Shown here piece after piece: positions 1-64,000 of a stretch of DNA of 64,000 nt. The stretch spans positions 1 to 64,000 of the forward strand of contig CAMYOJ010000040.1 in NCBI GenBank assembly GCA_947259985.1, read 5' to 3'. This DNA comes from an uncultured Woeseiaceae bacterium (GTDB lineage: Bacteria; Pseudomonadota; Gammaproteobacteria; Steroidobacterales; Woeseiaceae). How positions within the stretch are numbered: position 1 is the stretch's first letter; each line of letters begins with the position of its first letter. Under the pieces are notes generated by a model, which was given only the letters and a program-made list of their open reading frames with translations, searched no databases and had not been told where the DNA came from. Made by a program: the position numbers and the translations under genes.

Positions 1-1
1 G

Positions 2-229
2 GCACTATCGAGCGGCCGGATTGGTGGGGCTGGTCTCGACGTAACGGCACCGGAGCCGCTGCCCTCGCAGCATCCCCTGTGGCAGATGGCGAACGTGATC
101 ATTACCCCGCATGTCGCCGCACGTGGAGGCGGGCGCGAACGGCACATCGTGTTGCGTAGAGAAAACCTGCGACGTTACGCTGCTGGCGAGCCGCTCCTTA
201 ACGTTGTCGACCCTGCACGAGGCTACTGA
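2..229 (+). CDS. D-isomer specific 2-hydroxyacid dehydrogenase, C-terminal fragment (5' truncated by window edge)
   Basis: Frame 2 reads ...GGAGLDVTAPEPLPSQHPLWQMANVIITPHVAARGG...GEPLLNVVDPARGY*, the typical C-terminus of this family (GLDV..EPLP..HPLW....ITPH.A). Confidence 0.8.
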   Translation, partial: ALSSGRIGGAGLDVTAPEPLPSQHPLWQMANVIITPHVAARGGGRERHIVLRRENLRRYAAGEPLLNVVDPARGY

Positions 230-244
230 CTATTGGGAGGTGCG

Positions 245-985
245 ATGCACAGTCACCCGACCGGCGAGCGCAGAAAGGCACTTGATGGCGCCAATCGGCG
301 GCGCCTGTACCTGTTTCGCCATGGCGCCGTCGACTACATCGACGACTCGGGAAACTGGGTTCCGGATCCCGACGTGGTCGATCTCAATGAGCGCGGGCGC
401 GAACAGGCTGCCTCGATGGCCAGGCTGTTCGCCGGCGTGCACGTCGACAAGGCGCTCTGCTCGGGACTGCCGCGTACGAGGCAAACCGGCGAGACCGTGT
501 TGGGCGATCGCGAGATTGAACTCGAGGTGTGTTCGGAACTCGAGGAAATTCGCCCCGTGACAGGTACCACGGCCGGCGGCTACGATGTTTACGCCGATAT
601 CGCGTTTTCCCACTGGCGGGCCGTACACGAAGAGGCCCGTTTTTTGGGCGGCGAGCGTTACCATGATTTTTATGCGCGCATCTGCAAGGCAATGGACGCG
701 CTGCTGGCCGATCCATCCTGGCACAACCTCGCCGTATTCGCTCATGGCGGAACCAATGCGGCGGCGCTTGGTTGGGCGACCGGGGTAGGCCTGCAGGCCT
801 TCGGCTTGCTGGACCAGTCCATGTGTTGCCTGAATATCATCGACTTCGATGTAGACGACGCAGGACACTTGATACGGAAAACCGTTCGCGGCATGAATAT
901 CACGGCCGACGATCCCGTGATGCGCGAAAGACACGCGGGCGACATGGAAATGCTCGCGCGTCGAATTCTCAAGTGGCAGCAATAG
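245..985 (+). CDS. Histidine phosphatase / phosphoglycerate mutase family protein
   Basis: LYLFRHG motif near the N-terminus, AVFAHGGTNAA second His motif; ORF 233-985 with ATG at 245. Confidence 0.85.
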   Translation: MHSHPTGERRKALDGANRRRLYLFRHGAVDYIDDSGNWVPDPDVVDLNERGREQAASMARLFAGVHVDKALCSGLPRTRQTGETVLGDREIELEVCSELEEIRPVTGTTAGGYDVYADIAFSHWRAVHEEARFLGGERYHDFYARICKAMDALLADPSWHNLAVFAHGGTNAAALGWATGVGLQAFGLLDQSMCCLNIIDFDVDDAGHLIRKTVRGMNITADDPVMRERHAGDMEMLARRILKWQQ

Positions 986-1485
986 TCGTCACGTCGGATG
1001 GTTTCCCGCCGATCGAGGCGAGCGACGCGCGCGCCCTCGTGCTTGGCAGCCTGCCGGGCCAGCGTTCCATCGCCGAGCAACAGTATTACGCGCATCCGCA
1101 AAATGCGTTCTGGCCCATAATGGAGGCCCTTTTCGATATCAAGGGCAGTTACGAACAACGCTGCGTGCAGCTCCGCGAACGACGTATTGCAGTTTGGGAT
1201 GTGCTTGCAAGCTCTGTAAGGCCCGGCAGCCTGGACGCGGACATCGACATCGAGAGTGCGGAGATCAACGATTTTCGGTCGTTTCTTGCCGGGCACGAGC
1301 AGCTGCGCTTAATCGCGTTCAACGGTAAAAAAGCCGAACAGCTATTCCGCCGCTTCGTGAACCTCGGGTCGCTCGAAAGCCGCATCGAGTTCATGGGCTT
1401 GCCTTCGACAAGTCCCGCTTATGCAGCGATGCCGTTCTCGGGTAAGGTGGCAGCCTGGCGCAGGGCCCTTGGCCAGTGCCAATAG
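973..1485 (+). CDS. DNA-deoxyinosine / mismatch-specific uracil DNA glycosylase-like protein
   Basis: Within ORF 772-1485 from GTG 973: ALVLGSLPGQRSIAEQQYYAHPQNAFWPIMEALF, AVWDVLASSVRPGSLD..I; Mug/UDG-fold motifs. Confidence 0.75.
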   Translation: MAAIVVTSDGFPPIEASDARALVLGSLPGQRSIAEQQYYAHPQNAFWPIMEALFDIKGSYEQRCVQLRERRIAVWDVLASSVRPGSLDADIDIESAEINDFRSFLAGHEQLRLIAFNGKKAEQLFRRFVNLGSLESRIEFMGLPSTSPAYAAMPFSGKVAAWRRALGQCQ

Positions 1486-1503
1486 AACAGAGAGGAGAAC
1501 AAT

Positions 1504-1580
1504 ATGATCGGATACGTAACGCTCGGCACCAACAGGCTCGCCGAGGCCGCTTCCTGTTGCATGGTCGAGGGACAATCGTC

Positions 1581-1584
<4 letters not shown>
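1504..1584 (+). pseudogene. Remnant of a VOC/glyoxalase-family gene (N-terminal ~25 codons only)
   Basis: ATG 1504 reads MIGYVTLGTNRLAEAASCCMVEGQSS*, resembling the N-terminus of VOC proteins (MIGYVTLGTNDL.RAA.FYDAL) and then stopping. Confidence 0.45.
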
Positions 1585-2392
<808 letters not shown>

Positions 2393-2431
2393 CTATGTGT
2401 ACAAAAAGACTAATTCTTCAGGCGATGCGAT

Positions 2432-3460
2432 ATGAGTAAGTCCGGACTCAGGCTGAAACACCCGCAGGCTTTGCTTTATTACGGTGGCACGGTCGCCTAC
2501 GTCATGCTCGGCTACGTGGTCGGCTTCGCCGGCTTGTTTGCAGATTCCTGGGCCGTGAATTTCGCGGCAATGCTGCTGCTGGCTCACTCGATGATTATCG
2601 CCGCATACATGATTCACGAGTGCGGACACAACCTCGTGTTCGAGCACAGTCGCCACAACGCCGTCCTCGGACGATTCATGAGCTGGCTCTGCGGGGCAGC
2701 CTACGGCACGTACGAGGACATGCGCTACAAGCATTTTCGCCACCATGTGGATAACGACGATGTTGTGTGGTTCGACTACGACGCATTCTTCGAGCGTCAT
2801 CCGGGAATAACGGCGGCAACGCGGCTCCTCGAATGGTTCTACATACCTGCGCACGACCTCATCATGCATGCCGTGATGGTATTCACGTCGTTCGTCATTC
2901 CACAGCGGCGCCAGCAGCGTATGCGCAATGTTGCGGTCATCCTCGTGCGTGGCGGCATCTTCCTGGTGCTGCTGGTCGTTGTTCCAAAGGTGGCGTTGCT
3001 GTATGTCGCGGCTTACCTGATCATGATGCACGTGCTGCGATTCATGGACAGCGTGCAGCACGATTATCCCTACAACACGACCCTGTTCGAGTACAAAACG
3101 CCGCCGCACAAGGGAGACCTCGAGTGGGAGCAGGAACATACGTTTAGCAACCCGATCAGCCTGCGCTTCCCGAAGCTCAACTGGTTGACGCTGAATTTCG
3201 GCTACCACAATGCCCACCACGCGGATATGAATATTCCCTGGTACCGATTGCCGCAGCTGCATTTCGAACTGACCGGTGGCGCGCCCGATCGCGTCATTCC
3301 GTTCGCCTCGCAGCTCAGGCTGTATCATCGCAATCGAGTCAGTCGCGTCTACAACCCGCAGCCAGGCGATTATCCAAAGGGCATCGAGTACCTGAAAACG
3401 GCACAGTCCGGGGCAGGACCGATCGGCGGCAATGCCGCGTCATTCCTGACTTCGTTTTAG
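2432..3460 (+). CDS. Fatty acid desaturase family protein
   Basis: Three His boxes HECGH, HFRHH, HNAHH in a multi-TM protein. Confidence 0.9.
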   Translation: MSKSGLRLKHPQALLYYGGTVAYVMLGYVVGFAGLFADSWAVNFAAMLLLAHSMIIAAYMIHECGHNLVFEHSRHNAVLGRFMSWLCGAAYGTYEDMRYKHFRHHVDNDDVVWFDYDAFFERHPGITAATRLLEWFYIPAHDLIMHAVMVFTSFVIPQRRQQRMRNVAVILVRGGIFLVLLVVVPKVALLYVAAYLIMMHVLRFMDSVQHDYPYNTTLFEYKTPPHKGDLEWEQEHTFSNPISLRFPKLNWLTLNFGYHNAHHADMNIPWYRLPQLHFELTGGAPDRVIPFASQLRLYHRNRVSRVYNPQPGDYPKGIEYLKTAQSGAGPIGGNAASFLTSF

Positions 3461-3494
3461 AACGCCCACACAATAAGCACAGGCGGGGGAAGTG

Positions 3495-3866
3495 ATGTCG
3501 AACGAAATCGGAAGAATCGGCTGGATGGATATTACGGTCGACGACGCGGATGGCATGCGCGATTTCTACAGTAGAGTCGTCGGTTGGCAAGTGGAAGAGG
3601 TCGGCATGGGCGACTACTCAGATTACTCGATGACGATGCCCGCGAGTGGCGAGGCGGTGGCGGGCATTTGCCATGCTCGTGGCAGCAATGCTGACCTGCC
3701 GGGCGGCTGGCTCATGTACATCGTCGTCGCTGATGTCAATGCCAGCGCGCAGGCGTGTAAAGACAACGGCGGCAGGATAATTTTAGAGCCACGCGGCCTG
3801 GCCGGTGGTCAGTTCTGCATTATCGAAGATCCGAGCGGCGCAACGGCTGCGCTGTATCAGCCCTGA
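3495..3866 (+). CDS. VOC family (glyoxalase/bleomycin resistance-like) protein
   Basis: IGWMDITVDDADGMRDFYSRVVGWQVEEV...CIIEDPSGATAALYQP. Confidence 0.88.
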   Translation: MSNEIGRIGWMDITVDDADGMRDFYSRVVGWQVEEVGMGDYSDYSMTMPASGEAVAGICHARGSNADLPGGWLMYIVVADVNASAQACKDNGGRIILEPRGLAGGQFCIIEDPSGATAALYQP

Positions 3867-3883
3867 TTGTCCAGCCGCGTGCG

Positions 3884-4678
3884 ATGAACAGGCGATTCGC
3901 ATCTCCCGAGTGGCACACTGCCGTTGCTGCGCTGATCGCCGCAACGGATGCCCAGGGTATTGCCGATGCCCTGGGCAGGGTCGTCGGCGCAGCCGTTGAA
4001 TATGACGCAAGCTGCCTGCTGGCTTTTCACAAGGATGCGCCTCCTGACGTATTGCATCACACGATGAACGAGCGCAGGACGCAACACTACCTGGATCGCT
4101 ACCTTGCGGGACCCTACCTGCTCGATCCGCTTTACCAACTCGCTCTGCGCGAGAAGAAACCTGCGATGTGCCGCTGCCGCGATGAAACGCCGGACCGATT
4201 TCGATCGAGTGAGTACTACCGGCAATATTACGAACGCACTCACCTCGCGGACGAGATGGATTTCCTGCTCGACATCAACGATACCACCGCGCTCGTTCTG
4301 GTCATCGGTAACTGGGACAAGCGTTTTTCGAGATCGGACGTCGCGTCGCTGCGGCTGATCGAGCCGATCGTGAGAGCGGCGATGCACGGCGTCTGGAAAG
4401 CCTGGGCCGCTCAGCACTCGGGCCAGGTGCGTGACCTCAGCATGCACCAGCGACTTACACAGTGTTTCGAACAGTTCGGCGAGTCTTCGCTAACTCAACG
4501 CGAACGGGAAATAACGCAGCTGTTGCTGCGCGGCCATTCCTCGAAGTCGGTCGCAAGAGAACTCGACATCGCGCCGGGTACCGTAATGGTGCACAAACGC
4601 AACCTGTTCTCGAAACTCGGCATCACGTCCCAATACGAGTTGTTCTCGCTTTTTATCGACCGCTTGTCGGCGCTCTAA
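3884..4678 (+). CDS. LuxR-family (HTH) transcriptional regulator
   Basis: C-terminal [56 protein letters not shown] = GerE/LuxR HTH. Confidence 0.9.
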
Positions 4679-4764
4679 GCGACGCGTACCCCGCGAATGG
4701 TATTCAGCCGGACGACGCCGGCGCCGACAATGAAAAGCCCACCAGATTTAACGACGAGGATCGC

Positions 4765-5922
4765 ATGTTTGAGTTCGATTTCGGGCACGGCGAGGACCTG
4801 GACCTGCTGCGCGACACCGTGCGCAGTTTTGCCAATGACCGCATCGCGCCGCGTGCCGCCGAGATCGACGCAAGCAACGAGTTTCCGCGCGACCTTTGGC
4901 CCGAACTGGGCGATCTCGGCCTGCTGGGCGTCACTGTCGAAAGCGAATTTGGCGGATCCGAGCTGGGTTACCTCGCACATGTTATCGCAATGGAAGAGAT
5001 CAGCCGCGCGTCGGGCGCCGTAGGGCTGTCCTATGGCGCGCATTCGAACTTGTGCGTCAACCAGCTGCGCCGCTGGGGCAGCGCCGAGCAGAAAGCGAAA
5101 TGCCTGCCGAAGCTCGTTTCGGGTGAGTATCTCGGCGCCCTCGCGATGAGCGAGCCGGGCGCCGGGTCCGATGTCATGAGCATGCGTACGACCGCCGTCC
5201 GTGATGGGGACGATTACATCCTTAACGGGTCGAAAATGTGGATCACGAATGCACCCGGTGCTGACGTTTTGATCGTCTATGCCAAGACCGACCCTGCTGC
5301 CGGGTCTCAGGGGATCAGTGCGTTTCTCGTCGAACGTGGCGCGAGGGGGATGTCGACCCCCGGAAAACTCAACAAACTCGGCATGCGCGGTTCAGACACG
5401 AGCGAGGTTGTATTCGAGGATTGTCGCATCCCGGCAGGGAACCGGCTTGCCGAGGAAGGCAAGGGCGCGGCCATTCTCATGAGCGGGCTGGACTACGAAC
5501 GTGTCGTGTTGTCGGGCGGCTCGCTCGGCATCATGGCTGCCTGTATGGATCTCGTCATGCCCTATATCCACGATCGCACGCAGTTCGGTCAGGCCATCGG
5601 CGAATTTCAGCTCATGCAGGGAAAGATCGCCGATATGTACACGACGATGAATGCAAGCCGGGCGTACGTCTACTCGGTCGCGAAGGCCTGCGACGAGGGC
5701 CGAACGACGCGTTTCGATGCGGCGGGTTGCATTCTTTTTGCGGCCGAGAAAGCGACCTGGATGGCCGGTGAGGCGATACAGGCGCTCGGCGGTAACGGCT
5801 ATATCAATGACTTCCCGGCAGGACGCTTGTGGCGCGACGCGAAGTTGTACGAGATCGGCGCCGGCACCAGCGAAATCCGGCGCATGCTGATCGGCCGGGA
5901 ATTGTTCAACGCGAGCAAATAG
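4765..5922 (+). CDS. ivd: Isovaleryl-CoA dehydrogenase-type acyl-CoA dehydrogenase
   Basis: ATG 4765 within ORF 4462-5922: [92 protein letters not shown]. Confidence 0.9.
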
Positions 5923-5941
5923 CGGCTATAGTTCAGGTTCT

Positions 5942-7552
5942 ATGCCTGTCATCAAAACAAAAATCGATCGCGCGTCGGACGACTTCAAGAAGAACAGCGA
6001 GTCACACAAGGCACTGGCCGACAACCTGCGCGAGATAAACGAGTATGTCATGCGGGGTGGCGCCGAGCGCTCACGAGAGCGGCATCTGGCGCGCGGCAAA
6101 CTGTTGCCGCGGGATCGTATTCGTGCGCTGCTCGATGACGGCGCCGATTTTCTCGAAGTCGGGCGCCAGGCGGCCTGGCAGGTATACAGCGACGACGTGC
6201 CGTCGGCCGGGCTGGTTGCCGGCATCGGCCGAATTCACGGCGTCGAATGCATGGTCGTGGCAAATGACGCCACGGTCAAAGGCGGCACCTACTACCCGCT
6301 GACGGTCAAGAAGCACCTCCGGGCGCAGGAAATTGCAGAACAGAACGGCTTGCCCTGTATCTATCTCGTCGATTCGGGCGGCGCGTTTCTGCCGCGCCAG
6401 GACGAGGTGTTTCCCGATCGCGACCACTTTGGACGCATCTTCTACAACCAGGCGAGGTTGTCTGCCAAGGCTATTCCGCAGATTGCGGTGGTCATGGGCT
6501 CGTGTACGGCAGGTGGCGCCTATGTGCCGGCAATGTGTGACGAGTCGATCATCGTACGCAACCAGGGCACGATATTTCTCGGCGGCCCTCCACTCGTGAA
6601 AGCAGCCACGGGTGAAGTCGTCGATGCGGAAACGCTCGGCGGCGGCAGCGTGCATTCGCGGGTATCAGGCGTGACCGATCACCTGGCCGAGGACGACGAA
6701 GACGCGCTGAGGATCGCCAGGGACATCGTCGCTAATCTCAACCTCAGGCGCGATGCGAGCGTTGCCAGAAGCGCACCCGAAGAACCGATCTACCCGGCTG
6801 ATGACATTTACGGCATCGTGTCGCGCGAGTACCGATATCCTTATGACGTTCGCGAGGTCATCGCCAGGATCGTCGACGCATCCGAATTCCAGGAGTTCAA
6901 GAAACTCTATGGCGCTACCCTGGTTTGCGGTTTTGCTCGCATTGACGGCTACCCGGTCGGCATCGTGGCCAACAATGGCATCCTGTTTCCGGAGTCTGCA
7001 CAAAAAGGGTCACACTTCATCCAGTTGTGCAATCGTCGCGGCATTCCGCTCGTCTTCCTGCAAAACATAACGGGATTCATGGTGGGCAAGCGTGTCGAGC
7101 ATGCCGGAATCGCCAAGGACGGTGCGAAAATGGTCAATGCCGTGGCGACCGCGACAGTGCCGAAGTTCACGGTGGTGATCGGCGGTTCGTTCGGCGCCGG
7201 CAACTATGCCATGTGTGGTCGTGCCTACGGTCCTCGTCTCATGTGGATGTGGCCAAACGCACGCATATCCGTCATGGGCGGCGAACAGGCGTCACTGGTG
7301 CTTTCTTCCGTCAAGAGCGACGGCCTGGAAGCGCGTGGCGAGCAATGGTCGGAGAAAGACAAGTCCGACTACGAAGAGATGATTCGCCAGCAGTACGAAA
7401 CCCAGGGGCATCCGTATTATGCGAGCGCACGCCTCTGGGACGACGGCGTGATCGATCCCGTCGACACGCGCGCCGTCCTGGCGCACGGCCTGTCAGCTGC
7501 GGCGCTTGGCCCGGTTGACGAGGAATCGCCGTTCGGCATCTTCCGTATGTAG
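5942..7552 (+). CDS. Acyl-CoA carboxylase carboxyltransferase subunit, methylcrotonoyl-CoA carboxylase beta-like
   Basis: [82 protein letters not shown], typical of MCC beta. Confidence 0.92.
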
Positions 7553-7613
7553 GGTACACTCCCCAACCAACACGCAAACAGTAACGGCAATATCGTGCCC
7601 GTAGAGATGGAAA

Positions 7614-8471
7614 ATGGCGCTTAATTACGAAGAGCTGATGGCGAGATCGGAATCCGATATCCCGTTCAGCTACTCCGACACCGATACCATGCTCTACGCG
7701 CTATGCGTCGGCATGGGTCGTGATCCACTGCACAGGAAGGAGCTCCCCTATGTCTACGAACAGGGCGGGGAACCCGGCACAGTGCCGACGCTCGCAACGG
7801 TGCTCGTGCCAGACATGTTTCCGCAGGACCTCGGCTGGGACTACAGCCAGGTGCTGCATTCCGAGCAACGCATGTACCTTTACCGGCCGTTGCCTGCGGC
7901 CGCCGATCTCCTGATCAACAAGCGGGTCGTCGATGCTATTGATCGTGGTCCTACCCGAGGCGCCCTGGTGCTTCTCGAAGCCGAAGGCAGGCTCGCCAGC
8001 GATGATACGGTGTTATTTACGCTTGGTTGCACGGTAGTCGCACGCGGTGATGGCGGCTTCGGCGGTCCTTCCGGCAAGGGCCCGGCTCCGCACCGCGCGC
8101 CGCGCCGCGAACCCGACCTCAGCTGTGACATCGGCACCCGTAGTGATCAGGCCCTGTTTTACAGGTTGATGGGCGACCGCAACCCGCTGCACGCGGATCC
8201 CGCTGCCGCTGGCGCCGTCGGATTCGAGCGGCCGATCCTGCATGGCCTTTGCACGTTCGGCGTTGCCTGCAAAGCCGTGCTGCAAACGATTTGCGATTAC
8301 GATTACACGCTGATCGAGCAGTTCGATGGCCGCTTCTCGTCGCCGGTCCTGCCCGGAGATACGATAACTACAGACATGTGGCAGGACGGCAACGTCGTGT
8401 CGTTCCAGTGCACGGCCAGGGAACGCGGAGTCGTCGTGCTTCGCAACGGCAAGTGCACGCTCAGGGCCTGA
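7614..8471 (+). CDS. MaoC-like / type-2 enoyl-CoA hydratase (hot-dog dehydratase)
   Basis: DQALFYRLMGDRNPLHADPAAAGAVGFERPILHGLCTFGVACKAVL = hydratase-2 motif. Confidence 0.9.
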   Translation: MALNYEELMARSESDIPFSYSDTDTMLYALCVGMGRDPLHRKELPYVYEQGGEPGTVPTLATVLVPDMFPQDLGWDYSQVLHSEQRMYLYRPLPAAADLLINKRVVDAIDRGPTRGALVLLEAEGRLASDDTVLFTLGCTVVARGDGGFGGPSGKGPAPHRAPRREPDLSCDIGTRSDQALFYRLMGDRNPLHADPAAAGAVGFERPILHGLCTFGVACKAVLQTICDYDYTLIEQFDGRFSSPVLPGDTITTDMWQDGNVVSFQCTARERGVVVLRNGKCTLRA

Positions 8472-8487
8472 TATACGGAGAACAGGG

Positions 8488-9279
8488 ATGAACGATCGCG
8501 TAACGATCACTATCGACGGACATGTCGCCAACGTGATGCTCAACAGGGCTGACAAGTTCAATGCGCTGGACCTGAAGATGTTCGGGGCGCTCGGCGATGC
8601 GGCCGACAGCGTTCGACAGAATCCGGCGGTTCGCGCAGTCGTGCTGCATGGCGACGGCGACAACTTCTGTGCCGGTATCGACACGAGCATGTTTGCCGAC
8701 CCGAATGTCAGACTCGACGTTGCGCTGATGGAACCCGTCAAGCCGTCGATAGCCAATCTGTTTCAACGAGCGGCCTATGCGTGGCGTGAATTGCCGATGC
8801 CCGTGATTTGCGCGCTGCGCGGCATCACCTATGGCGGCGGGCTGCAGATAGCACTTGGTGCTGATCTGCGCGTTGCGGCACCCGATACCCGGTTCTCGAT
8901 AATGGAGACGAAGTGGGGCCTGGTCCCGGACATGGCGATGAGCACCACGCTGCGCGGCATCGTTGCGGCTGACCGCGTCAAGGAGCTTGCCTGGTCGGCT
9001 CGCATCTTTGGAGCAGACGAAGCGCTCAGTCTTGGCATTGTGACCTGTATTGAAAACGACCCGCTAGCGGCGGCCACCGCCATGGCGGCGGAATACGCGG
9101 CAAGATCGCCCGAGGCAATCAAGGGAATCAAGCGGCTGGTCAACGAAGCCTGGCAGCTGTCGGAAGTCGAGGCGCTGGAGATGGAGGCGCGGCTGCAGCT
9201 CGGTGTGATAGGGTCTCCGAACCAGGTCGAAGCCGTTACGGCCAATCTCGAGAAGCGTCCGCCGAAATTCGAAGATTGA
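8488..9279 (+). CDS. Enoyl-CoA hydratase/isomerase (crotonase) family protein
   Basis: VMLNRADKFNALDLKMF, GDGDNFCAGIDTS, ALRGITYGGGLQIALGADLRVAAPDTRFSIMETKWGLVPDM. Confidence 0.92.
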   Translation: MNDRVTITIDGHVANVMLNRADKFNALDLKMFGALGDAADSVRQNPAVRAVVLHGDGDNFCAGIDTSMFADPNVRLDVALMEPVKPSIANLFQRAAYAWRELPMPVICALRGITYGGGLQIALGADLRVAAPDTRFSIMETKWGLVPDMAMSTTLRGIVAADRVKELAWSARIFGADEALSLGIVTCIENDPLAAATAMAAEYAARSPEAIKGIKRLVNEAWQLSEVEALEMEARLQLGVIGSPNQVEAVTANLEKRPPKFED

Positions 9280-9368
9280 CAGGCTTTTTTGCGTGGGACG
9301 CAGGAACTTGTCTACGGGCACTGACTCAAAGATTGTAGTTGATGACGGGGCAACGGTACGGTTAGCAA

Positions 9369-10082
9369 ATGCGAGACTTACGTAAAACGCTTTTCGCAGC
9401 GCTGTTCATTTCGCTACTCGGGACGGCGCAGGCAGAGGGCTCACCGGCCGCATCCGCCGAATTACCCGATTTCCGCACGGTGTCGGTGCAGAGCAAGGTT
9501 GATAAACTGTTCGAAAGCGGCGAATTCGAGCGCGCTTACTTCATCTACAGAAACGAGCTTGCGCCAATAGGCGACAAGTACGCCCAATACATGGTCGGCT
9601 ACATGCACCTGATGGGTATGGGCGTCGAGGAAGACGAGGTGCGTGCGTCGGCCTGGTACCGGCTTGCCGCGGAGCGCGGGTATCCTGAATTTGTGGCGAT
9701 CCGTAAGCAGGTGCTCAAGTCACTTGACGACGAGGGCCTGCAGCGCTCGGATGCCAAATACATCGAGTTGCGACAGCAATACAGTGACCTCGTCCTGTCG
9801 ATGCGGCAGTTGCTTCGTGACTACGACGAGTTGTCGGAGCCGAAAACCGGCTCGAGGCTGCCGGGTCGAGGCAGCCCGGTGATGATCATCGATCCGACGA
9901 GGCGCGTCGGTATGACCGGGGAGAGCTATTACCGCAAGACGGAACTACGATTCCGGACTCGCCTCGACTACGTGACGGATACTCTGGGCATCGAACGGGT
10001 CACGGGGCAGGTCACCGAGAAGAATCTTCGCGAGTTGCAGGACCGGGTCGAAGAGCACGTATCCCGGATCGACGACCGCTAG
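9369..10082 (+). CDS. Secreted SEL1/TPR-like repeat protein
   Basis: Signal peptide followed by Sel1-like motif YMVGYMHLMGMGVEEDEVRASAWYRLAAERGYPE. Confidence 0.7.
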   Translation: MRDLRKTLFAALFISLLGTAQAEGSPAASAELPDFRTVSVQSKVDKLFESGEFERAYFIYRNELAPIGDKYAQYMVGYMHLMGMGVEEDEVRASAWYRLAAERGYPEFVAIRKQVLKSLDDEGLQRSDAKYIELRQQYSDLVLSMRQLLRDYDELSEPKTGSRLPGRGSPVMIIDPTRRVGMTGESYYRKTELRFRTRLDYVTDTLGIERVTGQVTEKNLRELQDRVEEHVSRIDDR

Positions 10083-10092
10083 TGCCCGACCG

Positions 10093-10698
10093 CTAGTTAT
10101 CCGGTCGCAGGCCCGCACTCAGAATGTGCGGAAACTCGGCAACGACCTGTTGCGCGACGCTCGCGTCACCGTGAAACCACTTCGGCACCCAGTTGAGGGC
10201 GCCCATGATCGCGTTGCCGGTCATGCGTACATCGCAGGGCGCGATGCTGCCATCGGCGATGCCTTGCTCCAGGATGCGCTCGAAAAGCGCCCCGTGTTCC
10301 CTGGACACAGCAAGAATTTCCTCGCGGTGCTCCGGCTTGAGCGAAGGGATTTCGCTCATGATCGCGACGGGCCCGCGTTCGCCGACCATGGCCTCGACGT
10401 GATAGCGAATATAGCGCGCGACGATATCCAGCCCGTCGCGGCCTTCGGCAATTGCCCGGTGTAGCGACTCGCGGCCGACCTCGGCAGCGCGCACGTAACA
10501 CAGGTAGACGAGTTCTTCCTTGTTGCGCACGTAGTAGTAAAGGGCCGCATCGGTGAGGCCGAGAATATTGGCCACGTCCCTCAGCGATGAGCCGCTGTAG
10601 CCTTTCTCGTTAAAGCAACGCGCGGCAGCGCGCAGCATGCGGCCCTTCTGCAGCTGAAAGCGCGTCTCTTCGGTCTGTTGAGCGAGTCGTTTCCCCAT
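10093..10698 (-). CDS. TetR/AcrR family transcriptional regulator
   Basis: N-terminal HTH: ILRAAARCFNEKGYSGSSLRDVANILGLTDAALYYYVRNKEELVY. Confidence 0.93.
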   Translation of the reverse strand: MGKRLAQQTEETRFQLQKGRMLRAAARCFNEKGYSGSSLRDVANILGLTDAALYYYVRNKEELVYLCYVRAAEVGRESLHRAIAEGRDGLDIVARYIRYHVEAMVGERGPVAIMSEIPSLKPEHREEILAVSREHGALFERILEQGIADGSIAPCDVRMTGNAIMGALNWVPKWFHGDASVAQQVVAEFPHILSAGLRPDN

Positions 10699-10737
10699 AA
10701 TCTCGGGCCGTACTTGAGTTCTGTGCGAATCTCGATT

Positions 10738-10757
10738 ATTTTAATCTAGATTAAAAT
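10738..10757. promoter_or_regulatory. Perfect 20-bp palindrome, candidate operator of the divergent TetR regulator
   Basis: ATTTTAATCTAGATTAAAAT in the tetR/icmF divergent intergenic region; equals its own reverse complement. Confidence 0.65.
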
Positions 10758-10845
10758 TTTTGCAACAACAAAACTGATTGATTTCTAAGAACTTTCCACC
10801 TCCCAGGTGGTCTGTTCTGCTGTGTTTTTGCGCAGGAGCCTGCCT

Positions 10846-13800
10846 ATGAGTACTGCAGCCACCGACTTGCCCGCCGCCAGGCACGATGCGGCTCCGTTGC
10901 GCTTCGTGACAGCGGCTTCGCTGTTCGACGGCCACGATGCGGCGATCAATATCATGCGCCGCCTGATCCAGGCGCAGGGCGCGGAGGTCATCCACCTGGG
11001 TCACAATCGCAGCGTCGACGACATTGTGCGGGCCGCGATCCAGGAAGACGCCGATGCCATCGCGGTCAGTTCCTACCAGGGAGGGCACAACGAGTTCTTC
11101 CGCTACATGGTTGATCGTTTGCGTGAGCTCGATGCCGGGCACATCAGGGTTTTCGGTGGCGGTGGCGGCACGATAACCCCCGAAGAAATTAGCGACCTCA
11201 TGGAGTACGGCGTCGAGCGAATCTACCATCCCCACGACGGCATGGAGCTGGGTCTCGAGGCAATGATCAGCGATCTCGTCGAACGCACCAACGCCGCGCG
11301 GCAAGCGACGATCGCGCCGTCCAGGACCGAATCCGTTATCGATATAGCGGCGACGATCTCGGCGATCGAGGAAGGCGTCTTCGACGACGGTGCACTCTCG
11401 CGCCTGCGCAAGGAATGGCAGATGCAGGCGGGCGAGGCCCCGGTAGTGGGCATCACGGGTACGGGTGGGGCCGGCAAGAGCAGCGTTACCGACGAGATAC
11501 TGAATCGCTTCCTGGCCTGTTTCGGGGATATGCGCATCGCGGTCCTGGCCGTGGACCCGACACGCCGGCGAACCGGTGGCGCCTTGCTCGGCGACCGGAT
11601 TCGTATGAACTCACTGCGTTCCGAGCGCATTTACATGCGCTCGATCGCCACACGGCGTCAGCACCTGGCGACGAGCGAGATGCTCGCCGATCACATCCTG
11701 TTTCTGAAGTCGCAGGGCTTCGACCTCGTGATTGTCGAAACAGCGGGTATCGGTCAGAGCGACAGTGAGATCGTCGATATGGTCGATTACTCGGTGTACG
11801 TCATGACCTCCGAGTACGGTGCTGCGAGCCAGCTCGAGAAGATCGACATGCTCGATTTTGCGGACCTCGTCGTGCTCAACAAGTACGACAAGCGCGGCGC
11901 CGAAGATGCGCTGCGTGATATTCGCAAGCAATGGAAGCGAAATCACAGGGCATTCGACATCGCCGACGAAGACATCCCGGTCTATCCTACGATCGCGAGC
12001 CAGTTCAACGATCCGGGTGTCAGCTGGATGTTCGCGGAGCTGTGTCGGCGTGTCGCCGAGAAAGTCGGGCTGGAGAAGGCCGGCTGGATGCCGCAGATCG
12101 ATACGTCGGTGCGTGAACCCAGGTCGACGGCGACAATCCCCGGTTCCCGGATACGCTATCTGGCTGAGATCGCCGAACAGGGACGCGCAATCAACACCGA
12201 GGTTGAGAAGCAGGCCGCGACCGCGAGTCTCGCGCAGCACGCCTACGAGGCATTGAAACTCCTGGATGATGCGGAGTTGCCCGCCGAATTCGAGCGCTAC
12301 CCCGCGGCAGCGCTGACCGATGGTGATGACCGCAGCCTGCTGGTGCTCAGACAACGTTACCAGGAAGCGATCGGCGACCTGAGCGCTGATTCGCTCGAGC
12401 TTCTTCGTGAATGGCCCGCGCGCAAAGCCGGCGTGAGGTCGGAGACACACAGTTACACCGTGCGAGGCAGGGAGATTTCGGGCAACAACTACCGGGAGTC
12501 TCTGAGTCATCAGAAGATTCCAAAAATCGCGGCGCCCGATTTCAGCGATTGGGGGGAACTGTTGAGATTCCTCGGTCGGGAAAATCTTCCGGGTGCATAT
12601 CCCTATACCGGTGGCGTGTATCCCTACCGCAGGCTCGGTGAAGATCCGACGCGGATGTTTGCGGGCGAAGGCACCCCCGAAAGAACCAACCGCCGCTTTC
12701 ATTACCTGTCGCTCGGCCAGGAGGCCGCCAGGCTTTCGACCGCCTTCGACTCGGTCACGCTCTACGGCGAAGATCCGCACGAGCGGCCCGACATTTACGG
12801 CAAAGTCGGTAACTCGGGCGTATCCATCGCGACCGTTGATGACATGAAGAAGCTGTATTCGGGTTTCGATCTCTGTGCACCGACGACGTCGGTATCAATG
12901 ACGATCAATGGACCCGCGCCGATGATCCTCGCATTTTTCATGAACACGGCGATCGATCAGCAGGTGGAAAAGCACCTGCGTGAAACCGGCGGCTGGGAGG
13001 CGGCGCAGAAAAAAATTGACAAGTACTTCGAGAAGCGGCCGCGACCGCGGTACGTCGGTGACCTGCCAGAAGGCAATGACGGCCTCGGGCTGGGGTTGCT
13101 CGGTGTGTCGGGCGAACTCGTTGTCGATGCCGCAACCTATGCGCGCATTCGTAAGGACACGATGGCAACCGTGCGCGGCACGGTTCAGGCCGATATTCTC
13201 AAGGAAGACCAGGCGCAGAATACCTGCATTTTCTCGACCGAATTTGCGATGAAGATGATGGGCGACGTGCAGCAGTTTTTCATCGACAACAGTGTGCGTA
13301 ACTACTACAGCATTTCGATCAGCGGTTATCACATCGCCGAGGCCGGCGCGAACCCGATCAGCCAGCTTGCGTTCACGCTCTCGAACGGTTTCACGATCGT
13401 CGAGTACTACCTGGCGCGTGGCATGGACATCGATGAATTTGCGCCAAACCTGAGCTTCTTCTTTTCGAACGGCATGGATCCCGAGTACTCGGTCATCGGC
13501 CGGGTCGCGCGCCGTATCTGGGCGCGCGCCATGAAGGAGCGCTACGACGCCAGCGCACGTTCGCAGATGCTCAAGTACCACGTGCAGACATCGGGGCGTA
13601 GCCTGCACGCGCAGGAGATCAGCTTCAACGATATCCGCACGACCTTGCAGGCGCTCTATGCGCTATTCGATAACTGCAACAGCCTGCACACGAATGCGTT
13701 CGATGAAGCGATTACGACGCCCACCGAACAGTCTGTGCGCCGCGCCGTTGCGATTCAGCTCATCATATCGCGGGAACTCGGCCTCAACTTCTGCGAAAAC

Positions 13801-14277
13801 CCCTGGCAGGGCTCCTTCATCATCAACGAGCTCACCGACCTCGTAGAAGAGGCTGTCTACCAGGAATTCGAGCGTATCTCCGAGCGCGGCGGCGTGCTCG
13901 GCGCCATGGATACGATGTACCAGCGCGGCAAGATCCAGGATGAGAGTCTCTACTACGAGAGCAAGAAGCACGACGGCTCATTGCCGCTGATCGGCGTAAA
14001 TACCTTCTTGCCCAAAGAGGGGCAGGAAGACGAGGTGCATGAGCTCGAGCTGATTCGTTCGAGCGAGAGCGAGAAACAGGACCAGATCCGTCACGTGCGG
14101 GAGTTTCAGCAGCTGCACAGCGATCAGGGCGCGGCCGCGTTACAAAGGCTGCAGGCGGTCGCCCGGGAGCGCGGCAACGTTTTCGCCGAACTCATGGAGA
14201 CAGTGAAGTCGAATTCCCTGAGTCAGATCTCGGGCGCGTTGTACGAAGTCGGCGGAGAATACCGCCGCAACATGTAG
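10846..14277 (+). CDS. icmF: Fused isobutyryl-CoA mutase IcmF (B12-binding domain + MeaB-like G-protein chaperone + mutase domain)
   Basis: N-terminal B12-binding domain ([30 protein letters not shown]), P-loop [12 protein letters not shown] with MeaB-type GTPase, then mutase domain ([63 protein letters not shown]). ATG at 10846. Confidence 0.95.
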
Positions 14278-14303
14278 TCGTTCCGCTGGCTGAAGGAGCA
14301 ACA

Positions 14304-15077
14304 ATGAGCGATCTCGTAAAGTACGAACAAAGTGGCGCCGTTGCCGTCATTACCCTGAATCGACCCGACTCGATGAATGCGTTTACCACCGAGTTGTCGC
14401 TCGAGCTACAGCTGGCACTCGAACGCGCGGCTGGCGACGAGAGCGTGCGTGCGCTTGTTCTCACGGGCGAGGGTCGTTGCTTCAGTGCCGGGGCCGATCT
14501 CAAGGCCGGTTTTGAGGGGCGCAGCGTGTTTGGCAAGCTGCAATACGAGTACCGGCCCGTGCTGTCGGCAATCGCGACAATGAGCAAGCCCGTGATCGCC
14601 GCGGTCCCCGGGTCGGCAGCCGGCATCGGCATGTCGACGGCGTTGCACTGTGACCTCATGATCATGGCGGACAATGCGTTCCTGCTTTCCCCGTTTACGA
14701 GCATATCCCTGGTTCCTGACGGTGGCCTGAACTGGTTGCTGGTGAGGCAGCTCGGCTACCGCCGGGCTTTCCAGCTCAGCGTCGAGTCAGAGCGCATTCC
14801 CGCGGAGCGCTGTGTCGAGCTGGGGCTCGCCAACAAGGCCGTGCCGGCCGAGGAACTGCAGGACGCGGCGCTCGAATGGGCAGAGGCGCTGGCGAAACGC
14901 GCGCCGTTGTCGCTTGAAGCGACCAAGAAGACGATGCGTCACGCGATCGACAACGACTGGGCAAGTACTTTCAACATGGAGTCCGACTGGCAACAGGCGC
15001 TCGTCGGCAGCGAGGACAACCTCGAAGGCGTGCAGGCCTTTTTCGACAAACGCGCGCCGGAATTCAAAGGTAAGTGA
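14304..15077 (+). CDS. Enoyl-CoA hydratase/isomerase family protein
   Basis: AVITLNRPDSMNAFTTEL, GEGRCFSAGADLKA, AVPGSAAGIGMSTALHCDLMIMADNAFLLSPF. Confidence 0.92.
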   Translation: MSDLVKYEQSGAVAVITLNRPDSMNAFTTELSLELQLALERAAGDESVRALVLTGEGRCFSAGADLKAGFEGRSVFGKLQYEYRPVLSAIATMSKPVIAAVPGSAAGIGMSTALHCDLMIMADNAFLLSPFTSISLVPDGGLNWLLVRQLGYRRAFQLSVESERIPAERCVELGLANKAVPAEELQDAALEWAEALAKRAPLSLEATKKTMRHAIDNDWASTFNMESDWQQALVGSEDNLEGVQAFFDKRAPEFKGK

Positions 15078-15079
15078 CG

Positions 15080-16264
15080 ATGGACAGAAATATTTTCGAA
15101 GAAGAGCATGAGATGTTTCGCGACTCGGTGCGAAGCTTTCTTATCAACGAGATTCAACCGCATGCCGACCGCTGGGCCGAACAGGAAATCGTGGATCGAG
15201 ACGCTTTCCTGAAAGCCGGGGAGCAAGGCCTGTTGTGCATGTGGGCCGACGAAAAGTACGGCGGCGCCGGCGTCAGCGACTTTCGATTCGAGCAGATAAT
15301 GCTCGAGGAAAATGCTCGGTATGGCGATGTTGGTTTTTTCATGTTCCTGCACAATCGGCTGGTTGGTCCGTATATCGGCGAGTTGGGTACTGAGGAGCAG
15401 AAGGCGCGCTGGCTGCCCAAGTGCGTTTCAGGCGAGAACATCCTGGCGATCGCGATGACGGAGCCGGGCGCCGGCAGCGATGTATCCGGGATCAAGACCA
15501 AGGCGGAAGACAAGGGTGACCACTACTTGTTGAACGGTTCGAAGACCTACATCTCGAACGGCATACTGGCAGATCTGGTGATCGTGGCTGCGCGAACTGA
15601 TCCCAACAACAGTCACGCGCTCAGCCTGCTGGTCGTAGAACGCGGCATGGAGGGGTTCGAGCGTGGCCGTAATCTGAAGAAGATGGGCATGCACAGTCAG
15701 GACACGGCCGAGCTGTTCTTCAACAACGTCAAAGTGCCGAAAGAAAACCTGCTGGGCGAGTGGAATCGAGGTTTCTATCATCTCATGCATTTTCTGGCCG
15801 AGGAAAGACTGTTGAGCGCGGTCGGCTCGCTGGCGAATGCAGAAGCCGCGTATGCTGTAACGCTCGATTACGCGAGCGAACGCAAGGCTTTCGGCCGAAG
15901 CATCGCGGACTTCCAGGTGAACCGCTTCAAGTTCGCCGATATGCGCACCGAAATGGACGTGTGCCAGGCGTTTGTCGATCGCTGCGTCATGGTGCATAAC
16001 GACGGCAAGCTGAGCGCCGAAGATGCTGCGAAGGCGAAGCTGTTTGCCACCGAGCTCGAGGATCGGGTGACCGATAACTGCGTGCAGCTACATGGCGGCG
16101 CGGGCTACATGGATGAATATCCGATCAGTCGCATGTACACGGCGGCGCGAGTCTCGCGCATTTACGCTGGGAGCTCAGAGATCATGCGCGAGATCGTTGC
16201 TCGTTCCATAGGCCTGGATCCGCGCCAGCGCCAGAAGGCGGCTAAAGCCGCCGACGCGGCCTGA
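15080..16264 (+). CDS. Acyl-CoA dehydrogenase family protein
   Basis: [81 protein letters not shown]. Confidence 0.93.
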   Translation: MDRNIFEEEHEMFRDSVRSFLINEIQPHADRWAEQEIVDRDAFLKAGEQGLLCMWADEKYGGAGVSDFRFEQIMLEENARYGDVGFFMFLHNRLVGPYIGELGTEEQKARWLPKCVSGENILAIAMTEPGAGSDVSGIKTKAEDKGDHYLLNGSKTYISNGILADLVIVAARTDPNNSHALSLLVVERGMEGFERGRNLKKMGMHSQDTAELFFNNVKVPKENLLGEWNRGFYHLMHFLAEERLLSAVGSLANAEAAYAVTLDYASERKAFGRSIADFQVNRFKFADMRTEMDVCQAFVDRCVMVHNDGKLSAEDAAKAKLFATELEDRVTDNCVQLHGGAGYMDEYPISRMYTAARVSRIYAGSSEIMREIVARSIGLDPRQRQKAAKAADAA

Positions 16265-16273
16265 CCCGGGCTC

Positions 16274-17137
16274 GTGAAAACAGCCTTCATCGGCCTCGGA
16301 GTCATGGGCTATCCCATGGCAGGGTTTCTCGTCAGCGCGGGCCACGAGGTCACCGTTTTCAACCGGACACAATCGAAGGCCGATGAATGGTGCAAGACCT
16401 ACGGTGGCAGCAGCGCTGCGACGCCCGCCGCCGCCGCCACGGGTGCCGACGTCGTGTTCAGCTGCGTTGGCAACGATGACGATGTACGCGCAGTCATGCT
16501 GGGTGGCCATGGCATCCTCGCCGGTATTCCGAAGGGCGGCATCGTCGTCGATCACACGACTGCGTCTGCAACGCTCGCCAGGGAAATACATGCGCTGGCC
16601 GGGGAACGGTCGGTAGGCTTTCTCGATGCGCCCGTGTCGGGCGGGCAGGCCGGCGCGGAAAGCGGCCAGCTGACCGTGATGGTCGGTGGAGACGCCGATG
16701 TTTTCGAACGCGCCGCTCCGGTCATTGGCAGCTATGCGAAAGCCATCACGCACATCGGCCCCGTCGGGTCGGGCCAGCTTGCGAAGATGGTCAACCAGAT
16801 CTGTATTGCGGGCGTCGTCCAGGGGCTGTCAGAGGGGCTGGACTTCGCAGTGCGCGCGGGTCTCGATCCGGCCAAAGTGATCGAATCGATTTCGAAAGGA
16901 GCAGCGCAGTCGTGGCAGATGGAGAATCGCTGGCAGACGATGGTCGACGGCGAGTTCGAATTCGGTTTTGCCGTCGACTGGATGCGCAAGGACCTCGGAA
17001 TTGCGCTCGAAGAAGCGCGCCGTAATGGTGCGCGGCTCGAAATGACAGAGCTCGTCGATCGCTACTACGCCGAAGTCCAGGCGATGGGCGGCAATCGCTG
17101 GGATACGTCGAGCCTCATCGCGCGCCTCAAAAAGTAG
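16274..17137 (+). CDS. NAD(P)-dependent oxidoreductase, 3-hydroxyisobutyrate dehydrogenase-like
   Basis: GTG start; FIGLGVMGYPMAGFLVSAGHEVTVFNRT, FLDAPVSGGQAGAESGQLTVMVGG, GSGQLAKMVNQI (catalytic Lys region). Confidence 0.9.
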   Translation: MKTAFIGLGVMGYPMAGFLVSAGHEVTVFNRTQSKADEWCKTYGGSSAATPAAAATGADVVFSCVGNDDDVRAVMLGGHGILAGIPKGGIVVDHTTASATLAREIHALAGERSVGFLDAPVSGGQAGAESGQLTVMVGGDADVFERAAPVIGSYAKAITHIGPVGSGQLAKMVNQICIAGVVQGLSEGLDFAVRAGLDPAKVIESISKGAAQSWQMENRWQTMVDGEFEFGFAVDWMRKDLGIALEEARRNGARLEMTELVDRYYAEVQAMGGNRWDTSSLIARLKK

Positions 17138-17150
17138 TAGACTCAGTTCG

Positions 17151-17252
17151 TCACAGGGGTGGTCTTCTGACCTGAGATCCGCGACCCGGCCGGTGCCGGG
17201 AACCGCGGGAACCCTTAGAACCTGATCCGGTTAATGCCGGCGTAGGGAGGGA
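17151..17252 (+). ncRNA. TPP riboswitch (THI element)
   Basis: CAGGGGTGG...CTGACCTGAGATCC...GCGGGAACCCTTAGAACCTGATCCGGTTAATGCCGGCGTAGGGAGGGA, carrying the CUGAGA and ACCUGAUC..GUUAAUGCCGGCGUAGGGA thi-box core, 4 nt before ATG 17256. Confidence 0.96.
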
Positions 17253-17255
17253 GTA

Positions 17256-19340
17256 ATGAACACAAAATCCTGCTTGCGGCGATTCGCCGTTCTCATCATC
17301 TTGTTGTCCGCAGTCTCTGCAGGGGCTGAGGAAGACAGCGTCGTCGACGAGATCGTCGTTACGGCCGATTTCAGGGAGCGGCCGGTGCGGCAGCTACCTG
17401 CCAGCGTCAGCGTGCTCGACGCCGGGTTCATCGAGTCCAGCGCTGTGCAGCACTTCGAAGAACTCGTCAATGTCGTACCGAACCTGAACTGGTCGGGAGA
17501 CGGCCACCGCGCACGTTACTTCCAGATTCGCGGTGTCGGGGAGCTCGAACAGTACCAGGGTGCGCCGAATCCCTCGATCGGGTTCCTGATCGACGACATC
17601 GATTTCAGCGGCATCGCTACAATTGCCACGTTGTTTGACGTTGGCTCTATCGATGTCCTGCGCGGCTCGCAGGGAAGCCGCTTTGGCGCCAATGCGCTGG
17701 GCGGCCTTATTTACATGCAGAGCAAACGACCTTCGGCGCAGCGAGACGGTCGGCTGCAGCTCACAGTCGGCGATGATGATGCCGTGTCTGCAGGCCTCGC
17801 GTTCGGGGGCGCGCTCGATGATGAGGAGACACTGACGTTTCGCCTGAGCGCACAGGTACATGAGAGCGATGGCTACCGCGACAACAGCTACCTCGGTCGC
17901 GAGGACACCAACGGACGCGACGAAACGACAGTGCGGCTGCGCCTCAATTATGCGCCTTCGGATGTCCTCGTCGCCGATGTCGCGCTGCTTTATAGCGACA
18001 TCGATGATGGTTACGACGCATTCGCGCTCGACAACAGCTATGCGATGCTGTCGGACAAGCCCGGCGAGGATGCGCAGCGGAGTAAAGGTGCATCCCTGCG
18101 ACTCGAGTGGCTCGGTCCCGGCGCCCTGACCATGACGTCGATCTCGGCATTCGCCGACTCCGATATCGACTTCAGCTTTGACGCCGACTGGGGCAACGAG
18201 ACCAGCTGGGCGCCGGTGACGTACGACTACGTGTCGCTCAATGACCGCGAACGCCGGACTCTGAGCCAGGAACTGCGCGTCGGCTCCGACGACAACTGGC
18301 TTGCAGGCTTGTACGTCCAAAAACTCGAAGACGAGTTGGTGACGATCAATCGCGGCGACTACTACGATCCTTTCTATGACTTCGCGGACAGTCTCGACGA
18401 TTCGTTTGCGAGCGACTACGAGGCGACGAGTTCGGCGCTGTTTGTGCAGCTGGACAAGGAGCTGGCTGATGCCACGCGACTTGGCTTCGGGTTGCGCGTC
18501 GAGCACCGTTCGACCGATTATTCGGATTCGGCGGGACTGGAGGCAGGACCGTCCGAGACGATGTGGGGCGGCGAGCTGAGCCTGAGTCACGATCACTCGA
18601 GTCAGCTGACCAGCTTTATCACCCTGTCCAGGGGATTCAAGGCCGGAGGCTTCAACCTCGGTATTGTTCCTGACGGGCGACGCGACTTCGGCGAGGAGAC
18701 GCTCTGGACGCTGGAGGCGGGCATCAAGTCATCGCTGGCCGACGACACGCTGACCCTGAATGCTTCCGTGTTCGTCAGTGAGCGCGACGACCAGCAGGTA
18801 CGCACGTCCGTGCAGCTCGTTGCGGGCGATCCGGCCTCGTTCGTCTTTTTTACCGACAACGCAGCCCGGGGCGACACGTTGGGGCTCGAAGCGGACGTGC
18901 GCTGGTTCCCGTCCGAGTCCTGGGAGCTATACGCCAACATCGGCCTGCTCGATGCGAGTTTCGACGAGTTCCTTGCGCCGGAGGGCGATCTCAGCGGCCG
19001 TGACCAGGCACACGCTCCGCGCTACACATTTGCGGGCGGCGCAGCGTACAGGAATCAGTCGGGTTATTTCGCGCGTCTCGACCTGACCGCGCGCGACGAG
19101 TTCTACTTCGACGTAAGCCATGATCAGAAGTCATCCTCGTACGCCTTGCTTAATGCTCGCGTGGGCTATGAGGGCGATTCCTGGCTCGTGCAACTGTGGG
19201 GCCGGAACCTGTTCGACAAAGAGTACGCAGTGCGCGGTTTTTACTTCGGCAACGAGCCGCCCGATTTTCCGAACACGCTGTACACGCGCCTCGGTGACCC
19301 GCGGCAGGTCGGCGTAACCATCGAGAAGAGGTTTGACTAA
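17256..19340 (+). CDS. TonB-dependent outer membrane receptor, predicted thiamine/thiamine-precursor receptor
   Basis: Signal peptide, TonB-box-like DEIVVTAD, plug VSVLDAGFIESS.VQHFEELVNVVPNL, DVLRGSQGSRFGANALGG, C-terminal LFDKEYAVRGFYFGN...GDPRQVGVTIEKRFD; downstream of the TPP riboswitch. Confidence 0.92.
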   Translation: MNTKSCLRRFAVLIILLSAVSAGAEEDSVVDEIVVTADFRERPVRQLPASVSVLDAGFIESSAVQHFEELVNVVPNLNWSGDGHRARYFQIRGVGELEQYQGAPNPSIGFLIDDIDFSGIATIATLFDVGSIDVLRGSQGSRFGANALGGLIYMQSKRPSAQRDGRLQLTVGDDDAVSAGLAFGGALDDEETLTFRLSAQVHESDGYRDNSYLGREDTNGRDETTVRLRLNYAPSDVLVADVALLYSDIDDGYDAFALDNSYAMLSDKPGEDAQRSKGASLRLEWLGPGALTMTSISAFADSDIDFSFDADWGNETSWAPVTYDYVSLNDRERRTLSQELRVGSDDNWLAGLYVQKLEDELVTINRGDYYDPFYDFADSLDDSFASDYEATSSALFVQLDKELADATRLGFGLRVEHRSTDYSDSAGLEAGPSETMWGGELSLSHDHSSQLTSFITLSRGFKAGGFNLGIVPDGRRDFGEETLWTLEAGIKSSLADDTLTLNASVFVSERDDQQVRTSVQLVAGDPASFVFFTDNAARGDTLGLEADVRWFPSESWELYANIGLLDASFDEFLAPEGDLSGRDQAHAPRYTFAGGAAYRNQSGYFARLDLTARDEFYFDVSHDQKSSSYALLNARVGYEGDSWLVQLWGRNLFDKEYAVRGFYFGNEPPDFPNTLYTRLGDPRQVGVTIEKRFD

Positions 19341-19594
19341 TGAAAGTAGCAGTCGATATCAGTTTGTACCCGCTTGACGCAGACTTCATTCCGCCCATCA
19401 AGGATGTGATCGCACGCCTCAACGCCCACGAAGGCCTGGACGTCTGGACCAACGCGATGAGCACACAGATAGTCGGCGAATTCGACGCCGTCATGAGCAC
19501 GTTGCGAGACGAAATCGGCGCGACCTTCGAGCAGTTGCCGAAGGCCGTGTTCGCGATCAAGATTTTGAATAACCCGATGCTGGACCGGGATTGA
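19340..19594 (+). CDS. YkoF-like thiamine/HMP-binding family small protein
   Basis: MKVAVDISLYPLDADFIPPIKDVIARLNAHEGLDVWTNAMSTQIVGEFDAVMSTLRDEI; resembles the YkoF/thiamine-binding fold, and lies in a TPP-riboswitch operon. Confidence 0.75.
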   Translation: MKVAVDISLYPLDADFIPPIKDVIARLNAHEGLDVWTNAMSTQIVGEFDAVMSTLRDEIGATFEQLPKAVFAIKILNNPMLDRD

Positions 19595-20199
19595 CGGCAC
19601 TCCTTGACCAGCTCATCGAGCAGGCGCTCGTCTTTGCGCCGCTCGAAGTCGTGGCCGTGCTGCTGGCGATTGCCTACCTGGTGCTCGCGATACGCCAGAA
19701 TATCTGGTGCTGGGCGTGTGCGGGCATCAGCACGGCGATCTATGTATGGCTGTTCATCGATGCAAAGCTGTATATGGAGTCCGTGCTGAACGGCTTCTAT
19801 TTCGTCATGGCGATCTACGGCTGGACGGTATGGAACAGCGGGCGCACGAACGATCACGAGAAGCCTGTCGTGGTCTGGCCGCCACGAACGCATGCGTTTG
19901 CGGTTGCGGCCATCGCCATCGCCAGTCTCGTAAATGGATACCTGTTAACCCGCTACAGCGATGCCGCGTATCCCTACGTCGACTCGCTCACGACGTGGTC
20001 GGCCATATGGGCGACCTTCCTGGTCGCGCGCAAGGTGCTCGAGAACTGGTGGTACTGGTTACTCATCGACGTCGCCTCGATCTTCATCTACTGGTCGCGC
20101 GACCTGCACCTGACGGCACTGTTGTTCGTGATTTACGTGGTCATGATTCCGTTCGGCCTGATTGCCTGGACTCGTTCCATGCGGGAGGAGCTCGCATGA
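19591..20199 (+). CDS. pnuT: PnuC-family transporter, predicted thiamine transporter (PnuT type)
   Basis: TTG start overlapping the previous stop; AIAYLVLAIRQNIWCWACAGISTAIYVWLFIDAKLYMESVLNGFYFVMAIYGWTVW, ENWWYWLLIDVASIFIYWSRDLHLTALLFVIYVVMIPFGLIAW = PnuC architecture. Confidence 0.88.
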   Translation: MTALLDQLIEQALVFAPLEVVAVLLAIAYLVLAIRQNIWCWACAGISTAIYVWLFIDAKLYMESVLNGFYFVMAIYGWTVWNSGRTNDHEKPVVVWPPRTHAFAVAAIAIASLVNGYLLTRYSDAAYPYVDSLTTWSAIWATFLVARKVLENWWYWLLIDVASIFIYWSRDLHLTALLFVIYVVMIPFGLIAWTRSMREELA

Positions 20200-21005
20200 A
20201 TGTCCCGAAAGTACCCACCGATGTCCTGGATCGTGTGCCGGGCTGGCAGGTAGCCGACTCGAGCGTGCTGGACGGGGGATTCAGTAATAACACCTGGCTG
20301 CTCGAGAAAGGCGGTCGCAAAGCTGTGCTGAAATTCGATCGCGTATTACGAGGAGCCCCTTACAACACCCGTTACGAAGAGGCACGTGTGCAGTCCGCGG
20401 CGGCCGAGGTCGGTCTCGCGAACCCGGTGCTGTTTGTCGATGATCGCATTTTGCTCAGCGAATATGCCGATGGTGACGTCTGGGCGCCTGCGTCTTTCAG
20501 TGACCCACAGAATCTCGAACGACTTGCCGGAGCCCTGCTGCGCCTGCATGCCTTGCCGCCGACAGGGCGGTCATTCGATGCGGCCGCTGCCGCGGCGATC
20601 TATGCGCGGGATATCAATCGCGATCATGATCTGGTCGCGATGAGCATGGATATCGCGTCGGATTCCGGGAAGCCTGCAAGGGCCTGCTGCTGTCACAACG
20701 ACCTGGTCGCCGAAAATATCATCAGCATTCCGTCCTTGCGCTTCCTCGACTGGGAATATGCCTGCGACAACGATCCTCTTTTCGATCTCGCGACACTCGT
20801 CGAACACCACGGCTTGAGCGAAGAAAGTACGGTTCACCTGCTGGACGCCTATTTCGACGGCAATGGCGAACGCTGGCAACCCGGTCTGCGACTTCAGCAG
20901 CGCCTGTACCAGGCCCTGCTGTGGCTGTGGCTGGCGTCACGGCCGGCCGCGCAACATGCCGACCTCGAGCGCGCGGCCGGGCGACTCGTTACCAGCTGTT
21001 CCTGA
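20196..21005 (+). CDS. Aminoglycoside/choline-kinase-like phosphotransferase, predicted thiamine kinase
   Basis: ATG 20196 in ORF 19707-21005; CCHNDLVAENII (HxDxxxxN catalytic loop) and FLDWEYACDNDPLFDLATLVEHHGL; position in TPP operon. Confidence 0.82.
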   Translation: MNVPKVPTDVLDRVPGWQVADSSVLDGGFSNNTWLLEKGGRKAVLKFDRVLRGAPYNTRYEEARVQSAAAEVGLANPVLFVDDRILLSEYADGDVWAPASFSDPQNLERLAGALLRLHALPPTGRSFDAAAAAAIYARDINRDHDLVAMSMDIASDSGKPARACCCHNDLVAENIISIPSLRFLDWEYACDNDPLFDLATLVEHHGLSEESTVHLLDAYFDGNGERWQPGLRLQQRLYQALLWLWLASRPAAQHADLERAAGRLVTSCS

Positions 21006-21780
21006 GTTCCCGAAGTTTCAGAAAGACGGCGCGTGCATCGGGGTTGTCACCCATCTCGGGAAATTCCTCGACGAGCTTTGCGACCACTTCCGGGTTTTGC
21101 AGGCGAAAGAACGTGTTGATGTCGCGCTCCTGGGCCATCGTGGTTACGAGCGCGTCCGCAGGGTCCTGGTTTTCGTAATCGCGGATCATCTTCGCGGCGA
21201 TGGCATTGTCCGGCTCGCGGTCCAGCGTGAACGCCAGGTTGTTGAGCAGGTAATCGTGGCCGGGATAAATCAGCGTGTCGTCGCCGAGCGCTTCGAGCTG
21301 CTGTTCGAAAGTCTCAAACAGTTCCTCGGGATGGCCGCCGTTATGGCAGTTCCCGGCGCCGGCGTTAAACAGCGTGTCGCCACTGAAAAGGGCAGGCTGG
21401 TCTGTCTGCGACAACAGGCAGATGTGGCTCATCGTGTGACCCGGCGTGTCCAGGCATTGCAGTTCGACAGTGTTGCCCACTTTTATGACGTCGCCGGCCC
21501 CGACCCCGACACTCATGCCCGGAATGCGACCTTCTGCATTACGGTGTGCGATGACCTTGGCCCTCGTGGCGCTGATGATGCCCTTGTTGCCGCCCGTGTG
21601 GTCGCCGTGTTCATGCGTGTTCAGCACCTGCGAAATATGCCAGCCGCGCTTCCGCGCGACGTCCAGGCAGCGTCGGAAATCGAGCGGGTCGATGGCCAAT
21701 GCGTCGCCCGTTTCGGAGCAGGCGATCAGGTAGTTGAAGTTGCGATAGGCGTTAGCGGTCCAGATCTGTTCGACGATCAT
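20989..21780 (-). CDS. gloB: Hydroxyacylglutathione hydrolase-like metallo-beta-lactamase fold protein (glyoxalase II)
   Basis: NTHEHGDHTGG (HxHxDH), TPGHTMSHICLL, FSGDTLFNAGAGNC, PGHDY. Confidence 0.88.
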   Translation of the reverse strand: MIVEQIWTANAYRNFNYLIACSETGDALAIDPLDFRRCLDVARKRGWHISQVLNTHEHGDHTGGNKGIISATRAKVIAHRNAEGRIPGMSVGVGAGDVIKVGNTVELQCLDTPGHTMSHICLLSQTDQPALFSGDTLFNAGAGNCHNGGHPEELFETFEQQLEALGDDTLIYPGHDYLLNNLAFTLDREPDNAIAAKMIRDYENQDPADALVTTMAQERDINTFFRLQNPEVVAKLVEEFPEMGDNPDARAVFLKLRELRNSW

Positions 21781-23444
21781 GTGTCATCCTCCGCCGTGGC
21801 GGCATCGTAGACTTTCCTGCCTCCAACCCAGGTCTCGAGCACCAGGATATCGTCGATCTCGGAGTCGGGTACCGTGAAATAATCGCGGTCGATAAGTATG
21901 AAGTCGGCCCATTTTCCGGGTTCGAGACTGCCAAGGCGATCCTCCTGGCTCGCCGCGTACGCCGCGGCCAGGGTGAAAGAGTGCAGCGCCTCGGCGCGCG
22001 TCAACGCCTGGTCGGCGTACCAGCCGTCTTTCGGCTCACCGTCGCGCCGCTGGCGCGTCACGGCCGCGTACAGGCCGTGGAAGGGGTTGGATAGTTCCAC
22101 CGGGAAATCAGAGCCGCTCGCGATCACGGCGCCCGAATCGAGCAGCCGTCGCCAGGCATAGCCGCCAAGAATGCGCTCGGGCCCGACCCGGTCTTCAGCC
22201 ATGTTCATGTCGCTCGTCGCATGCGTGGGCTGCATCGAGGCGATCACGCCGAGTTCGGCGAAACGCGGGATATCCTGCAGTGTGATGATCTGCGAATGCT
22301 CGATGCGATTGCGCAGCGGCGATGGCTTGCCGCCCTGCGCCAGCTCGAAAGCGTCGAGGGACATGCGGTTGCCAAGGTCGCCAATGGCATGAATGCCGAC
22401 CTGGAAGCCCATGCCGTTGGCTTTTCTCACGAAGCCGTTGAGTTCGTCCTGGGTCCAGAATGGCAGCCCGCGATTCTCGGCATCATCGGAGTAGGGCTCG
22501 ATCATCGCGGCACCGCGACTGCCCAGCGCGCCGTCGGAGTAGAGTTTTACCGAGGCGATATCGAGGTGATCGTTGCCGTAAGCGCGGATGGGCTTGCCGA
22601 TTGCATCGAGCACCTCGCCGGCATCGCTGATCATCGCGTATATGCGCATGTCGAGTTCGCCGTTATCGGCCATGGACAGGTAAACCTCGGCATTCATGAT
22701 CCCGATCCCGGCATCGTGAACGCTCGTCATTCCCTGTGCGACCAGCACGTCGACGGCGCCGTGCAACGCTTCGCGGTAGTCGTCCTTGCCGGGTTCCGGC
22801 ACATGCTTCGCAATGAGGCCCATGGCCTTGTCGATGAATATCCCGGTCGCGTGACCATTGGCGTCACGGACAATTTTGCCGCCGACCGGATCGGACGTCT
22901 CGTCGTCGATACCGGCAAGACGCATGGCCGCCGAATTGGCCCAGCCCGCATGTCCGTCGATGCGCCGCAGCCACACGGGTCGGTCACTTACGACCCTGTC
23001 GATTTGATCGGCGGTCGGAAACTTCCTGACGGGCCATAACACCTGGTTCCAGCCACGGCCGAGAATCCATTCCGCGTGCGGGTTTGCGCTCGCGTAGTTC
23101 TCGATACCCTGTACCGCGGCTTCGACACTCTCTACACCGGCCAAATTCAGCTCCGTCTGCAGCAGGCCGAGGCCGAATACGTGCGCGTGAGCATCGATGA
23201 GGCCCGGTAGCATAGTCATTCCTTTGCCGTCGATCATTTCGGCGGGATCGAGATCTTCGAGCAGGGCCTCATCGCCCGTTGCGGTCACCCGGCCGTCGTC
23301 ATCGATGACGAGCACCGAAAAGCGCTGCAGGCCGTCCGTACTCGATGTGTAAGCGTTGATATTGTGAATTACCGTGCCGGCATTGGCGCCGAAAGACACC
23401 AGGAATAGGCTGCAAATTACTAATTTATAAAAAGTTTTACTCAC
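21777..23444 (-). CDS. Secreted amidohydrolase family protein (YtcJ-like)
   Basis: GTG start gives VSKTFYKLVICSLFLVSFGANA signal peptide; MLPGLIDAHAHVFGLG, WILGRGWNQVLWP, GIHAIGDLGNRMSLDAFE, RNRIEHSQI, ASGSDFPVE. Confidence 0.88.
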   Translation of the reverse strand: MSKTFYKLVICSLFLVSFGANAGTVIHNINAYTSSTDGLQRFSVLVIDDDGRVTATGDEALLEDLDPAEMIDGKGMTMLPGLIDAHAHVFGLGLLQTELNLAGVESVEAAVQGIENYASANPHAEWILGRGWNQVLWPVRKFPTADQIDRVVSDRPVWLRRIDGHAGWANSAAMRLAGIDDETSDPVGGKIVRDANGHATGIFIDKAMGLIAKHVPEPGKDDYREALHGAVDVLVAQGMTSVHDAGIGIMNAEVYLSMADNGELDMRIYAMISDAGEVLDAIGKPIRAYGNDHLDIASVKLYSDGALGSRGAAMIEPYSDDAENRGLPFWTQDELNGFVRKANGMGFQVGIHAIGDLGNRMSLDAFELAQGGKPSPLRNRIEHSQIITLQDIPRFAELGVIASMQPTHATSDMNMAEDRVGPERILGGYAWRRLLDSGAVIASGSDFPVELSNPFHGLYAAVTRQRRDGEPKDGWYADQALTRAEALHSFTLAAAYAASQEDRLGSLEPGKWADFILIDRDYFTVPDSEIDDILVLETWVGGRKVYDAATAEDDT

Positions 23445-23580
23445 ATCAACCTCGCGATGGATACGTTGCCCCGGTGTTCCGCCTGCGGCTTGCCACGATG
23501 CAGAACAGAGCATGACACGATAACATTGACCTCTTTGAATTGCGGCATGTCGAATCCTGCCGAACCCACCCTGGAGCAAA

Positions 23581-26514
23581 ATGATGAATAGGCTGTTTTC
23601 CAGCTTGTCCCTGCTGTTTGTAGCACTGATCCTGGTCGCAGGTTGCGGCCAGAAGGAAGAGATTGTCGAAACCGCTGACAAGGCGGCAAAGATTTTCGAT
23701 ATGCCATACCTGATGCGCGACCTCGATAACGGCCTGCGCGTCATCGTCGTGCCAACCGACTACCCGGACATCGTCTCTATTCAGATTCCCGTGCAGACCG
23801 GCTCGCGGAACGAAGTCGAGCCGGGCAAGTCGGGTTTCGCGCATTTTTTCGAGCACATGATGTTCCGCGGCACCGAGGCTTACCCGCCCGAAGTCTACGG
23901 CGATATCCTGAAGAAAGCGGGTGCCGACCAGAATGCCTACACGACGGCCGACTATACCAATTACCACATCACGTTCACCAAGGCCGATCTCGAGAAAGTC
24001 ATCGAGCTCGAAGCCGATCGTTTTCAGAACCTGAAGTACTCCGAAGAGCAGTTCCGGACCGAGGCGCTGGCCGTCAAGGGCGAGTACCTGAAGAACTTCT
24101 CCAACCCGGTCCAGAAGTTCTTCGAGCGCACTAGCGACCTGATGTATACGCAACACACCTACAAGCATACGACGATGGGCTTTATCGAAGACATCGAGGT
24201 CATGCCCGATCAGATGGAATATGCCAATGTTTTCTTCGATCGCTGGTATCGCCCTGAAAAGACCGTGGTGATCCTGGTCGGCGACGTTGATGCTGAACAG
24301 ACATTTGCGCTGGTCGAGAAGTACTGGGGTGGCTGGGAGCGCGGCGACTACGATGCCGAGATTCCCGTCGACCCGCCACTGGACGGGCCAAAGTACGAGC
24401 ACATGGCTTGGGAAGGCCCCACGCAGCCGTGGCTCGTCATGACGTATCGCGGTCCCGCGTTCGTGCCGACTGAAAAGGACATGCCGGCGCTGGACCTGAT
24501 TTCCTCGATCTACCTGTCGGAGTCGTCAGACCTGTACCGTGATCTTGTCATCAAGGAACAATGGGTGGATCAGCTGTGGGGCTATTTCCCGAACAGGAAA
24601 GACCCCGGGATGCTGATGATCGCTGCGCGTCTTACTGATGTGGACAATGCCGTCAGCGTTCGGGATGCAATCAAAGCCACGCTCGTCGATGCACGAACCC
24701 GGCTGGTTGCGGAGAGCAAGGTCGAAGAAACGAAGTCTCGACTGCGTTACGGATTCACGTCACAGCTCGACAATTCCTCCGGCATCGCCCAGATGCTCGC
24801 CAGTACCGTGCAGCACTCGCGCACTCCGGAGACCGTCAACGAGGTCTATGCGACTTACGACTCGCTGACAGCCGCCGACCTGCGGGATGTCGCGAACAAG
24901 TATTTCGTGGATAGCCAGAGAGTCACGTACACCTTGTCCAATGACGAGAGTATCGACGGCATAGACGGCACGGCATCGGTCGACGAGCTTGTCGCGGCCG
25001 CCGGAATGGCAGGAGCTACGGAAGAAGTGGCGGCCGAGGAAGCCGTCGCAGAGTTGACGGTTGCTGGTCGTGACGATGCAGCACCCGTCTCGTTCATAAC
25101 GAATCAGTCGGCTACCTCGCCGCTCGTAGATGTGGCGTTCATTGTGCACACGGGCGCCGGCTTCGACCCCGACGGCAAGAAGGGGCTGGCAGCCATGACG
25201 GCCGCCATGATCTCGGATGGCGGCTCGGCAGCGCTGTCGATTGAACAGATCAACGAAGCCATGTACCCGATCGCGTCAGGCTTCAATGCGCAGGTCGACA
25301 AGGAAATGACGCGCCTCTCGGGCCAGGTGCACAAGGACAACCTCGACACCTGGTATGGGCTCGTACGCGGACAGCTGCTGTTTCCGGCATGGTCCGAGAG
25401 CGATTTTGATCGCGTCAAGACGCAGCTGATCAATGGTATACGTACGGACCTCGTTGGCAACAACGACGAAGAACTCGGCAAGGAATTCCTGTACGCGTCG
25501 ATCTATGGCGACGATCATCCATACGGTTCGTTCAACCTGGGTAAAGTCGCGGATCTGGAGTCGATTACGCTCGAGGACGTGCAGGCGTTCTACCGTGACA
25601 ATTACACCGTATCGAACATTACGGTGGGGCTTGCCGGTGGCTATCCGGATGAGCTCGCGACTCGCATCAGCGACGACCTGCAACAGCTCGCAGCGGGCAA
25701 GCGAATGGCGCTCGAGGTTCCGGCGGCACGCATTCCGGACGGCCGCGAGGCCATGTTGATACAGAAAGAGACGCCTGCTGTTGCGGTTTCCTTCGGTTTC
25801 CCGATCGAACTCAAGCGTGGCGATCCCGACTGGGTCGCGCTGTGGCTCGTACGCAGCTACCTCGGCGAACATCGCAGTTCCAACAGTCACCTGTACAAGC
25901 GCATTCGCGAGACGCGTGGTATGAATTACGGTGACTACGCGTATATCGAGTACTTCCCGCGCGGCATGTTCCAGTTCCATCCCGACACCAACCTGGCGCG
26001 CCAGCAGCAGATATTCCAGGTGTGGCTGCGACCACTAAGGGACAACAACGACGCGCACTTCGCGACGCGCACGGCGATGTTCGAACTCGACAAGATGATC
26101 CGGGAGGGCCTGAGCGAGTCTGACTTCGAGACGACGCGTGCCTTTCTATCCAAGTATGTGAGCTTGCTGATGGATGGCCAGTCGCGGCAGCTGGGCTATG
26201 CGGCGGACAGCCAGTACTACCAGACCGACGATTTCGCCGACTATGTGCGGGATGGCCTGGCTGAACTGACCCTGGACGACGTCAATCGCGTCATCAGGGA
26301 GAACCTCAGTACCGAAGATATCCAGTACGTGTTCGTGACGCGTGACGCCGACGACCTGCGTGAGCGGCTCGTGTCGGACCAGGTCTCGCCGATCAGCTAC
26401 GACGCCGAGAAACCGCAGTCGCTACTCGACGAGGATGCCGGGATTGCAGAGCTCTCCCTCGGTTTCGCCGATGAAAAGGTAACAATCGTCAGTTCCGAAG
26501 AGGTGTTCCGCTAG
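23581..26514 (+). CDS. M16 family zinc metallopeptidase, lipoprotein
   Basis: Lipobox LVAGC; HFFEHMMFRGTE (HxxEH) with distal ELEADR; second M16-like half. Confidence 0.93.
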   Translation: MMNRLFSSLSLLFVALILVAGCGQKEEIVETADKAAKIFDMPYLMRDLDNGLRVIVVPTDYPDIVSIQIPVQTGSRNEVEPGKSGFAHFFEHMMFRGTEAYPPEVYGDILKKAGADQNAYTTADYTNYHITFTKADLEKVIELEADRFQNLKYSEEQFRTEALAVKGEYLKNFSNPVQKFFERTSDLMYTQHTYKHTTMGFIEDIEVMPDQMEYANVFFDRWYRPEKTVVILVGDVDAEQTFALVEKYWGGWERGDYDAEIPVDPPLDGPKYEHMAWEGPTQPWLVMTYRGPAFVPTEKDMPALDLISSIYLSESSDLYRDLVIKEQWVDQLWGYFPNRKDPGMLMIAARLTDVDNAVSVRDAIKATLVDARTRLVAESKVEETKSRLRYGFTSQLDNSSGIAQMLASTVQHSRTPETVNEVYATYDSLTAADLRDVANKYFVDSQRVTYTLSNDESIDGIDGTASVDELVAAAGMAGATEEVAAEEAVAELTVAGRDDAAPVSFITNQSATSPLVDVAFIVHTGAGFDPDGKKGLAAMTAAMISDGGSAALSIEQINEAMYPIASGFNAQVDKEMTRLSGQVHKDNLDTWYGLVRGQLLFPAWSESDFDRVKTQLINGIRTDLVGNNDEELGKEFLYASIYGDDHPYGSFNLGKVADLESITLEDVQAFYRDNYTVSNITVGLAGGYPDELATRISDDLQQLAAGKRMALEVPAARIPDGREAMLIQKETPAVAVSFGFPIELKRGDPDWVALWLVRSYLGEHRSSNSHLYKRIRETRGMNYGDYAYIEYFPRGMFQFHPDTNLARQQQIFQVWLRPLRDNNDAHFATRTAMFELDKMIREGLSESDFETTRAFLSKYVSLLMDGQSRQLGYAADSQYYQTDDFADYVRDGLAELTLDDVNRVIRENLSTEDIQYVFVTRDADDLRERLVSDQVSPISYDAEKPQSLLDEDAGIAELSLGFADEKVTIVSSEEVFR

Positions 26515-26531
26515 GCGATGGATGAGCGGTC

Positions 26532-27392
26532 GTGAAACTCGCGAGCTTCAGGATCGCGGACAGGGACAGCTACGGCGCCATCATGGAGGACGGCGTCGCT
26601 GAAGCGAGCGCGAACTTTCGGCGGGAGTTCGCCAATCTGGGCGCGGTGCTCGAGGCCGGAGCCGCGATCGAACTCGGCGAAAATCTCGCGGACGAACGCT
26701 TGAATGCAGCCGAGTTCGAATTCCTGCCGCCCGTAACCCGGCCTGACAAGATACTCTGCGTCGGCGTCAATTACCGTCCGCACATCGCGGAGATGGGCCG
26801 GGAGGTGCCCGACTACCCGGTCGTGTTTGTCCGATTCCCGGGCAGCCTGGTCGGTCATGACCGGCCGATAACGCGTCCGGAAGTTTCTGTGCAGTTCGAT
26901 TTCGAAGGCGAACTGGCCGTAGTCATCGGCAAGCGCGCGCGGCATGTGCCGCGAGGTGAGGCGCTCGACCATGTCGGCGGCTACTGCTGTTTTATGGACG
27001 GTTCCGTGCGCGACTGGCAACGGCATACGATGCAGTTCACACCCGGTAAGAACTTCGAACAGAGCGGTGCAATGGGGCCCTGTATCGTGACGAGCGACGA
27101 AATCCCTGATCCGTCAGTGCTGGAACTGACGACGCGCGTCAATGGCAAGGTCATGCAGCGCGGCATGCTGGCTGACCTCGTTTTCGATATCCCGAGGCTC
27201 ATCGAGTATTGCTCCACGTTTGCGGAACTGCTGCCCGGGGACATCATTGCGACGGGCACGCCGGGTGGAGTCGGCGCGGCGCGCACGCCACCAGCCTGGC
27301 TAAAGGAGGGCGACGTCGTTGAAGTCGATATTGCCAAGGTTGGCTTGCTCAGGTGCACGGTGAGGGACGAACGCCCTGCAATTCGCGCTTAG
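26532..27392 (+). CDS. Fumarylacetoacetate hydrolase family protein
   Basis: KILCVGVNYRPHIAEMG, DFEGELAVVIGKRARHVP, DIIATGTPGGVGAARTPPAWLKEGDVVEVDI. Confidence 0.93.
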   Translation: MKLASFRIADRDSYGAIMEDGVAEASANFRREFANLGAVLEAGAAIELGENLADERLNAAEFEFLPPVTRPDKILCVGVNYRPHIAEMGREVPDYPVVFVRFPGSLVGHDRPITRPEVSVQFDFEGELAVVIGKRARHVPRGEALDHVGGYCCFMDGSVRDWQRHTMQFTPGKNFEQSGAMGPCIVTSDEIPDPSVLELTTRVNGKVMQRGMLADLVFDIPRLIEYCSTFAELLPGDIIATGTPGGVGAARTPPAWLKEGDVVEVDIAKVGLLRCTVRDERPAIRA

Positions 27393-27677
27393 GTCTTGAT
27401 TTTGCTGGCAAAGCCAAATCGAGTATCTTGTTGCTTTTGTACCACAAAAACAACAGCGTGCCCGACATTGCTTTTGGTCATGGTCTAAAGGATTGACAAA
27501 CAGCGATATTTCTGCGAATTTCACCCCTAGCAAACGTAGCCTTTCAGCAACAACTTGGCTGCGCTGCGGGTTAAGAACACCTTCAGGTACGACTTGGCGG
27601 GGGACTCAGGGGGCCAGGAACCACGTGCTTACGTAGGTTTGGAAAAGCGGTTTCTTTCGGGAAACCGCTTTTTTTTG
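27393..27677 (+). ncRNA. Candidate structured non-coding RNA or leader ending in an intrinsic terminator
   Basis: Intergenic region with hairpins at 27398-27420, 27429-27455 and 27614-27642 followed by a strong terminator; no convincing ORF; no family recognised. Confidence 0.45.
27645..27676 (+). terminator. Rho-independent terminator
   Basis: AAGCGGTTTC-TTTCGG-GAAACCGCTT followed by TTTTTT: 10-bp perfect stem plus T tract. Confidence 0.9.
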
Positions 27678-27687
27678 TGCGCACTCA

Positions 27688-28995
27688 ATGATAAAGAACA
27701 TCCTGTGCCTCACCGTGCTGCTCCTGTCGCTTCCCGCTGCAGCGTTTGACGATACCGAACGGCACATGGTTGAGTGGATCGACTCGCACAGCGAGCAAGC
27801 CATTGCCTTGCTCGAGGAAACCGTCAACATTTCCAGCGGGACGATGAACCACGAAGGTGTCCGCGATGTCGGTCGTGTCATGCGGCGCGAACTGGATGCT
27901 CTCGGCCTCGAAACCGAGTGGATCGAAATGCCGGCCGAGGTCAATCGCGCCGGCCACCTGTTTGGTCGCAAGCCGACAGGATCGGGCAGGAAATTGTTGC
28001 TCATCGGGCACCTGGACACGGTCTTCGAAGCCGACGATGACTTCCAGGCATTCACACGCGACGGGAACGAAGCCACCGGGCCCGGCGTGGATGACATGAA
28101 GTCTGGCAACGTCATTATTGTGTATGCACTGAAAGCCCTGCAGGCGGCCGGCTTACTCGAGGATATCCCGGTTGTCGTCGCCTACACCGGTGACGAAGAA
28201 AAAATGGGTAAACCGTTGGCCATATCCCGCAAGGAACTGCTCGAGGCCGGGAAATGGGCGGACATTGCACTCGGTTTCGAATCTGCCGTCCATTATGACG
28301 ACAGCGACTGGGTGACCGTCGCACGCCGCAGTTCTACGCGCTGGACACTCACCGTCGAGGGCAAGCGGGCACATTCTTCCGGGATTTTCTCGGAGCGCGT
28401 CGGGGCTGGCGCTATTTTCGAGGCGGCTCGCATACTCGACAGGTTTTACGAAGAACTCAGTTCCGAAAAGTACCTGACCTTCAACGCAGGCACGATCCAG
28501 GGCGGCAGCGAAGTCACTTACGATCCGCAGCAGAATCGCGGCACTACCTTCGGCAAGAACAACGTCGTACCGAGCACGGTCGTCGTGCAAGGCGGCATGC
28601 GCACGATTTCGACGCAACAACTCGAGCGCACTCGGGAAGCAATGCGGGCAATCGTTGCCGACAGCCTGCCGCATACCAACGGCAGCATAGAATTCGGCGA
28701 AGGCTACCCGCCGATGTTTCCAACAGAAGGAAACCGGTCCCTGGCGGCAGTATTGTCGAATATCAATGAATCGCTGGGGCGCGGCCCGATGCGGGAACTG
28801 GATCCGGGACGACGCGGCGCCGCGGACGTATCATTCGTGGCGCCTTACACGGACGCGCTGGCCGGACTCGGGGCGCTCGGAAATGGCGGTCATACGCCGA
28901 ATGAGAACCTCGACCTGACTTCGTTGTCACTGGCCATCAAACGTGCTGCAATCCTGATTTACCGGCTGAGCGACACAGCGGGAACGGACCGATAA
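27688..28995 (+). CDS. M20 family metallopeptidase (glutamate carboxypeptidase-like), secreted
   Basis: Signal peptide MIKNILCLTVLLLSLPAAAF; LLIGHLDTVFE, GPGVDDMKSGNV, YTGDEEKMG, GRRGAADVSFVA. Confidence 0.92.
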   Translation: MIKNILCLTVLLLSLPAAAFDDTERHMVEWIDSHSEQAIALLEETVNISSGTMNHEGVRDVGRVMRRELDALGLETEWIEMPAEVNRAGHLFGRKPTGSGRKLLLIGHLDTVFEADDDFQAFTRDGNEATGPGVDDMKSGNVIIVYALKALQAAGLLEDIPVVVAYTGDEEKMGKPLAISRKELLEAGKWADIALGFESAVHYDDSDWVTVARRSSTRWTLTVEGKRAHSSGIFSERVGAGAIFEAARILDRFYEELSSEKYLTFNAGTIQGGSEVTYDPQQNRGTTFGKNNVVPSTVVVQGGMRTISTQQLERTREAMRAIVADSLPHTNGSIEFGEGYPPMFPTEGNRSLAAVLSNINESLGRGPMRELDPGRRGAADVSFVAPYTDALAGLGALGNGGHTPNENLDLTSLSLAIKRAAILIYRLSDTAGTDR

Positions 28996-29897
28996 TGGGG
29001 CACGACCATAATCACGGTCATGAGCACGGACACCATGCGCACGGGAGCAATCTTCGCCGCGTCATGATCGCGCTCGTGCTGACCGGCACGTTCATGGTCG
29101 TGGAGATCATCGGCGGCATTATCTCGGGCTCGCTGGCGCTGCTCGCCGACGCCGGTCATATGCTGACCGACACGATGGCCCTGGCCCTGGCCGCGATGGC
29201 ATTTCATGTCAGTAAACGACCGCCTGACGGCAAGCTGACCTATGGCTACCAGCGCTTCCAGATTCTCGCCGCCTTCGTCAACGGACTCAGCCTGCTGGCG
29301 ATCGTCGGCTGGATCCTGTTCGAGGCTGTAAGCCGCTTTATCAATCCCAGGGACATACTCGGCGAAACCATGCTCGTGGTCGCCGCCGCGGGGCTCGTCG
29401 TCAACCTGATCTCTTTTGCTGTGTTGCATACGGGCGACCGGGAGAACCTCAATATTAGCGGTGCGGCCCTGCATGTTGCGGGCGATCTTCTCGGATCGGT
29501 TGCCGCGATCGTTGCTGCAATCGTTATTATTTACACCGGCTGGACGCTGATCGATCCGTTGCTTTCTATCGCCGTTGCAGGGCTGATACTCAGGAGTGCA
29601 TGGTCGCTCGTCAAACGCAGCGCCCATGTCCTGCTCGAGGGCGCGCCCGAGTGGCTCGATGTCGACGCGATGCAGCAGCGCATCGTCGCGAATGTGCCCG
29701 GTGTCGGCGAGATTCACCACGTCCATATCTGGGGCCTGACGCCGCAACAGCTGATGCTGACCATGCATATGTCGCTGGGCGGCCCCGTCGACAGTCAGTC
29801 GGACGTTATTCGCCGCGTCAAGAGCTTTCTCCAGCAAGAGTACGGCATCGGGCATTCAACCATCGAACTTGAAGTCGACGGCTGTTCTGACCACTAG
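28995..29897 (+). CDS. Cation diffusion facilitator (Zn/Co/Cd efflux) with His-rich N-terminus
   Basis: MGHDHNHGHEHGHHAHG; LLADAGHMLTDTMALALA; EIHHVHIWGLTPQQLMLTMH. Confidence 0.92.
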   Translation: MGHDHNHGHEHGHHAHGSNLRRVMIALVLTGTFMVVEIIGGIISGSLALLADAGHMLTDTMALALAAMAFHVSKRPPDGKLTYGYQRFQILAAFVNGLSLLAIVGWILFEAVSRFINPRDILGETMLVVAAAGLVVNLISFAVLHTGDRENLNISGAALHVAGDLLGSVAAIVAAIVIIYTGWTLIDPLLSIAVAGLILRSAWSLVKRSAHVLLEGAPEWLDVDAMQQRIVANVPGVGEIHHVHIWGLTPQQLMLTMHMSLGGPVDSQSDVIRRVKSFLQQEYGIGHSTIELEVDGCSDH

Positions 29898-30427
29898 TCC
29901 GTTGGCGTTATCGTGCCGATGTAGGGCAGGGTACGGTTCTGCTCGGCGTAGTCGAGCCCATAGCCGACGACCCATTTATCAGGTATGTCAAAGCCCAAGT
30001 AATCGACATCGACATCCACTTCGGCGCGCTCGGCTTTGCGCACCAGCGCACAGGTCTTTACCGACGCCGGTTTGTGCGACTCGAGCATGCCGATCAGGTA
30101 GTTCAGCGTGTGGCCGGTGTCGACGATGTCTTCGACGATCAGTACGTGCCGGTTTTCGATATTGCCGCGCACGTCCATGACGAGGCGCACGGCGCCGCTT
30201 GACTGGCTGCCGCTGCCGTAGCTCGATACAGCGATGAATTCGATGACGCGCGGGATCGTCATCCGGCGTGACAAGTCGGCGAGAAATATGAACGAACCTT
30301 TCAAAACGCCGACCAGAACGAGCTGCTCGCGATCGGCGTAATCCTGAGAGATCTGCTCGGCTAATTCCACTACACGGGCCTGGATATCGGCTTCGCTGAT
30401 CAGGACGGTTGGGTCGGTTTGCTCCAC
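29894..30427 (-). CDS. hpt: Hypoxanthine phosphoribosyltransferase
   Basis: LVLVGVLKGSFIFLADLSR; VLIVEDIVDTGHTLNYL; GFDIPDKWVVGYGLDYAEQNRTLPYIG. Confidence 0.94.
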   Translation of the reverse strand: MEQTDPTVLISEADIQARVVELAEQISQDYADREQLVLVGVLKGSFIFLADLSRRMTIPRVIEFIAVSSYGSGSQSSGAVRLVMDVRGNIENRHVLIVEDIVDTGHTLNYLIGMLESHKPASVKTCALVRKAERAEVDVDVDYLGFDIPDKWVVGYGLDYAEQNRTLPYIGTITPTD

Positions 30428-30512
30428 AATGCTCTCACGTAGAAAACGTCAGGCGAGCATAGGTGATCTTCGGGGTGGATGCCAGATGGGAATGCGGTAT
30501 GGTAGCCCCGGT

Positions 30513-31148
30513 ATGAAACGGACGATCGCAATAGCGGGCAACATGGGTACGGGCAAGTCGACGCTCGTCGAGTTCCTGCACAAGACCTACAATGTTTCGC
30601 CTTTCTATGAGCCGAACGATGAGAACCCTTATCTGGCGGATTTCTACAAGGACATGAAGCGCTGGGCGTTCCAGTCGCAGCTGTACTTCCTGAGCAACAA
30701 GTTTCGCCTGCACCAGGAACTGGACCGACAACCCGGGGTGGTCGCGCTCGATCGCACGATATTCGAAGATGCCGAGGTATTTGCGACGGCTTTGCACCAG
30801 ATGCGCAAGATCTCGAAACGCGACTGGGATACCTACCGCGGCTTTTACCACGCAATTCTCGACGCGATCCGGCCGCCCGACCTCATGATTTATCTGCGCT
30901 GCTCGATGCGCACGCTGCGGCAGCGAATTCGCCTGCGAGGGCGCAGGATGGAGCGGGATGTGCCGCTGTCGTACCTCAAGCGCCTGGAGCGATTGTACGA
31001 AGGCTGGATCGGCAGCTACGACATGAGCGAAGTGCTCGTGCTCGAGACGGACCGGCTCGACTATATCCACGACCTCGTGCATCGGCTCGATGTCATGGAA
31101 CGCATCGAGTCAGTGCTGCCCGACGAGATTGGCAGGCCGAGCTGCTAG
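30513..31148 (+). CDS. Deoxynucleoside kinase family protein
   Basis: IAIAGNMGTGKSTLVEFL (P-loop), YEPNDENPYLADFYKDMKRWAFQSQLYFLSNKF, LDRTIFEDAEVFA, PPDLMIYLRCSMRTLRQRIRLRGR. Confidence 0.9.
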   Translation: MKRTIAIAGNMGTGKSTLVEFLHKTYNVSPFYEPNDENPYLADFYKDMKRWAFQSQLYFLSNKFRLHQELDRQPGVVALDRTIFEDAEVFATALHQMRKISKRDWDTYRGFYHAILDAIRPPDLMIYLRCSMRTLRQRIRLRGRRMERDVPLSYLKRLERLYEGWIGSYDMSEVLVLETDRLDYIHDLVHRLDVMERIESVLPDEIGRPSC

Positions 31149-31936
31149 TCGAGACGAAAGCCGGCGCTCGCCAGGTGCCGGGCGCTCGTATCGAATTCCT
31201 CGCGATCGGCATAGGTCAGGACGACCTCGAATTCGCCGGTGCCGCGCCGGAACCAGTCGAGTTTCAGGCCGGGCGACTGTTTCTCGAGGCGCTCGATGAA
31301 GGCCTCCGCCCTGTAGGGTTCACCGAACGTCAACAGCGTTGACTGCCCGATGTCGGAGTACAGCGTATCCGGCACGGGCTTCGTTATCGAGCCGCTGCCG
31401 ATGACGTAATTGAGGTGACGGTAAATGTATCCCGAATACCATTCAGCGCCCGAGGGTATGCCGTAGCCGTTCTTGTTGATGCGCCCCGGCCCGTAATTGT
31501 AGGCGGCCAGTGCGAGATGCAGGTTGCCGTCGTAGCGTGACAAAAGCTCCTTGAGATAGCGTGTACCGGCATCGATGTTGGTGCAGGGATCGTAAAGGTC
31601 GCTCAGGCGATGAATGCCGAGGTGCTTCGCCGTATCGGGCCACAGGATCTGCATGACGCCGTGCGCATTGGCGCGAGAGCGGGCTGTCGCCTCGAAGTCG
31701 CTTTCGCCGCGCGCAACCGCCAGCAGCAGCGACTCAGGCAGCCCGTATGCGAGCGAGGCAGCACGGAAACAGGTGGCGTGGGGAAAGGAATAGGCCGGCT
31801 GTAGCGACGCCTGGTTGGTACTGTAATCCTGCCAGGCGGCGTCGAGGTCGGGGCGCGACGCGTCGGCCGTCAGGGCAAGCACCATGAAGACGATGCCAAC
31901 GACGACGATTACGAGTTTTTGCAGCCGATCGTTCAC
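31145..31936 (-). CDS. Lytic transglycosylase, SLT domain
   Basis: LPESLLLAVARGESDFEATARSRANAHGVMQILWPDTAKHLGI...NIDAGTRYLKELLSRYDGNLHLALAAYNYGPGRI. Confidence 0.92.
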   Translation of the reverse strand: MNDRLQKLVIVVVGIVFMVLALTADASRPDLDAAWQDYSTNQASLQPAYSFPHATCFRAASLAYGLPESLLLAVARGESDFEATARSRANAHGVMQILWPDTAKHLGIHRLSDLYDPCTNIDAGTRYLKELLSRYDGNLHLALAAYNYGPGRINKNGYGIPSGAEWYSGYIYRHLNYVIGSGSITKPVPDTLYSDIGQSTLLTFGEPYRAEAFIERLEKQSPGLKLDWFRRGTGEFEVVLTYADREEFDTSARHLASAGFRLD

Positions 31937-31937
31937 C

Positions 31938-32534
31938 TCAGCCCCCCGACATGTCGAGGCCCGTGGCCGTGGAGATGCGCATGAGCTTGTCCTCGATGTC
32001 GGTGTCGTCGGTATATGAAACTGCCACCTCGTAGACGCCAGGCTTCAGTTTGACTACGCGATAGTCGAGCCCCGTTGTTCGCGACAGCTCCGAGACAAAT
32101 CCTTCGGCGGCAATCTTGCTTTTGAAGGGGCTCCAGAACGCATACCAGTTCTGCGTGACGGCCGCTTCCTCGGCAACTGTGTTCGGAGTGATCGCATTCG
32201 GCACAAGGCGCGGATCGGCAAGCGCGGCCGGCTCGGGCGCCGGTGCCGCTTCAGCCACGGCTTCGGGTTCGGGTTCAGCCAAAGGCTCCGGATCGGACTC
32301 CGCTACGGGTTCGGAATCGGATTTCGGCACAAGCGCAGGCGCTGGGTTCGGCTGTGGCTCGGGCGGCGCTTCAGATTCGGGCGGTGCTTCGGCCGGGGTC
32401 GCTGAGGCGGCTGCAACAGTCGAATTCCGGCTGTCGATATCCGACGGTCCGGCGAGTTCCGGCACGCCGAGCACGAGCAACAGAAGCCCAACTGCGAGTG
32501 CTGCACCGGTGAGAACGCCGACCAGTCGAATCAT
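31938..32534 (-). CDS. SPOR-domain-like membrane protein with Glu/Pro-rich linker
   Basis: N-terminal TM (LTGAALAVGLLLLVLGVPEL), repetitive EPEP/PEPEA linker, C-terminal YAFWSPFKSKIAAEGFVSELSRTTGLDYRVVKLKPGVYEVAVSYTD resembling SPOR. Confidence 0.7.
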   Translation of the reverse strand: MIRLVGVLTGAALAVGLLLLVLGVPELAGPSDIDSRNSTVAAASATPAEAPPESEAPPEPQPNPAPALVPKSDSEPVAESDPEPLAEPEPEAVAEAAPAPEPAALADPRLVPNAITPNTVAEEAAVTQNWYAFWSPFKSKIAAEGFVSELSRTTGLDYRVVKLKPGVYEVAVSYTDDTDIEDKLMRISTATGLDMSGG

Positions 32535-32543
32535 GCCCGACCC

Positions 32544-34088
32544 CTAGAGAACGTCTTTGACGCGAATGGCGCGCCAGTCCACATGTCGCGACGACTTCGC
32601 GGTCATCATCGCGAAGTCGCCGAGCCAGTCGCGCAACTCGTCGCCTTCGAGACCCGGCCGAATCGCATCGGTGCAGCGCAGCGGCAGCGCATCCATATGA
32701 TTGGCCAGGCGTCTCGCGACCCTCGCATCGGTTACGACAACCGCGTAGTAGGTATCGAGATCCGGGTCGGGCAGCCACTCGTAGGTCTCGCTCCAGTTGT
32801 ATTTCGCGGTCGTCGTCTTGGCGATCGGAAAACTCAGCATCTCACCGCGACGGGCAATTCGCGCGGTCGTGCGGGCGCGGCACTCGTTACCACCCAGCCT
32901 CACGAGGCCATGACCGGCCTGGTGCTCGAGGAAAAATACCACCGAATCGCTTGTGGCGTCCGTCTGCAGTAACGAGCAATTCCGTGCGCCTGCCAGGTAG
33001 GATGCCTCGCGGATGCCCAGGTCGCCGCCGGAACATTCGGTCGATGACTTCGGCGCGCTGATCCTCAGCGGCGTGATCAACGCGTCTTTGCCCGCGTTGG
33101 GGATCGACACCGGCCGAGCCGTCTCGACTGCGTGGCTCGAGACCTGGCTGACGGTCGCAGGCTGAGGCTCTGGCTGGACCTCGGCGAATGATTCGACATT
33201 GCGCTCAGCATCAGGCAGCACGATGTATGCGCTGGCGCTCAGCGCCGTCACGTCATCTGTTTCGCTTTGCGGCGTGACCGTGAGCCAGTACTGAAACAAT
33301 ACGCCATCGATCTGGTGCGCCTTGCCACTCAGAATGGCATTGGATCGTGTAGCGTCGCTGCTGAGCGTCAATGCCTGCCGATTGGCAAGGTTGTTGCTGA
33401 TGAGTTCGACGGTGCCCTGCAGTCCGCTGGCCGTTGGTTCGTTGACGTCCGTTGCCACGACGTATTCATCGGCTACGCGCTTTTGCATCGTACAGGACAG
33501 CTTGTGGGCGAGGTGCGCGGCCAGCAGGTCGGTCTGTGCAAGCGTAAACGGCACATCGCGTCCGCCCAGGAACGTCTCATCGATACGTGCCTGGCGCATC
33601 GCCTGTCGTTGGGTCGTGCTCAGGCGTCCTTGCCAGTGCTTGCCGAAGCCCGTCACCCAGTTTCGGTCTTCGAGGTCCAGCGCGCGCACGTCGACGGCGT
33701 AGCTGCTGTCGAGCTTCTGCGTCAGCTCGACGCCAATGTAGTAATGAACGTCGTCATGCCTGCAGTCCTGCGGCTGCGACTCGGGAGAATTGCCGCTGCG
33801 TCCCTGCTGCCATCCGACAGCTACCCCGTGAGTAGCAACGGCTGCATCAAGCAGGCGATCACGAATCGACAATGCCAGCGCATTGCTTGCGGAGGCGGGC
33901 GCGTTGTCTCGCAACACGACGAACATCACGGTTTCATTTCGGAATCGTGGATGCTTTTGCAGTTGCTGCTGCACATAAGGAATCAGCTCGTTATCCAGCC
34001 AGCGGTCGAGATCTTTCTCGCGTGACTCGGCAACGGCCGGGATTGCCTGCGCAACGACTACGGTTAACAGGATCAGCAAACGTCGCAT
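32544..34088 (-). CDS. Secreted protein of unknown function
   Basis: ATG at 34088 gives signal peptide MRRLLILLTVVVAQAIPAVAES; N-terminal FRNETVMFVVLRDNAPASASNALALSIRDRLL loosely recalls CsgG/LpoB-type envelope folds; remainder unrecognised. Confidence 0.7.
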   Translation of the reverse strand: MRRLLILLTVVVAQAIPAVAESREKDLDRWLDNELIPYVQQQLQKHPRFRNETVMFVVLRDNAPASASNALALSIRDRLLDAAVATHGVAVGWQQGRSGNSPESQPQDCRHDDVHYYIGVELTQKLDSSYAVDVRALDLEDRNWVTGFGKHWQGRLSTTQRQAMRQARIDETFLGGRDVPFTLAQTDLLAAHLAHKLSCTMQKRVADEYVVATDVNEPTASGLQGTVELISNNLANRQALTLSSDATRSNAILSGKAHQIDGVLFQYWLTVTPQSETDDVTALSASAYIVLPDAERNVESFAEVQPEPQPATVSQVSSHAVETARPVSIPNAGKDALITPLRISAPKSSTECSGGDLGIREASYLAGARNCSLLQTDATSDSVVFFLEHQAGHGLVRLGGNECRARTTARIARRGEMLSFPIAKTTTAKYNWSETYEWLPDPDLDTYYAVVVTDARVARRLANHMDALPLRCTDAIRPGLEGDELRDWLGDFAMMTAKSSRHVDWRAIRVKDVL

Positions 34089-34900
34089 TATGATGCCTCC
34101 CAGTGGATGTCGCCGCCCGCGCTGATGATCAGCGATCCTCCCTGATGCGCTTCCATCAGTGCATCGAGTCTCGTCTTCAACTTGCCGGGCAGGGTCACTC
34201 CCCAGCTCACTGAGCCGGCGTCGGCCCCGGTGCGGGACAGCGCCTCGATGACGGCACCCGGCACAGTGGCGGATTCCATCTCGTGAAAAGTGTTCGGGGT
34301 CGATGCGTCCCAAAAACTGACGCGGCTTTCGCTGACGGTCATGCGCCGGGCTCTTGTGTCCTCGATCGCGTACAGGCCGACATGACTTGCGGCAACGGCC
34401 CGCATTAACGCAGCGTCCGACTCGAAGCGCAGCACGAATCCGGCCGGTTCTTCGCTGGGCAATGGCTCTGCCACCGGCTCCTCGACGGCCGTTATCTCAG
34501 ACGGCTGGTTTATGGCCGGCACGAACTTCGGCTCCCACTTCGGTCGCGTCAGCGTTACAGCCTGCTCGGCGGCAGCGGGTTGCGGCGCACTCGGTCTTGC
34601 CAGCACCGGCTCGGCTTCGACAGGCGTCGGTTCGACGGGCTGCAGGGGCTCGGGTTCCGGCGCTGCGGGTTCGGGCTTGACGGCTGCGGGTTCCACCGTC
34701 ACCGCTTCGGGTTCGACAGCTTCGGGCGCTGCGGGCTCCGTTGGAGTGAGCGGCAGGCTTTGCACCAGGGCGAAGATGGCCACGAGGCATAGCGACAGTA
34801 TGGCCATGAAACGCATGATGTCCGTTTGCAGATCGGCAGCCCCGCCGACATCCATGTCAGCCGAGCGATTCAGGGGATAAGCGAGCGGGGAGCGGCTCAT
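34088..34900 (-). CDS. Single-TM, Pro/Glu-rich linker protein with ExbD/TolR-like membrane anchor
   Basis: DVGGAADLQTDIMRFMAILSLCLVAIFALVQSLP (Asp at TM entry), then long PEP-rich linker and a globular C-terminal domain. Confidence 0.65.
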   Translation of the reverse strand: MSRSPLAYPLNRSADMDVGGAADLQTDIMRFMAILSLCLVAIFALVQSLPLTPTEPAAPEAVEPEAVTVEPAAVKPEPAAPEPEPLQPVEPTPVEAEPVLARPSAPQPAAAEQAVTLTRPKWEPKFVPAINQPSEITAVEEPVAEPLPSEEPAGFVLRFESDAALMRAVAASHVGLYAIEDTRARRMTVSESRVSFWDASTPNTFHEMESATVPGAVIEALSRTGADAGSVSWGVTLPGKLKTRLDALMEAHQGGSLIISAGGDIHWEAS

Positions 34901-35514
34901 GACGGCCTCAGATGTTGTTCTATTCGTTGCAGGCTTTCGCGCATTTCCGAGGTATCGGCGCGTGCGGCCACGTCGTACTGTTGTTGCAGCTCCGCGCCCA
35001 GTGTGATGGTCTTGTAAACGCGCATCACGTAGCCGCCAACGCCGCCAAATATCGTCGTTGACAGTGCCAGCAGAATGCCTCCGTCGATCATGCGTTCCAG
35101 CATCGCGAACGCGCCTTGTTGCAGAGCAGCGTCGCGATCGCCGAGCGCGAAAATCAGCGCGCTGCGCATACCGATGGCCGTCCAGATGACGCCTGTGCCG
35201 AAGAACAGGGTCGTCCAGATGTCGGTAAGGTGGTCGAGTTGCACTATCTGGTTGATCGGCCGTGAGTCGTGTACCGCACTTTTCAGGCGACCGAGCGTCA
35301 CGAAATAGGCGAGTAACAGCAGCGCGAAAACCGGGATCGAGGAGCCGAGGTTAAGGTAGGCCCAGTGCAACCACTCGCCTGGCCGGCTAATCGCCGTATC
35401 GCTGAACCGAATCAGCTGCATGCGACTCAGCAGGTAGAGTAGCGCAGCGCCACCTGTCAGCGTGCCGAGCCCACCAGCGGCAACTCCCTTGGCAAAATTC
35501 AGGCTGCGGCTCAT
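34897..35514 (-). CDS. MotA/TolQ/ExbB proton-channel-like membrane protein
   Basis: Three predicted TMs; GTGVIWTAIGMRSALIFALGD and MIDGGILLALSTTIFGGVGGYVMRV resemble ExbB/TolQ TM2 and TM3 (TAxGL..., ALxxTxxGLxxA). Confidence 0.75.
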   Translation of the reverse strand: MSRSLNFAKGVAAGGLGTLTGGAALLYLLSRMQLIRFSDTAISRPGEWLHWAYLNLGSSIPVFALLLLAYFVTLGRLKSAVHDSRPINQIVQLDHLTDIWTTLFFGTGVIWTAIGMRSALIFALGDRDAALQQGAFAMLERMIDGGILLALSTTIFGGVGGYVMRVYKTITLGAELQQQYDVAARADTSEMRESLQRIEQHLRPS

Positions 35515-35528
35515 GCGTACACCGTGTG

Positions 35529-36086
35529 TCAGCGGCTTGCCGCGCAGGCCGTGCAGGTTGCTTCGAGCACCAGTTCCACTTCCTGGAACAACTGGTCGGC
35601 ACGGTAGTAGCCGTCGTTATCGAGACTGACCTTCAGAAGGCCACGCTCCTTGTCGCTGAGTTCGCGTTCCATGTCGAACAACACTTTCTGCTTGTTCGGG
35701 CAGGTATGCGAACAGTTGTTGTAATCGCTTTTGAGCGACATGAACTTCACGTTGAAGTAGCGGTTGTAGTATTCCTGCGCCTGGCGGGTGCTCAGGAGAC
35801 CCTGGTCGCTCGACCAGACGAGGAATTCACTGAACTCGCGTTTGTTCTCGGGTTTGGGGTCGCCTTCAGCGATCGACAGCAGATCGTCGTAGTAACGATC
35901 GAAGTGCGCCTGGCAGCCTTCCATCAGCGACGCCTCGACGTTGTCAATGGCCGCACTCAGGTTCTTCGTCTGTGGACTACTGCAAGTGGGCGTTGTCGAT
36001 GCGCACGAAGACAGGATCATGAGGCCCGCTATCACGAGCAGCGCTCTGTTGGTCAATTTGAAATTCACTGTATTACTCCTCATCAA
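35529..36086 (-). CDS. Lipoprotein of unknown function
   Basis: Lipobox ALLVIAGLMILSSCAS; several further Cys residues (CSHTC, CTAC). Confidence 0.7.
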   Translation of the reverse strand: MMRSNTVNFKLTNRALLVIAGLMILSSCASTTPTCSSPQTKNLSAAIDNVEASLMEGCQAHFDRYYDDLLSIAEGDPKPENKREFSEFLVWSSDQGLLSTRQAQEYYNRYFNVKFMSLKSDYNNCSHTCPNKQKVLFDMERELSDKERGLLKVSLDNDGYYRADQLFQEVELVLEATCTACAASR

Positions 36087-36094
36087 TCCTTAGC

Positions 36095-36910
36095 TCACTG
36101 TTCCAACGGGCTGCGATAGGCCTGCTCGACGCTTCCGGGCGGCGGCCCGGCGACAATGGTCTGTGCAGTTTCGTCGCCGAACAAAATCGTCTTGACGCCG
36201 CCCACGACTTCGATCATCTCGGGCGTGATGATGCCGAACGACTGGTTGAGCTGTTCCATCAGGGTCGCGCGCGCAATCTCCTGGCGCGTGCGCTGGATCA
36301 GCAGGCTCGTCTCCTCCATGTCGAGGTAGATGTCCGACGCCAGCACCGCAAGCGACTGGTCGCCTTTGGCGCCGGACGTAGCGACCAGTTGATAATATTG
36401 CTTGAAGCGCTCCGAGAGACGCATGCCGGAGCGTCCGCGCAACGTCGGCGACGCTTGTGCAGTGGCCTGTTCGGCCTTGCTGCCCAGCAGGGTCTCCTGC
36501 AGCGTCCAGGACGTCATCTTCCTGCCCAGTTCGTTACGCAGCCCTTTCTCGAGGCTCTGCCGCGTGTTGTTTACGGTGTGTTCCATGTCAGGCAGTCGCT
36601 CCTCCATGATCGTCAGCATCTCGAGATAGGTCGCACCAATCTGGCGGGCGAGGCGCTGGCAGCCGGGATCATCTTCGGCGCCGTCGCACTTGCTCTGCTG
36701 GTAGAGTTCCTGCTGCTGGTCGAGTCTGCCGATGACTTCCTGCAGACCGGTTTCCATGTCGCGGGCGACGTTGCCAGTCTGCTTGAGATCCTCGACGACC
36801 GTCGTAGGGAAGAGTCGGATGGTGGGCGCGCTGGCTTTGGCGTCGTACGCTGCGAGCGTCGTCAGGGCGGCCAGGAACAGGGGAAAGACCAGTCGGGCAG
36901 GCGTTTTCAT
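36095..36910 (-). CDS. Secreted, predominantly helical protein of unknown function
   Basis: Signal peptide MKTPARLVFPLFLAALTTLAAYDAKASA; long Gln/Glu/Arg-rich helical pattern; heads the seven-gene operon. Confidence 0.7.
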   Translation of the reverse strand: MKTPARLVFPLFLAALTTLAAYDAKASAPTIRLFPTTVVEDLKQTGNVARDMETGLQEVIGRLDQQQELYQQSKCDGAEDDPGCQRLARQIGATYLEMLTIMEERLPDMEHTVNNTRQSLEKGLRNELGRKMTSWTLQETLLGSKAEQATAQASPTLRGRSGMRLSERFKQYYQLVATSGAKGDQSLAVLASDIYLDMEETSLLIQRTRQEIARATLMEQLNQSFGIITPEMIEVVGGVKTILFGDETAQTIVAGPPPGSVEQAYRSPLEQ

Positions 36911-37017
36911 TGCGCGATCCTCGCGGTTGCTTATTGCTGTCTAAGCTACGCGCAGGTCAATGAATGCAAGCTGAACACCGCTTATGTGAAGTATCCGTAC
37001 AATTCCCTATTGCGCAT

Positions 37018-37036
37018 AGTAATGCGAATCATTATC
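37018..37036. promoter_or_regulatory. Fur box upstream of feoAB
   Basis: AGTAATGCGAATCATTATC matches 15 of 19 positions of the classical Fur consensus GATAATGATAATCATTATC. Confidence 0.8.
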
Positions 37037-37088
37037 ATTTCAGCCATACTCAGCAGAGTCTCTGAAAACTCAGTATTTATAAGCGCTT

Positions 37089-37340
37089 ATGGCAATCAAC
37101 GGTAACACCCTGGCGTCCCTGAAACGCGGTCAGAAGGGCATCATCAAGTTCGTCGACGCGGTTGATCCCCAGGTTCAGCGGCTCATGGTGCTGGGTTTGG
37201 TCGAAGGTGCCGAGGTCGAGCACAGGAGTTCGGCGATCGGCGGCGATCCCATGGAGTTTCGCTTGTTTGGTTGTGGTATTTCCTTGCGCCAGGAACATGC
37301 AAGGCACTTCCATATATTGCCTGTAGCGGCTGGTGACTAA
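37089..37340 (+). CDS. feoA: Ferrous iron transport protein A
   Basis: LASLKRGQKGIIKFVD....QRLMVLGLVEGAEVEHRSSAIGGDPMEFRLFGCGISLRQEHA; overlaps feoB. Confidence 0.9.
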   Translation: MAINGNTLASLKRGQKGIIKFVDAVDPQVQRLMVLGLVEGAEVEHRSSAIGGDPMEFRLFGCGISLRQEHARHFHILPVAAGD

Positions 37341-39522
37341 GTCCGCAGAAATCCGCATTCCCCCCAATGAAATAACCCTTAGCCGACGCGCAGACGTCAG
37401 CGTAGTGGTTGTTGGAAATCCCAATTCCGGCAAGAGCACACTGTTCAATCGGTTGACGGGCCTCAAACAACGCATTGGCAACTACCCGGGTGTAACGGTC
37501 GAGCGTCATATCGGCACACTCAGGGTCGACGACAAGGTCACCGAACTCGTCGACCTTCCGGGCACACATTCCCTGAGTGCGCACTCGCTCGAAGAACACA
37601 TTGCTGTCGACGTCATCTTCGGGCGCATGCCGGGCACGCGCGAACCCGACGGCGTCCTCGCGGTCCTCGATGCGACCAATCTTTACCAGGGCCTTTTTCT
37701 CGTGCAGCAGCTCATCGACCTCGAGTTGCCGGTCGTCGTCGCCCTGACCATGACTGACGCTGCCGAGGAGAACGGTATCGGCATAGATTTCGAGACCCTG
37801 AGCCGAACACTGGGCGGCGTGCCAATCTATCCTGTCGTGGCGACTACAGGCGCGGGTCTCGACAAGCTGCGTCATGCTATTGCCGACATCAGAAGCGTGC
37901 CGGTGCCGGACCGCATCGTCGTCTGGCCGGAACTTACCGATGCGGCGGCCCAGTTGACGGAAGGCGCAAACGAGCCAATTCGATTTGCGGAACTCGAACG
38001 GCTGCTGATCGATGGTCCGATCGACGCAAACCAGGCGATCCTCGCAAAACTCGGCGACGCGGCAAGCGAGAGGCTCGAGCCCATTCGCGACGAGCTTTTC
38101 GGACTCGAGCCGCCGATTGCGCGCGACGCGCGCATTCGTTACGCCTGGGTTCGCGACGTTCTTGCCACTGTGCAGCGCTCTGCACCAAGGTTCTATTCCT
38201 GGCGCCACCGGGTTACGGGCTTCCTGAACCGGCCGGTTCCCGGGACGGTCGGCTTGTTCATTGTCATGGCAATCGTATTTCAGGCCGTGTTCGCCTGGGC
38301 GACTCCGATCATGGATCTTATCGACACGGCGACCGCTTCACTGGGCGCGAGCATCATCGAGAGTTTTGGCGAGGGCGCGATGTCGAGCCTGATCGCCGAT
38401 GGCATCATCGCCGGCGTCGGCAGCGTCGTCATCTTCCTGCCGCAGATCCTGATCCTGTTCCTGTTTATCATCCTGCTCGAGGATTCGGGATACCTGGCGC
38501 GCGCCGCCTATCTCATGGATCGCGCGATGCGTTCGGTCGGTCTGTCGGGCCAGTCGATCATCCCGATGATCTCGAGTTTCGCCTGCGCGGTTCCGGGCAT
38601 CATGGCGACGCGTGTTATTCCGAATCGCCGCGACCGCATTGCCACGATTCTTGCTGCGCCGTTCATGACCTGTTCGGCCAGGCTACCTGTCTACGCATTG
38701 TTGATTGCCGCCTTCGTGCCGGCAAACAAGGTCGGCTTCATGAACCTGCAGGGCCTGGTGTTGTTCGGCCTTTACCTTTTCGGCATCGTCGCGGGCATCC
38801 TGACGGCGCTCTTGATGCGCAAGACCGCATTGCGTGGCCCGAAGCCGCCGTTCGCGCTGATGTTGCCCGAGTTTCGCCGGCCGAATCTCCAGACTGTTTT
38901 CATCCAGCTGCTCGGGCGTGCAAAGGTCTTCCTGTATCGGGCAGGCACCGTGATCTTCGCGGTTGCGGTCATCGTGTGGGCACTCGCGTACTACCCGCGG
39001 TCGGACGAGATTGGCCCCGAAGTCGAACGGCAAAAAACGCAGGCCGCGTATTCGCTGTCCGGAGAGGCACTCGACGACGCATATCAACGCATCGAGAACC
39101 TGGCTGCTGCCGCGCAGATGGAGCAAAGCTGGCTGGGTCGGGCCGGTCATTTTGTAGAGCCTGTTTTTGCGCCGTTGGGTTGGGACTGGCGCGTCTCTTC
39201 GGCCGTGATCGCCGGATTCCCGGCGCGCGAAGTCGTGATCGCGGTGCTGGGGACGGTTTATGCCGTCGGTGACGATGCGGACGAGGGCACGTTGTCAGGC
39301 AGGCTCAAGGCGTCTGCCTGGCCCGACGGCCGACGCGTTTTTACCTTGCCTATGGTCATAGGCCTGTTGATTTTCTACGCATGCTGCCTGCAATGTGCGG
39401 CCACGCTGGCTGTGATCCGGCGCGAAACCAACACCTGGCGCTGGCCCGTATTTGCGTGGGCCTACATGACTGCTATCGGCTACCTCGGCGCATTGCTGGC
39501 CTTCCAGCTCGGAAGCGCCTAG
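37333..39522 (+). CDS. feoB: Ferrous iron transport protein B
   Basis: GNPNSGKSTLFNRLTGLKQRIGNYPGVTVE G-domain, VDLPGTHSL, membrane gate motif SSFACAVPGIMATRVI. Confidence 0.95.
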   Translation: MTKSAEIRIPPNEITLSRRADVSVVVVGNPNSGKSTLFNRLTGLKQRIGNYPGVTVERHIGTLRVDDKVTELVDLPGTHSLSAHSLEEHIAVDVIFGRMPGTREPDGVLAVLDATNLYQGLFLVQQLIDLELPVVVALTMTDAAEENGIGIDFETLSRTLGGVPIYPVVATTGAGLDKLRHAIADIRSVPVPDRIVVWPELTDAAAQLTEGANEPIRFAELERLLIDGPIDANQAILAKLGDAASERLEPIRDELFGLEPPIARDARIRYAWVRDVLATVQRSAPRFYSWRHRVTGFLNRPVPGTVGLFIVMAIVFQAVFAWATPIMDLIDTATASLGASIIESFGEGAMSSLIADGIIAGVGSVVIFLPQILILFLFIILLEDSGYLARAAYLMDRAMRSVGLSGQSIIPMISSFACAVPGIMATRVIPNRRDRIATILAAPFMTCSARLPVYALLIAAFVPANKVGFMNLQGLVLFGLYLFGIVAGILTALLMRKTALRGPKPPFALMLPEFRRPNLQTVFIQLLGRAKVFLYRAGTVIFAVAVIVWALAYYPRSDEIGPEVERQKTQAAYSLSGEALDDAYQRIENLAAAAQMEQSWLGRAGHFVEPVFAPLGWDWRVSSAVIAGFPAREVVIAVLGTVYAVGDDADEGTLSGRLKASAWPDGRRVFTLPMVIGLLIFYACCLQCAATLAVIRRETNTWRWPVFAWAYMTAIGYLGALLAFQLGSA

Positions 39523-40694
39523 AGCGACCGTAGTCGCCGCGCCGCTTCTTCGAGCGTCGCATCGTCTTTGGCGAAACAGAAGCGCAAGCGCGAGCCCGTG
39601 AACGGCGTTTCGCAAAAAACAGACAACGGAATCGACGCGACACCGATATCCTGCGTCCATCGTTTGCACAGTGACAGGTCATCAGCATCGCTGATGTCAG
39701 CATAGTCCATGATCTGGAAAAAGGTGCTGCGCGCCGGTTTCAGGCGGAAACGCGACCCCTCCAGCAGATCGCAGAACTGGTCGCGTTTCTCCTGGTAAAA
39801 GGCCGGCAGCCGCAGGTAGAAATCGGGATCGCTATCGAGAAAATCCGCGATACCGTATTGCATGGGCGTGCTCACCGAAAATGTCGTGAACTGGTGAACT
39901 TTGCGAAATTCGGTCGACAGTGTCTGCGGCGCGATGCAGTAGCCGAGTTTCCAGCCCGTCGCGTGAAAAGTTTTGCCAAATGACGAAACGACGAGCGTTC
40001 GCTCCCAGAGCTCGTCGTGACGGAGGAGGCTTAGATGTGCTGCGCCGTCGAACACGATGTGTTCGTAGACCTCGTCGGAGAGCAGCAATATGTCGGTGCC
40101 GCGTAACAGGTCGGCGAGACCGTCGAGGTCAGCCGCAGACAGGATGGCGCCTGTCGGATTGTGCGGAAAATTAAGAATGATGAGCCGCGTCTTCGTGTTC
40201 AGCGTTTCCTCGAGTCGCTGCAAGTCGAGCTCGAAATCGTGGCCATCGTCGGCAATCCGTAATGGCACATGGCGCGTGATGCCCCCGGCCAGCCTGACCG
40301 CAGGTTCGTAAGAATCGTAAGCCGGGTCGATGACGATGACTTCGTCACCGGCATGCACGACGGCCTGGATAGCGCTGAACAGACCCTCGGTGGCGCCCGT
40401 GCACACGGTAATCTCTGTCTCAACGTCCACCTCGCGACCCTGCAGTCGCAGAGTCTTCTCGGCGATGGCTCTGCGCAATGCCGGAATTCCGGTCATCGGC
40501 GCGTACTGGTTGGCGCCATGATCCAGGTGCCAGGCGATACGCTCGGTAAGGCCCTTCGGTGGTTCGAAGGAGGGGAATCCCTGCGCCAGGTTTATCGCTC
40601 CGGTCTCGTGCGCCAGCTGGCTCATGACCGTGAAAATCGTGGTGCCGACGTCAGGGAGTTTGCTTGTTACCGCACGGCCGCTGTCCATGCGCAC
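39519..40694 (-). CDS. PLP-dependent aminotransferase (methionine/kynurenine aminotransferase-like)
   Basis: INLAQGFPSFEPP, NQYAPMTGIPALRRAIAEK, LNFPHNPTGAIL, SFGKTFHATGWKLGYCIAP (PLP Lys), GSRLRFCFAKDDATLEEAARRL. Confidence 0.92.
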   Translation of the reverse strand: MRMDSGRAVTSKLPDVGTTIFTVMSQLAHETGAINLAQGFPSFEPPKGLTERIAWHLDHGANQYAPMTGIPALRRAIAEKTLRLQGREVDVETEITVCTGATEGLFSAIQAVVHAGDEVIVIDPAYDSYEPAVRLAGGITRHVPLRIADDGHDFELDLQRLEETLNTKTRLIILNFPHNPTGAILSAADLDGLADLLRGTDILLLSDEVYEHIVFDGAAHLSLLRHDELWERTLVVSSFGKTFHATGWKLGYCIAPQTLSTEFRKVHQFTTFSVSTPMQYGIADFLDSDPDFYLRLPAFYQEKRDQFCDLLEGSRFRLKPARSTFFQIMDYADISDADDLSLCKRWTQDIGVASIPLSVFCETPFTGSRLRFCFAKDDATLEEAARRLRSL

Positions 40695-40699
40695 CGAGT

Positions 40700-42178
40700 C
40701 TATTCGATACGGACACGCAAAGTAATATCGAAGCCCGGGATATTGCCGCCGCTCGCACCGTTCATCGACCCCGTCGGCGCGACGCGGTAGCCCGTCACGG
40801 CCGGATCGAAACCCTGCGGATCGGCAACGGGCGTGTAGTCGTAAGGCGGCCCGCCGCCTGGCTGGTTGCTGAAGCTCACGTCGGTGACGTAGTTGTAAGC
40901 GAGGCCGCTGGGCGTGGCGCCGTCGGTAAACGAAATTGGGTCGCCGCTGACCGTGGATACGTACAGCGCTGTGTCGGAAGGGAGGGGGTCGGTGATGACC
41001 AGTGAATCGGCGTCGACAGGCCCGGAGCCCTGGTTCACGAGCGCGATTGTGTATTGAACGATCGCGCCCGGAATTGCTTTCGGCCCACTCGTGCCGTTTA
41101 TCGGATCGGACAGCGTCTGAGCGAGTTTCGCAATCTGCAACTGCGGAATGACGAGCTGGTCAAAGCATACGTCGTCGACGTGCCAGAAGTCCCAGTCGAC
41201 GCCGGACCCGCCTGTCATTCGAAAACGCAGTCGAAAACCGGCATGCCGGCCTGCGGCCGGCAGGTTGTAGGTTCGCACGAACGTCTGGCCCGGGCCACCG
41301 CTGCCCGAAAATGTCTCGAGCGCGAGCCAGTTGTTGACATCGTCGAGGTACTCGACGACGAGATCCTCCCCGCCGTCCGGGTCCTCGCTGAAATTGTCGG
41401 AACCACGTCGTATCCACATCGTCAGATCCGAAAGCGACACGTCGCTTGTATCGATGATGTTCGACCGCACGTCGACGATGCCGCCATTGAGAAACATCGA
41501 GCTTGAGGGCGAAGACGACGTTGCTCCGCTGACACCGGCGAATCCCGATGTCGCGTTGATGTTCCAGTTCGTCGACAGGCCGCTCTCGAAGTCATCGCAG
41601 CTACCGACACCGATGCCGGGCGCGGGTGCGATCTCGGAGACGCGCACATTGTCAAAATGCCAGTAGTCATAGTCGAAGCCGCTGCCGCCCGTCTGTCGCA
41701 GTCGCAAGGACAGGGCGCCATGGCGCGCGTCGGCTGGCAGTACGAAGGTTTCCTGGTAAACCTGGCCCTTGGTGCCGGAGCCAAGATAGCTCGCGAGCTG
41801 CGCCCAGGAGTTGTCACTGCGCCGATATTCGAGGACCAGGTTTTCGCCCGAGTCGGTGTCTTCGCTGAACGTATCGGAACCGCGCCGGATCCAGATCTCC
41901 ACCCGGGCTTCCGGTACGGCGGCGTTGAAAAACGGGCTCGTGACTGTAACCGCCTGGTTGCTCGTGTAGGCACCGAAAACGCCCGAGCCAGCGTAGCCAG
42001 CGCTGTTGCTCACTCCCGAGACTGAACCGTTACTCGTGGACCAGGGGGCGAGCGAGCCATCCTCGAAATCGTCACTGAATAGCGTATCGCCCGGGGCTGC
42101 GAGCAGCAGTCCCGGTGCCAGTAACAGCGCCGTCGATAGCATCCTAACTATCTGTTTTATATAATAAAAGGCATTCAT
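40700..42178 (-). CDS. Secreted protein with two tandem lectin/MAM-like repeats and a DUF11-like C-terminal domain
   Basis: Repeat units WIRRGSDTFSEDTDSGENLVLEY...SGFDYDYWHFDNVRV and WIRRGSDNFSEDPDGGEDLVVEY...SGVDWDFWHVDDVCF; then GAIVQYTIALVNQGSGPVDADSLVITDPLPSDTALYVST. Confidence 0.8.
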   Translation of the reverse strand: MNAFYYIKQIVRMLSTALLLAPGLLLAAPGDTLFSDDFEDGSLAPWSTSNGSVSGVSNSAGYAGSGVFGAYTSNQAVTVTSPFFNAAVPEARVEIWIRRGSDTFSEDTDSGENLVLEYRRSDNSWAQLASYLGSGTKGQVYQETFVLPADARHGALSLRLRQTGGSGFDYDYWHFDNVRVSEIAPAPGIGVGSCDDFESGLSTNWNINATSGFAGVSGATSSSPSSSMFLNGGIVDVRSNIIDTSDVSLSDLTMWIRRGSDNFSEDPDGGEDLVVEYLDDVNNWLALETFSGSGGPGQTFVRTYNLPAAGRHAGFRLRFRMTGGSGVDWDFWHVDDVCFDQLVIPQLQIAKLAQTLSDPINGTSGPKAIPGAIVQYTIALVNQGSGPVDADSLVITDPLPSDTALYVSTVSGDPISFTDGATPSGLAYNYVTDVSFSNQPGGGPPYDYTPVADPQGFDPAVTGYRVAPTGSMNGASGGNIPGFDITLRVRIE

Positions 42179-42311
42179 TGCCCTGTCTTCTATCAGAATT
42201 GGTCCAATTTGACTTAATTTTATGCAAGGCAGGCGGGTCCCCGGAACCTACGAGGTCACAGATTTGGGTGTATCCTCTGGCGTAATAACAACAACGAAAA
42301 TGGGGGCAATA

Positions 42312-43808
42312 ATGAACAGAAGGCTCTTCTTGCGCTCTGCGGTTGCGGCCGGCGTGGCCACTGCCGCGGCGCCAGCGCTCGCGACCCAGTTCAGGGCGTT
42401 GACCGCGGTAACGGGCAGCGTCGCGGCGGTTAGCGGGGATCGCGCAGCGATCGAAATCGAGAAAGCGGCGGTCGAAGAACTCGCAGCCAGCCTCCGTGGC
42501 AACCTGTTAATGCCGGGCAACGCGGCCTACGAAAAAGCACGCAGGGTCCTAAATCCCGGCATCGACAGACATCCGGCACTCGTCGTGCAGCCGAGTGGCG
42601 CCACCGACATTCGAAATGCCGTGACGTTCGCACGTGAGCGCGACATGCTGCTCGCGGTGAAGTGCGGCGGCCACAGCTATGCCGGCAAGTCCACCTGCGA
42701 TGGCGGTATGCAGATCGATCTGTCCACATTGCGTTACGCACGTGTCGATGCGAAGTCGCGTACGGCGTACGTGGCGGGAGGCAGCCTGCTCGGTGAGCTT
42801 GATCGCGAATCCATGGCCGTCGGACTTGTTACGACTGCCGGTACCGTTTCACACACGGGGGTCGGCGGTTTGACCACAGCGGCAGGTTTCGGCCGCGTAG
42901 GTCGTCGCTTCGGCCTGGCGCTCGATAACGTCAAGGGCGTCGACATCGTTACGGCGGACGGACGCTTGTTGCATGCCAGTGCCGAAGAGAACGAAGACCT
43001 GTATTGGGGCGTTCGTGGAGGTGGCGGAAACTTCGGCGTTGTTACGAACTTCGAGTTCGCGCTACATCCAATGCAGCGAACAGTCGTAGGCGGCGAGATA
43101 CTGTTTCCATACGCGATGGTTCGAGACGTCATGAACGTATATCGGGATTACGCGCTGGACGGACCCGATGAGCTGTATTGCGATCTCATGGTTGCTTCCG
43201 AAATCGAGGGGGCAGATGCGGTTGCCGGGATGCATGTGTGTTACTCGGGGCCCGAACATAAAGCCGAAAAAGCACTGGCGCCGATTTATGCATTGGGCAC
43301 TCCGATTGTCGATTCCGTCGTCAAGCGAGACTATGTCGAGATTCAAAGAAGCTGGGACAACACGGACCCACGCAACAATGCGGAGTATCTGAAGAGCGGC
43401 TTTGTGAACGACATTCCCGATTCGTTAATGCATGCGCTGATCGAGGGTTTTGAGCCGGCAGACGGCCGCTCGGTCACGATATACTTCCAGCATTCCGGCG
43501 GCGCGATCGGACGTGTCGCCGCGGATGCCACGGCGTTTGCGCAGCGCGATTCGAAGGCCAATATGCTGGTTTTTGTTGGCTGGCCGCTGCAAAACGAAGC
43601 GGAGCCGCATGTCAGCTATATACGGCGCTACTGGGACACGCTGGCGCCTTATACGGATGGATACTACACGGTCGAGACATTTGACGAATCGCGCGAGGTG
43701 CGGCACGGCAACTACCAGGGGAATTTCGAACGATTGCTCGCGGTCAAGAAGAAATTCGACCCGACCAACCTGTTCCGCCTGAACGCGAACATCAATCCCG
43801 ACGCCTGA
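42312..43808 (+). CDS. FAD-binding oxidoreductase, berberine-bridge-enzyme type, with Tat-like signal
   Basis: MNRRLFLRSAVAAG Tat-like signal; PALVVQPSGATDIRNAVTFARE, KCGGHSYAG (FAD His), GGGGNFGVVTNFEF; C-terminal NFERLLAVKKKFDPTNLFRLNANI. Confidence 0.92.
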   Translation: MNRRLFLRSAVAAGVATAAAPALATQFRALTAVTGSVAAVSGDRAAIEIEKAAVEELAASLRGNLLMPGNAAYEKARRVLNPGIDRHPALVVQPSGATDIRNAVTFARERDMLLAVKCGGHSYAGKSTCDGGMQIDLSTLRYARVDAKSRTAYVAGGSLLGELDRESMAVGLVTTAGTVSHTGVGGLTTAAGFGRVGRRFGLALDNVKGVDIVTADGRLLHASAEENEDLYWGVRGGGGNFGVVTNFEFALHPMQRTVVGGEILFPYAMVRDVMNVYRDYALDGPDELYCDLMVASEIEGADAVAGMHVCYSGPEHKAEKALAPIYALGTPIVDSVVKRDYVEIQRSWDNTDPRNNAEYLKSGFVNDIPDSLMHALIEGFEPADGRSVTIYFQHSGGAIGRVAADATAFAQRDSKANMLVFVGWPLQNEAEPHVSYIRRYWDTLAPYTDGYYTVETFDESREVRHGNYQGNFERLLAVKKKFDPTNLFRLNANINPDA

Positions 43809-44018
43809 GATTTGAGACCCTGGCCGCGGTACCGGTCGTCCAGGCCGATGCCAACGGCGTTCTTGCCTTGCCAGTTACTTGCGTTGGCGATGTAGTCTTC
43901 GACAGATCTTGCGCGCCGCATCAGCAGTTATCCTCGGCGTCGAGATAAGTATACCTGCCATCTGGTTGCACACTTCCCGGAGGAGTAAAGTAACCGGCAA
44001 CCCGAAAAGGAATCGAGT

Positions 44019-44663
44019 ATGAATTTTCCCCACAAGATCCTGGAAGATGCCGATGTGCTGAGCGAGTTCAAGGGATGGGAGCGCGAAGTATATGAAGACT
44101 TTCTCGCGATACAGCGCGGACAACTGGGCGAGAATGACTTCTGGGACAAGTACAAGTACCGGCGAGCAATCCTGTCGCTGGACATGACCGGTTTTACCAA
44201 TGCGACGATGCGCGACGGGGAGCTGCAGAGCCTGCTGAGGATTCTCGACGCGCAGAAGGTTTGCGCACCTGTACTGCAGGAATTCGGCGCCGACCTGGTA
44301 CGCTTCTTTGCCGATGACATTGTTGCGCTGTTCGAGGATCCGGAAGTGGCCCTCGATGCGTCCTTTGAAATTCACCGCAGAATTCAGCTATTCAACCAGT
44401 CGGAACTTGCCTCGGACTGTGCGACAGAATGTTGCATAGGCATCGGCTTCGGCGAGGTGCTTGCTATCGGTCCCAACCTGTCGCAAGGGAGCGAGATGGT
44501 GCAGGCTTCGAAGCTGGGAGAGGACATCGCGAGGGCCAACGAGGTGCTCCTGACACTGAGCGCCTACGATGCGTTGTCTCATCGACATGACCTGACATTC
44601 GAGCGGCAGGCTTTTGACGACCAGTTGTTTCCGTTCTACCGCGCGATCCTGAAAAGCGGTTGA
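44019..44663 (+). CDS. Class III adenylate/guanylate cyclase-like protein, catalytic residues partly degenerate
   Basis: AILSLDMTGFTNATM, LVRFFADDIVALFEDPEVAL, CIGIGFGEVLAIG resemble class III CHD core motifs. Confidence 0.75.
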   Translation: MNFPHKILEDADVLSEFKGWEREVYEDFLAIQRGQLGENDFWDKYKYRRAILSLDMTGFTNATMRDGELQSLLRILDAQKVCAPVLQEFGADLVRFFADDIVALFEDPEVALDASFEIHRRIQLFNQSELASDCATECCIGIGFGEVLAIGPNLSQGSEMVQASKLGEDIARANEVLLTLSAYDALSHRHDLTFERQAFDDQLFPFYRAILKSG

Positions 44664-44667
44664 TCTT

Positions 44668-46350
44668 TCAGTCTCGACTTTGCCTCGCAGTCAAATAGCC
44701 ACAGGGGCACAGTTCGACGCACTTGCCACAGCCTTCGCACACATCCAGGGCAAGTTCGAAGTAATGTCCGGTTGTTGTATTTTCGAGGCGTGAAAAACCA
44801 CCTGCATTGCAGTACATGACGCATTGCTGACAATCGAAACACAGGCCACAGGACATGCATCGCGATGCCTCTTCGCTTGCCTGTCGTGAATCGATCGTCC
44901 GATCGACTTCATCCTCGGGGCGTTCCAGCCTTTCCTTGGGTGGCAACCTGGAACGCGCATGCCTGCGCCGCTCGTCGTAGAAGTCGGTCCTTACCTTGCC
45001 GGTATCGACATCAACCGCGACAGAAGGTGCTCCGAGCGGTGTTTCGCCGCGTAGCTGGGCGTGCGCACTTTGTGCCGCAAGGCGTCCCTGGGCGACCGCA
45101 CGACTCGCAATGCCCGGGCCTGTGTCATCGCCGCCAGCCCACAGGTCATTCGCAAGCCTGCCGTCCTCGCGCGTTTTCAGCCAACCGTCGTCGTGCCAGT
45201 CCGGCTGCTGCGAAATAGCGACAATAATCGAGTCTGCCGCGAGGCGGCCCGTTTCGCCCTTGACAGGCGTCGGCCGACGGCGACCCTGTTCATCGGGGGC
45301 TCCAAGCCGCATGTGCTGATAATCCAGTCCCGTTACCTTCTTGCCATCTCCGAGCACTTCTGTCGGGGCGACGAGGAACAAGAAGCGCACGCCTTCGTCA
45401 ATTGCGTCATCCACCTCGGCTGCCGCCGCAGGCATCTCCTGCCTGCTGCGTCGGTATAGCAACGTAACGGCTGCCCCGTCACGCCTGGCGGTGCGCGCTG
45501 CATCGATCGCCGTATTCCCACCACCGATAACAAGGACACTCGCGCCAAGTTTTGTACTCTTACCTTGTTTCCGCCGGGCGAGATAGTCGATTCCGGAAAC
45601 TACGCCCACAAGGGAGTCACCGGGAATATCCAGCCGACGCGGTCGCTGGGCACCCAGACCGAGGAACAACAGGCTATGGCGTTCGCGGAGATCCTGCATA
45701 TCCTCCGACAGGTTCACACCGTCTTGCAACGAAACCCCGAGATCGAACACGCGCTGGATTTCCGCTTCGACGACGCTGCGTGGCAGGCGGTATTCGGGTA
45801 TGGCGTGACGTAACATGCCGCCGGGCGTTGCGTTCTTTTCGTACACACTTACGCGGTAGCCGCGGCGGGCCATCTGGTAGGCGAACGACAGGCCGGCAGG
45901 CCCCGATCCGATCACGCCGATCGACTCAACGCAGCGTCGGTCCCTTGAATGCGGCAACGCCAATTCGTGCGCGATTGCCCAGTCGCCCAGGAAACGTTCG
46001 AGATCGTTGATAGCGACGGCACCGTCCTTGCTGGCACGAGTACAACGGCTCTCGCAGGGATGTGGGCAGATGCGACCGATGGTGGCGGGGAACGGGTTGA
46101 GCTCAACCAGTTGATTCCAGGCCGCGCTGTAAGCCTGTTCGAGACTCAGTCCGTGCTTGCGGCGTTGCGCGATAATACCCAGCCAACCGCGCACGTCGCC
46201 GCTGTTGGGGCATCCGACCTGGCACGGTGGCCGCTGTTCCAGCTGCTGGGCACGCGTCAGGAACGATTGCTCGCTTGCGGTGGGCCGGTCAGTGCGTGCC
46301 ATGGCGTCTCTCCACGGCTGGAGGGTGGGAGCGGTCGACATTGCCGGCAA
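44668..46350 (-). CDS. GltD/DsrL-like NAD(P)-FAD oxidoreductase with C-terminal 4Fe-4S ferredoxin-type domain
   Basis: CQVGCPNSGDVRGWL, ICPHPCESRCTRASKDGAVAINDLERFLGDWA, GSGPAGLSFAYQMARRGYRVSVYEKNATPGGMLRHAIPEYRLP, C-terminal CMSCGLCFDCQQCVMYCNAG and CEGCGKCVELCPCGYL. Alternative start at 46302. Confidence 0.9.
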   Translation of the reverse strand: MPAMSTAPTLQPWRDAMARTDRPTASEQSFLTRAQQLEQRPPCQVGCPNSGDVRGWLGIIAQRRKHGLSLEQAYSAAWNQLVELNPFPATIGRICPHPCESRCTRASKDGAVAINDLERFLGDWAIAHELALPHSRDRRCVESIGVIGSGPAGLSFAYQMARRGYRVSVYEKNATPGGMLRHAIPEYRLPRSVVEAEIQRVFDLGVSLQDGVNLSEDMQDLRERHSLLFLGLGAQRPRRLDIPGDSLVGVVSGIDYLARRKQGKSTKLGASVLVIGGGNTAIDAARTARRDGAAVTLLYRRSRQEMPAAAAEVDDAIDEGVRFLFLVAPTEVLGDGKKVTGLDYQHMRLGAPDEQGRRRPTPVKGETGRLAADSIIVAISQQPDWHDDGWLKTREDGRLANDLWAGGDDTGPGIASRAVAQGRLAAQSAHAQLRGETPLGAPSVAVDVDTGKVRTDFYDERRRHARSRLPPKERLERPEDEVDRTIDSRQASEEASRCMSCGLCFDCQQCVMYCNAGGFSRLENTTTGHYFELALDVCEGCGKCVELCPCGYLTARQSRD

Positions 46351-47692
46351 CCAGGTTCCAGACCAGGTCCTTGATGTAAGCCGGATGCAAGGTGCGCATG
46401 AATACCTCGCGATATCGTGCGCTGCCTGAAAACAGGTCCCAGAGCACTCCTGACATGCGCTTCGGCTTGCCGGGATGCCGTTGCTCGGTGATAGTCATGC
46501 GCAACACCCCACGCCGCGCGAAGCGCGCTTTCTGAATGAGCCCTGCTACTGCAAACAACAGCTTGCCGAAACGGTTGTCGACCTGCACGCTCCTGCACAT
46601 CGGCCAGTAGTGTGCTTCGAAGTCCTCCGCTGCCACACCGTGAAACACGGCCGCTCGCGCTGCCGCTTTGGCCGCGCGGTAGGCCGCTCCAATGCCATCC
46701 TTGAACAGGCGGGTTGTTCCGCAGTCGCCGATCATCACCATTCGATCGGCGTACGGAGGCCTGGCGCCGCTGATGTTCATGCGCGGATAGCAATGACAGA
46801 CGTGATCGGGGATTTTCCCTCCCGGGAAGCAGTTCTTCACCTCGGGCGAGGTGAAGAAGCGCTGCATCAATTCCTCATCGATGTCGTCGCCGAGCAGCGC
46901 GAGGGTGGTGTACTCCCCCTTGGGAATCAGTGCCGCAAACTCGAGGCGCGGGATATCGAGCAAGAACACGTGCATCGAAGGACCCAGTGTCTCCCGGATC
47001 ACTTCCCGGCCAAGTTTGAACTCGCAGATAAAGGCCTTGGTGGGAGCGGGTTTCCTGAATCCACCGGCACGTTCCTCGAGATCCGCCGTCAGCCTGCTAT
47101 TGATACCGCTCGCCAGTACGACCAGTTCATACTCGTCGTGAAATCCGTCGGCGCATTCCAGGCGCATTCGATCGCCTTCGCGCGAGACGTCGGTAACCAG
47201 TCGCTGAACCAGGTTGGCGCCCTTGTCAACGGCCAGCCGCTGCAGGTAGCCGTCGAAGCTCTCGCTTTCCATTGGTTCTGAATCCCTGGGCCCATTGCCG
47301 CGGTACACGGCGGCTATACGGCGCTCTTCGAGCGGCGTGCAAATTTCGACGTCACCGATATCCATATGCAGTGTGTATGACTCGATGCCGCGCTGCACGA
47401 CCTCGTCGGGCAGAACAATACCCTCGGTCGCCAGACGCTGTACCAGGGATTCGGAGATCACGCCTCCACAGTGATTGCAGCCGGCTGGTCCACGGTGGCA
47501 GAAACGCCTGGGCTCAAAGAGATCCACATTCAGTTGCAGCGAAGTCGCCTCGGCCATGTTGAGCAAAAAGTAGCTGAACATGGAGCCCGACGGGCCCGCG
47601 CCGACGACGGCGATACGGGATCCGTCACGAAGCGTCTTAGCCGATTCGGGTTCCGCGGCGAGCTGCTGGAATGAGCCGTGCGCGGAGCCCAT
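46289..47692 (-). CDS. FAD-dependent oxidoreductase, geranylgeranyl-reductase/FixC-like
   Basis: IAVVGAGPSGSMFSYFLL, CHRGPAGCNHCGGVIS, MVMIGDCGTTRLFKDGIGAAYRAAKAAARAAVFHG. Confidence 0.82.
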   Translation of the reverse strand: MGSAHGSFQQLAAEPESAKTLRDGSRIAVVGAGPSGSMFSYFLLNMAEATSLQLNVDLFEPRRFCHRGPAGCNHCGGVISESLVQRLATEGIVLPDEVVQRGIESYTLHMDIGDVEICTPLEERRIAAVYRGNGPRDSEPMESESFDGYLQRLAVDKGANLVQRLVTDVSREGDRMRLECADGFHDEYELVVLASGINSRLTADLEERAGGFRKPAPTKAFICEFKLGREVIRETLGPSMHVFLLDIPRLEFAALIPKGEYTTLALLGDDIDEELMQRFFTSPEVKNCFPGGKIPDHVCHCYPRMNISGARPPYADRMVMIGDCGTTRLFKDGIGAAYRAAKAAARAAVFHGVAAEDFEAHYWPMCRSVQVDNRFGKLLFAVAGLIQKARFARRGVLRMTITEQRHPGKPKRMSGVLWDLFSGSARYREVFMRTLHPAYIKDLVWNLVAGNVDRSHPPAVERRHGTH

Positions 47693-48058
47693 CTAGCCAG
47701 ACTCCTCGTACCTGGCCAGTCGATCCGTGAGATCCCGAATTCGATGCGACATCGTTTGCACCAGCCGGAATGCCAGCGAAGGATCTTCATGGATGCCACC
47801 CAGAAAGCTCTTCCTGTCGATGGTCAGGACCCGCGTGGTCCCCTTGCTGCGTATGGTCGCCGTGCGCGTCGCTTCCTCGAAAAGAGCCATTTCGCCGAAG
47901 AAGTCGTCAGCTCCGAGGTCGCGCAAGTGCAGTTCCTTGCCATCCCTGATGGCCAGGACTTCGACTGTGCCATCCTGGATGACGTACATGCAATTCCCTG
48001 GCTCTCCCTGGCGAACGATGATTTCGCCGTCGCTATATTGCTTGCCCAGTCTGGCCAT
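47693..48058 (-). CDS. Cyclic nucleotide-binding domain protein (stand-alone cNMP domain)
   Basis: YSDGEIIVRQGEPGNCMYVIQDGTVEVL...LGADDFFGEMALFEEATRTATIRSKGTTRVLTIDR; no HTH follows. Confidence 0.88.
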   Translation of the reverse strand: MARLGKQYSDGEIIVRQGEPGNCMYVIQDGTVEVLAIRDGKELHLRDLGADDFFGEMALFEEATRTATIRSKGTTRVLTIDRKSFLGGIHEDPSLAFRLVQTMSHRIRDLTDRLARYEESG

Positions 48059-48217
48059 TGGCGCGCCTCCCCGTTCCAGCGCGAACCTTTCGTTATTCTA
48101 GCGACGGGAAGAATCCCGAGATATAGCGATATCTACCCATACGGACCTGCTCGACGCGTTGGTGCACGGGGGCTTGGCCGCGGCTCGGATCTTGCTGTAA
48201 TATGCGCCTCCCACGGT

Positions 48218-48294
<77 letters not shown>

Positions 48295-48299
48295 CTAAT

Positions 48300-49171
48300 T
48301 CAGGATCGTCGTTGTACGGCAAATTCGGCGATCGAGATCAGCGCTTGTTTGTGGTCGGATTCGGGTAGCGGTGCCAGCGCGGCGATAGCCCTGTCGGCTG
48401 CTTCATGGGCGCGTTGAGGTCGTCGCCCAGGTTCTTGCCCAGTTCCTCGGGCGACGCGTCGAAATCGAGCGCATCGTCCACGAGCTGAAACGCCGTGCCG
48501 AGATTCCGGCCGTAGTCGACCATGGCGCCCTCGACATCCGGGTTTCGGGCTGCCAGCACGGCCGCGATCTGCGCACCAGCCTCGAACAAGCGCGCCGTCT
48601 TGCGGTAAATCACCTGCTGGTAGTCTTCTTCCGAAGTGTCGGGGTCATGCACGTTCATGAGTTGCATAACCTCGCCGGCGGCGATGGTATTCGTCGCATC
48701 GGCGAGTATCCGCATTACGCGCATGTCGCCGATGTCGACCATCATCTGGAAGGATCGAGAGTAGAGGAAATCGCCAACCAGCACGCTGGCCTGGTTGCCG
48801 AACACCGTATTTGCCGAGTCCATGCCACGGCGACGTTCCGACGAATCGACGACATCGTCGTGCAGCAACGTCGCAGTATGAATGAATTCGATGATCGCCG
48901 CGGCCCGCACGTGCTCATCGCCCTGGTACCCGAGTGCCCGTGCCGCCAGCAACACGATAACAGGGCGCAGGCGTTTGCCGCCGCTCATAACAATATACTG
49001 GGAGACTTGCGAGACGAGCGCGACATCGCTCTTCAGGCTGGACTCGATCAGGCGGTTGACCGCCTGCATGTCGTCTTCCGCAAGCGCCGCGATGGCATCA
49101 AACGAGACGGATTCGGGGGATTTTTCGGCGACTTGCATAATTGCCGTGATAATGCCTGAAAGCGTTGCCAT
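48300..49171 (-). pseudogene. ispB: Octaprenyl/polyprenyl diphosphate synthase (IspB-like), apparently disrupted by an internal frameshifting deletion
   Basis: ALLHDDVVDSSERRRG (first Asp-rich motif), FQLVDDALDFDAS (second), GKNLGDDLN then out of frame; the expected C-terminus [38 protein letters not shown] lies in another frame at 48300-48416. Intact-frame ORF is 48338-49345. Confidence 0.75.
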
Positions 49172-49255
49172 TGGCGAGATCGGGGGGCCAGGCGGTACTC
49201 CCGGAACTGCTGTGCAAGCCGTTGAAATGCGTATCAATTTGGCGCCACTCTGACG

Positions 49256-49284
49256 TTGACCCGGGGCAGAGGAATCTATAGAAT
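49256..49284 (+). promoter_or_regulatory. Sigma-70-like promoter for rplU-rpmA
   Basis: TTGACC - 17 nt - TAGAAT (5/6 and 5/6 matches to consensus). Confidence 0.7.
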
Positions 49285-49404
49285 TCCCGCTCTTTTGTGG
49301 CGCCCGCCAGATCGCGTCCTGCGCGGCCTCTCGAGGGCCCCACAAAAAATCCTTTATTCTCAGTAAGTTGCATTGATCGCGGCTTACTCAACGGAGCAAA
49401 CATA

Positions 49405-49893
49405 ATGTATGCGGTTTTTCGCAGCGGCGGCAAACAGTACCGCGCGGCTAAAGGTGATGTCCTGCGCCTCGAGAAAATAGAGGCCGACGAGGGTGCGTCG
49501 GTTCAATTTGACGACGTCCTGTTGATCGGCGAAGGCAGCGACATCAAGGTGGGCAACCCGATTCTCGTCGGAAGTTCGGTTAGTGCGAAGGTGTTGCGCC
49601 AGGGCAAGAGCAAGAAGGTCCCGGTCGTGAAGTTCAAGCGCCGCCAGAACTACCTGCGCCAGGGCACGCATCGCCAGTTCTTCACTGAGGTCGAAATCAC
49701 AGCGATCAGCGGCTCGGGCGCAAAGAAAGCGGCAACTGCGGATGCCGACAAGCCGGCCGCCAAGAAAGCCGCGACCAAGAAAAAGGCTGCCAAGAAGCCG
49801 GCCGCGAAGAAGGCAGCGAAACCGGCGGCCAAGAAAAAGGCCGCCAAGAAGCCCGCTGCCAAGAAAAAGGCCGCGAAAAAGGCCAGCGAGTAA
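49405..49893 (+). CDS. rplU: 50S ribosomal protein L21 with Lys/Ala-rich C-terminal extension
   Basis: MYAVFRSGGKQYRAAKGDVLRLEKIEADEG...VVKFKRRQNYLRQGTHRQFFTEVEI then (P)AAKKKAAKK repeats. Confidence 0.95.
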   Translation: MYAVFRSGGKQYRAAKGDVLRLEKIEADEGASVQFDDVLLIGEGSDIKVGNPILVGSSVSAKVLRQGKSKKVPVVKFKRRQNYLRQGTHRQFFTEVEITAISGSGAKKAATADADKPAAKKAATKKKAAKKPAAKKAAKPAAKKKAAKKPAAKKKAAKKASE

Positions 49894-49954
49894 CAGGTAT
49901 TGATTAACGAGGCCCTGGTGGCACCGGGGCCATGCAACAGACAGGTAAAGCACA

Positions 49955-50215
49955 ATGGCACATAAGAAAGCAGGCGGTAGCAGTAAGAACGGTCGCGATT
50001 CGGAGAGTAAGCGCTTAGGCGTCAAGATCTACGGTGGCCAGAAAGTCGTTGCGGGCAACATCATCGTTCGCCAGCGCGGCACGCGCTTCCACGCCGGGGT
50101 AAACGTCGGCATCGGCCGTGATCACACGCTGTTTGCGAAGAAGGACGGACACGTCAAGTTCGAGAAGAAGGGTCCCCGCAACCGCCAGTTCGTCAGCATC
50201 GTCGACGCGTCGTAG
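49955..50215 (+). CDS. rpmA: 50S ribosomal protein L27
   Basis: [61 protein letters not shown]. Confidence 0.97.
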
Positions 50216-50301
50216 AGCGGGCCGCGCCCGCGAGCAATACTGCGTCGCGGCAGCGTCATCGGTCACGCGGTGACCGACTGCGACTCGATTTATTGGAATG
50301 A

Positions 50302-50322
50302 CCCCGCGCAAGCGGGGTTTTT
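50302..50322 (+). terminator. Rho-independent terminator downstream of rpmA
   Basis: CCCCGCGCAAGCGGGGTTTTT hairpin with T tract. Confidence 0.8.
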
Positions 50323-50344
50323 CGTGTCAGATCCCATAGAATGA

Positions 50345-51406
<1,062 letters not shown>

Positions 51407-51427
51407 TTATCCAGGAACGCCATGCAC

Positions 51428-51456
51428 AAAAAAACCGGGCACGCGTGCGCGCCCGG
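51428..51456 (-). terminator. Rho-independent terminator of rpsT
   Basis: CCGGGC/GCCCGG stem with A tract on + strand (T tract on minus strand), just after the rpsT stop. Confidence 0.75.
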
Positions 51457-51479
51457 CTTCCCGACTGCGGTTGCGATAA

Positions 51480-51746
51480 TTACGCGGAGAGCGCTTTGAC
51501 TCTCGCGTTCAGACGACTTTTGTGACGCGCAGCCTTGTTCTTGGTAACGATGCCCTTGTTTATCATGCTGTCGATTACGGGCACGGCCTCTTTATAGGCG
51601 GCCGAGGCTGCGTCCTTGTCGCCCGCATCACACGCGTTGACGACCTTCTTGATCTTGGTGCGCATCAGGGAACGCAGGCCCATGTTGTGCTTGCGGGTCT
51701 TCTCCGCCTGCCGGGCGCGCTTCCTGGCTTGTCTAATGTTTGCCAC
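51480..51746 (-). CDS. rpsT: 30S ribosomal protein S20
   Basis: [38 protein letters not shown]...[24 protein letters not shown]. Confidence 0.97.
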
Positions 51747-51898
51747 TGGTTTTTCCGTGTGCTGCTCTCAAAGAGCCGCGTATTATTCGTGCCCTGAAGG
51801 GGATTGTCAATGACTACTCGCGCACTCCCTTGCGACTTCCGTAAAGGCAGTCTAAATGACTGATTTTAAGACTTTTTTGGGCTAAACTGCGCTTCCAG

Positions 51899-53482
51899 AT
51901 GACGACCAAGAAACGCACCTCCGGACTCAAGCTGGCCATAAAGACCTCGGTCGTCAGCGGCATGACCCTGATTTCCCGAATCCTCGGCCTGCTTCGGGAC
52001 ATCGTGTTTGCACGCTACTTTGGCGCGTCGCTGGTCATGGACGCGTTCCTGGTCGCCAATCGCATCCCCAACATGCTGCGGCGCTTTTTCGCCGAGGGGG
52101 CGTTCTCGGCGGGCTTTGTGCCGGTCATGGCGAGATATCGTGAAAAACACAATCACGAGGAGGCTCGGGAGTTCGTCGATGCCGTCGCCGGGACCTTTGG
52201 CATACTTCTGTTTCTCGTCACGTTGGCCGGCGTCATCGCGGCACCGCTACTCGTGGCGATTGTCGCGCCGGGCTTCATTGGCGACAACGGGCGCTTCGAA
52301 CTGTCCGCATTGATGTTGCGGTTCACATTCCCGTACCTGTTCTTCGTATCGCTGACGGCGTTCGCAGGAGGCGTCCTGAATACCTACGGGCGATTCGGCG
52401 TGCCGGCGTTTACGCCCGTTATTCTCAATATCGTGCTGATAGCGGCCGCCGTGTGGCTGTCACCGATGCTCGAGGAACCGGGCATGGCCCTGGCATACGC
52501 CGTATTCGTGGCCGGCTTGCTGCAATTGTTGTTTCAGCTTCCGTTTCTCGCGCAGATCCACGCGTTGCCGCGACCCAAATGGGCCATCGGCCACGAAGGC
52601 GTGAGACGCGCCATGAAACTCATGCTGCCCGCCATTTTCGGTTCGTCGGTCGCACAGGTGAACGTCCTGCTGGGCGGCATCATTGCCTCGTTACTGGGTG
52701 TCGGCAAGATCAGCCTGCTGTATTACTCCGATCGCCTCATGGAGTTTCCGCTCGGTCTGTTTGGTATTGCCCTGGCGACCGTTACGCTGCCTTATCTGTC
52801 ACGCCAACATGCCAGCGAATCGCACGAGGAATTCTCCGCGACGCTGGACTGGTCCATGCGCCTCGTGACGCTGATCGCCGTGCCGGCTGCGATTGGACTC
52901 ATTGTGCTTGCCGATCCGCTCGTTGCGACGATCTTCTACGGGGGCGTTTTCACGGCCGATGACGTGAGCATGACCGCGCTGGCATTGCAGGCTTTCGCCA
53001 CTGGGCTCATCGGTTTCTCGTTCGTCAAGATCCTGGCGCCGGCCTATTTTGCGCGCGAGGACACGCGCACGCCCGTCAAGATCGGACTCATCGCCCTGGC
53101 CGTCAATTTCGGACTCAGCGTGACACTTGCCTGGTACCTGACATCGATCGGGTTCAAGGGCAGCCATGCAGGACTGGCGCTGGCGATCTCTGTGGCCGCG
53201 TTACTGAACGCCTGGTTGCTCTACCGCGGTCTGCGGAAGGCCGGAGTCGTGCGGCACGCGTCAGGATGGCTGGCATTGCTTTTACGCATAGCCGTGGCCA
53301 ACACCGCGATGTGCATTGTGCTGTTCCAGCTGCATCGTTCGGTCGACTGGTGGATCACGGCGTCTTCCGGTGCACGAGTCTATTGGCTCGGCGTATCCGT
53401 CGTCGGAGGTGCGGCCGTTTATTTCGTGGCACTGCTGCTGTGCGGCATGCGACTATCGCAGTTCAGAATGAGGGTCAGGTGA
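51899..53482 (+). CDS. murJ: Lipid II flippase MurJ
   Basis: MTLISRILGLLRDIVFARYFGASLVMDAFLVANRIPNMLRRFFAEGAFSAGFVPV. Confidence 0.96.
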   Translation: MTTKKRTSGLKLAIKTSVVSGMTLISRILGLLRDIVFARYFGASLVMDAFLVANRIPNMLRRFFAEGAFSAGFVPVMARYREKHNHEEAREFVDAVAGTFGILLFLVTLAGVIAAPLLVAIVAPGFIGDNGRFELSALMLRFTFPYLFFVSLTAFAGGVLNTYGRFGVPAFTPVILNIVLIAAAVWLSPMLEEPGMALAYAVFVAGLLQLLFQLPFLAQIHALPRPKWAIGHEGVRRAMKLMLPAIFGSSVAQVNVLLGGIIASLLGVGKISLLYYSDRLMEFPLGLFGIALATVTLPYLSRQHASESHEEFSATLDWSMRLVTLIAVPAAIGLIVLADPLVATIFYGGVFTADDVSMTALALQAFATGLIGFSFVKILAPAYFAREDTRTPVKIGLIALAVNFGLSVTLAWYLTSIGFKGSHAGLALAISVAALLNAWLLYRGLRKAGVVRHASGWLALLLRIAVANTAMCIVLFQLHRSVDWWITASSGARVYWLGVSVVGGAAVYFVALLLCGMRLSQFRMRVR

Positions 53483-53483
53483 C

Positions 53484-54431
53484 ATGCGTCTCGTCAGACA
53501 TCTTGATGACCTGCCTTTTGACGCACTTGCCGATGGTAGCGTCGTTACGATCGGCGCTTATGACGGGCTGCACCTTGGTCACGAACAACTTCTGCAGCGC
53601 GTGCTCAAGGAAGCGCGTTCGTCAGGTCGTCCCGCCGTAGTGATGAGTTTTGAACCCACACCCAGGGAGTTCTTTTCGGTTGAACGGCCCCCCGCCAGGT
53701 TGATGCGGTTTCGCGAGAAATATGAGGCCCTGGCTGACCACGGCGTCGATATCTTCTATTGCCCGCGCTTCGATCCGACGATGCGCAGCATTGCGGCCGA
53801 CGCGTTCATCCGCCGTGTCCTCGTTCATGGCCTCAATGCCAGGCATATTGTCGTGGGAGACGACTTTCAGTTCGCGCGTAAACGTGAAGGCGGCATTGAG
53901 CACCTCCAGCGCGCCGGTATGGCGCTCGATTACATCGTCGAGAAAGTACCCAGCGTTGTCGTGAAGGGCACTCGTGTAAGCAGCACGGCGATCCGCGAAG
54001 CGTTGGCCGCAGGCAATGTCGAGCGCGCCACCGAGTTGCTGGGGCGACCGTATCGCATGTCCGGAAAAATCGTCGAAGGGCGCCGCGTTGGCCGCGCCCT
54101 CGGGTACGCGACGGCCAATGTCGACTTGCGCAGGCGGCAGAGCGCCGTGCAGGGGATCTACGCCGTGCGTGTACATGGCTTGCCACAGGGGATCGTCGAC
54201 GGCGTCGCAAGCGTAGGCACGCGTCCGACATTTGACCTGGACAAACCCATCCTCGAAGTGCACCTGTTCGATTTCGACCAGGATATCTACGGGGCATACA
54301 TCCACGTCGAGTTCATCTCGCACATTCGGGCTATTGAGAAATTCGCTACGGTCGACGAACTGGTTGCGCAAATGGACGTTGATGCAGACAATGCACGCTT
54401 CGCACTGGCCGAACACGGGAAGACGGCGTGA
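53484..54431 (+). CDS. ribF: Bifunctional riboflavin kinase/FAD synthetase
   Basis: SVVTIGAYDGLHLGHEQLLQRV; VSSTAIREALAAGNVERATELLGRPYRMSGKIVEGRRVGRALGYATANV. Confidence 0.95.
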   Translation: MRLVRHLDDLPFDALADGSVVTIGAYDGLHLGHEQLLQRVLKEARSSGRPAVVMSFEPTPREFFSVERPPARLMRFREKYEALADHGVDIFYCPRFDPTMRSIAADAFIRRVLVHGLNARHIVVGDDFQFARKREGGIEHLQRAGMALDYIVEKVPSVVVKGTRVSSTAIREALAAGNVERATELLGRPYRMSGKIVEGRRVGRALGYATANVDLRRRQSAVQGIYAVRVHGLPQGIVDGVASVGTRPTFDLDKPILEVHLFDFDQDIYGAYIHVEFISHIRAIEKFATVDELVAQMDVDADNARFALAEHGKTA

Positions 54432-54946
54432 GTACCGAATATCCGACAAGTTCCGGAAATGCACGATTCATAGCGTGGATGGTGGTCGCGCTGGCTATTG
54501 TGCTGGCGGATCAGCTCACGAAGTGGGCGATCATCGAGTGGGTGCCGCTTTATGATCGCGTGCCGGTCAATTCATTCATCAATATTACCCACCAGCAAAA
54601 CACCGGTGCGGCTTTCAGCTTCCTGGCAAATGCGGGCGGCTGGCAACGCTGGTTCTTTGTCGTTCTGGCGGCGATCGTGAGCGCCGTCATCGCGGTATGG
54701 ATCTGGCGAGTCCGCAGCGCAGGGCAAAACCTGTTGTCGGCGGGTCTGGCGCTGGTTCTGGGCGGCGCAATCGGCAATCTGATCGATCGCATCCTGCACG
54801 GTTATGTCACCGACTTCGTGCAGGTATGGTTCGGCGACTGGGCGTTTCCTTCGTTCAACGTTGCGGACGCCGGCATTTCTGTCGGCGCCGCCCTGTTGAT
54901 TATCGACGCGCTGTTCTTCGCGTCAGCGCGGGAAGAAGCGGCCTAG
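54428..54946 (+). CDS. lspA: Lipoprotein signal peptidase (signal peptidase II)
   Basis: VLADQLTKWAI, NITHQQNTGAAFSFLANAGGWQRWFF, GGAIGNLIDRILHGYVTDFVQVWFGDWAFPSFNVADAGISVG; GTG start overlaps ribF stop. Confidence 0.96.
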   Translation: MSTEYPTSSGNARFIAWMVVALAIVLADQLTKWAIIEWVPLYDRVPVNSFINITHQQNTGAAFSFLANAGGWQRWFFVVLAAIVSAVIAVWIWRVRSAGQNLLSAGLALVLGGAIGNLIDRILHGYVTDFVQVWFGDWAFPSFNVADAGISVGAALLIIDALFFASAREEAA

Positions 54947-55359
54947 CGCTGACGCGTCCAGCAGTCGGTGTACGGGCCGGAACCCTTTGTGCCGTTGGCG
55001 GTAATCGTAAAAGTAAAGCACTTGTCTTTCTCTTCGTCGTCTGGCTGGTAGGTAGCGGTCGCCGTGAAGTCGCTGCCCGGGGCAGGGGACACAACCGTGA
55101 TGCGATAGGTGCCGGAATCGGTTAAGTCGGAGGCGAAGCCGAGCAGGGCCAGATTGCTTGTGAAAGCCTGGTTCTGCAGGTAGAACTTCTCCTGGTTCGT
55201 GGCCAGTTTCAAGAGCGCTGCTTTTCCTTCGTTGCGCTTTGCACGCGCCACGTACTCGCGATAGTTCGGGTACGAGAGCGCCGCCAGCATGGAAACGATG
55301 ACCACGACGATCATCAACTCCAGCAGCGTTATACCGGCCATTCTTTTACGCATTTTCAT
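54943..55359 (-). CDS. pilE: Type IV pilin-like protein (PilE family)
   Basis: Prepilin motif KRMAG-ITLLELMIVVVIVSMLAALSYPNYREYV; C-terminal Cys pair. Confidence 0.9.
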   Translation of the reverse strand: MKMRKRMAGITLLELMIVVVIVSMLAALSYPNYREYVARAKRNEGKAALLKLATNQEKFYLQNQAFTSNLALLGFASDLTDSGTYRITVVSPAPGSDFTATATYQPDDEEKDKCFTFTITANGTKGSGPYTDCWTRQR

Positions 55360-55395
55360 GTTCGCTTTCCTGATTCAGACGTAGGCCAAATGGCT

Positions 55396-58300
55396 CTATT
55401 CAATGCCATCCTGGGTCCATAGCGTGCGCACCGGGAAGTTTTCATAACCCGGATCGAAACATTCTACACCGACGCAGCCCACCGGCGCAGGCGCACACTC
55501 GGTGCCCGTGCAGTTCGGGTCCGTGGGGCTCGGGAAGAAGAACGTCGGCTTCGGCGCGATACCGCCCTGCTCGAGTCGTGTCACTCGAGCGGTGTCAGCA
55601 GCCTCGGGATCCAGCGTAACGCCGTTGCCGAGATCGATGATCGGATCGCCGTTAACGACGTCGACTCTGTAGAGGCGGTTGACACTGAGGCCGGCCTGGC
55701 AAGGGTCGGTGGAGTTAACGGTCGGCTCCATCGTCACGAAGTAGACGGCATTGTCGAAGGTCCGAGAGTCGGAAAGCACTTTCTCGTTCGGCGGCAGCGT
55801 GAATTTCCAGCCAGGGCTGTCATCCGGCATAACAGTGCCGTAGGCGCCCGATACCTCGACCAGGTCTCTGTCCTCGATGATCGAATAGCCATCGTACTGC
55901 GCCTGCGTAAGCGGTGTGAACAGGAACGGGTCGCGTATCGAGTAGAAGCGATCCGCGGCGCTATTGTCGAGCGGATGAGCGCGGTAGCCGCTGCCGATGT
56001 TGATGGCGAGGAAGCGACGATCCAGCCGCTTGTCGGCAAACATGGCAACGTCAGGTGTCGTATACAGGCGCCGTGTATCTTCCGGCTTCGGATTGGCAAT
56101 CCCCTCGGCGCCGAGCCTTGCAATGACGCCACCGGCGACGAGTTCGTAAGGCTTATTGCCGTTCGTGATGTCGAAGCGCCATACCTGGCCGCCCAGGTCG
56201 GCCGCATACATGCGGTCCGCAAGGCCGTCACCGTTGAGGTCAATGACACGCACGCTGCCCGGTATGGAACGGTTCATCTTGTCCAGGCTCAGGTCGGCAA
56301 AGCCGTCCTTGCCTGCGCGCCAGATCATGTCGCCGGTCTCGAGATCGAGCATCATGATGCCGGCACCCGACGCGTCGTCCGATGCGGGGTGTGCCGGTGC
56401 GTCGTGCACTGTGTCGTAACCTCCGCCAATGACGACGACCGCATCTTGCGGGCTGGTGTGGATAGTGCTGTCGATATCGATCTTGGCTACCACAGGCGCC
56501 GACCAGGTCTGTCCCAGCTCCGGGTACGTCCTGATCCAACGCAGTTTGGGAGCGTCAGGATTGGTGACCTCGATCATGTAGTAGTTGTCACCACCGCGGC
56601 GCATGCCGAACAGCAGGTAAACGAAATCCGTGCCGCTTTCGATAACGCCGTCGTTGTCCGCGTCGTAGATGACGGGGATGACATCGCCGTCAAGGCCGTA
56701 GTTCTTGTAGTCGACATTGTCGTTGACGTACAGCTCGTTGAAGTTGGCCAACAGCTCACGCGGGACGAAGGACCATTTCTCGACACCACCGTCAGCCTCG
56801 ATGGCATGCAGGTAGCCGTCGTTAGTGGCGCTGTAGATGATGACCTCGTAAGTCCCGTCGGGCTGGCCATAGACGACGGCGGCTGGCTGCGCGTGCAGCG
56901 TGTCACCCATCGCCTTGCGGGAGTCGTCCGTGGCGCCGTCGTTGTCCTCGTCCTTCACGTCCATGCCGCGCGCCCAGTCGATCAGTTTGGACATCGTGGG
57001 TTCGCCCGCGGCACCCGTCAGTCCGAAGTCGTCGGGCACGAATGACGAGACGTTGCCGGTTGAGAGCGCGTTCGACGGAATTGTAAGGCTCCCTATGCTG
57101 TTGTTCGTGTAGACCTTGCGCAGTGCGGCGGGCGGCAAGACATTAGCTGCACCGCCGGAGTAGACGTCAGCACCATCAGCACCGGCTTCGTTCTGCCAGA
57201 AGTTCTTGGATGAATCAGCAAAAAAACCTGTATCCGGGTCGATAGCGTTGTTTTCCAGCGCGTCCTCGATAGTGGCATCCTTGAGCAGGTACTTCTTCAT
57301 GTTGCCCGGCCAGTGGACTTCGTCCTGGGCGCGGAAAACCGACACATAAAGGTTGTTGAGGTGCTGCGTGCGATTGAACGCATTGACCGCAACGGCCGGG
57401 GCCGTGAAGGAGATGTCGCGATTGAATATGTCGCTCGTAATCTCGGTCAATGCTTTTGTGAGTTCCGCAACGTTGTTGGCCGAGAAGTACTTGCCACCAC
57501 CAGCGTCCGCCGTTTCCTGCAGCAACGGGAAGTCGACGGCAAAGCCAATAGTGTAGGTCGTGGCCGATTGTACGCCGTCGACCGTCGTGTTGAGATCGGC
57601 ATTGGCCAGGTACTCGGCGACATCGTCGAGGCAGGCGCCGTCCGTGCCGCTGTTGCCCGTGCAGGAGCCGCGGCCGGTTGCATCGTAGAAATCGGGCAAG
57701 GTGGGAATATCGTAATAAGCGCTCGTGTCCTCTCTAGGCTCGCCGTCAGTCAGCAGGACGACGAAGTTCTTCGAGCAGGCGTATTCAACGGGCTGCTCGT
57801 AGACCATGGGCGCGTCGCTGGCCAGCGCGACTGTATCAGTATCAGTGTCATCGCCGTAAACAGCGGACATACCGCGCAGATAGAGAGCGGCCTCGTACAT
57901 CGTTTCCGACAGTGGCGTCCAGCCTGAAGCCGGGAGCGCATCCACGGTTGTGTTCAACGCGCCACGATTGCTGTCGAGATCCTTGAGCGCCTGGACGACC
58001 GTGCCGCCCTCGCTCCAGTTGAACCACATGAAGCCGACGTTGACGTCATTCATCGAACCCAAAACGTTCTTGGTCACGGCCTGTACGATGTCGGTCTTGC
58101 GCATGTCCTCGCCCGCGGGATTGTGGTGCCAGTTGAGGTAATTCGGGTCGTACATCGTGACGATGCGATGCGTCGGCTTCGAGCCCCAGTCGACTTCGCT
58201 GTTTGAATCCGACGTATAAGGAGCTACGTTAGAACCGATACGCGCATAGGGTTCGGTTTCCGCGGTCGCGCCGTATCCATGAACACCGGAGTCCGCTTCG

Positions 58301-58752
58301 CACTCGACGGCTTTGTCTGTCTGGGCCTTGCTGGGCGTCCGCCATTTCCAGACACCTTTCCAGTTCTGCCGGTACATTGCCATCGTGTCCGTGTACGAGC
58401 CGGCGTCCGCCATCTGGGTGAGACCCTGCTGGCAGAGGAAGGCGGTCTTATCGATCTTGTATTGATCGCCACAGGTCGGAATGCTGCTACCTGTCGTCCA
58501 GTAGTACTTGTCGCTTTCGCAGCTGCCGCTGTAAACGACACTGGAGTCGTAGGGCGGCTGGGTCGAAACCTCACCCGTCATACTTCCCGACGAGTCGAGA
58601 ATGAACAGCAAGTTCGGTTTTGCCGCAATACTCGTACCCGGCGTCGACAGCAACAGCTCGACGTCGTCGGCCCAAACCGGCGACGCAAGCGTCAGTGTGA
58701 GCAATAGTCCTGCACCAGCAGCCCAAGCGGCGCGTATCCTGGACATAGTCAT
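55396..58752 (-). CDS. pilY1: PilY1/PilC-like pilus tip protein (copy 2)
   Basis: VWA-like FILDSSGSM, EF-hand-like DADNDGVIE and DLNGDGLAD, propeller VIGGGYDTVHD, MYAADLGGQVWRFDI, FLAINIGSGYRAHPLD. Confidence 0.93.
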   Translation of the reverse strand: MTMSRIRAAWAAGAGLLLTLTLASPVWADDVELLLSTPGTSIAAKPNLLFILDSSGSMTGEVSTQPPYDSSVVYSGSCESDKYYWTTGSSIPTCGDQYKIDKTAFLCQQGLTQMADAGSYTDTMAMYRQNWKGVWKWRTPSKAQTDKAVECEADSGVHGYGATAETEPYARIGSNVAPYTSDSNSEVDWGSKPTHRIVTMYDPNYLNWHHNPAGEDMRKTDIVQAVTKNVLGSMNDVNVGFMWFNWSEGGTVVQALKDLDSNRGALNTTVDALPASGWTPLSETMYEAALYLRGMSAVYGDDTDTDTVALASDAPMVYEQPVEYACSKNFVVLLTDGEPREDTSAYYDIPTLPDFYDATGRGSCTGNSGTDGACLDDVAEYLANADLNTTVDGVQSATTYTIGFAVDFPLLQETADAGGGKYFSANNVAELTKALTEITSDIFNRDISFTAPAVAVNAFNRTQHLNNLYVSVFRAQDEVHWPGNMKKYLLKDATIEDALENNAIDPDTGFFADSSKNFWQNEAGADGADVYSGGAANVLPPAALRKVYTNNSIGSLTIPSNALSTGNVSSFVPDDFGLTGAAGEPTMSKLIDWARGMDVKDEDNDGATDDSRKAMGDTLHAQPAAVVYGQPDGTYEVIIYSATNDGYLHAIEADGGVEKWSFVPRELLANFNELYVNDNVDYKNYGLDGDVIPVIYDADNDGVIESGTDFVYLLFGMRRGGDNYYMIEVTNPDAPKLRWIRTYPELGQTWSAPVVAKIDIDSTIHTSPQDAVVVIGGGYDTVHDAPAHPASDDASGAGIMMLDLETGDMIWRAGKDGFADLSLDKMNRSIPGSVRVIDLNGDGLADRMYAADLGGQVWRFDITNGNKPYELVAGGVIARLGAEGIANPKPEDTRRLYTTPDVAMFADKRLDRRFLAINIGSGYRAHPLDNSAADRFYSIRDPFLFTPLTQAQYDGYSIIEDRDLVEVSGAYGTVMPDDSPGWKFTLPPNEKVLSDSRTFDNAVYFVTMEPTVNSTDPCQAGLSVNRLYRVDVVNGDPIIDLGNGVTLDPEAADTARVTRLEQGGIAPKPTFFFPSPTDPNCTGTECAPAPVGCVGVECFDPGYENFPVRTLWTQDGIE

Positions 58753-58818
58753 TGTCCTTACCTCTTTTAGTCAATCCGTGACCTGATCGCTCAACCAGTC
58801 ACAAACAAAAATATCTCT

Positions 58819-59160
58819 TTACCGACTGATATCTATTTTTGTGACGGTATTTGTCTCTGTGTCATAACTCACCAGCGCATAGCTCCTATCGCTACGCTTG
58901 ATGGTGGCAAATTCCCTCCTGAACTCCTCGAATTTGACAGCTTTGCCGTTCAGCGCGAACTTCGTGTTCGGCGTCAGACGTGCTCTCTTATGCTCGCGAT
59001 CGCATTCCCCAGTGCATGGCTTGAACGTCATCATGCCGTTCACCGTTGCGGGAAGAATAATATCGCCAGGCGAAGTCTCGACGGCGTCGATCAATGCGAA
59101 CGCCGGCTGACAAAGCAGCAATGTCATTGCGATCAAAACTTTGCGAATAGTCATCTTCAT
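58819..59160 (-). CDS. Small secreted protein with Cys pair (paralog of 62660-63001)
   Basis: Signal peptide; ILPATVNGMMTFKPCTGECDREHKRARLTPNTKFALNGKAVKFEEFRREFATIKRSDRSYALVSYDTETNTVTKIDIS. Confidence 0.75.
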   Translation of the reverse strand: MKMTIRKVLIAMTLLLCQPAFALIDAVETSPGDIILPATVNGMMTFKPCTGECDREHKRARLTPNTKFALNGKAVKFEEFRREFATIKRSDRSYALVSYDTETNTVTKIDISR

Positions 59161-59236
59161 TACTCCCTGTCACTCAGACAGACCTTCACCAAATTATCCC
59201 GGTTCCGGGCCTGAAAGGCCCGGAACCACCACTCAA

Positions 59237-62200
59237 TTAGTCAATCCCGTCCTGCGTCCAGAGCGTACGAACCGGGAAGTTTTCGAACCCTGGGTCGAAA
59301 CACTCGACGCCCACGCAGCCGATCGGCGGCGGTGCGCAATCGGCGCCAGTGCAGTTCGCATCCTCGGGGCTGGGGAACAGGAATCTCGGCGACGGTGCGA
59401 TGCCGCCCTGCTGCAGGCTGGTGACGCGCTCGTTGTCTTCCTGGCCGGGCAAGATATTATCGAGATCCGCAATCGGGTCGCCGTTGACTACCGAGATCCT
59501 GTACAGGAAGTTACGGCCGGTCCCCGCGGCGCATGCAGCCGCGCCGGCGGCATCCGGTGAGAAGGCGACGAAGAAGATCTCGTTGTTGAACGTGACCGAG
59601 TTCGAGAAGACCTTCTGATCCGCGGGCAGCGTGAACTTCCAGCCGCGTTTGTTGGCTGGAATTGCCGTGCCTGTCGTGCCGCTGATCTCGATGAGCTCCG
59701 CATCGGTGACGGGCACAAAGGCGTCATATTCGGCTTGTGTCAGCTGATTGAACACGTTTGCGTCGCGGATCGAATAGAAGCGATCCGTATTGGAGTCATC
59801 CAATGGGTGCGAGCGATAGCCACTGCCCATGCTGATCGCCAGGAAGCGACGATCCTGGATGTTGTCCGTGAATACCGAGACGTCCGGCGAGGAGTAGAAG
59901 CGTCGCGTGTCGGCCAGGCCAGGTGAGCCCAGGCCCTCGGCACCGAGCTGCGCGACAACCCCACCTGCGACGAGAGTGTCCGGAGTGTTGCCGTTCGAGA
60001 TGTCGAAGCGGAAGATCTGGCCGCCCATGTCGGCGGCGTACATGCGGTCGGCAAGGCCGTCGCCACTGATGTCGATGACACGGACCTGGGTTGCGATCGC
60101 ACGATCCATTTCACGGCCAGTGTTCGATAATTCCAGGTTCGCGGAACTATCGGCACCTGCGCGCCAGAGGATATCGCCTGTCTGCAGGTCGAGGAAGAAG
60201 ATCCCGGCACCTTCAGTGTCCGCGCTGGCGGGATGCGTGATCGTATCGTGCACGGTGTCATAGCCGCCACCGATTACGACGACGGCCTTGTCCGTATTGA
60301 GGCCAGGGTCGTCAATGTCCACTCGGGCCACGGTCGGGCGCGACCAGGACTGGCCGAACCCCGGCGCACTGATGCGCCACTTGAGCTTCGGACTGTTGCG
60401 ATCCGTCACGTCGAGCGCGTAATAAGCGTTGCCGCCACGGCGCATGCCGAAAATGATGTAAACGAAGTCGCCATCCGCCTGTTCGACGATGCCGTCTCCG
60501 TCGCGATCGGCAACGACTGATACGATGTCACCGTCGATGCCGTACTGCTTGTCGGCCGAATCCGGGTTGAAGAACAGCGAGGGCAGGCGCGGCAACAGCT
60601 CCTTCGGTACGAAGGCCCACAATTCCTGACCATTCGAACTGTCAATCGCGTGCAGGTAACCATCATTGGTCGCCGTGTAGATCGTCATGTCCGGATTCTG
60701 CGCGTCGCCGCCGTATACGACAGCTGCCGGCTGCGAGTGCAGTGGGTCGCCCATTGCCCTGCGCACGGTCGTGGTTGGATCGAAGTCCTCGTCAAGAAGA
60801 TCCTCGCCGCGCGCCCAGCGAATCAGCTCGGCAATGCTCGGCTCACCGGTAGCGCCCGTCAGGCCAAAATCGGACAACGAGAAGCTGCTGTCATTCGACG
60901 GCGTCAGCGCATTCGCAGCTGCCGCGAGATTGTCGTTAGTCGTATTGTTCGTGTACAGCTTGCGAACCGCCGGGTCCGGAAGGTTCTCCAGCGCGCCGCC
61001 CGAGCGTACGTCGTCGCCGTCAGCGCTTGTGGACCAGTAGCTGGTCGCATTGTCGTCAAACAGGCCCGTCGCCGGGTTGATCGCCGGGTTGTCGTTCTTG
61101 TCCACGACGATACCGTCCGATATGCGGTACTTCTTGAGGTTGCCCGGCCAGCGGTATTGCTCGCTCGCGGCGAACGTCGACAGGTACAGGTCGTTCAGGT
61201 TCTGTGTCCGGTTGAACGCGTTAACAGCGACGGCGGGCGCCGCGAACGACAACGAGTCCTCGGTGATCTCGGTGACGATCTCGAGCAGCGCCTGGGTCAG
61301 GCTCTGTACGTCATCGGCGCGGAAGTAATCACCACCACCGCGTGCTGCGGTGTTCTCGAGGTACGGGAACTCCTGGCCGAAGGCAATCGTGTGGGTCGTT
61401 ACGATCTGCACACCGTCGGCCGTCGAGATATCGTCCTTGTTGAGATAGGCCGCGATGTCGTCAAGGCAGTCGCCCATGTTCGTCCCGGTGCAACCGGCGT
61501 AGCCGTGGGTTGCGAACCAGTTGGGCAGCGTGTCCACGAGGCTCGGCGTCTCATCATCGTTGACGGGCACGCCGTCGGTCAGCAGTACCGTGAAGTTCTT
61601 GGAGCAGACCTGGCTGTCAGGTTGCTGGTAGACCTCGGGATTGTCTGATTCTAGCGCGACAGAGTCGGTTGCGTGCTCATTAATGTTTTCGCCGTAGAAA
61701 GCCGGCAGACCGCGCCAGTAGCGCGCGGCTTCGTACATAGTTTCGGAAACCGGCGTAGCACCGCCCGCCGTGATGCTGTCTATCGTGTCGATGATAGCCG
61801 CACGATTGCTGTCGAGGTCCTGCATGCCGACAATAACGGGGCCACCATCGCTGTGGTTAAAGCGCATGATGCCGACATTGATGCCGTCGATCGCGTTCAG
61901 GATAGCCTTGGCCGTGTTATTCACGATGTTGATACGGCTGTCCATGATCAGGGACGGGTTTTCGAGGTAATTCAGGAAATTGCCGTCGTAGACTGTCACG
62001 GTGTCACTGGTCGGCCAGCTGTTCCAGGCGATTTCGTCGTCATTGTCGCTTGTGTAGGGCGCGACGTCGCCACCGCGCTGTGCGTAGAGATCGACAAGAT
62101 TGGCGCCGTCGCCGTGCTTGTTACGGTCTTTCTTGCACTCGACGATATCAGTGTAGTTTCCGTCCTCGAGATTTTGCCAGCGCGTCGAATCCAGTCCCAG

Positions 62201-62629
62201 GAAGATGCTGTAAAAGCCGGAGCCGCCGTCGCGGTACTGCACCATCTTGTTGCGGTAGCTGCCAATGCCCTGGATCTGCTTGACGCTATCGTTGCAGAGG
62301 AACGCCGTCTTGAGGATTCTCTTGGTATTGGAAGCACCACACAATGGAATGATCTTCTTGTTGCGAGTCCAGTACAGGTAGGCAGGATCGCAAGGCTCAG
62401 TGCCACCTACGTAGGGCAACGTGTAATCGTAAACCTCGCGCGTCTCTTCCTGAGTAGTCATGCTGCCCGACGAGTCGATTATGAAAAGAACGTTCGGTTT
62501 TGTTTGGGTTGCCGCGTTCGGGTTTACGAGCAGGAGCTCGGTATCGTCGGCGATCGCCGGCGCACCGCAGGTCAGGGCCAGCAGCAGCCCGATGCTCATC
62601 CATGAAATCTTTGTAGTTAAGCTGTTCAT
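59237..62629 (-). CDS. pilY1: PilY1/PilC-like pilus tip protein (copy 1)
   Basis: FIIDSSGSMTTQEE, DRDGDGIVE, DISGDGLADRMYAADMGGQIFRFDISNG, FLAISMGSGYRSHPLDDSNTDRFYSIRD; near-identical C-terminus to copy 2. Confidence 0.93.
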   Translation of the reverse strand: MNSLTTKISWMSIGLLLALTCGAPAIADDTELLLVNPNAATQTKPNVLFIIDSSGSMTTQEETREVYDYTLPYVGGTEPCDPAYLYWTRNKKIIPLCGASNTKRILKTAFLCNDSVKQIQGIGSYRNKMVQYRDGGSGFYSIFLGLDSTRWQNLEDGNYTDIVECKKDRNKHGDGANLVDLYAQRGGDVAPYTSDNDDEIAWNSWPTSDTVTVYDGNFLNYLENPSLIMDSRINIVNNTAKAILNAIDGINVGIMRFNHSDGGPVIVGMQDLDSNRAAIIDTIDSITAGGATPVSETMYEAARYWRGLPAFYGENINEHATDSVALESDNPEVYQQPDSQVCSKNFTVLLTDGVPVNDDETPSLVDTLPNWFATHGYAGCTGTNMGDCLDDIAAYLNKDDISTADGVQIVTTHTIAFGQEFPYLENTAARGGGDYFRADDVQSLTQALLEIVTEITEDSLSFAAPAVAVNAFNRTQNLNDLYLSTFAASEQYRWPGNLKKYRISDGIVVDKNDNPAINPATGLFDDNATSYWSTSADGDDVRSGGALENLPDPAVRKLYTNNTTNDNLAAAANALTPSNDSSFSLSDFGLTGATGEPSIAELIRWARGEDLLDEDFDPTTTVRRAMGDPLHSQPAAVVYGGDAQNPDMTIYTATNDGYLHAIDSSNGQELWAFVPKELLPRLPSLFFNPDSADKQYGIDGDIVSVVADRDGDGIVEQADGDFVYIIFGMRRGGNAYYALDVTDRNSPKLKWRISAPGFGQSWSRPTVARVDIDDPGLNTDKAVVVIGGGYDTVHDTITHPASADTEGAGIFFLDLQTGDILWRAGADSSANLELSNTGREMDRAIATQVRVIDISGDGLADRMYAADMGGQIFRFDISNGNTPDTLVAGGVVAQLGAEGLGSPGLADTRRFYSSPDVSVFTDNIQDRRFLAISMGSGYRSHPLDDSNTDRFYSIRDANVFNQLTQAEYDAFVPVTDAELIEISGTTGTAIPANKRGWKFTLPADQKVFSNSVTFNNEIFFVAFSPDAAGAAACAAGTGRNFLYRISVVNGDPIADLDNILPGQEDNERVTSLQQGGIAPSPRFLFPSPEDANCTGADCAPPPIGCVGVECFDPGFENFPVRTLWTQDGID

Positions 62630-62659
62630 CTCAATTCCCTCAGAATCCTGTTCGACCTG

Positions 62660-63001
62660 CTAGATGACCGTGAAAATCACCTTGGTGATGCGGTCCTTCT
62701 CCAGGTGATGCAAGACGGTTACATATTGATTGCCGCGCTCGGTAACACGAGCAACACCACGACGGAACTTTTTGAGCGACACGCTTTTTCCGTTCAGGAT
62801 CCAGGTGGTGTCCTCGCTGAGTCGTTTTGTAACAAACGCGCATTCTTCGCAGGTCTTGAAGCCCAACGTGCCGCTCTCCGACTGGGGCAGGCGCAGATCT
62901 ACGAGTTCGACCTCGTACGCCTGCTGCACCGTGCGGAACTGTGCCGCTGCGGGAAGCGCCAGTGCGAGAAGGATGGTTGCGAAAATCGTTCTGGTTTTCA
63001 T
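62660..63001 (-). CDS. Small secreted protein with Cys pair (paralog of 58819-59160)
   Basis: ATG 63001; MKTRTIFATILLALALPAAA signal; LRLPQSESGTLGFKTCEECAFVTKRLSEDTTWILNGKSVSLKKFRRGVARVTERGNQYVTVLHHLEKDRITKVIF. Confidence 0.75.
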   Translation of the reverse strand: MKTRTIFATILLALALPAAAQFRTVQQAYEVELVDLRLPQSESGTLGFKTCEECAFVTKRLSEDTTWILNGKSVSLKKFRRGVARVTERGNQYVTVLHHLEKDRITKVIFTVI

Positions 63002-63026
63002 AGGACTACTCCGTATTGCCGTCCGC

Positions 63027-63518
63027 CTACAGCGTCGAGGACTCAGGTCCGACGACATAGAATGCTTGCGTGTGGATCGCGCTCGAGTCGCGGTCCGTAG
63101 TGCTGCCGGGTGCGCGCTTCGACGTCGCTACCGACGTCGCGAGGAAGTGATACGCGGCGATGCCGCTGCCAACACCGAGACTGAATGCCCGGTCGGGTAC
63201 CAGCGTCGAATCCTCAAAGCGGATTTTTGCGTGGTGCTCGTCGTGCAAATTACCCGGGTCGACGTAGGTCTGTCCGAGGTCGATTTCGGCAAGCGTGTCG
63301 AAACGTCCCTGCGCCATAGCCAACTCGAGTCCCGTTTCTGCGGCCTGGAACGCAAACTCGTAGTTTTGGTCATTGCGTGCCATAGCCAGCTCGGTCGTTG
63401 CTGTGTTCATGCCCGAAACCGCGAGCGTCGTAATGACGACGAGCAGTAGCAGGCTGACGATGAGCACCGCGCCCTGTTGGCTGTCGAGCGAATGGATCGG
63501 CTTCTTTATAGATTTCAT
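63027..63518 (-). CDS. pilX: Type IV pilus assembly protein PilX
   Basis: SQQGAVLIVSLLLLVVITTLAVSGMNTATTELAMARNDQNYEFAFQAAETGLELA. Confidence 0.9.
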   Translation of the reverse strand: MKSIKKPIHSLDSQQGAVLIVSLLLLVVITTLAVSGMNTATTELAMARNDQNYEFAFQAAETGLELAMAQGRFDTLAEIDLGQTYVDPGNLHDEHHAKIRFEDSTLVPDRAFSLGVGSGIAAYHFLATSVATSKRAPGSTTDRDSSAIHTQAFYVVGPESSTL

Positions 63519-63532
63519 AATTTTTCTCTCGA

Positions 63533-64000
63533 TCATGTTCTGGCATTACGCAGAAGAATGGTTTTCGATACCTGCAGGCGGCGGAAGTTGTCGTTGTATA
63601 CGCCGAGAGTCGCATCGCCAGGCCTGTAGTCGTTGACGTCCTGCACGCCCTGTTCTTGCGAAGTACTGCGCACGATCATCCAGATTCGCGCCGTCATAAC
63701 GCGAGCGCCGGGCAGGTACCCGACCGCGTTCGGGTCATAAATGGGGTCGCCCGGATTGACGTACCGGTCGACCGTATTGTCCTGGTTTACGTCGATGCCG
63801 AGCTGCAGCTGGATGTTCTCGACGCCAGGCGCGACTTCCTGGTCCCGGATAACGGAAGCACCGGAGTCCATCGTCAGCGTCTTCATGCGCAAGGTCGGCA
63901 CACCCGGAATCAGCTCGGACTCCTGGGCGACGTAATAGCTGTTGACAATCAGGTTGTGCGTGGCGGACGGGTCGGTTGCCAGCGCCGGCGCAGTCGGTAC
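63533..64000 (-). CDS. pilW: Type IV pilus assembly protein PilW, C-terminal part (5' end beyond window)
   Basis: Open to window edge: NLIVNSYYVAQESELIPGVPTLRMK...VAPGVENIQLQLGIDVNQDNTVDRYVNPGDP...RIWMIVRSTSQEQG...FRRLQVSKTILLRNART. Confidence 0.88.
   Translation of the reverse strand, partial: VPTAPALATDPSATHNLIVNSYYVAQESELIPGVPTLRMKTLTMDSGASVIRDQEVAPGVENIQLQLGIDVNQDNTVDRYVNPGDPIYDPNAVGYLPGARVMTARIWMIVRSTSQEQGVQDVNDYRPGDATLGVYNDNFRRLQVSKTILLRNART

Follow-up and report, generated by a model that had tools for sequence, protein, structure and literature searches.

The minor-pilin operon of the type IVa pilus in a marine Woeseiaceae bacterium carries two consecutive cassettes, each consisting of a gene for a small secreted protein followed by a pilY1 gene. 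The gene order is fimT-like, fimU, pilV, pilW, pilX, s1, pilY1-B, s2, pilY1-A, pilE, and both PilY1 proteins are encoded with minor pilins, fimU-pilV-pilW-pilX lying upstream and pilE downstream. We propose with moderate confidence that the cassettes represent a tandem-duplicated unit of small periplasmic protein and PilY1 on one set of minor pilins, each PilY1 having a dedicated partner and the two forming alternative pilus tips. The sequence indicates that each copy is intact as a pair, with fimU, pilV, pilW, pilX and pilE predicted to serve both.

The window analysed comprises 64,000 nucleotides of a contig that runs to 69,934 bases (Table 1). Upstream of pilW, the contig encodes pilV, fimU and a second FimT/FimU-like gene, and with this continuation the gene order is the classic one for minor pilins. 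The ORFs named in the initial annotation (pilW, pilX, a small protein, PilY1 of 1130 aa, a second small protein, PilY1 of 1118 aa and pilE, in that order on the minus strand) were all located where it had placed them. A third, more distant PilY1 (35%) is encoded on another contig within its own minor-pilin operon. The closest named records belong to Woeseiaceae or to unplaced gammaproteobacterial MAGs. An assembly artefact was ruled out, since the copies are too diverged and the arrangement recurs in more than 12 independent assemblies, among them contigs of 343 kb and 747 kb.

Table 1. Features of the two-cassette minor-pilin locus (window positions)
Feature	Position	Strand	Basis
pilE, minor pilin, last gene of the operon, 138 aa	54943-55359	-	Pfam ComP_DUS PF16732 and N_methyl PF07963
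pilY1-A, second PilY1, 1118 aa, limited to a subset of relatives	55396-58752	-	PF05567 above cut-off; tree; AlphaFold model
s2, secreted small protein, 113 aa, signal peptide, CxxxC; partner gene of pilY1-A	58819-59160	-	ORF; AlphaFold; tree
27-nt inverted repeat GGTTCCGGGC-n7-GCCCGGAACC in the inter-cassette spacer; candidate hairpin in the mRNA, or operator	59201-59227	-	Single genome copy; kept in relatives
pilY1-B, 1130 aa, VWA with MIDAS, PilY1 beta-propeller, Cys-rich C-terminal tail	59237-62629	-	PF05567 above cut-off; motifs; tree
s1, secreted small protein, 113 aa (counted from the likely ATG, the ORF opening further upstream), signal peptide, CxxC; partner gene of pilY1-B	62660-63001	-	ORF; same family as s2; alignment A1
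pilX, minor pilin	63027-63536	-	Pfam PilX_N PF14341
pilW, minor pilin, partly in the window	63533-64000 (gene extends to contig position 64561)	-	Pfam PF16074

PilY1-A and PilY1-B align from end to end with 584 of 1142 positions identical (51%, E=0). Their C-termini had been described as near-identical, which is right relative to this average, as 78% of the last 60 residues are shared. Both proteins possess the C-terminal PilY1 beta-propeller (PF05567 above the curated cut-off), in which Asp-rich DG loops are predicted at the motif level to bind calcium, as well as the conserved motifs DxSGS, TPLSET and LTDG of an N-terminal VWA with MIDAS, a common subtype of the PilY1 family; the Pfam VWA model itself gives a weak match, in B. 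An AlphaFold model of PilY1-A (pLDDT 77) has the C-terminal domain of PilY1 as its best solved match in Foldseek (PDB 3hx6, E=2.8e-19). Residues 81-220 are the most diverged, with approximately 35% identity between A and B as against 57-62% within A and 51-54% within B, a pattern suggestive of A/B specialisation. Gene conversion as the source of the similar C-termini was ruled out, because A-B identity within genomes equals that between genomes in every window of the alignment, and the likeness is a matter of constraint rather than of recent copying or conversion. Among close pairs, dN/dS is about 0.04 for pilY1-A and 0.03-0.05 for full-length pilY1-B pairs, and for the small genes, measured with trimmed starts, it is about 0.1-0.35; these values are rough, as some pairs approach saturation at synonymous sites. 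Both copies are under purifying selection and are predicted to be functional.

Single cassettes predominate among relatives. The usual order in the same genus is fimT-like, fimU, pilV, pilW, pilX, small gene, pilY1, pilE, convergent with lspA-ribF-murJ, and pilY1-B is the copy present in nearly all relatives. Among the 36 genomes of the genus-level group with usable flanking genes, 24 possess only B, two only A and ten both; the earlier remark that such operons usually hold one pilY1 is borne out. The tandem order s1, pilY1-B, s2, pilY1-A before pilE was found in 13 same-genus genomes, this one included, a count that takes in G006 (whose contig starts inside pilY1-B) and G045 (whose contig breaks off within pilY1-A). 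The tandem also occurs at L098, L109 and G264. Two genomes (G033 and G054) carry s2-pilY1-A alone, and in G015 s1 and pilY1-B have moved together to a position between the fimT-like gene and fimU. Within the tree set, the 38 genomes with B are exactly the 38 with s1 and the 15 with A exactly the 15 with s2, and neither the small genes nor the pilY1 genes of the A and B types were seen without their partner.

A PilY1 tree was built from 66 sequences (15 A, 38 B and 13 from other families of the order). The A and B proteins form two clades, each with SH-aLRT 100, which join to the exclusion of the 13 other-family PilY1, and a mixture model on 43 rows agrees. In the small-protein tree, a short alignment with a weak outgroup branch and root, the 15 s2 (SH-aLRT 99) and 38 s1 (95) are likewise reciprocally monophyletic. 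The initial annotation had read the locus as a duplicated and diverged two-gene unit and called for a phylogeny of both genes to date it; both pairs of clades join inside the group, which argues, as the simplest reading, for one duplication of the pair in the ancestor of this genus-level group, before its radiation, and for an ancient rather than a recent event. On the tree of the flanking genes (36 genomes), whose branches are weak and whose genes are linked to the locus, a single duplication needs 11 losses of A and two of B, both of the latter (G033 and G054) having removed s1 as well. Copy A appears to have been lost repeatedly, in many lineages, which suggests that it is dispensable.

As correlating the distance matrices of A, B and the flanking genes gave no useful signal, inheritance was assessed by counting shared splits. 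PilY1-A shares 8 of 9 splits with murJ-ribF-lspA (largest number after shuffling, 3), which points to vertical inheritance of copy A. PilY1-B shares 9 of 30 with the flanking genes. Exchange of B in some lineages is likely and its extent uncertain, because flanking and upstream genes also have only 11 of 27 splits in common. Across all 38 genomes, 19 of 35 splits are common to the PilY1-B and s1 trees (mean 0.3 and maximum 3 after shuffling). When the comparison is confined to the 33 genomes with flanking genes, the two trees agree in 19 of 30 splits, whereas they have 9 and 10, respectively, in common with the flanking genes. Among the splits on which PilY1-B and s1 agree is the group G010-G023-G037(-G048), which is at odds with the flanking genes. 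The pair of s1 and pilY1-B is inherited as a unit, and was probably also exchanged as one.

Two other accounts of the second cassette were considered. Cassette A could have entered the operon by horizontal transfer instead of arising by duplication in place. Cassettes can evidently move, given the discordance of B with the flanking genes and its apparent exchange as a cassette, and a donor of A to the ancestor may belong to a lineage outside the tree sampling. Such independent acquisition, which the initial annotation had named as a finding that would overturn a duplication, is nevertheless quite improbable: with 8-13 PilY1 of other families in the order as the root, A and B are nearest clades; the history of A tracks that of the flanking genes; and s2 and s1 repeat the A/B pattern, though with a weak root. 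It also seems unlikely that the second cassette merely adds more of the same tip protein with the same ligand. Redundancy of this kind would fit the motifs, the 12 conserved cysteine positions and the C-terminal tail that A and B have in common, the mere seven residues strictly fixed between A and B at the chosen cut-off, and the frequent loss of A (if ancestral). However, copies with only 51% identity are each conserved in their own clade, their divergence peaks in the N-terminal VWA/Cys-rich part, and there is no gene conversion, a process that often keeps redundant tandem copies alike.

The small proteins s2 and s1 share 34% identity over 85 aa (E=2e-13), and so align over most of their length as had been noted. 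Their cysteine pairs are spaced CxxC in s1 and CxxxC in s2. An alignment of 40 family members (A1) shows an invariant E, an invariant P and two invariant cysteines; s1 of G037 has lost the pair, which is thus not always needed. No Pfam family was matched, and neither a PDB sequence search nor a fold search with the model (AlphaFold, s2, pLDDT 89) returned a confident solved relative. Profile searches of 369 genomes of the class identified the family in 18 and then 22 genomes, and the confident matches immediately precede pilY1; the exception is G287, in which two copies directly follow pilY1 and one is then followed by pilE. Since a PilY1-like propeller is encoded in at least 173 of the 369 genomes, the family accompanies only part of PilY1. 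In many families the small gene adjoins a VWA-type pilY1, directly before it, and none was found next to PilY1 without the VWA part, such as Y1C, L067 and L128. Some VWA-type PilY1 have no small gene (L065, L127 and the second PilY1 of L071/L072), so the small protein is not strictly required. The doubt raised earlier, that the small ORFs might not be conserved with PilY1 elsewhere, was not borne out: the small ORF is kept beside pilY1 in other genomes. The small protein represents an unannotated family, newly described here, usually encoded directly before VWA-type pilY1 across Gammaproteobacteria.

It is doubtful whether this family is the PilY2 known from minor-pilin operons of Pseudomonas, its gene having shifted from one flank of pilY1 to the opposite one. 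Both are secreted, of the same size class and encoded in the same operon by a small non-pilin gene adjoining pilY1, and the G287 copies lie directly after pilY1, once in the very position of PilY2. In P. aeruginosa, pilY2 lies after pilY1, whereas s1 and s2 each precede their own pilY1 and pilE directly follows pilY1-A, leaving the PilY2 position (after pilY1 and before pilE) to neither. PilY2-like proteins encoded in the order pilY1-pilY2-pilE (G432, G456) lack the cysteine pair, and their profile match is non-significant: hhalign of the small family against three PilY2-position proteins standing in for P. aeruginosa PilY2 gave Prob 13%, the alignment leaving out the false member L228. In addition, the gene named pilY2 in A. 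baumannii encodes a pilin; the plasmid collection, used for the Acinetobacter check, yielded only distant PilY1. PilY2 of P. aeruginosa, a small non-pilin gene product encoded beside pilY1, is needed for piliation (PMC10191384). Another counterpart is TfcP of Myxococcus xanthus, a small protein of the periplasm whose gene adjoins pilY1.1 on its upstream side and which stabilises PilY1.1 by stimulating calcium binding (PMC8833165, PMC13190605). The likeness is one of role, not of sequence, as TfcP is a haem-binding cytochrome c, whereas s1 and s2 have no CxxCH motif; in the small-family alignments the cysteine pair has no following His, and no Pfam cytochrome match was obtained. On the basis of position, co-inheritance and analogy, the small protein may be a chaperone-like partner of PilY1.

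PilY1.1, PilY1.2 and PilY1.3 of M. xanthus and PilY1-1, PilY1-2 and PilY1-3 of Xylella have been proposed to form alternative pilus tips (PMC9109919, PMC13190605) or to confer opposing phenotypes (PMC9956873). These genomes resemble the present one in possessing several PilY1. In Myxococcus, however, there is a separate cluster of minor pilins for each PilY1, and in Xylella the paralogues lie mostly in operons at two regions, whereas here two PilY1 are encoded on a single shared cluster. Neisseria and Kingella likewise have two PilY1-family tip proteins per cell, PilC1 and PilC2, with overlapping roles in piliation and adhesion; the Kingella copies share only 7% identity and the Neisseria copies are highly similar (PMC9000118), and in the portion of the source drawn on here neither a small partner gene nor a tandem cassette in a minor-pilin operon is reported. 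In six other clustered pilY1 pairs that were inspected (G409, G294, G137, G459, G067, G080), minor pilins lie between the two pilY1 genes; within this small sample, a tandem with one shared minor-pilin set is unusual. Two pilY1 on one minor-pilin set, unlike these six pairs, are new here, and our literature search found no report of tandem pilY1 in one operon. Neisseria, Kingella, Xylella and Myxococcus serve as functional precedents for alternative tips, and TfcP as one for a small upstream partner.

It is likely that the two PilY1 act as alternative adhesins at the pilus tip and that each has a dedicated partner in the periplasm; one minor-pilin set probably serves both tips. In the proposed mechanism, each small protein would aid the folding or the stability of the VWA-type PilY1 whose gene comes next. 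The two PilY1 would then compete for the same priming complex, and any given pilus would carry one or the other at its tip, with the VWA/Cys-rich N-terminal part, where they differ most, setting the ligand bound. The relative amounts of PilY1-B and PilY1-A may be set by the inverted repeat that separates the cassettes. More tentatively, the small proteins could constitute a new, widespread partner family of VWA-type PilY1 acting in folding, calcium loading or anchoring, the Woeseiaceae pair being an exchangeable cassette, one priming complex being capped by either adhesin and the repeat governing their ratio. Multiple PilY1 per genome are common, but in the known cases considered here each has its own minor pilins or the genes lie apart; two on one set offer a clean natural experiment on whether a single priming complex can take alternative tips. 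A partner family tied to VWA-type PilY1 in Gammaproteobacteria is a direct candidate for a periplasmic factor that takes part in PilY1 maturation and has been overlooked.

The inverted repeat is located directly 3' of the pilY1-B stop codon. A search allowing up to three mismatches found one copy in the genome, which rules out a dispersed repeat; an intrinsic terminator was also rejected, as no T-run follows and the terminator scan has no entry there. In 11 of the 13 tandem loci the repeat can be recognised at this position despite substitutions; the other two, both of which have very short spacers, lack it. Three B-only loci (G022, G041, L114) also have it, in the stretch from pilY1-B to pilE. 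Most simply, these loci retain the spacer of a deleted A cassette, which would support the loss of A, though the repeat could instead belong to pilY1-B itself. A conserved inverted repeat separating the cassettes and persisting in some genomes without A is new here. Either an mRNA hairpin or a protein-binding palindrome would fit the repeat. It varies little in total length among loci, and pairing of its arms exceeds that of shifted controls, two pairs showing changes on both sides, which lends modest support to pairing.

The PilE of the operon is a good match to the receptor domain of ComP, which recognises DNA uptake sequences (E=1.7e-18); a link to DNA uptake is possible. A conserved, single-copy inverted repeat lies between the two cassettes, and is retained in some genomes that lack cassette A (s2 and pilY1-A).

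Among the compared loci, one (L122) carries two ORFs of 198 and 1001 aa in place of a single pilY1, preceded by an intact small gene; this split reflects a frameshift or an assembly error. Two other loci (L067 and L128) encode a short PilY1 of 831 aa lacking the VWA part, and their operons also lack the small gene. In G015, the small gene and pilY1 have been relocated jointly and now sit at the operon's front, with a fimT-like gene on one side and fimU on the other.

The source genome encodes a third, divergent PilY1 within a separate minor-pilin operon of its own, from which the small gene is absent. The corresponding operon adjoins murJ in many relatives, near the main pil operon. A TPP riboswitch was also identified in the window.

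Coordinates of the features described
Feature	Location	Position	Strand
PilE	window	54943-55359	
Inverted repeat	window	59201-59227	
Split pilY1	L122	4794-8434	
Relocated small gene and pilY1	G015 (L040)	5243-12726	
Third PilY1	G000 contig C51 (L005)	26574-28871	
TPP riboswitch	window	17145-17265	plus
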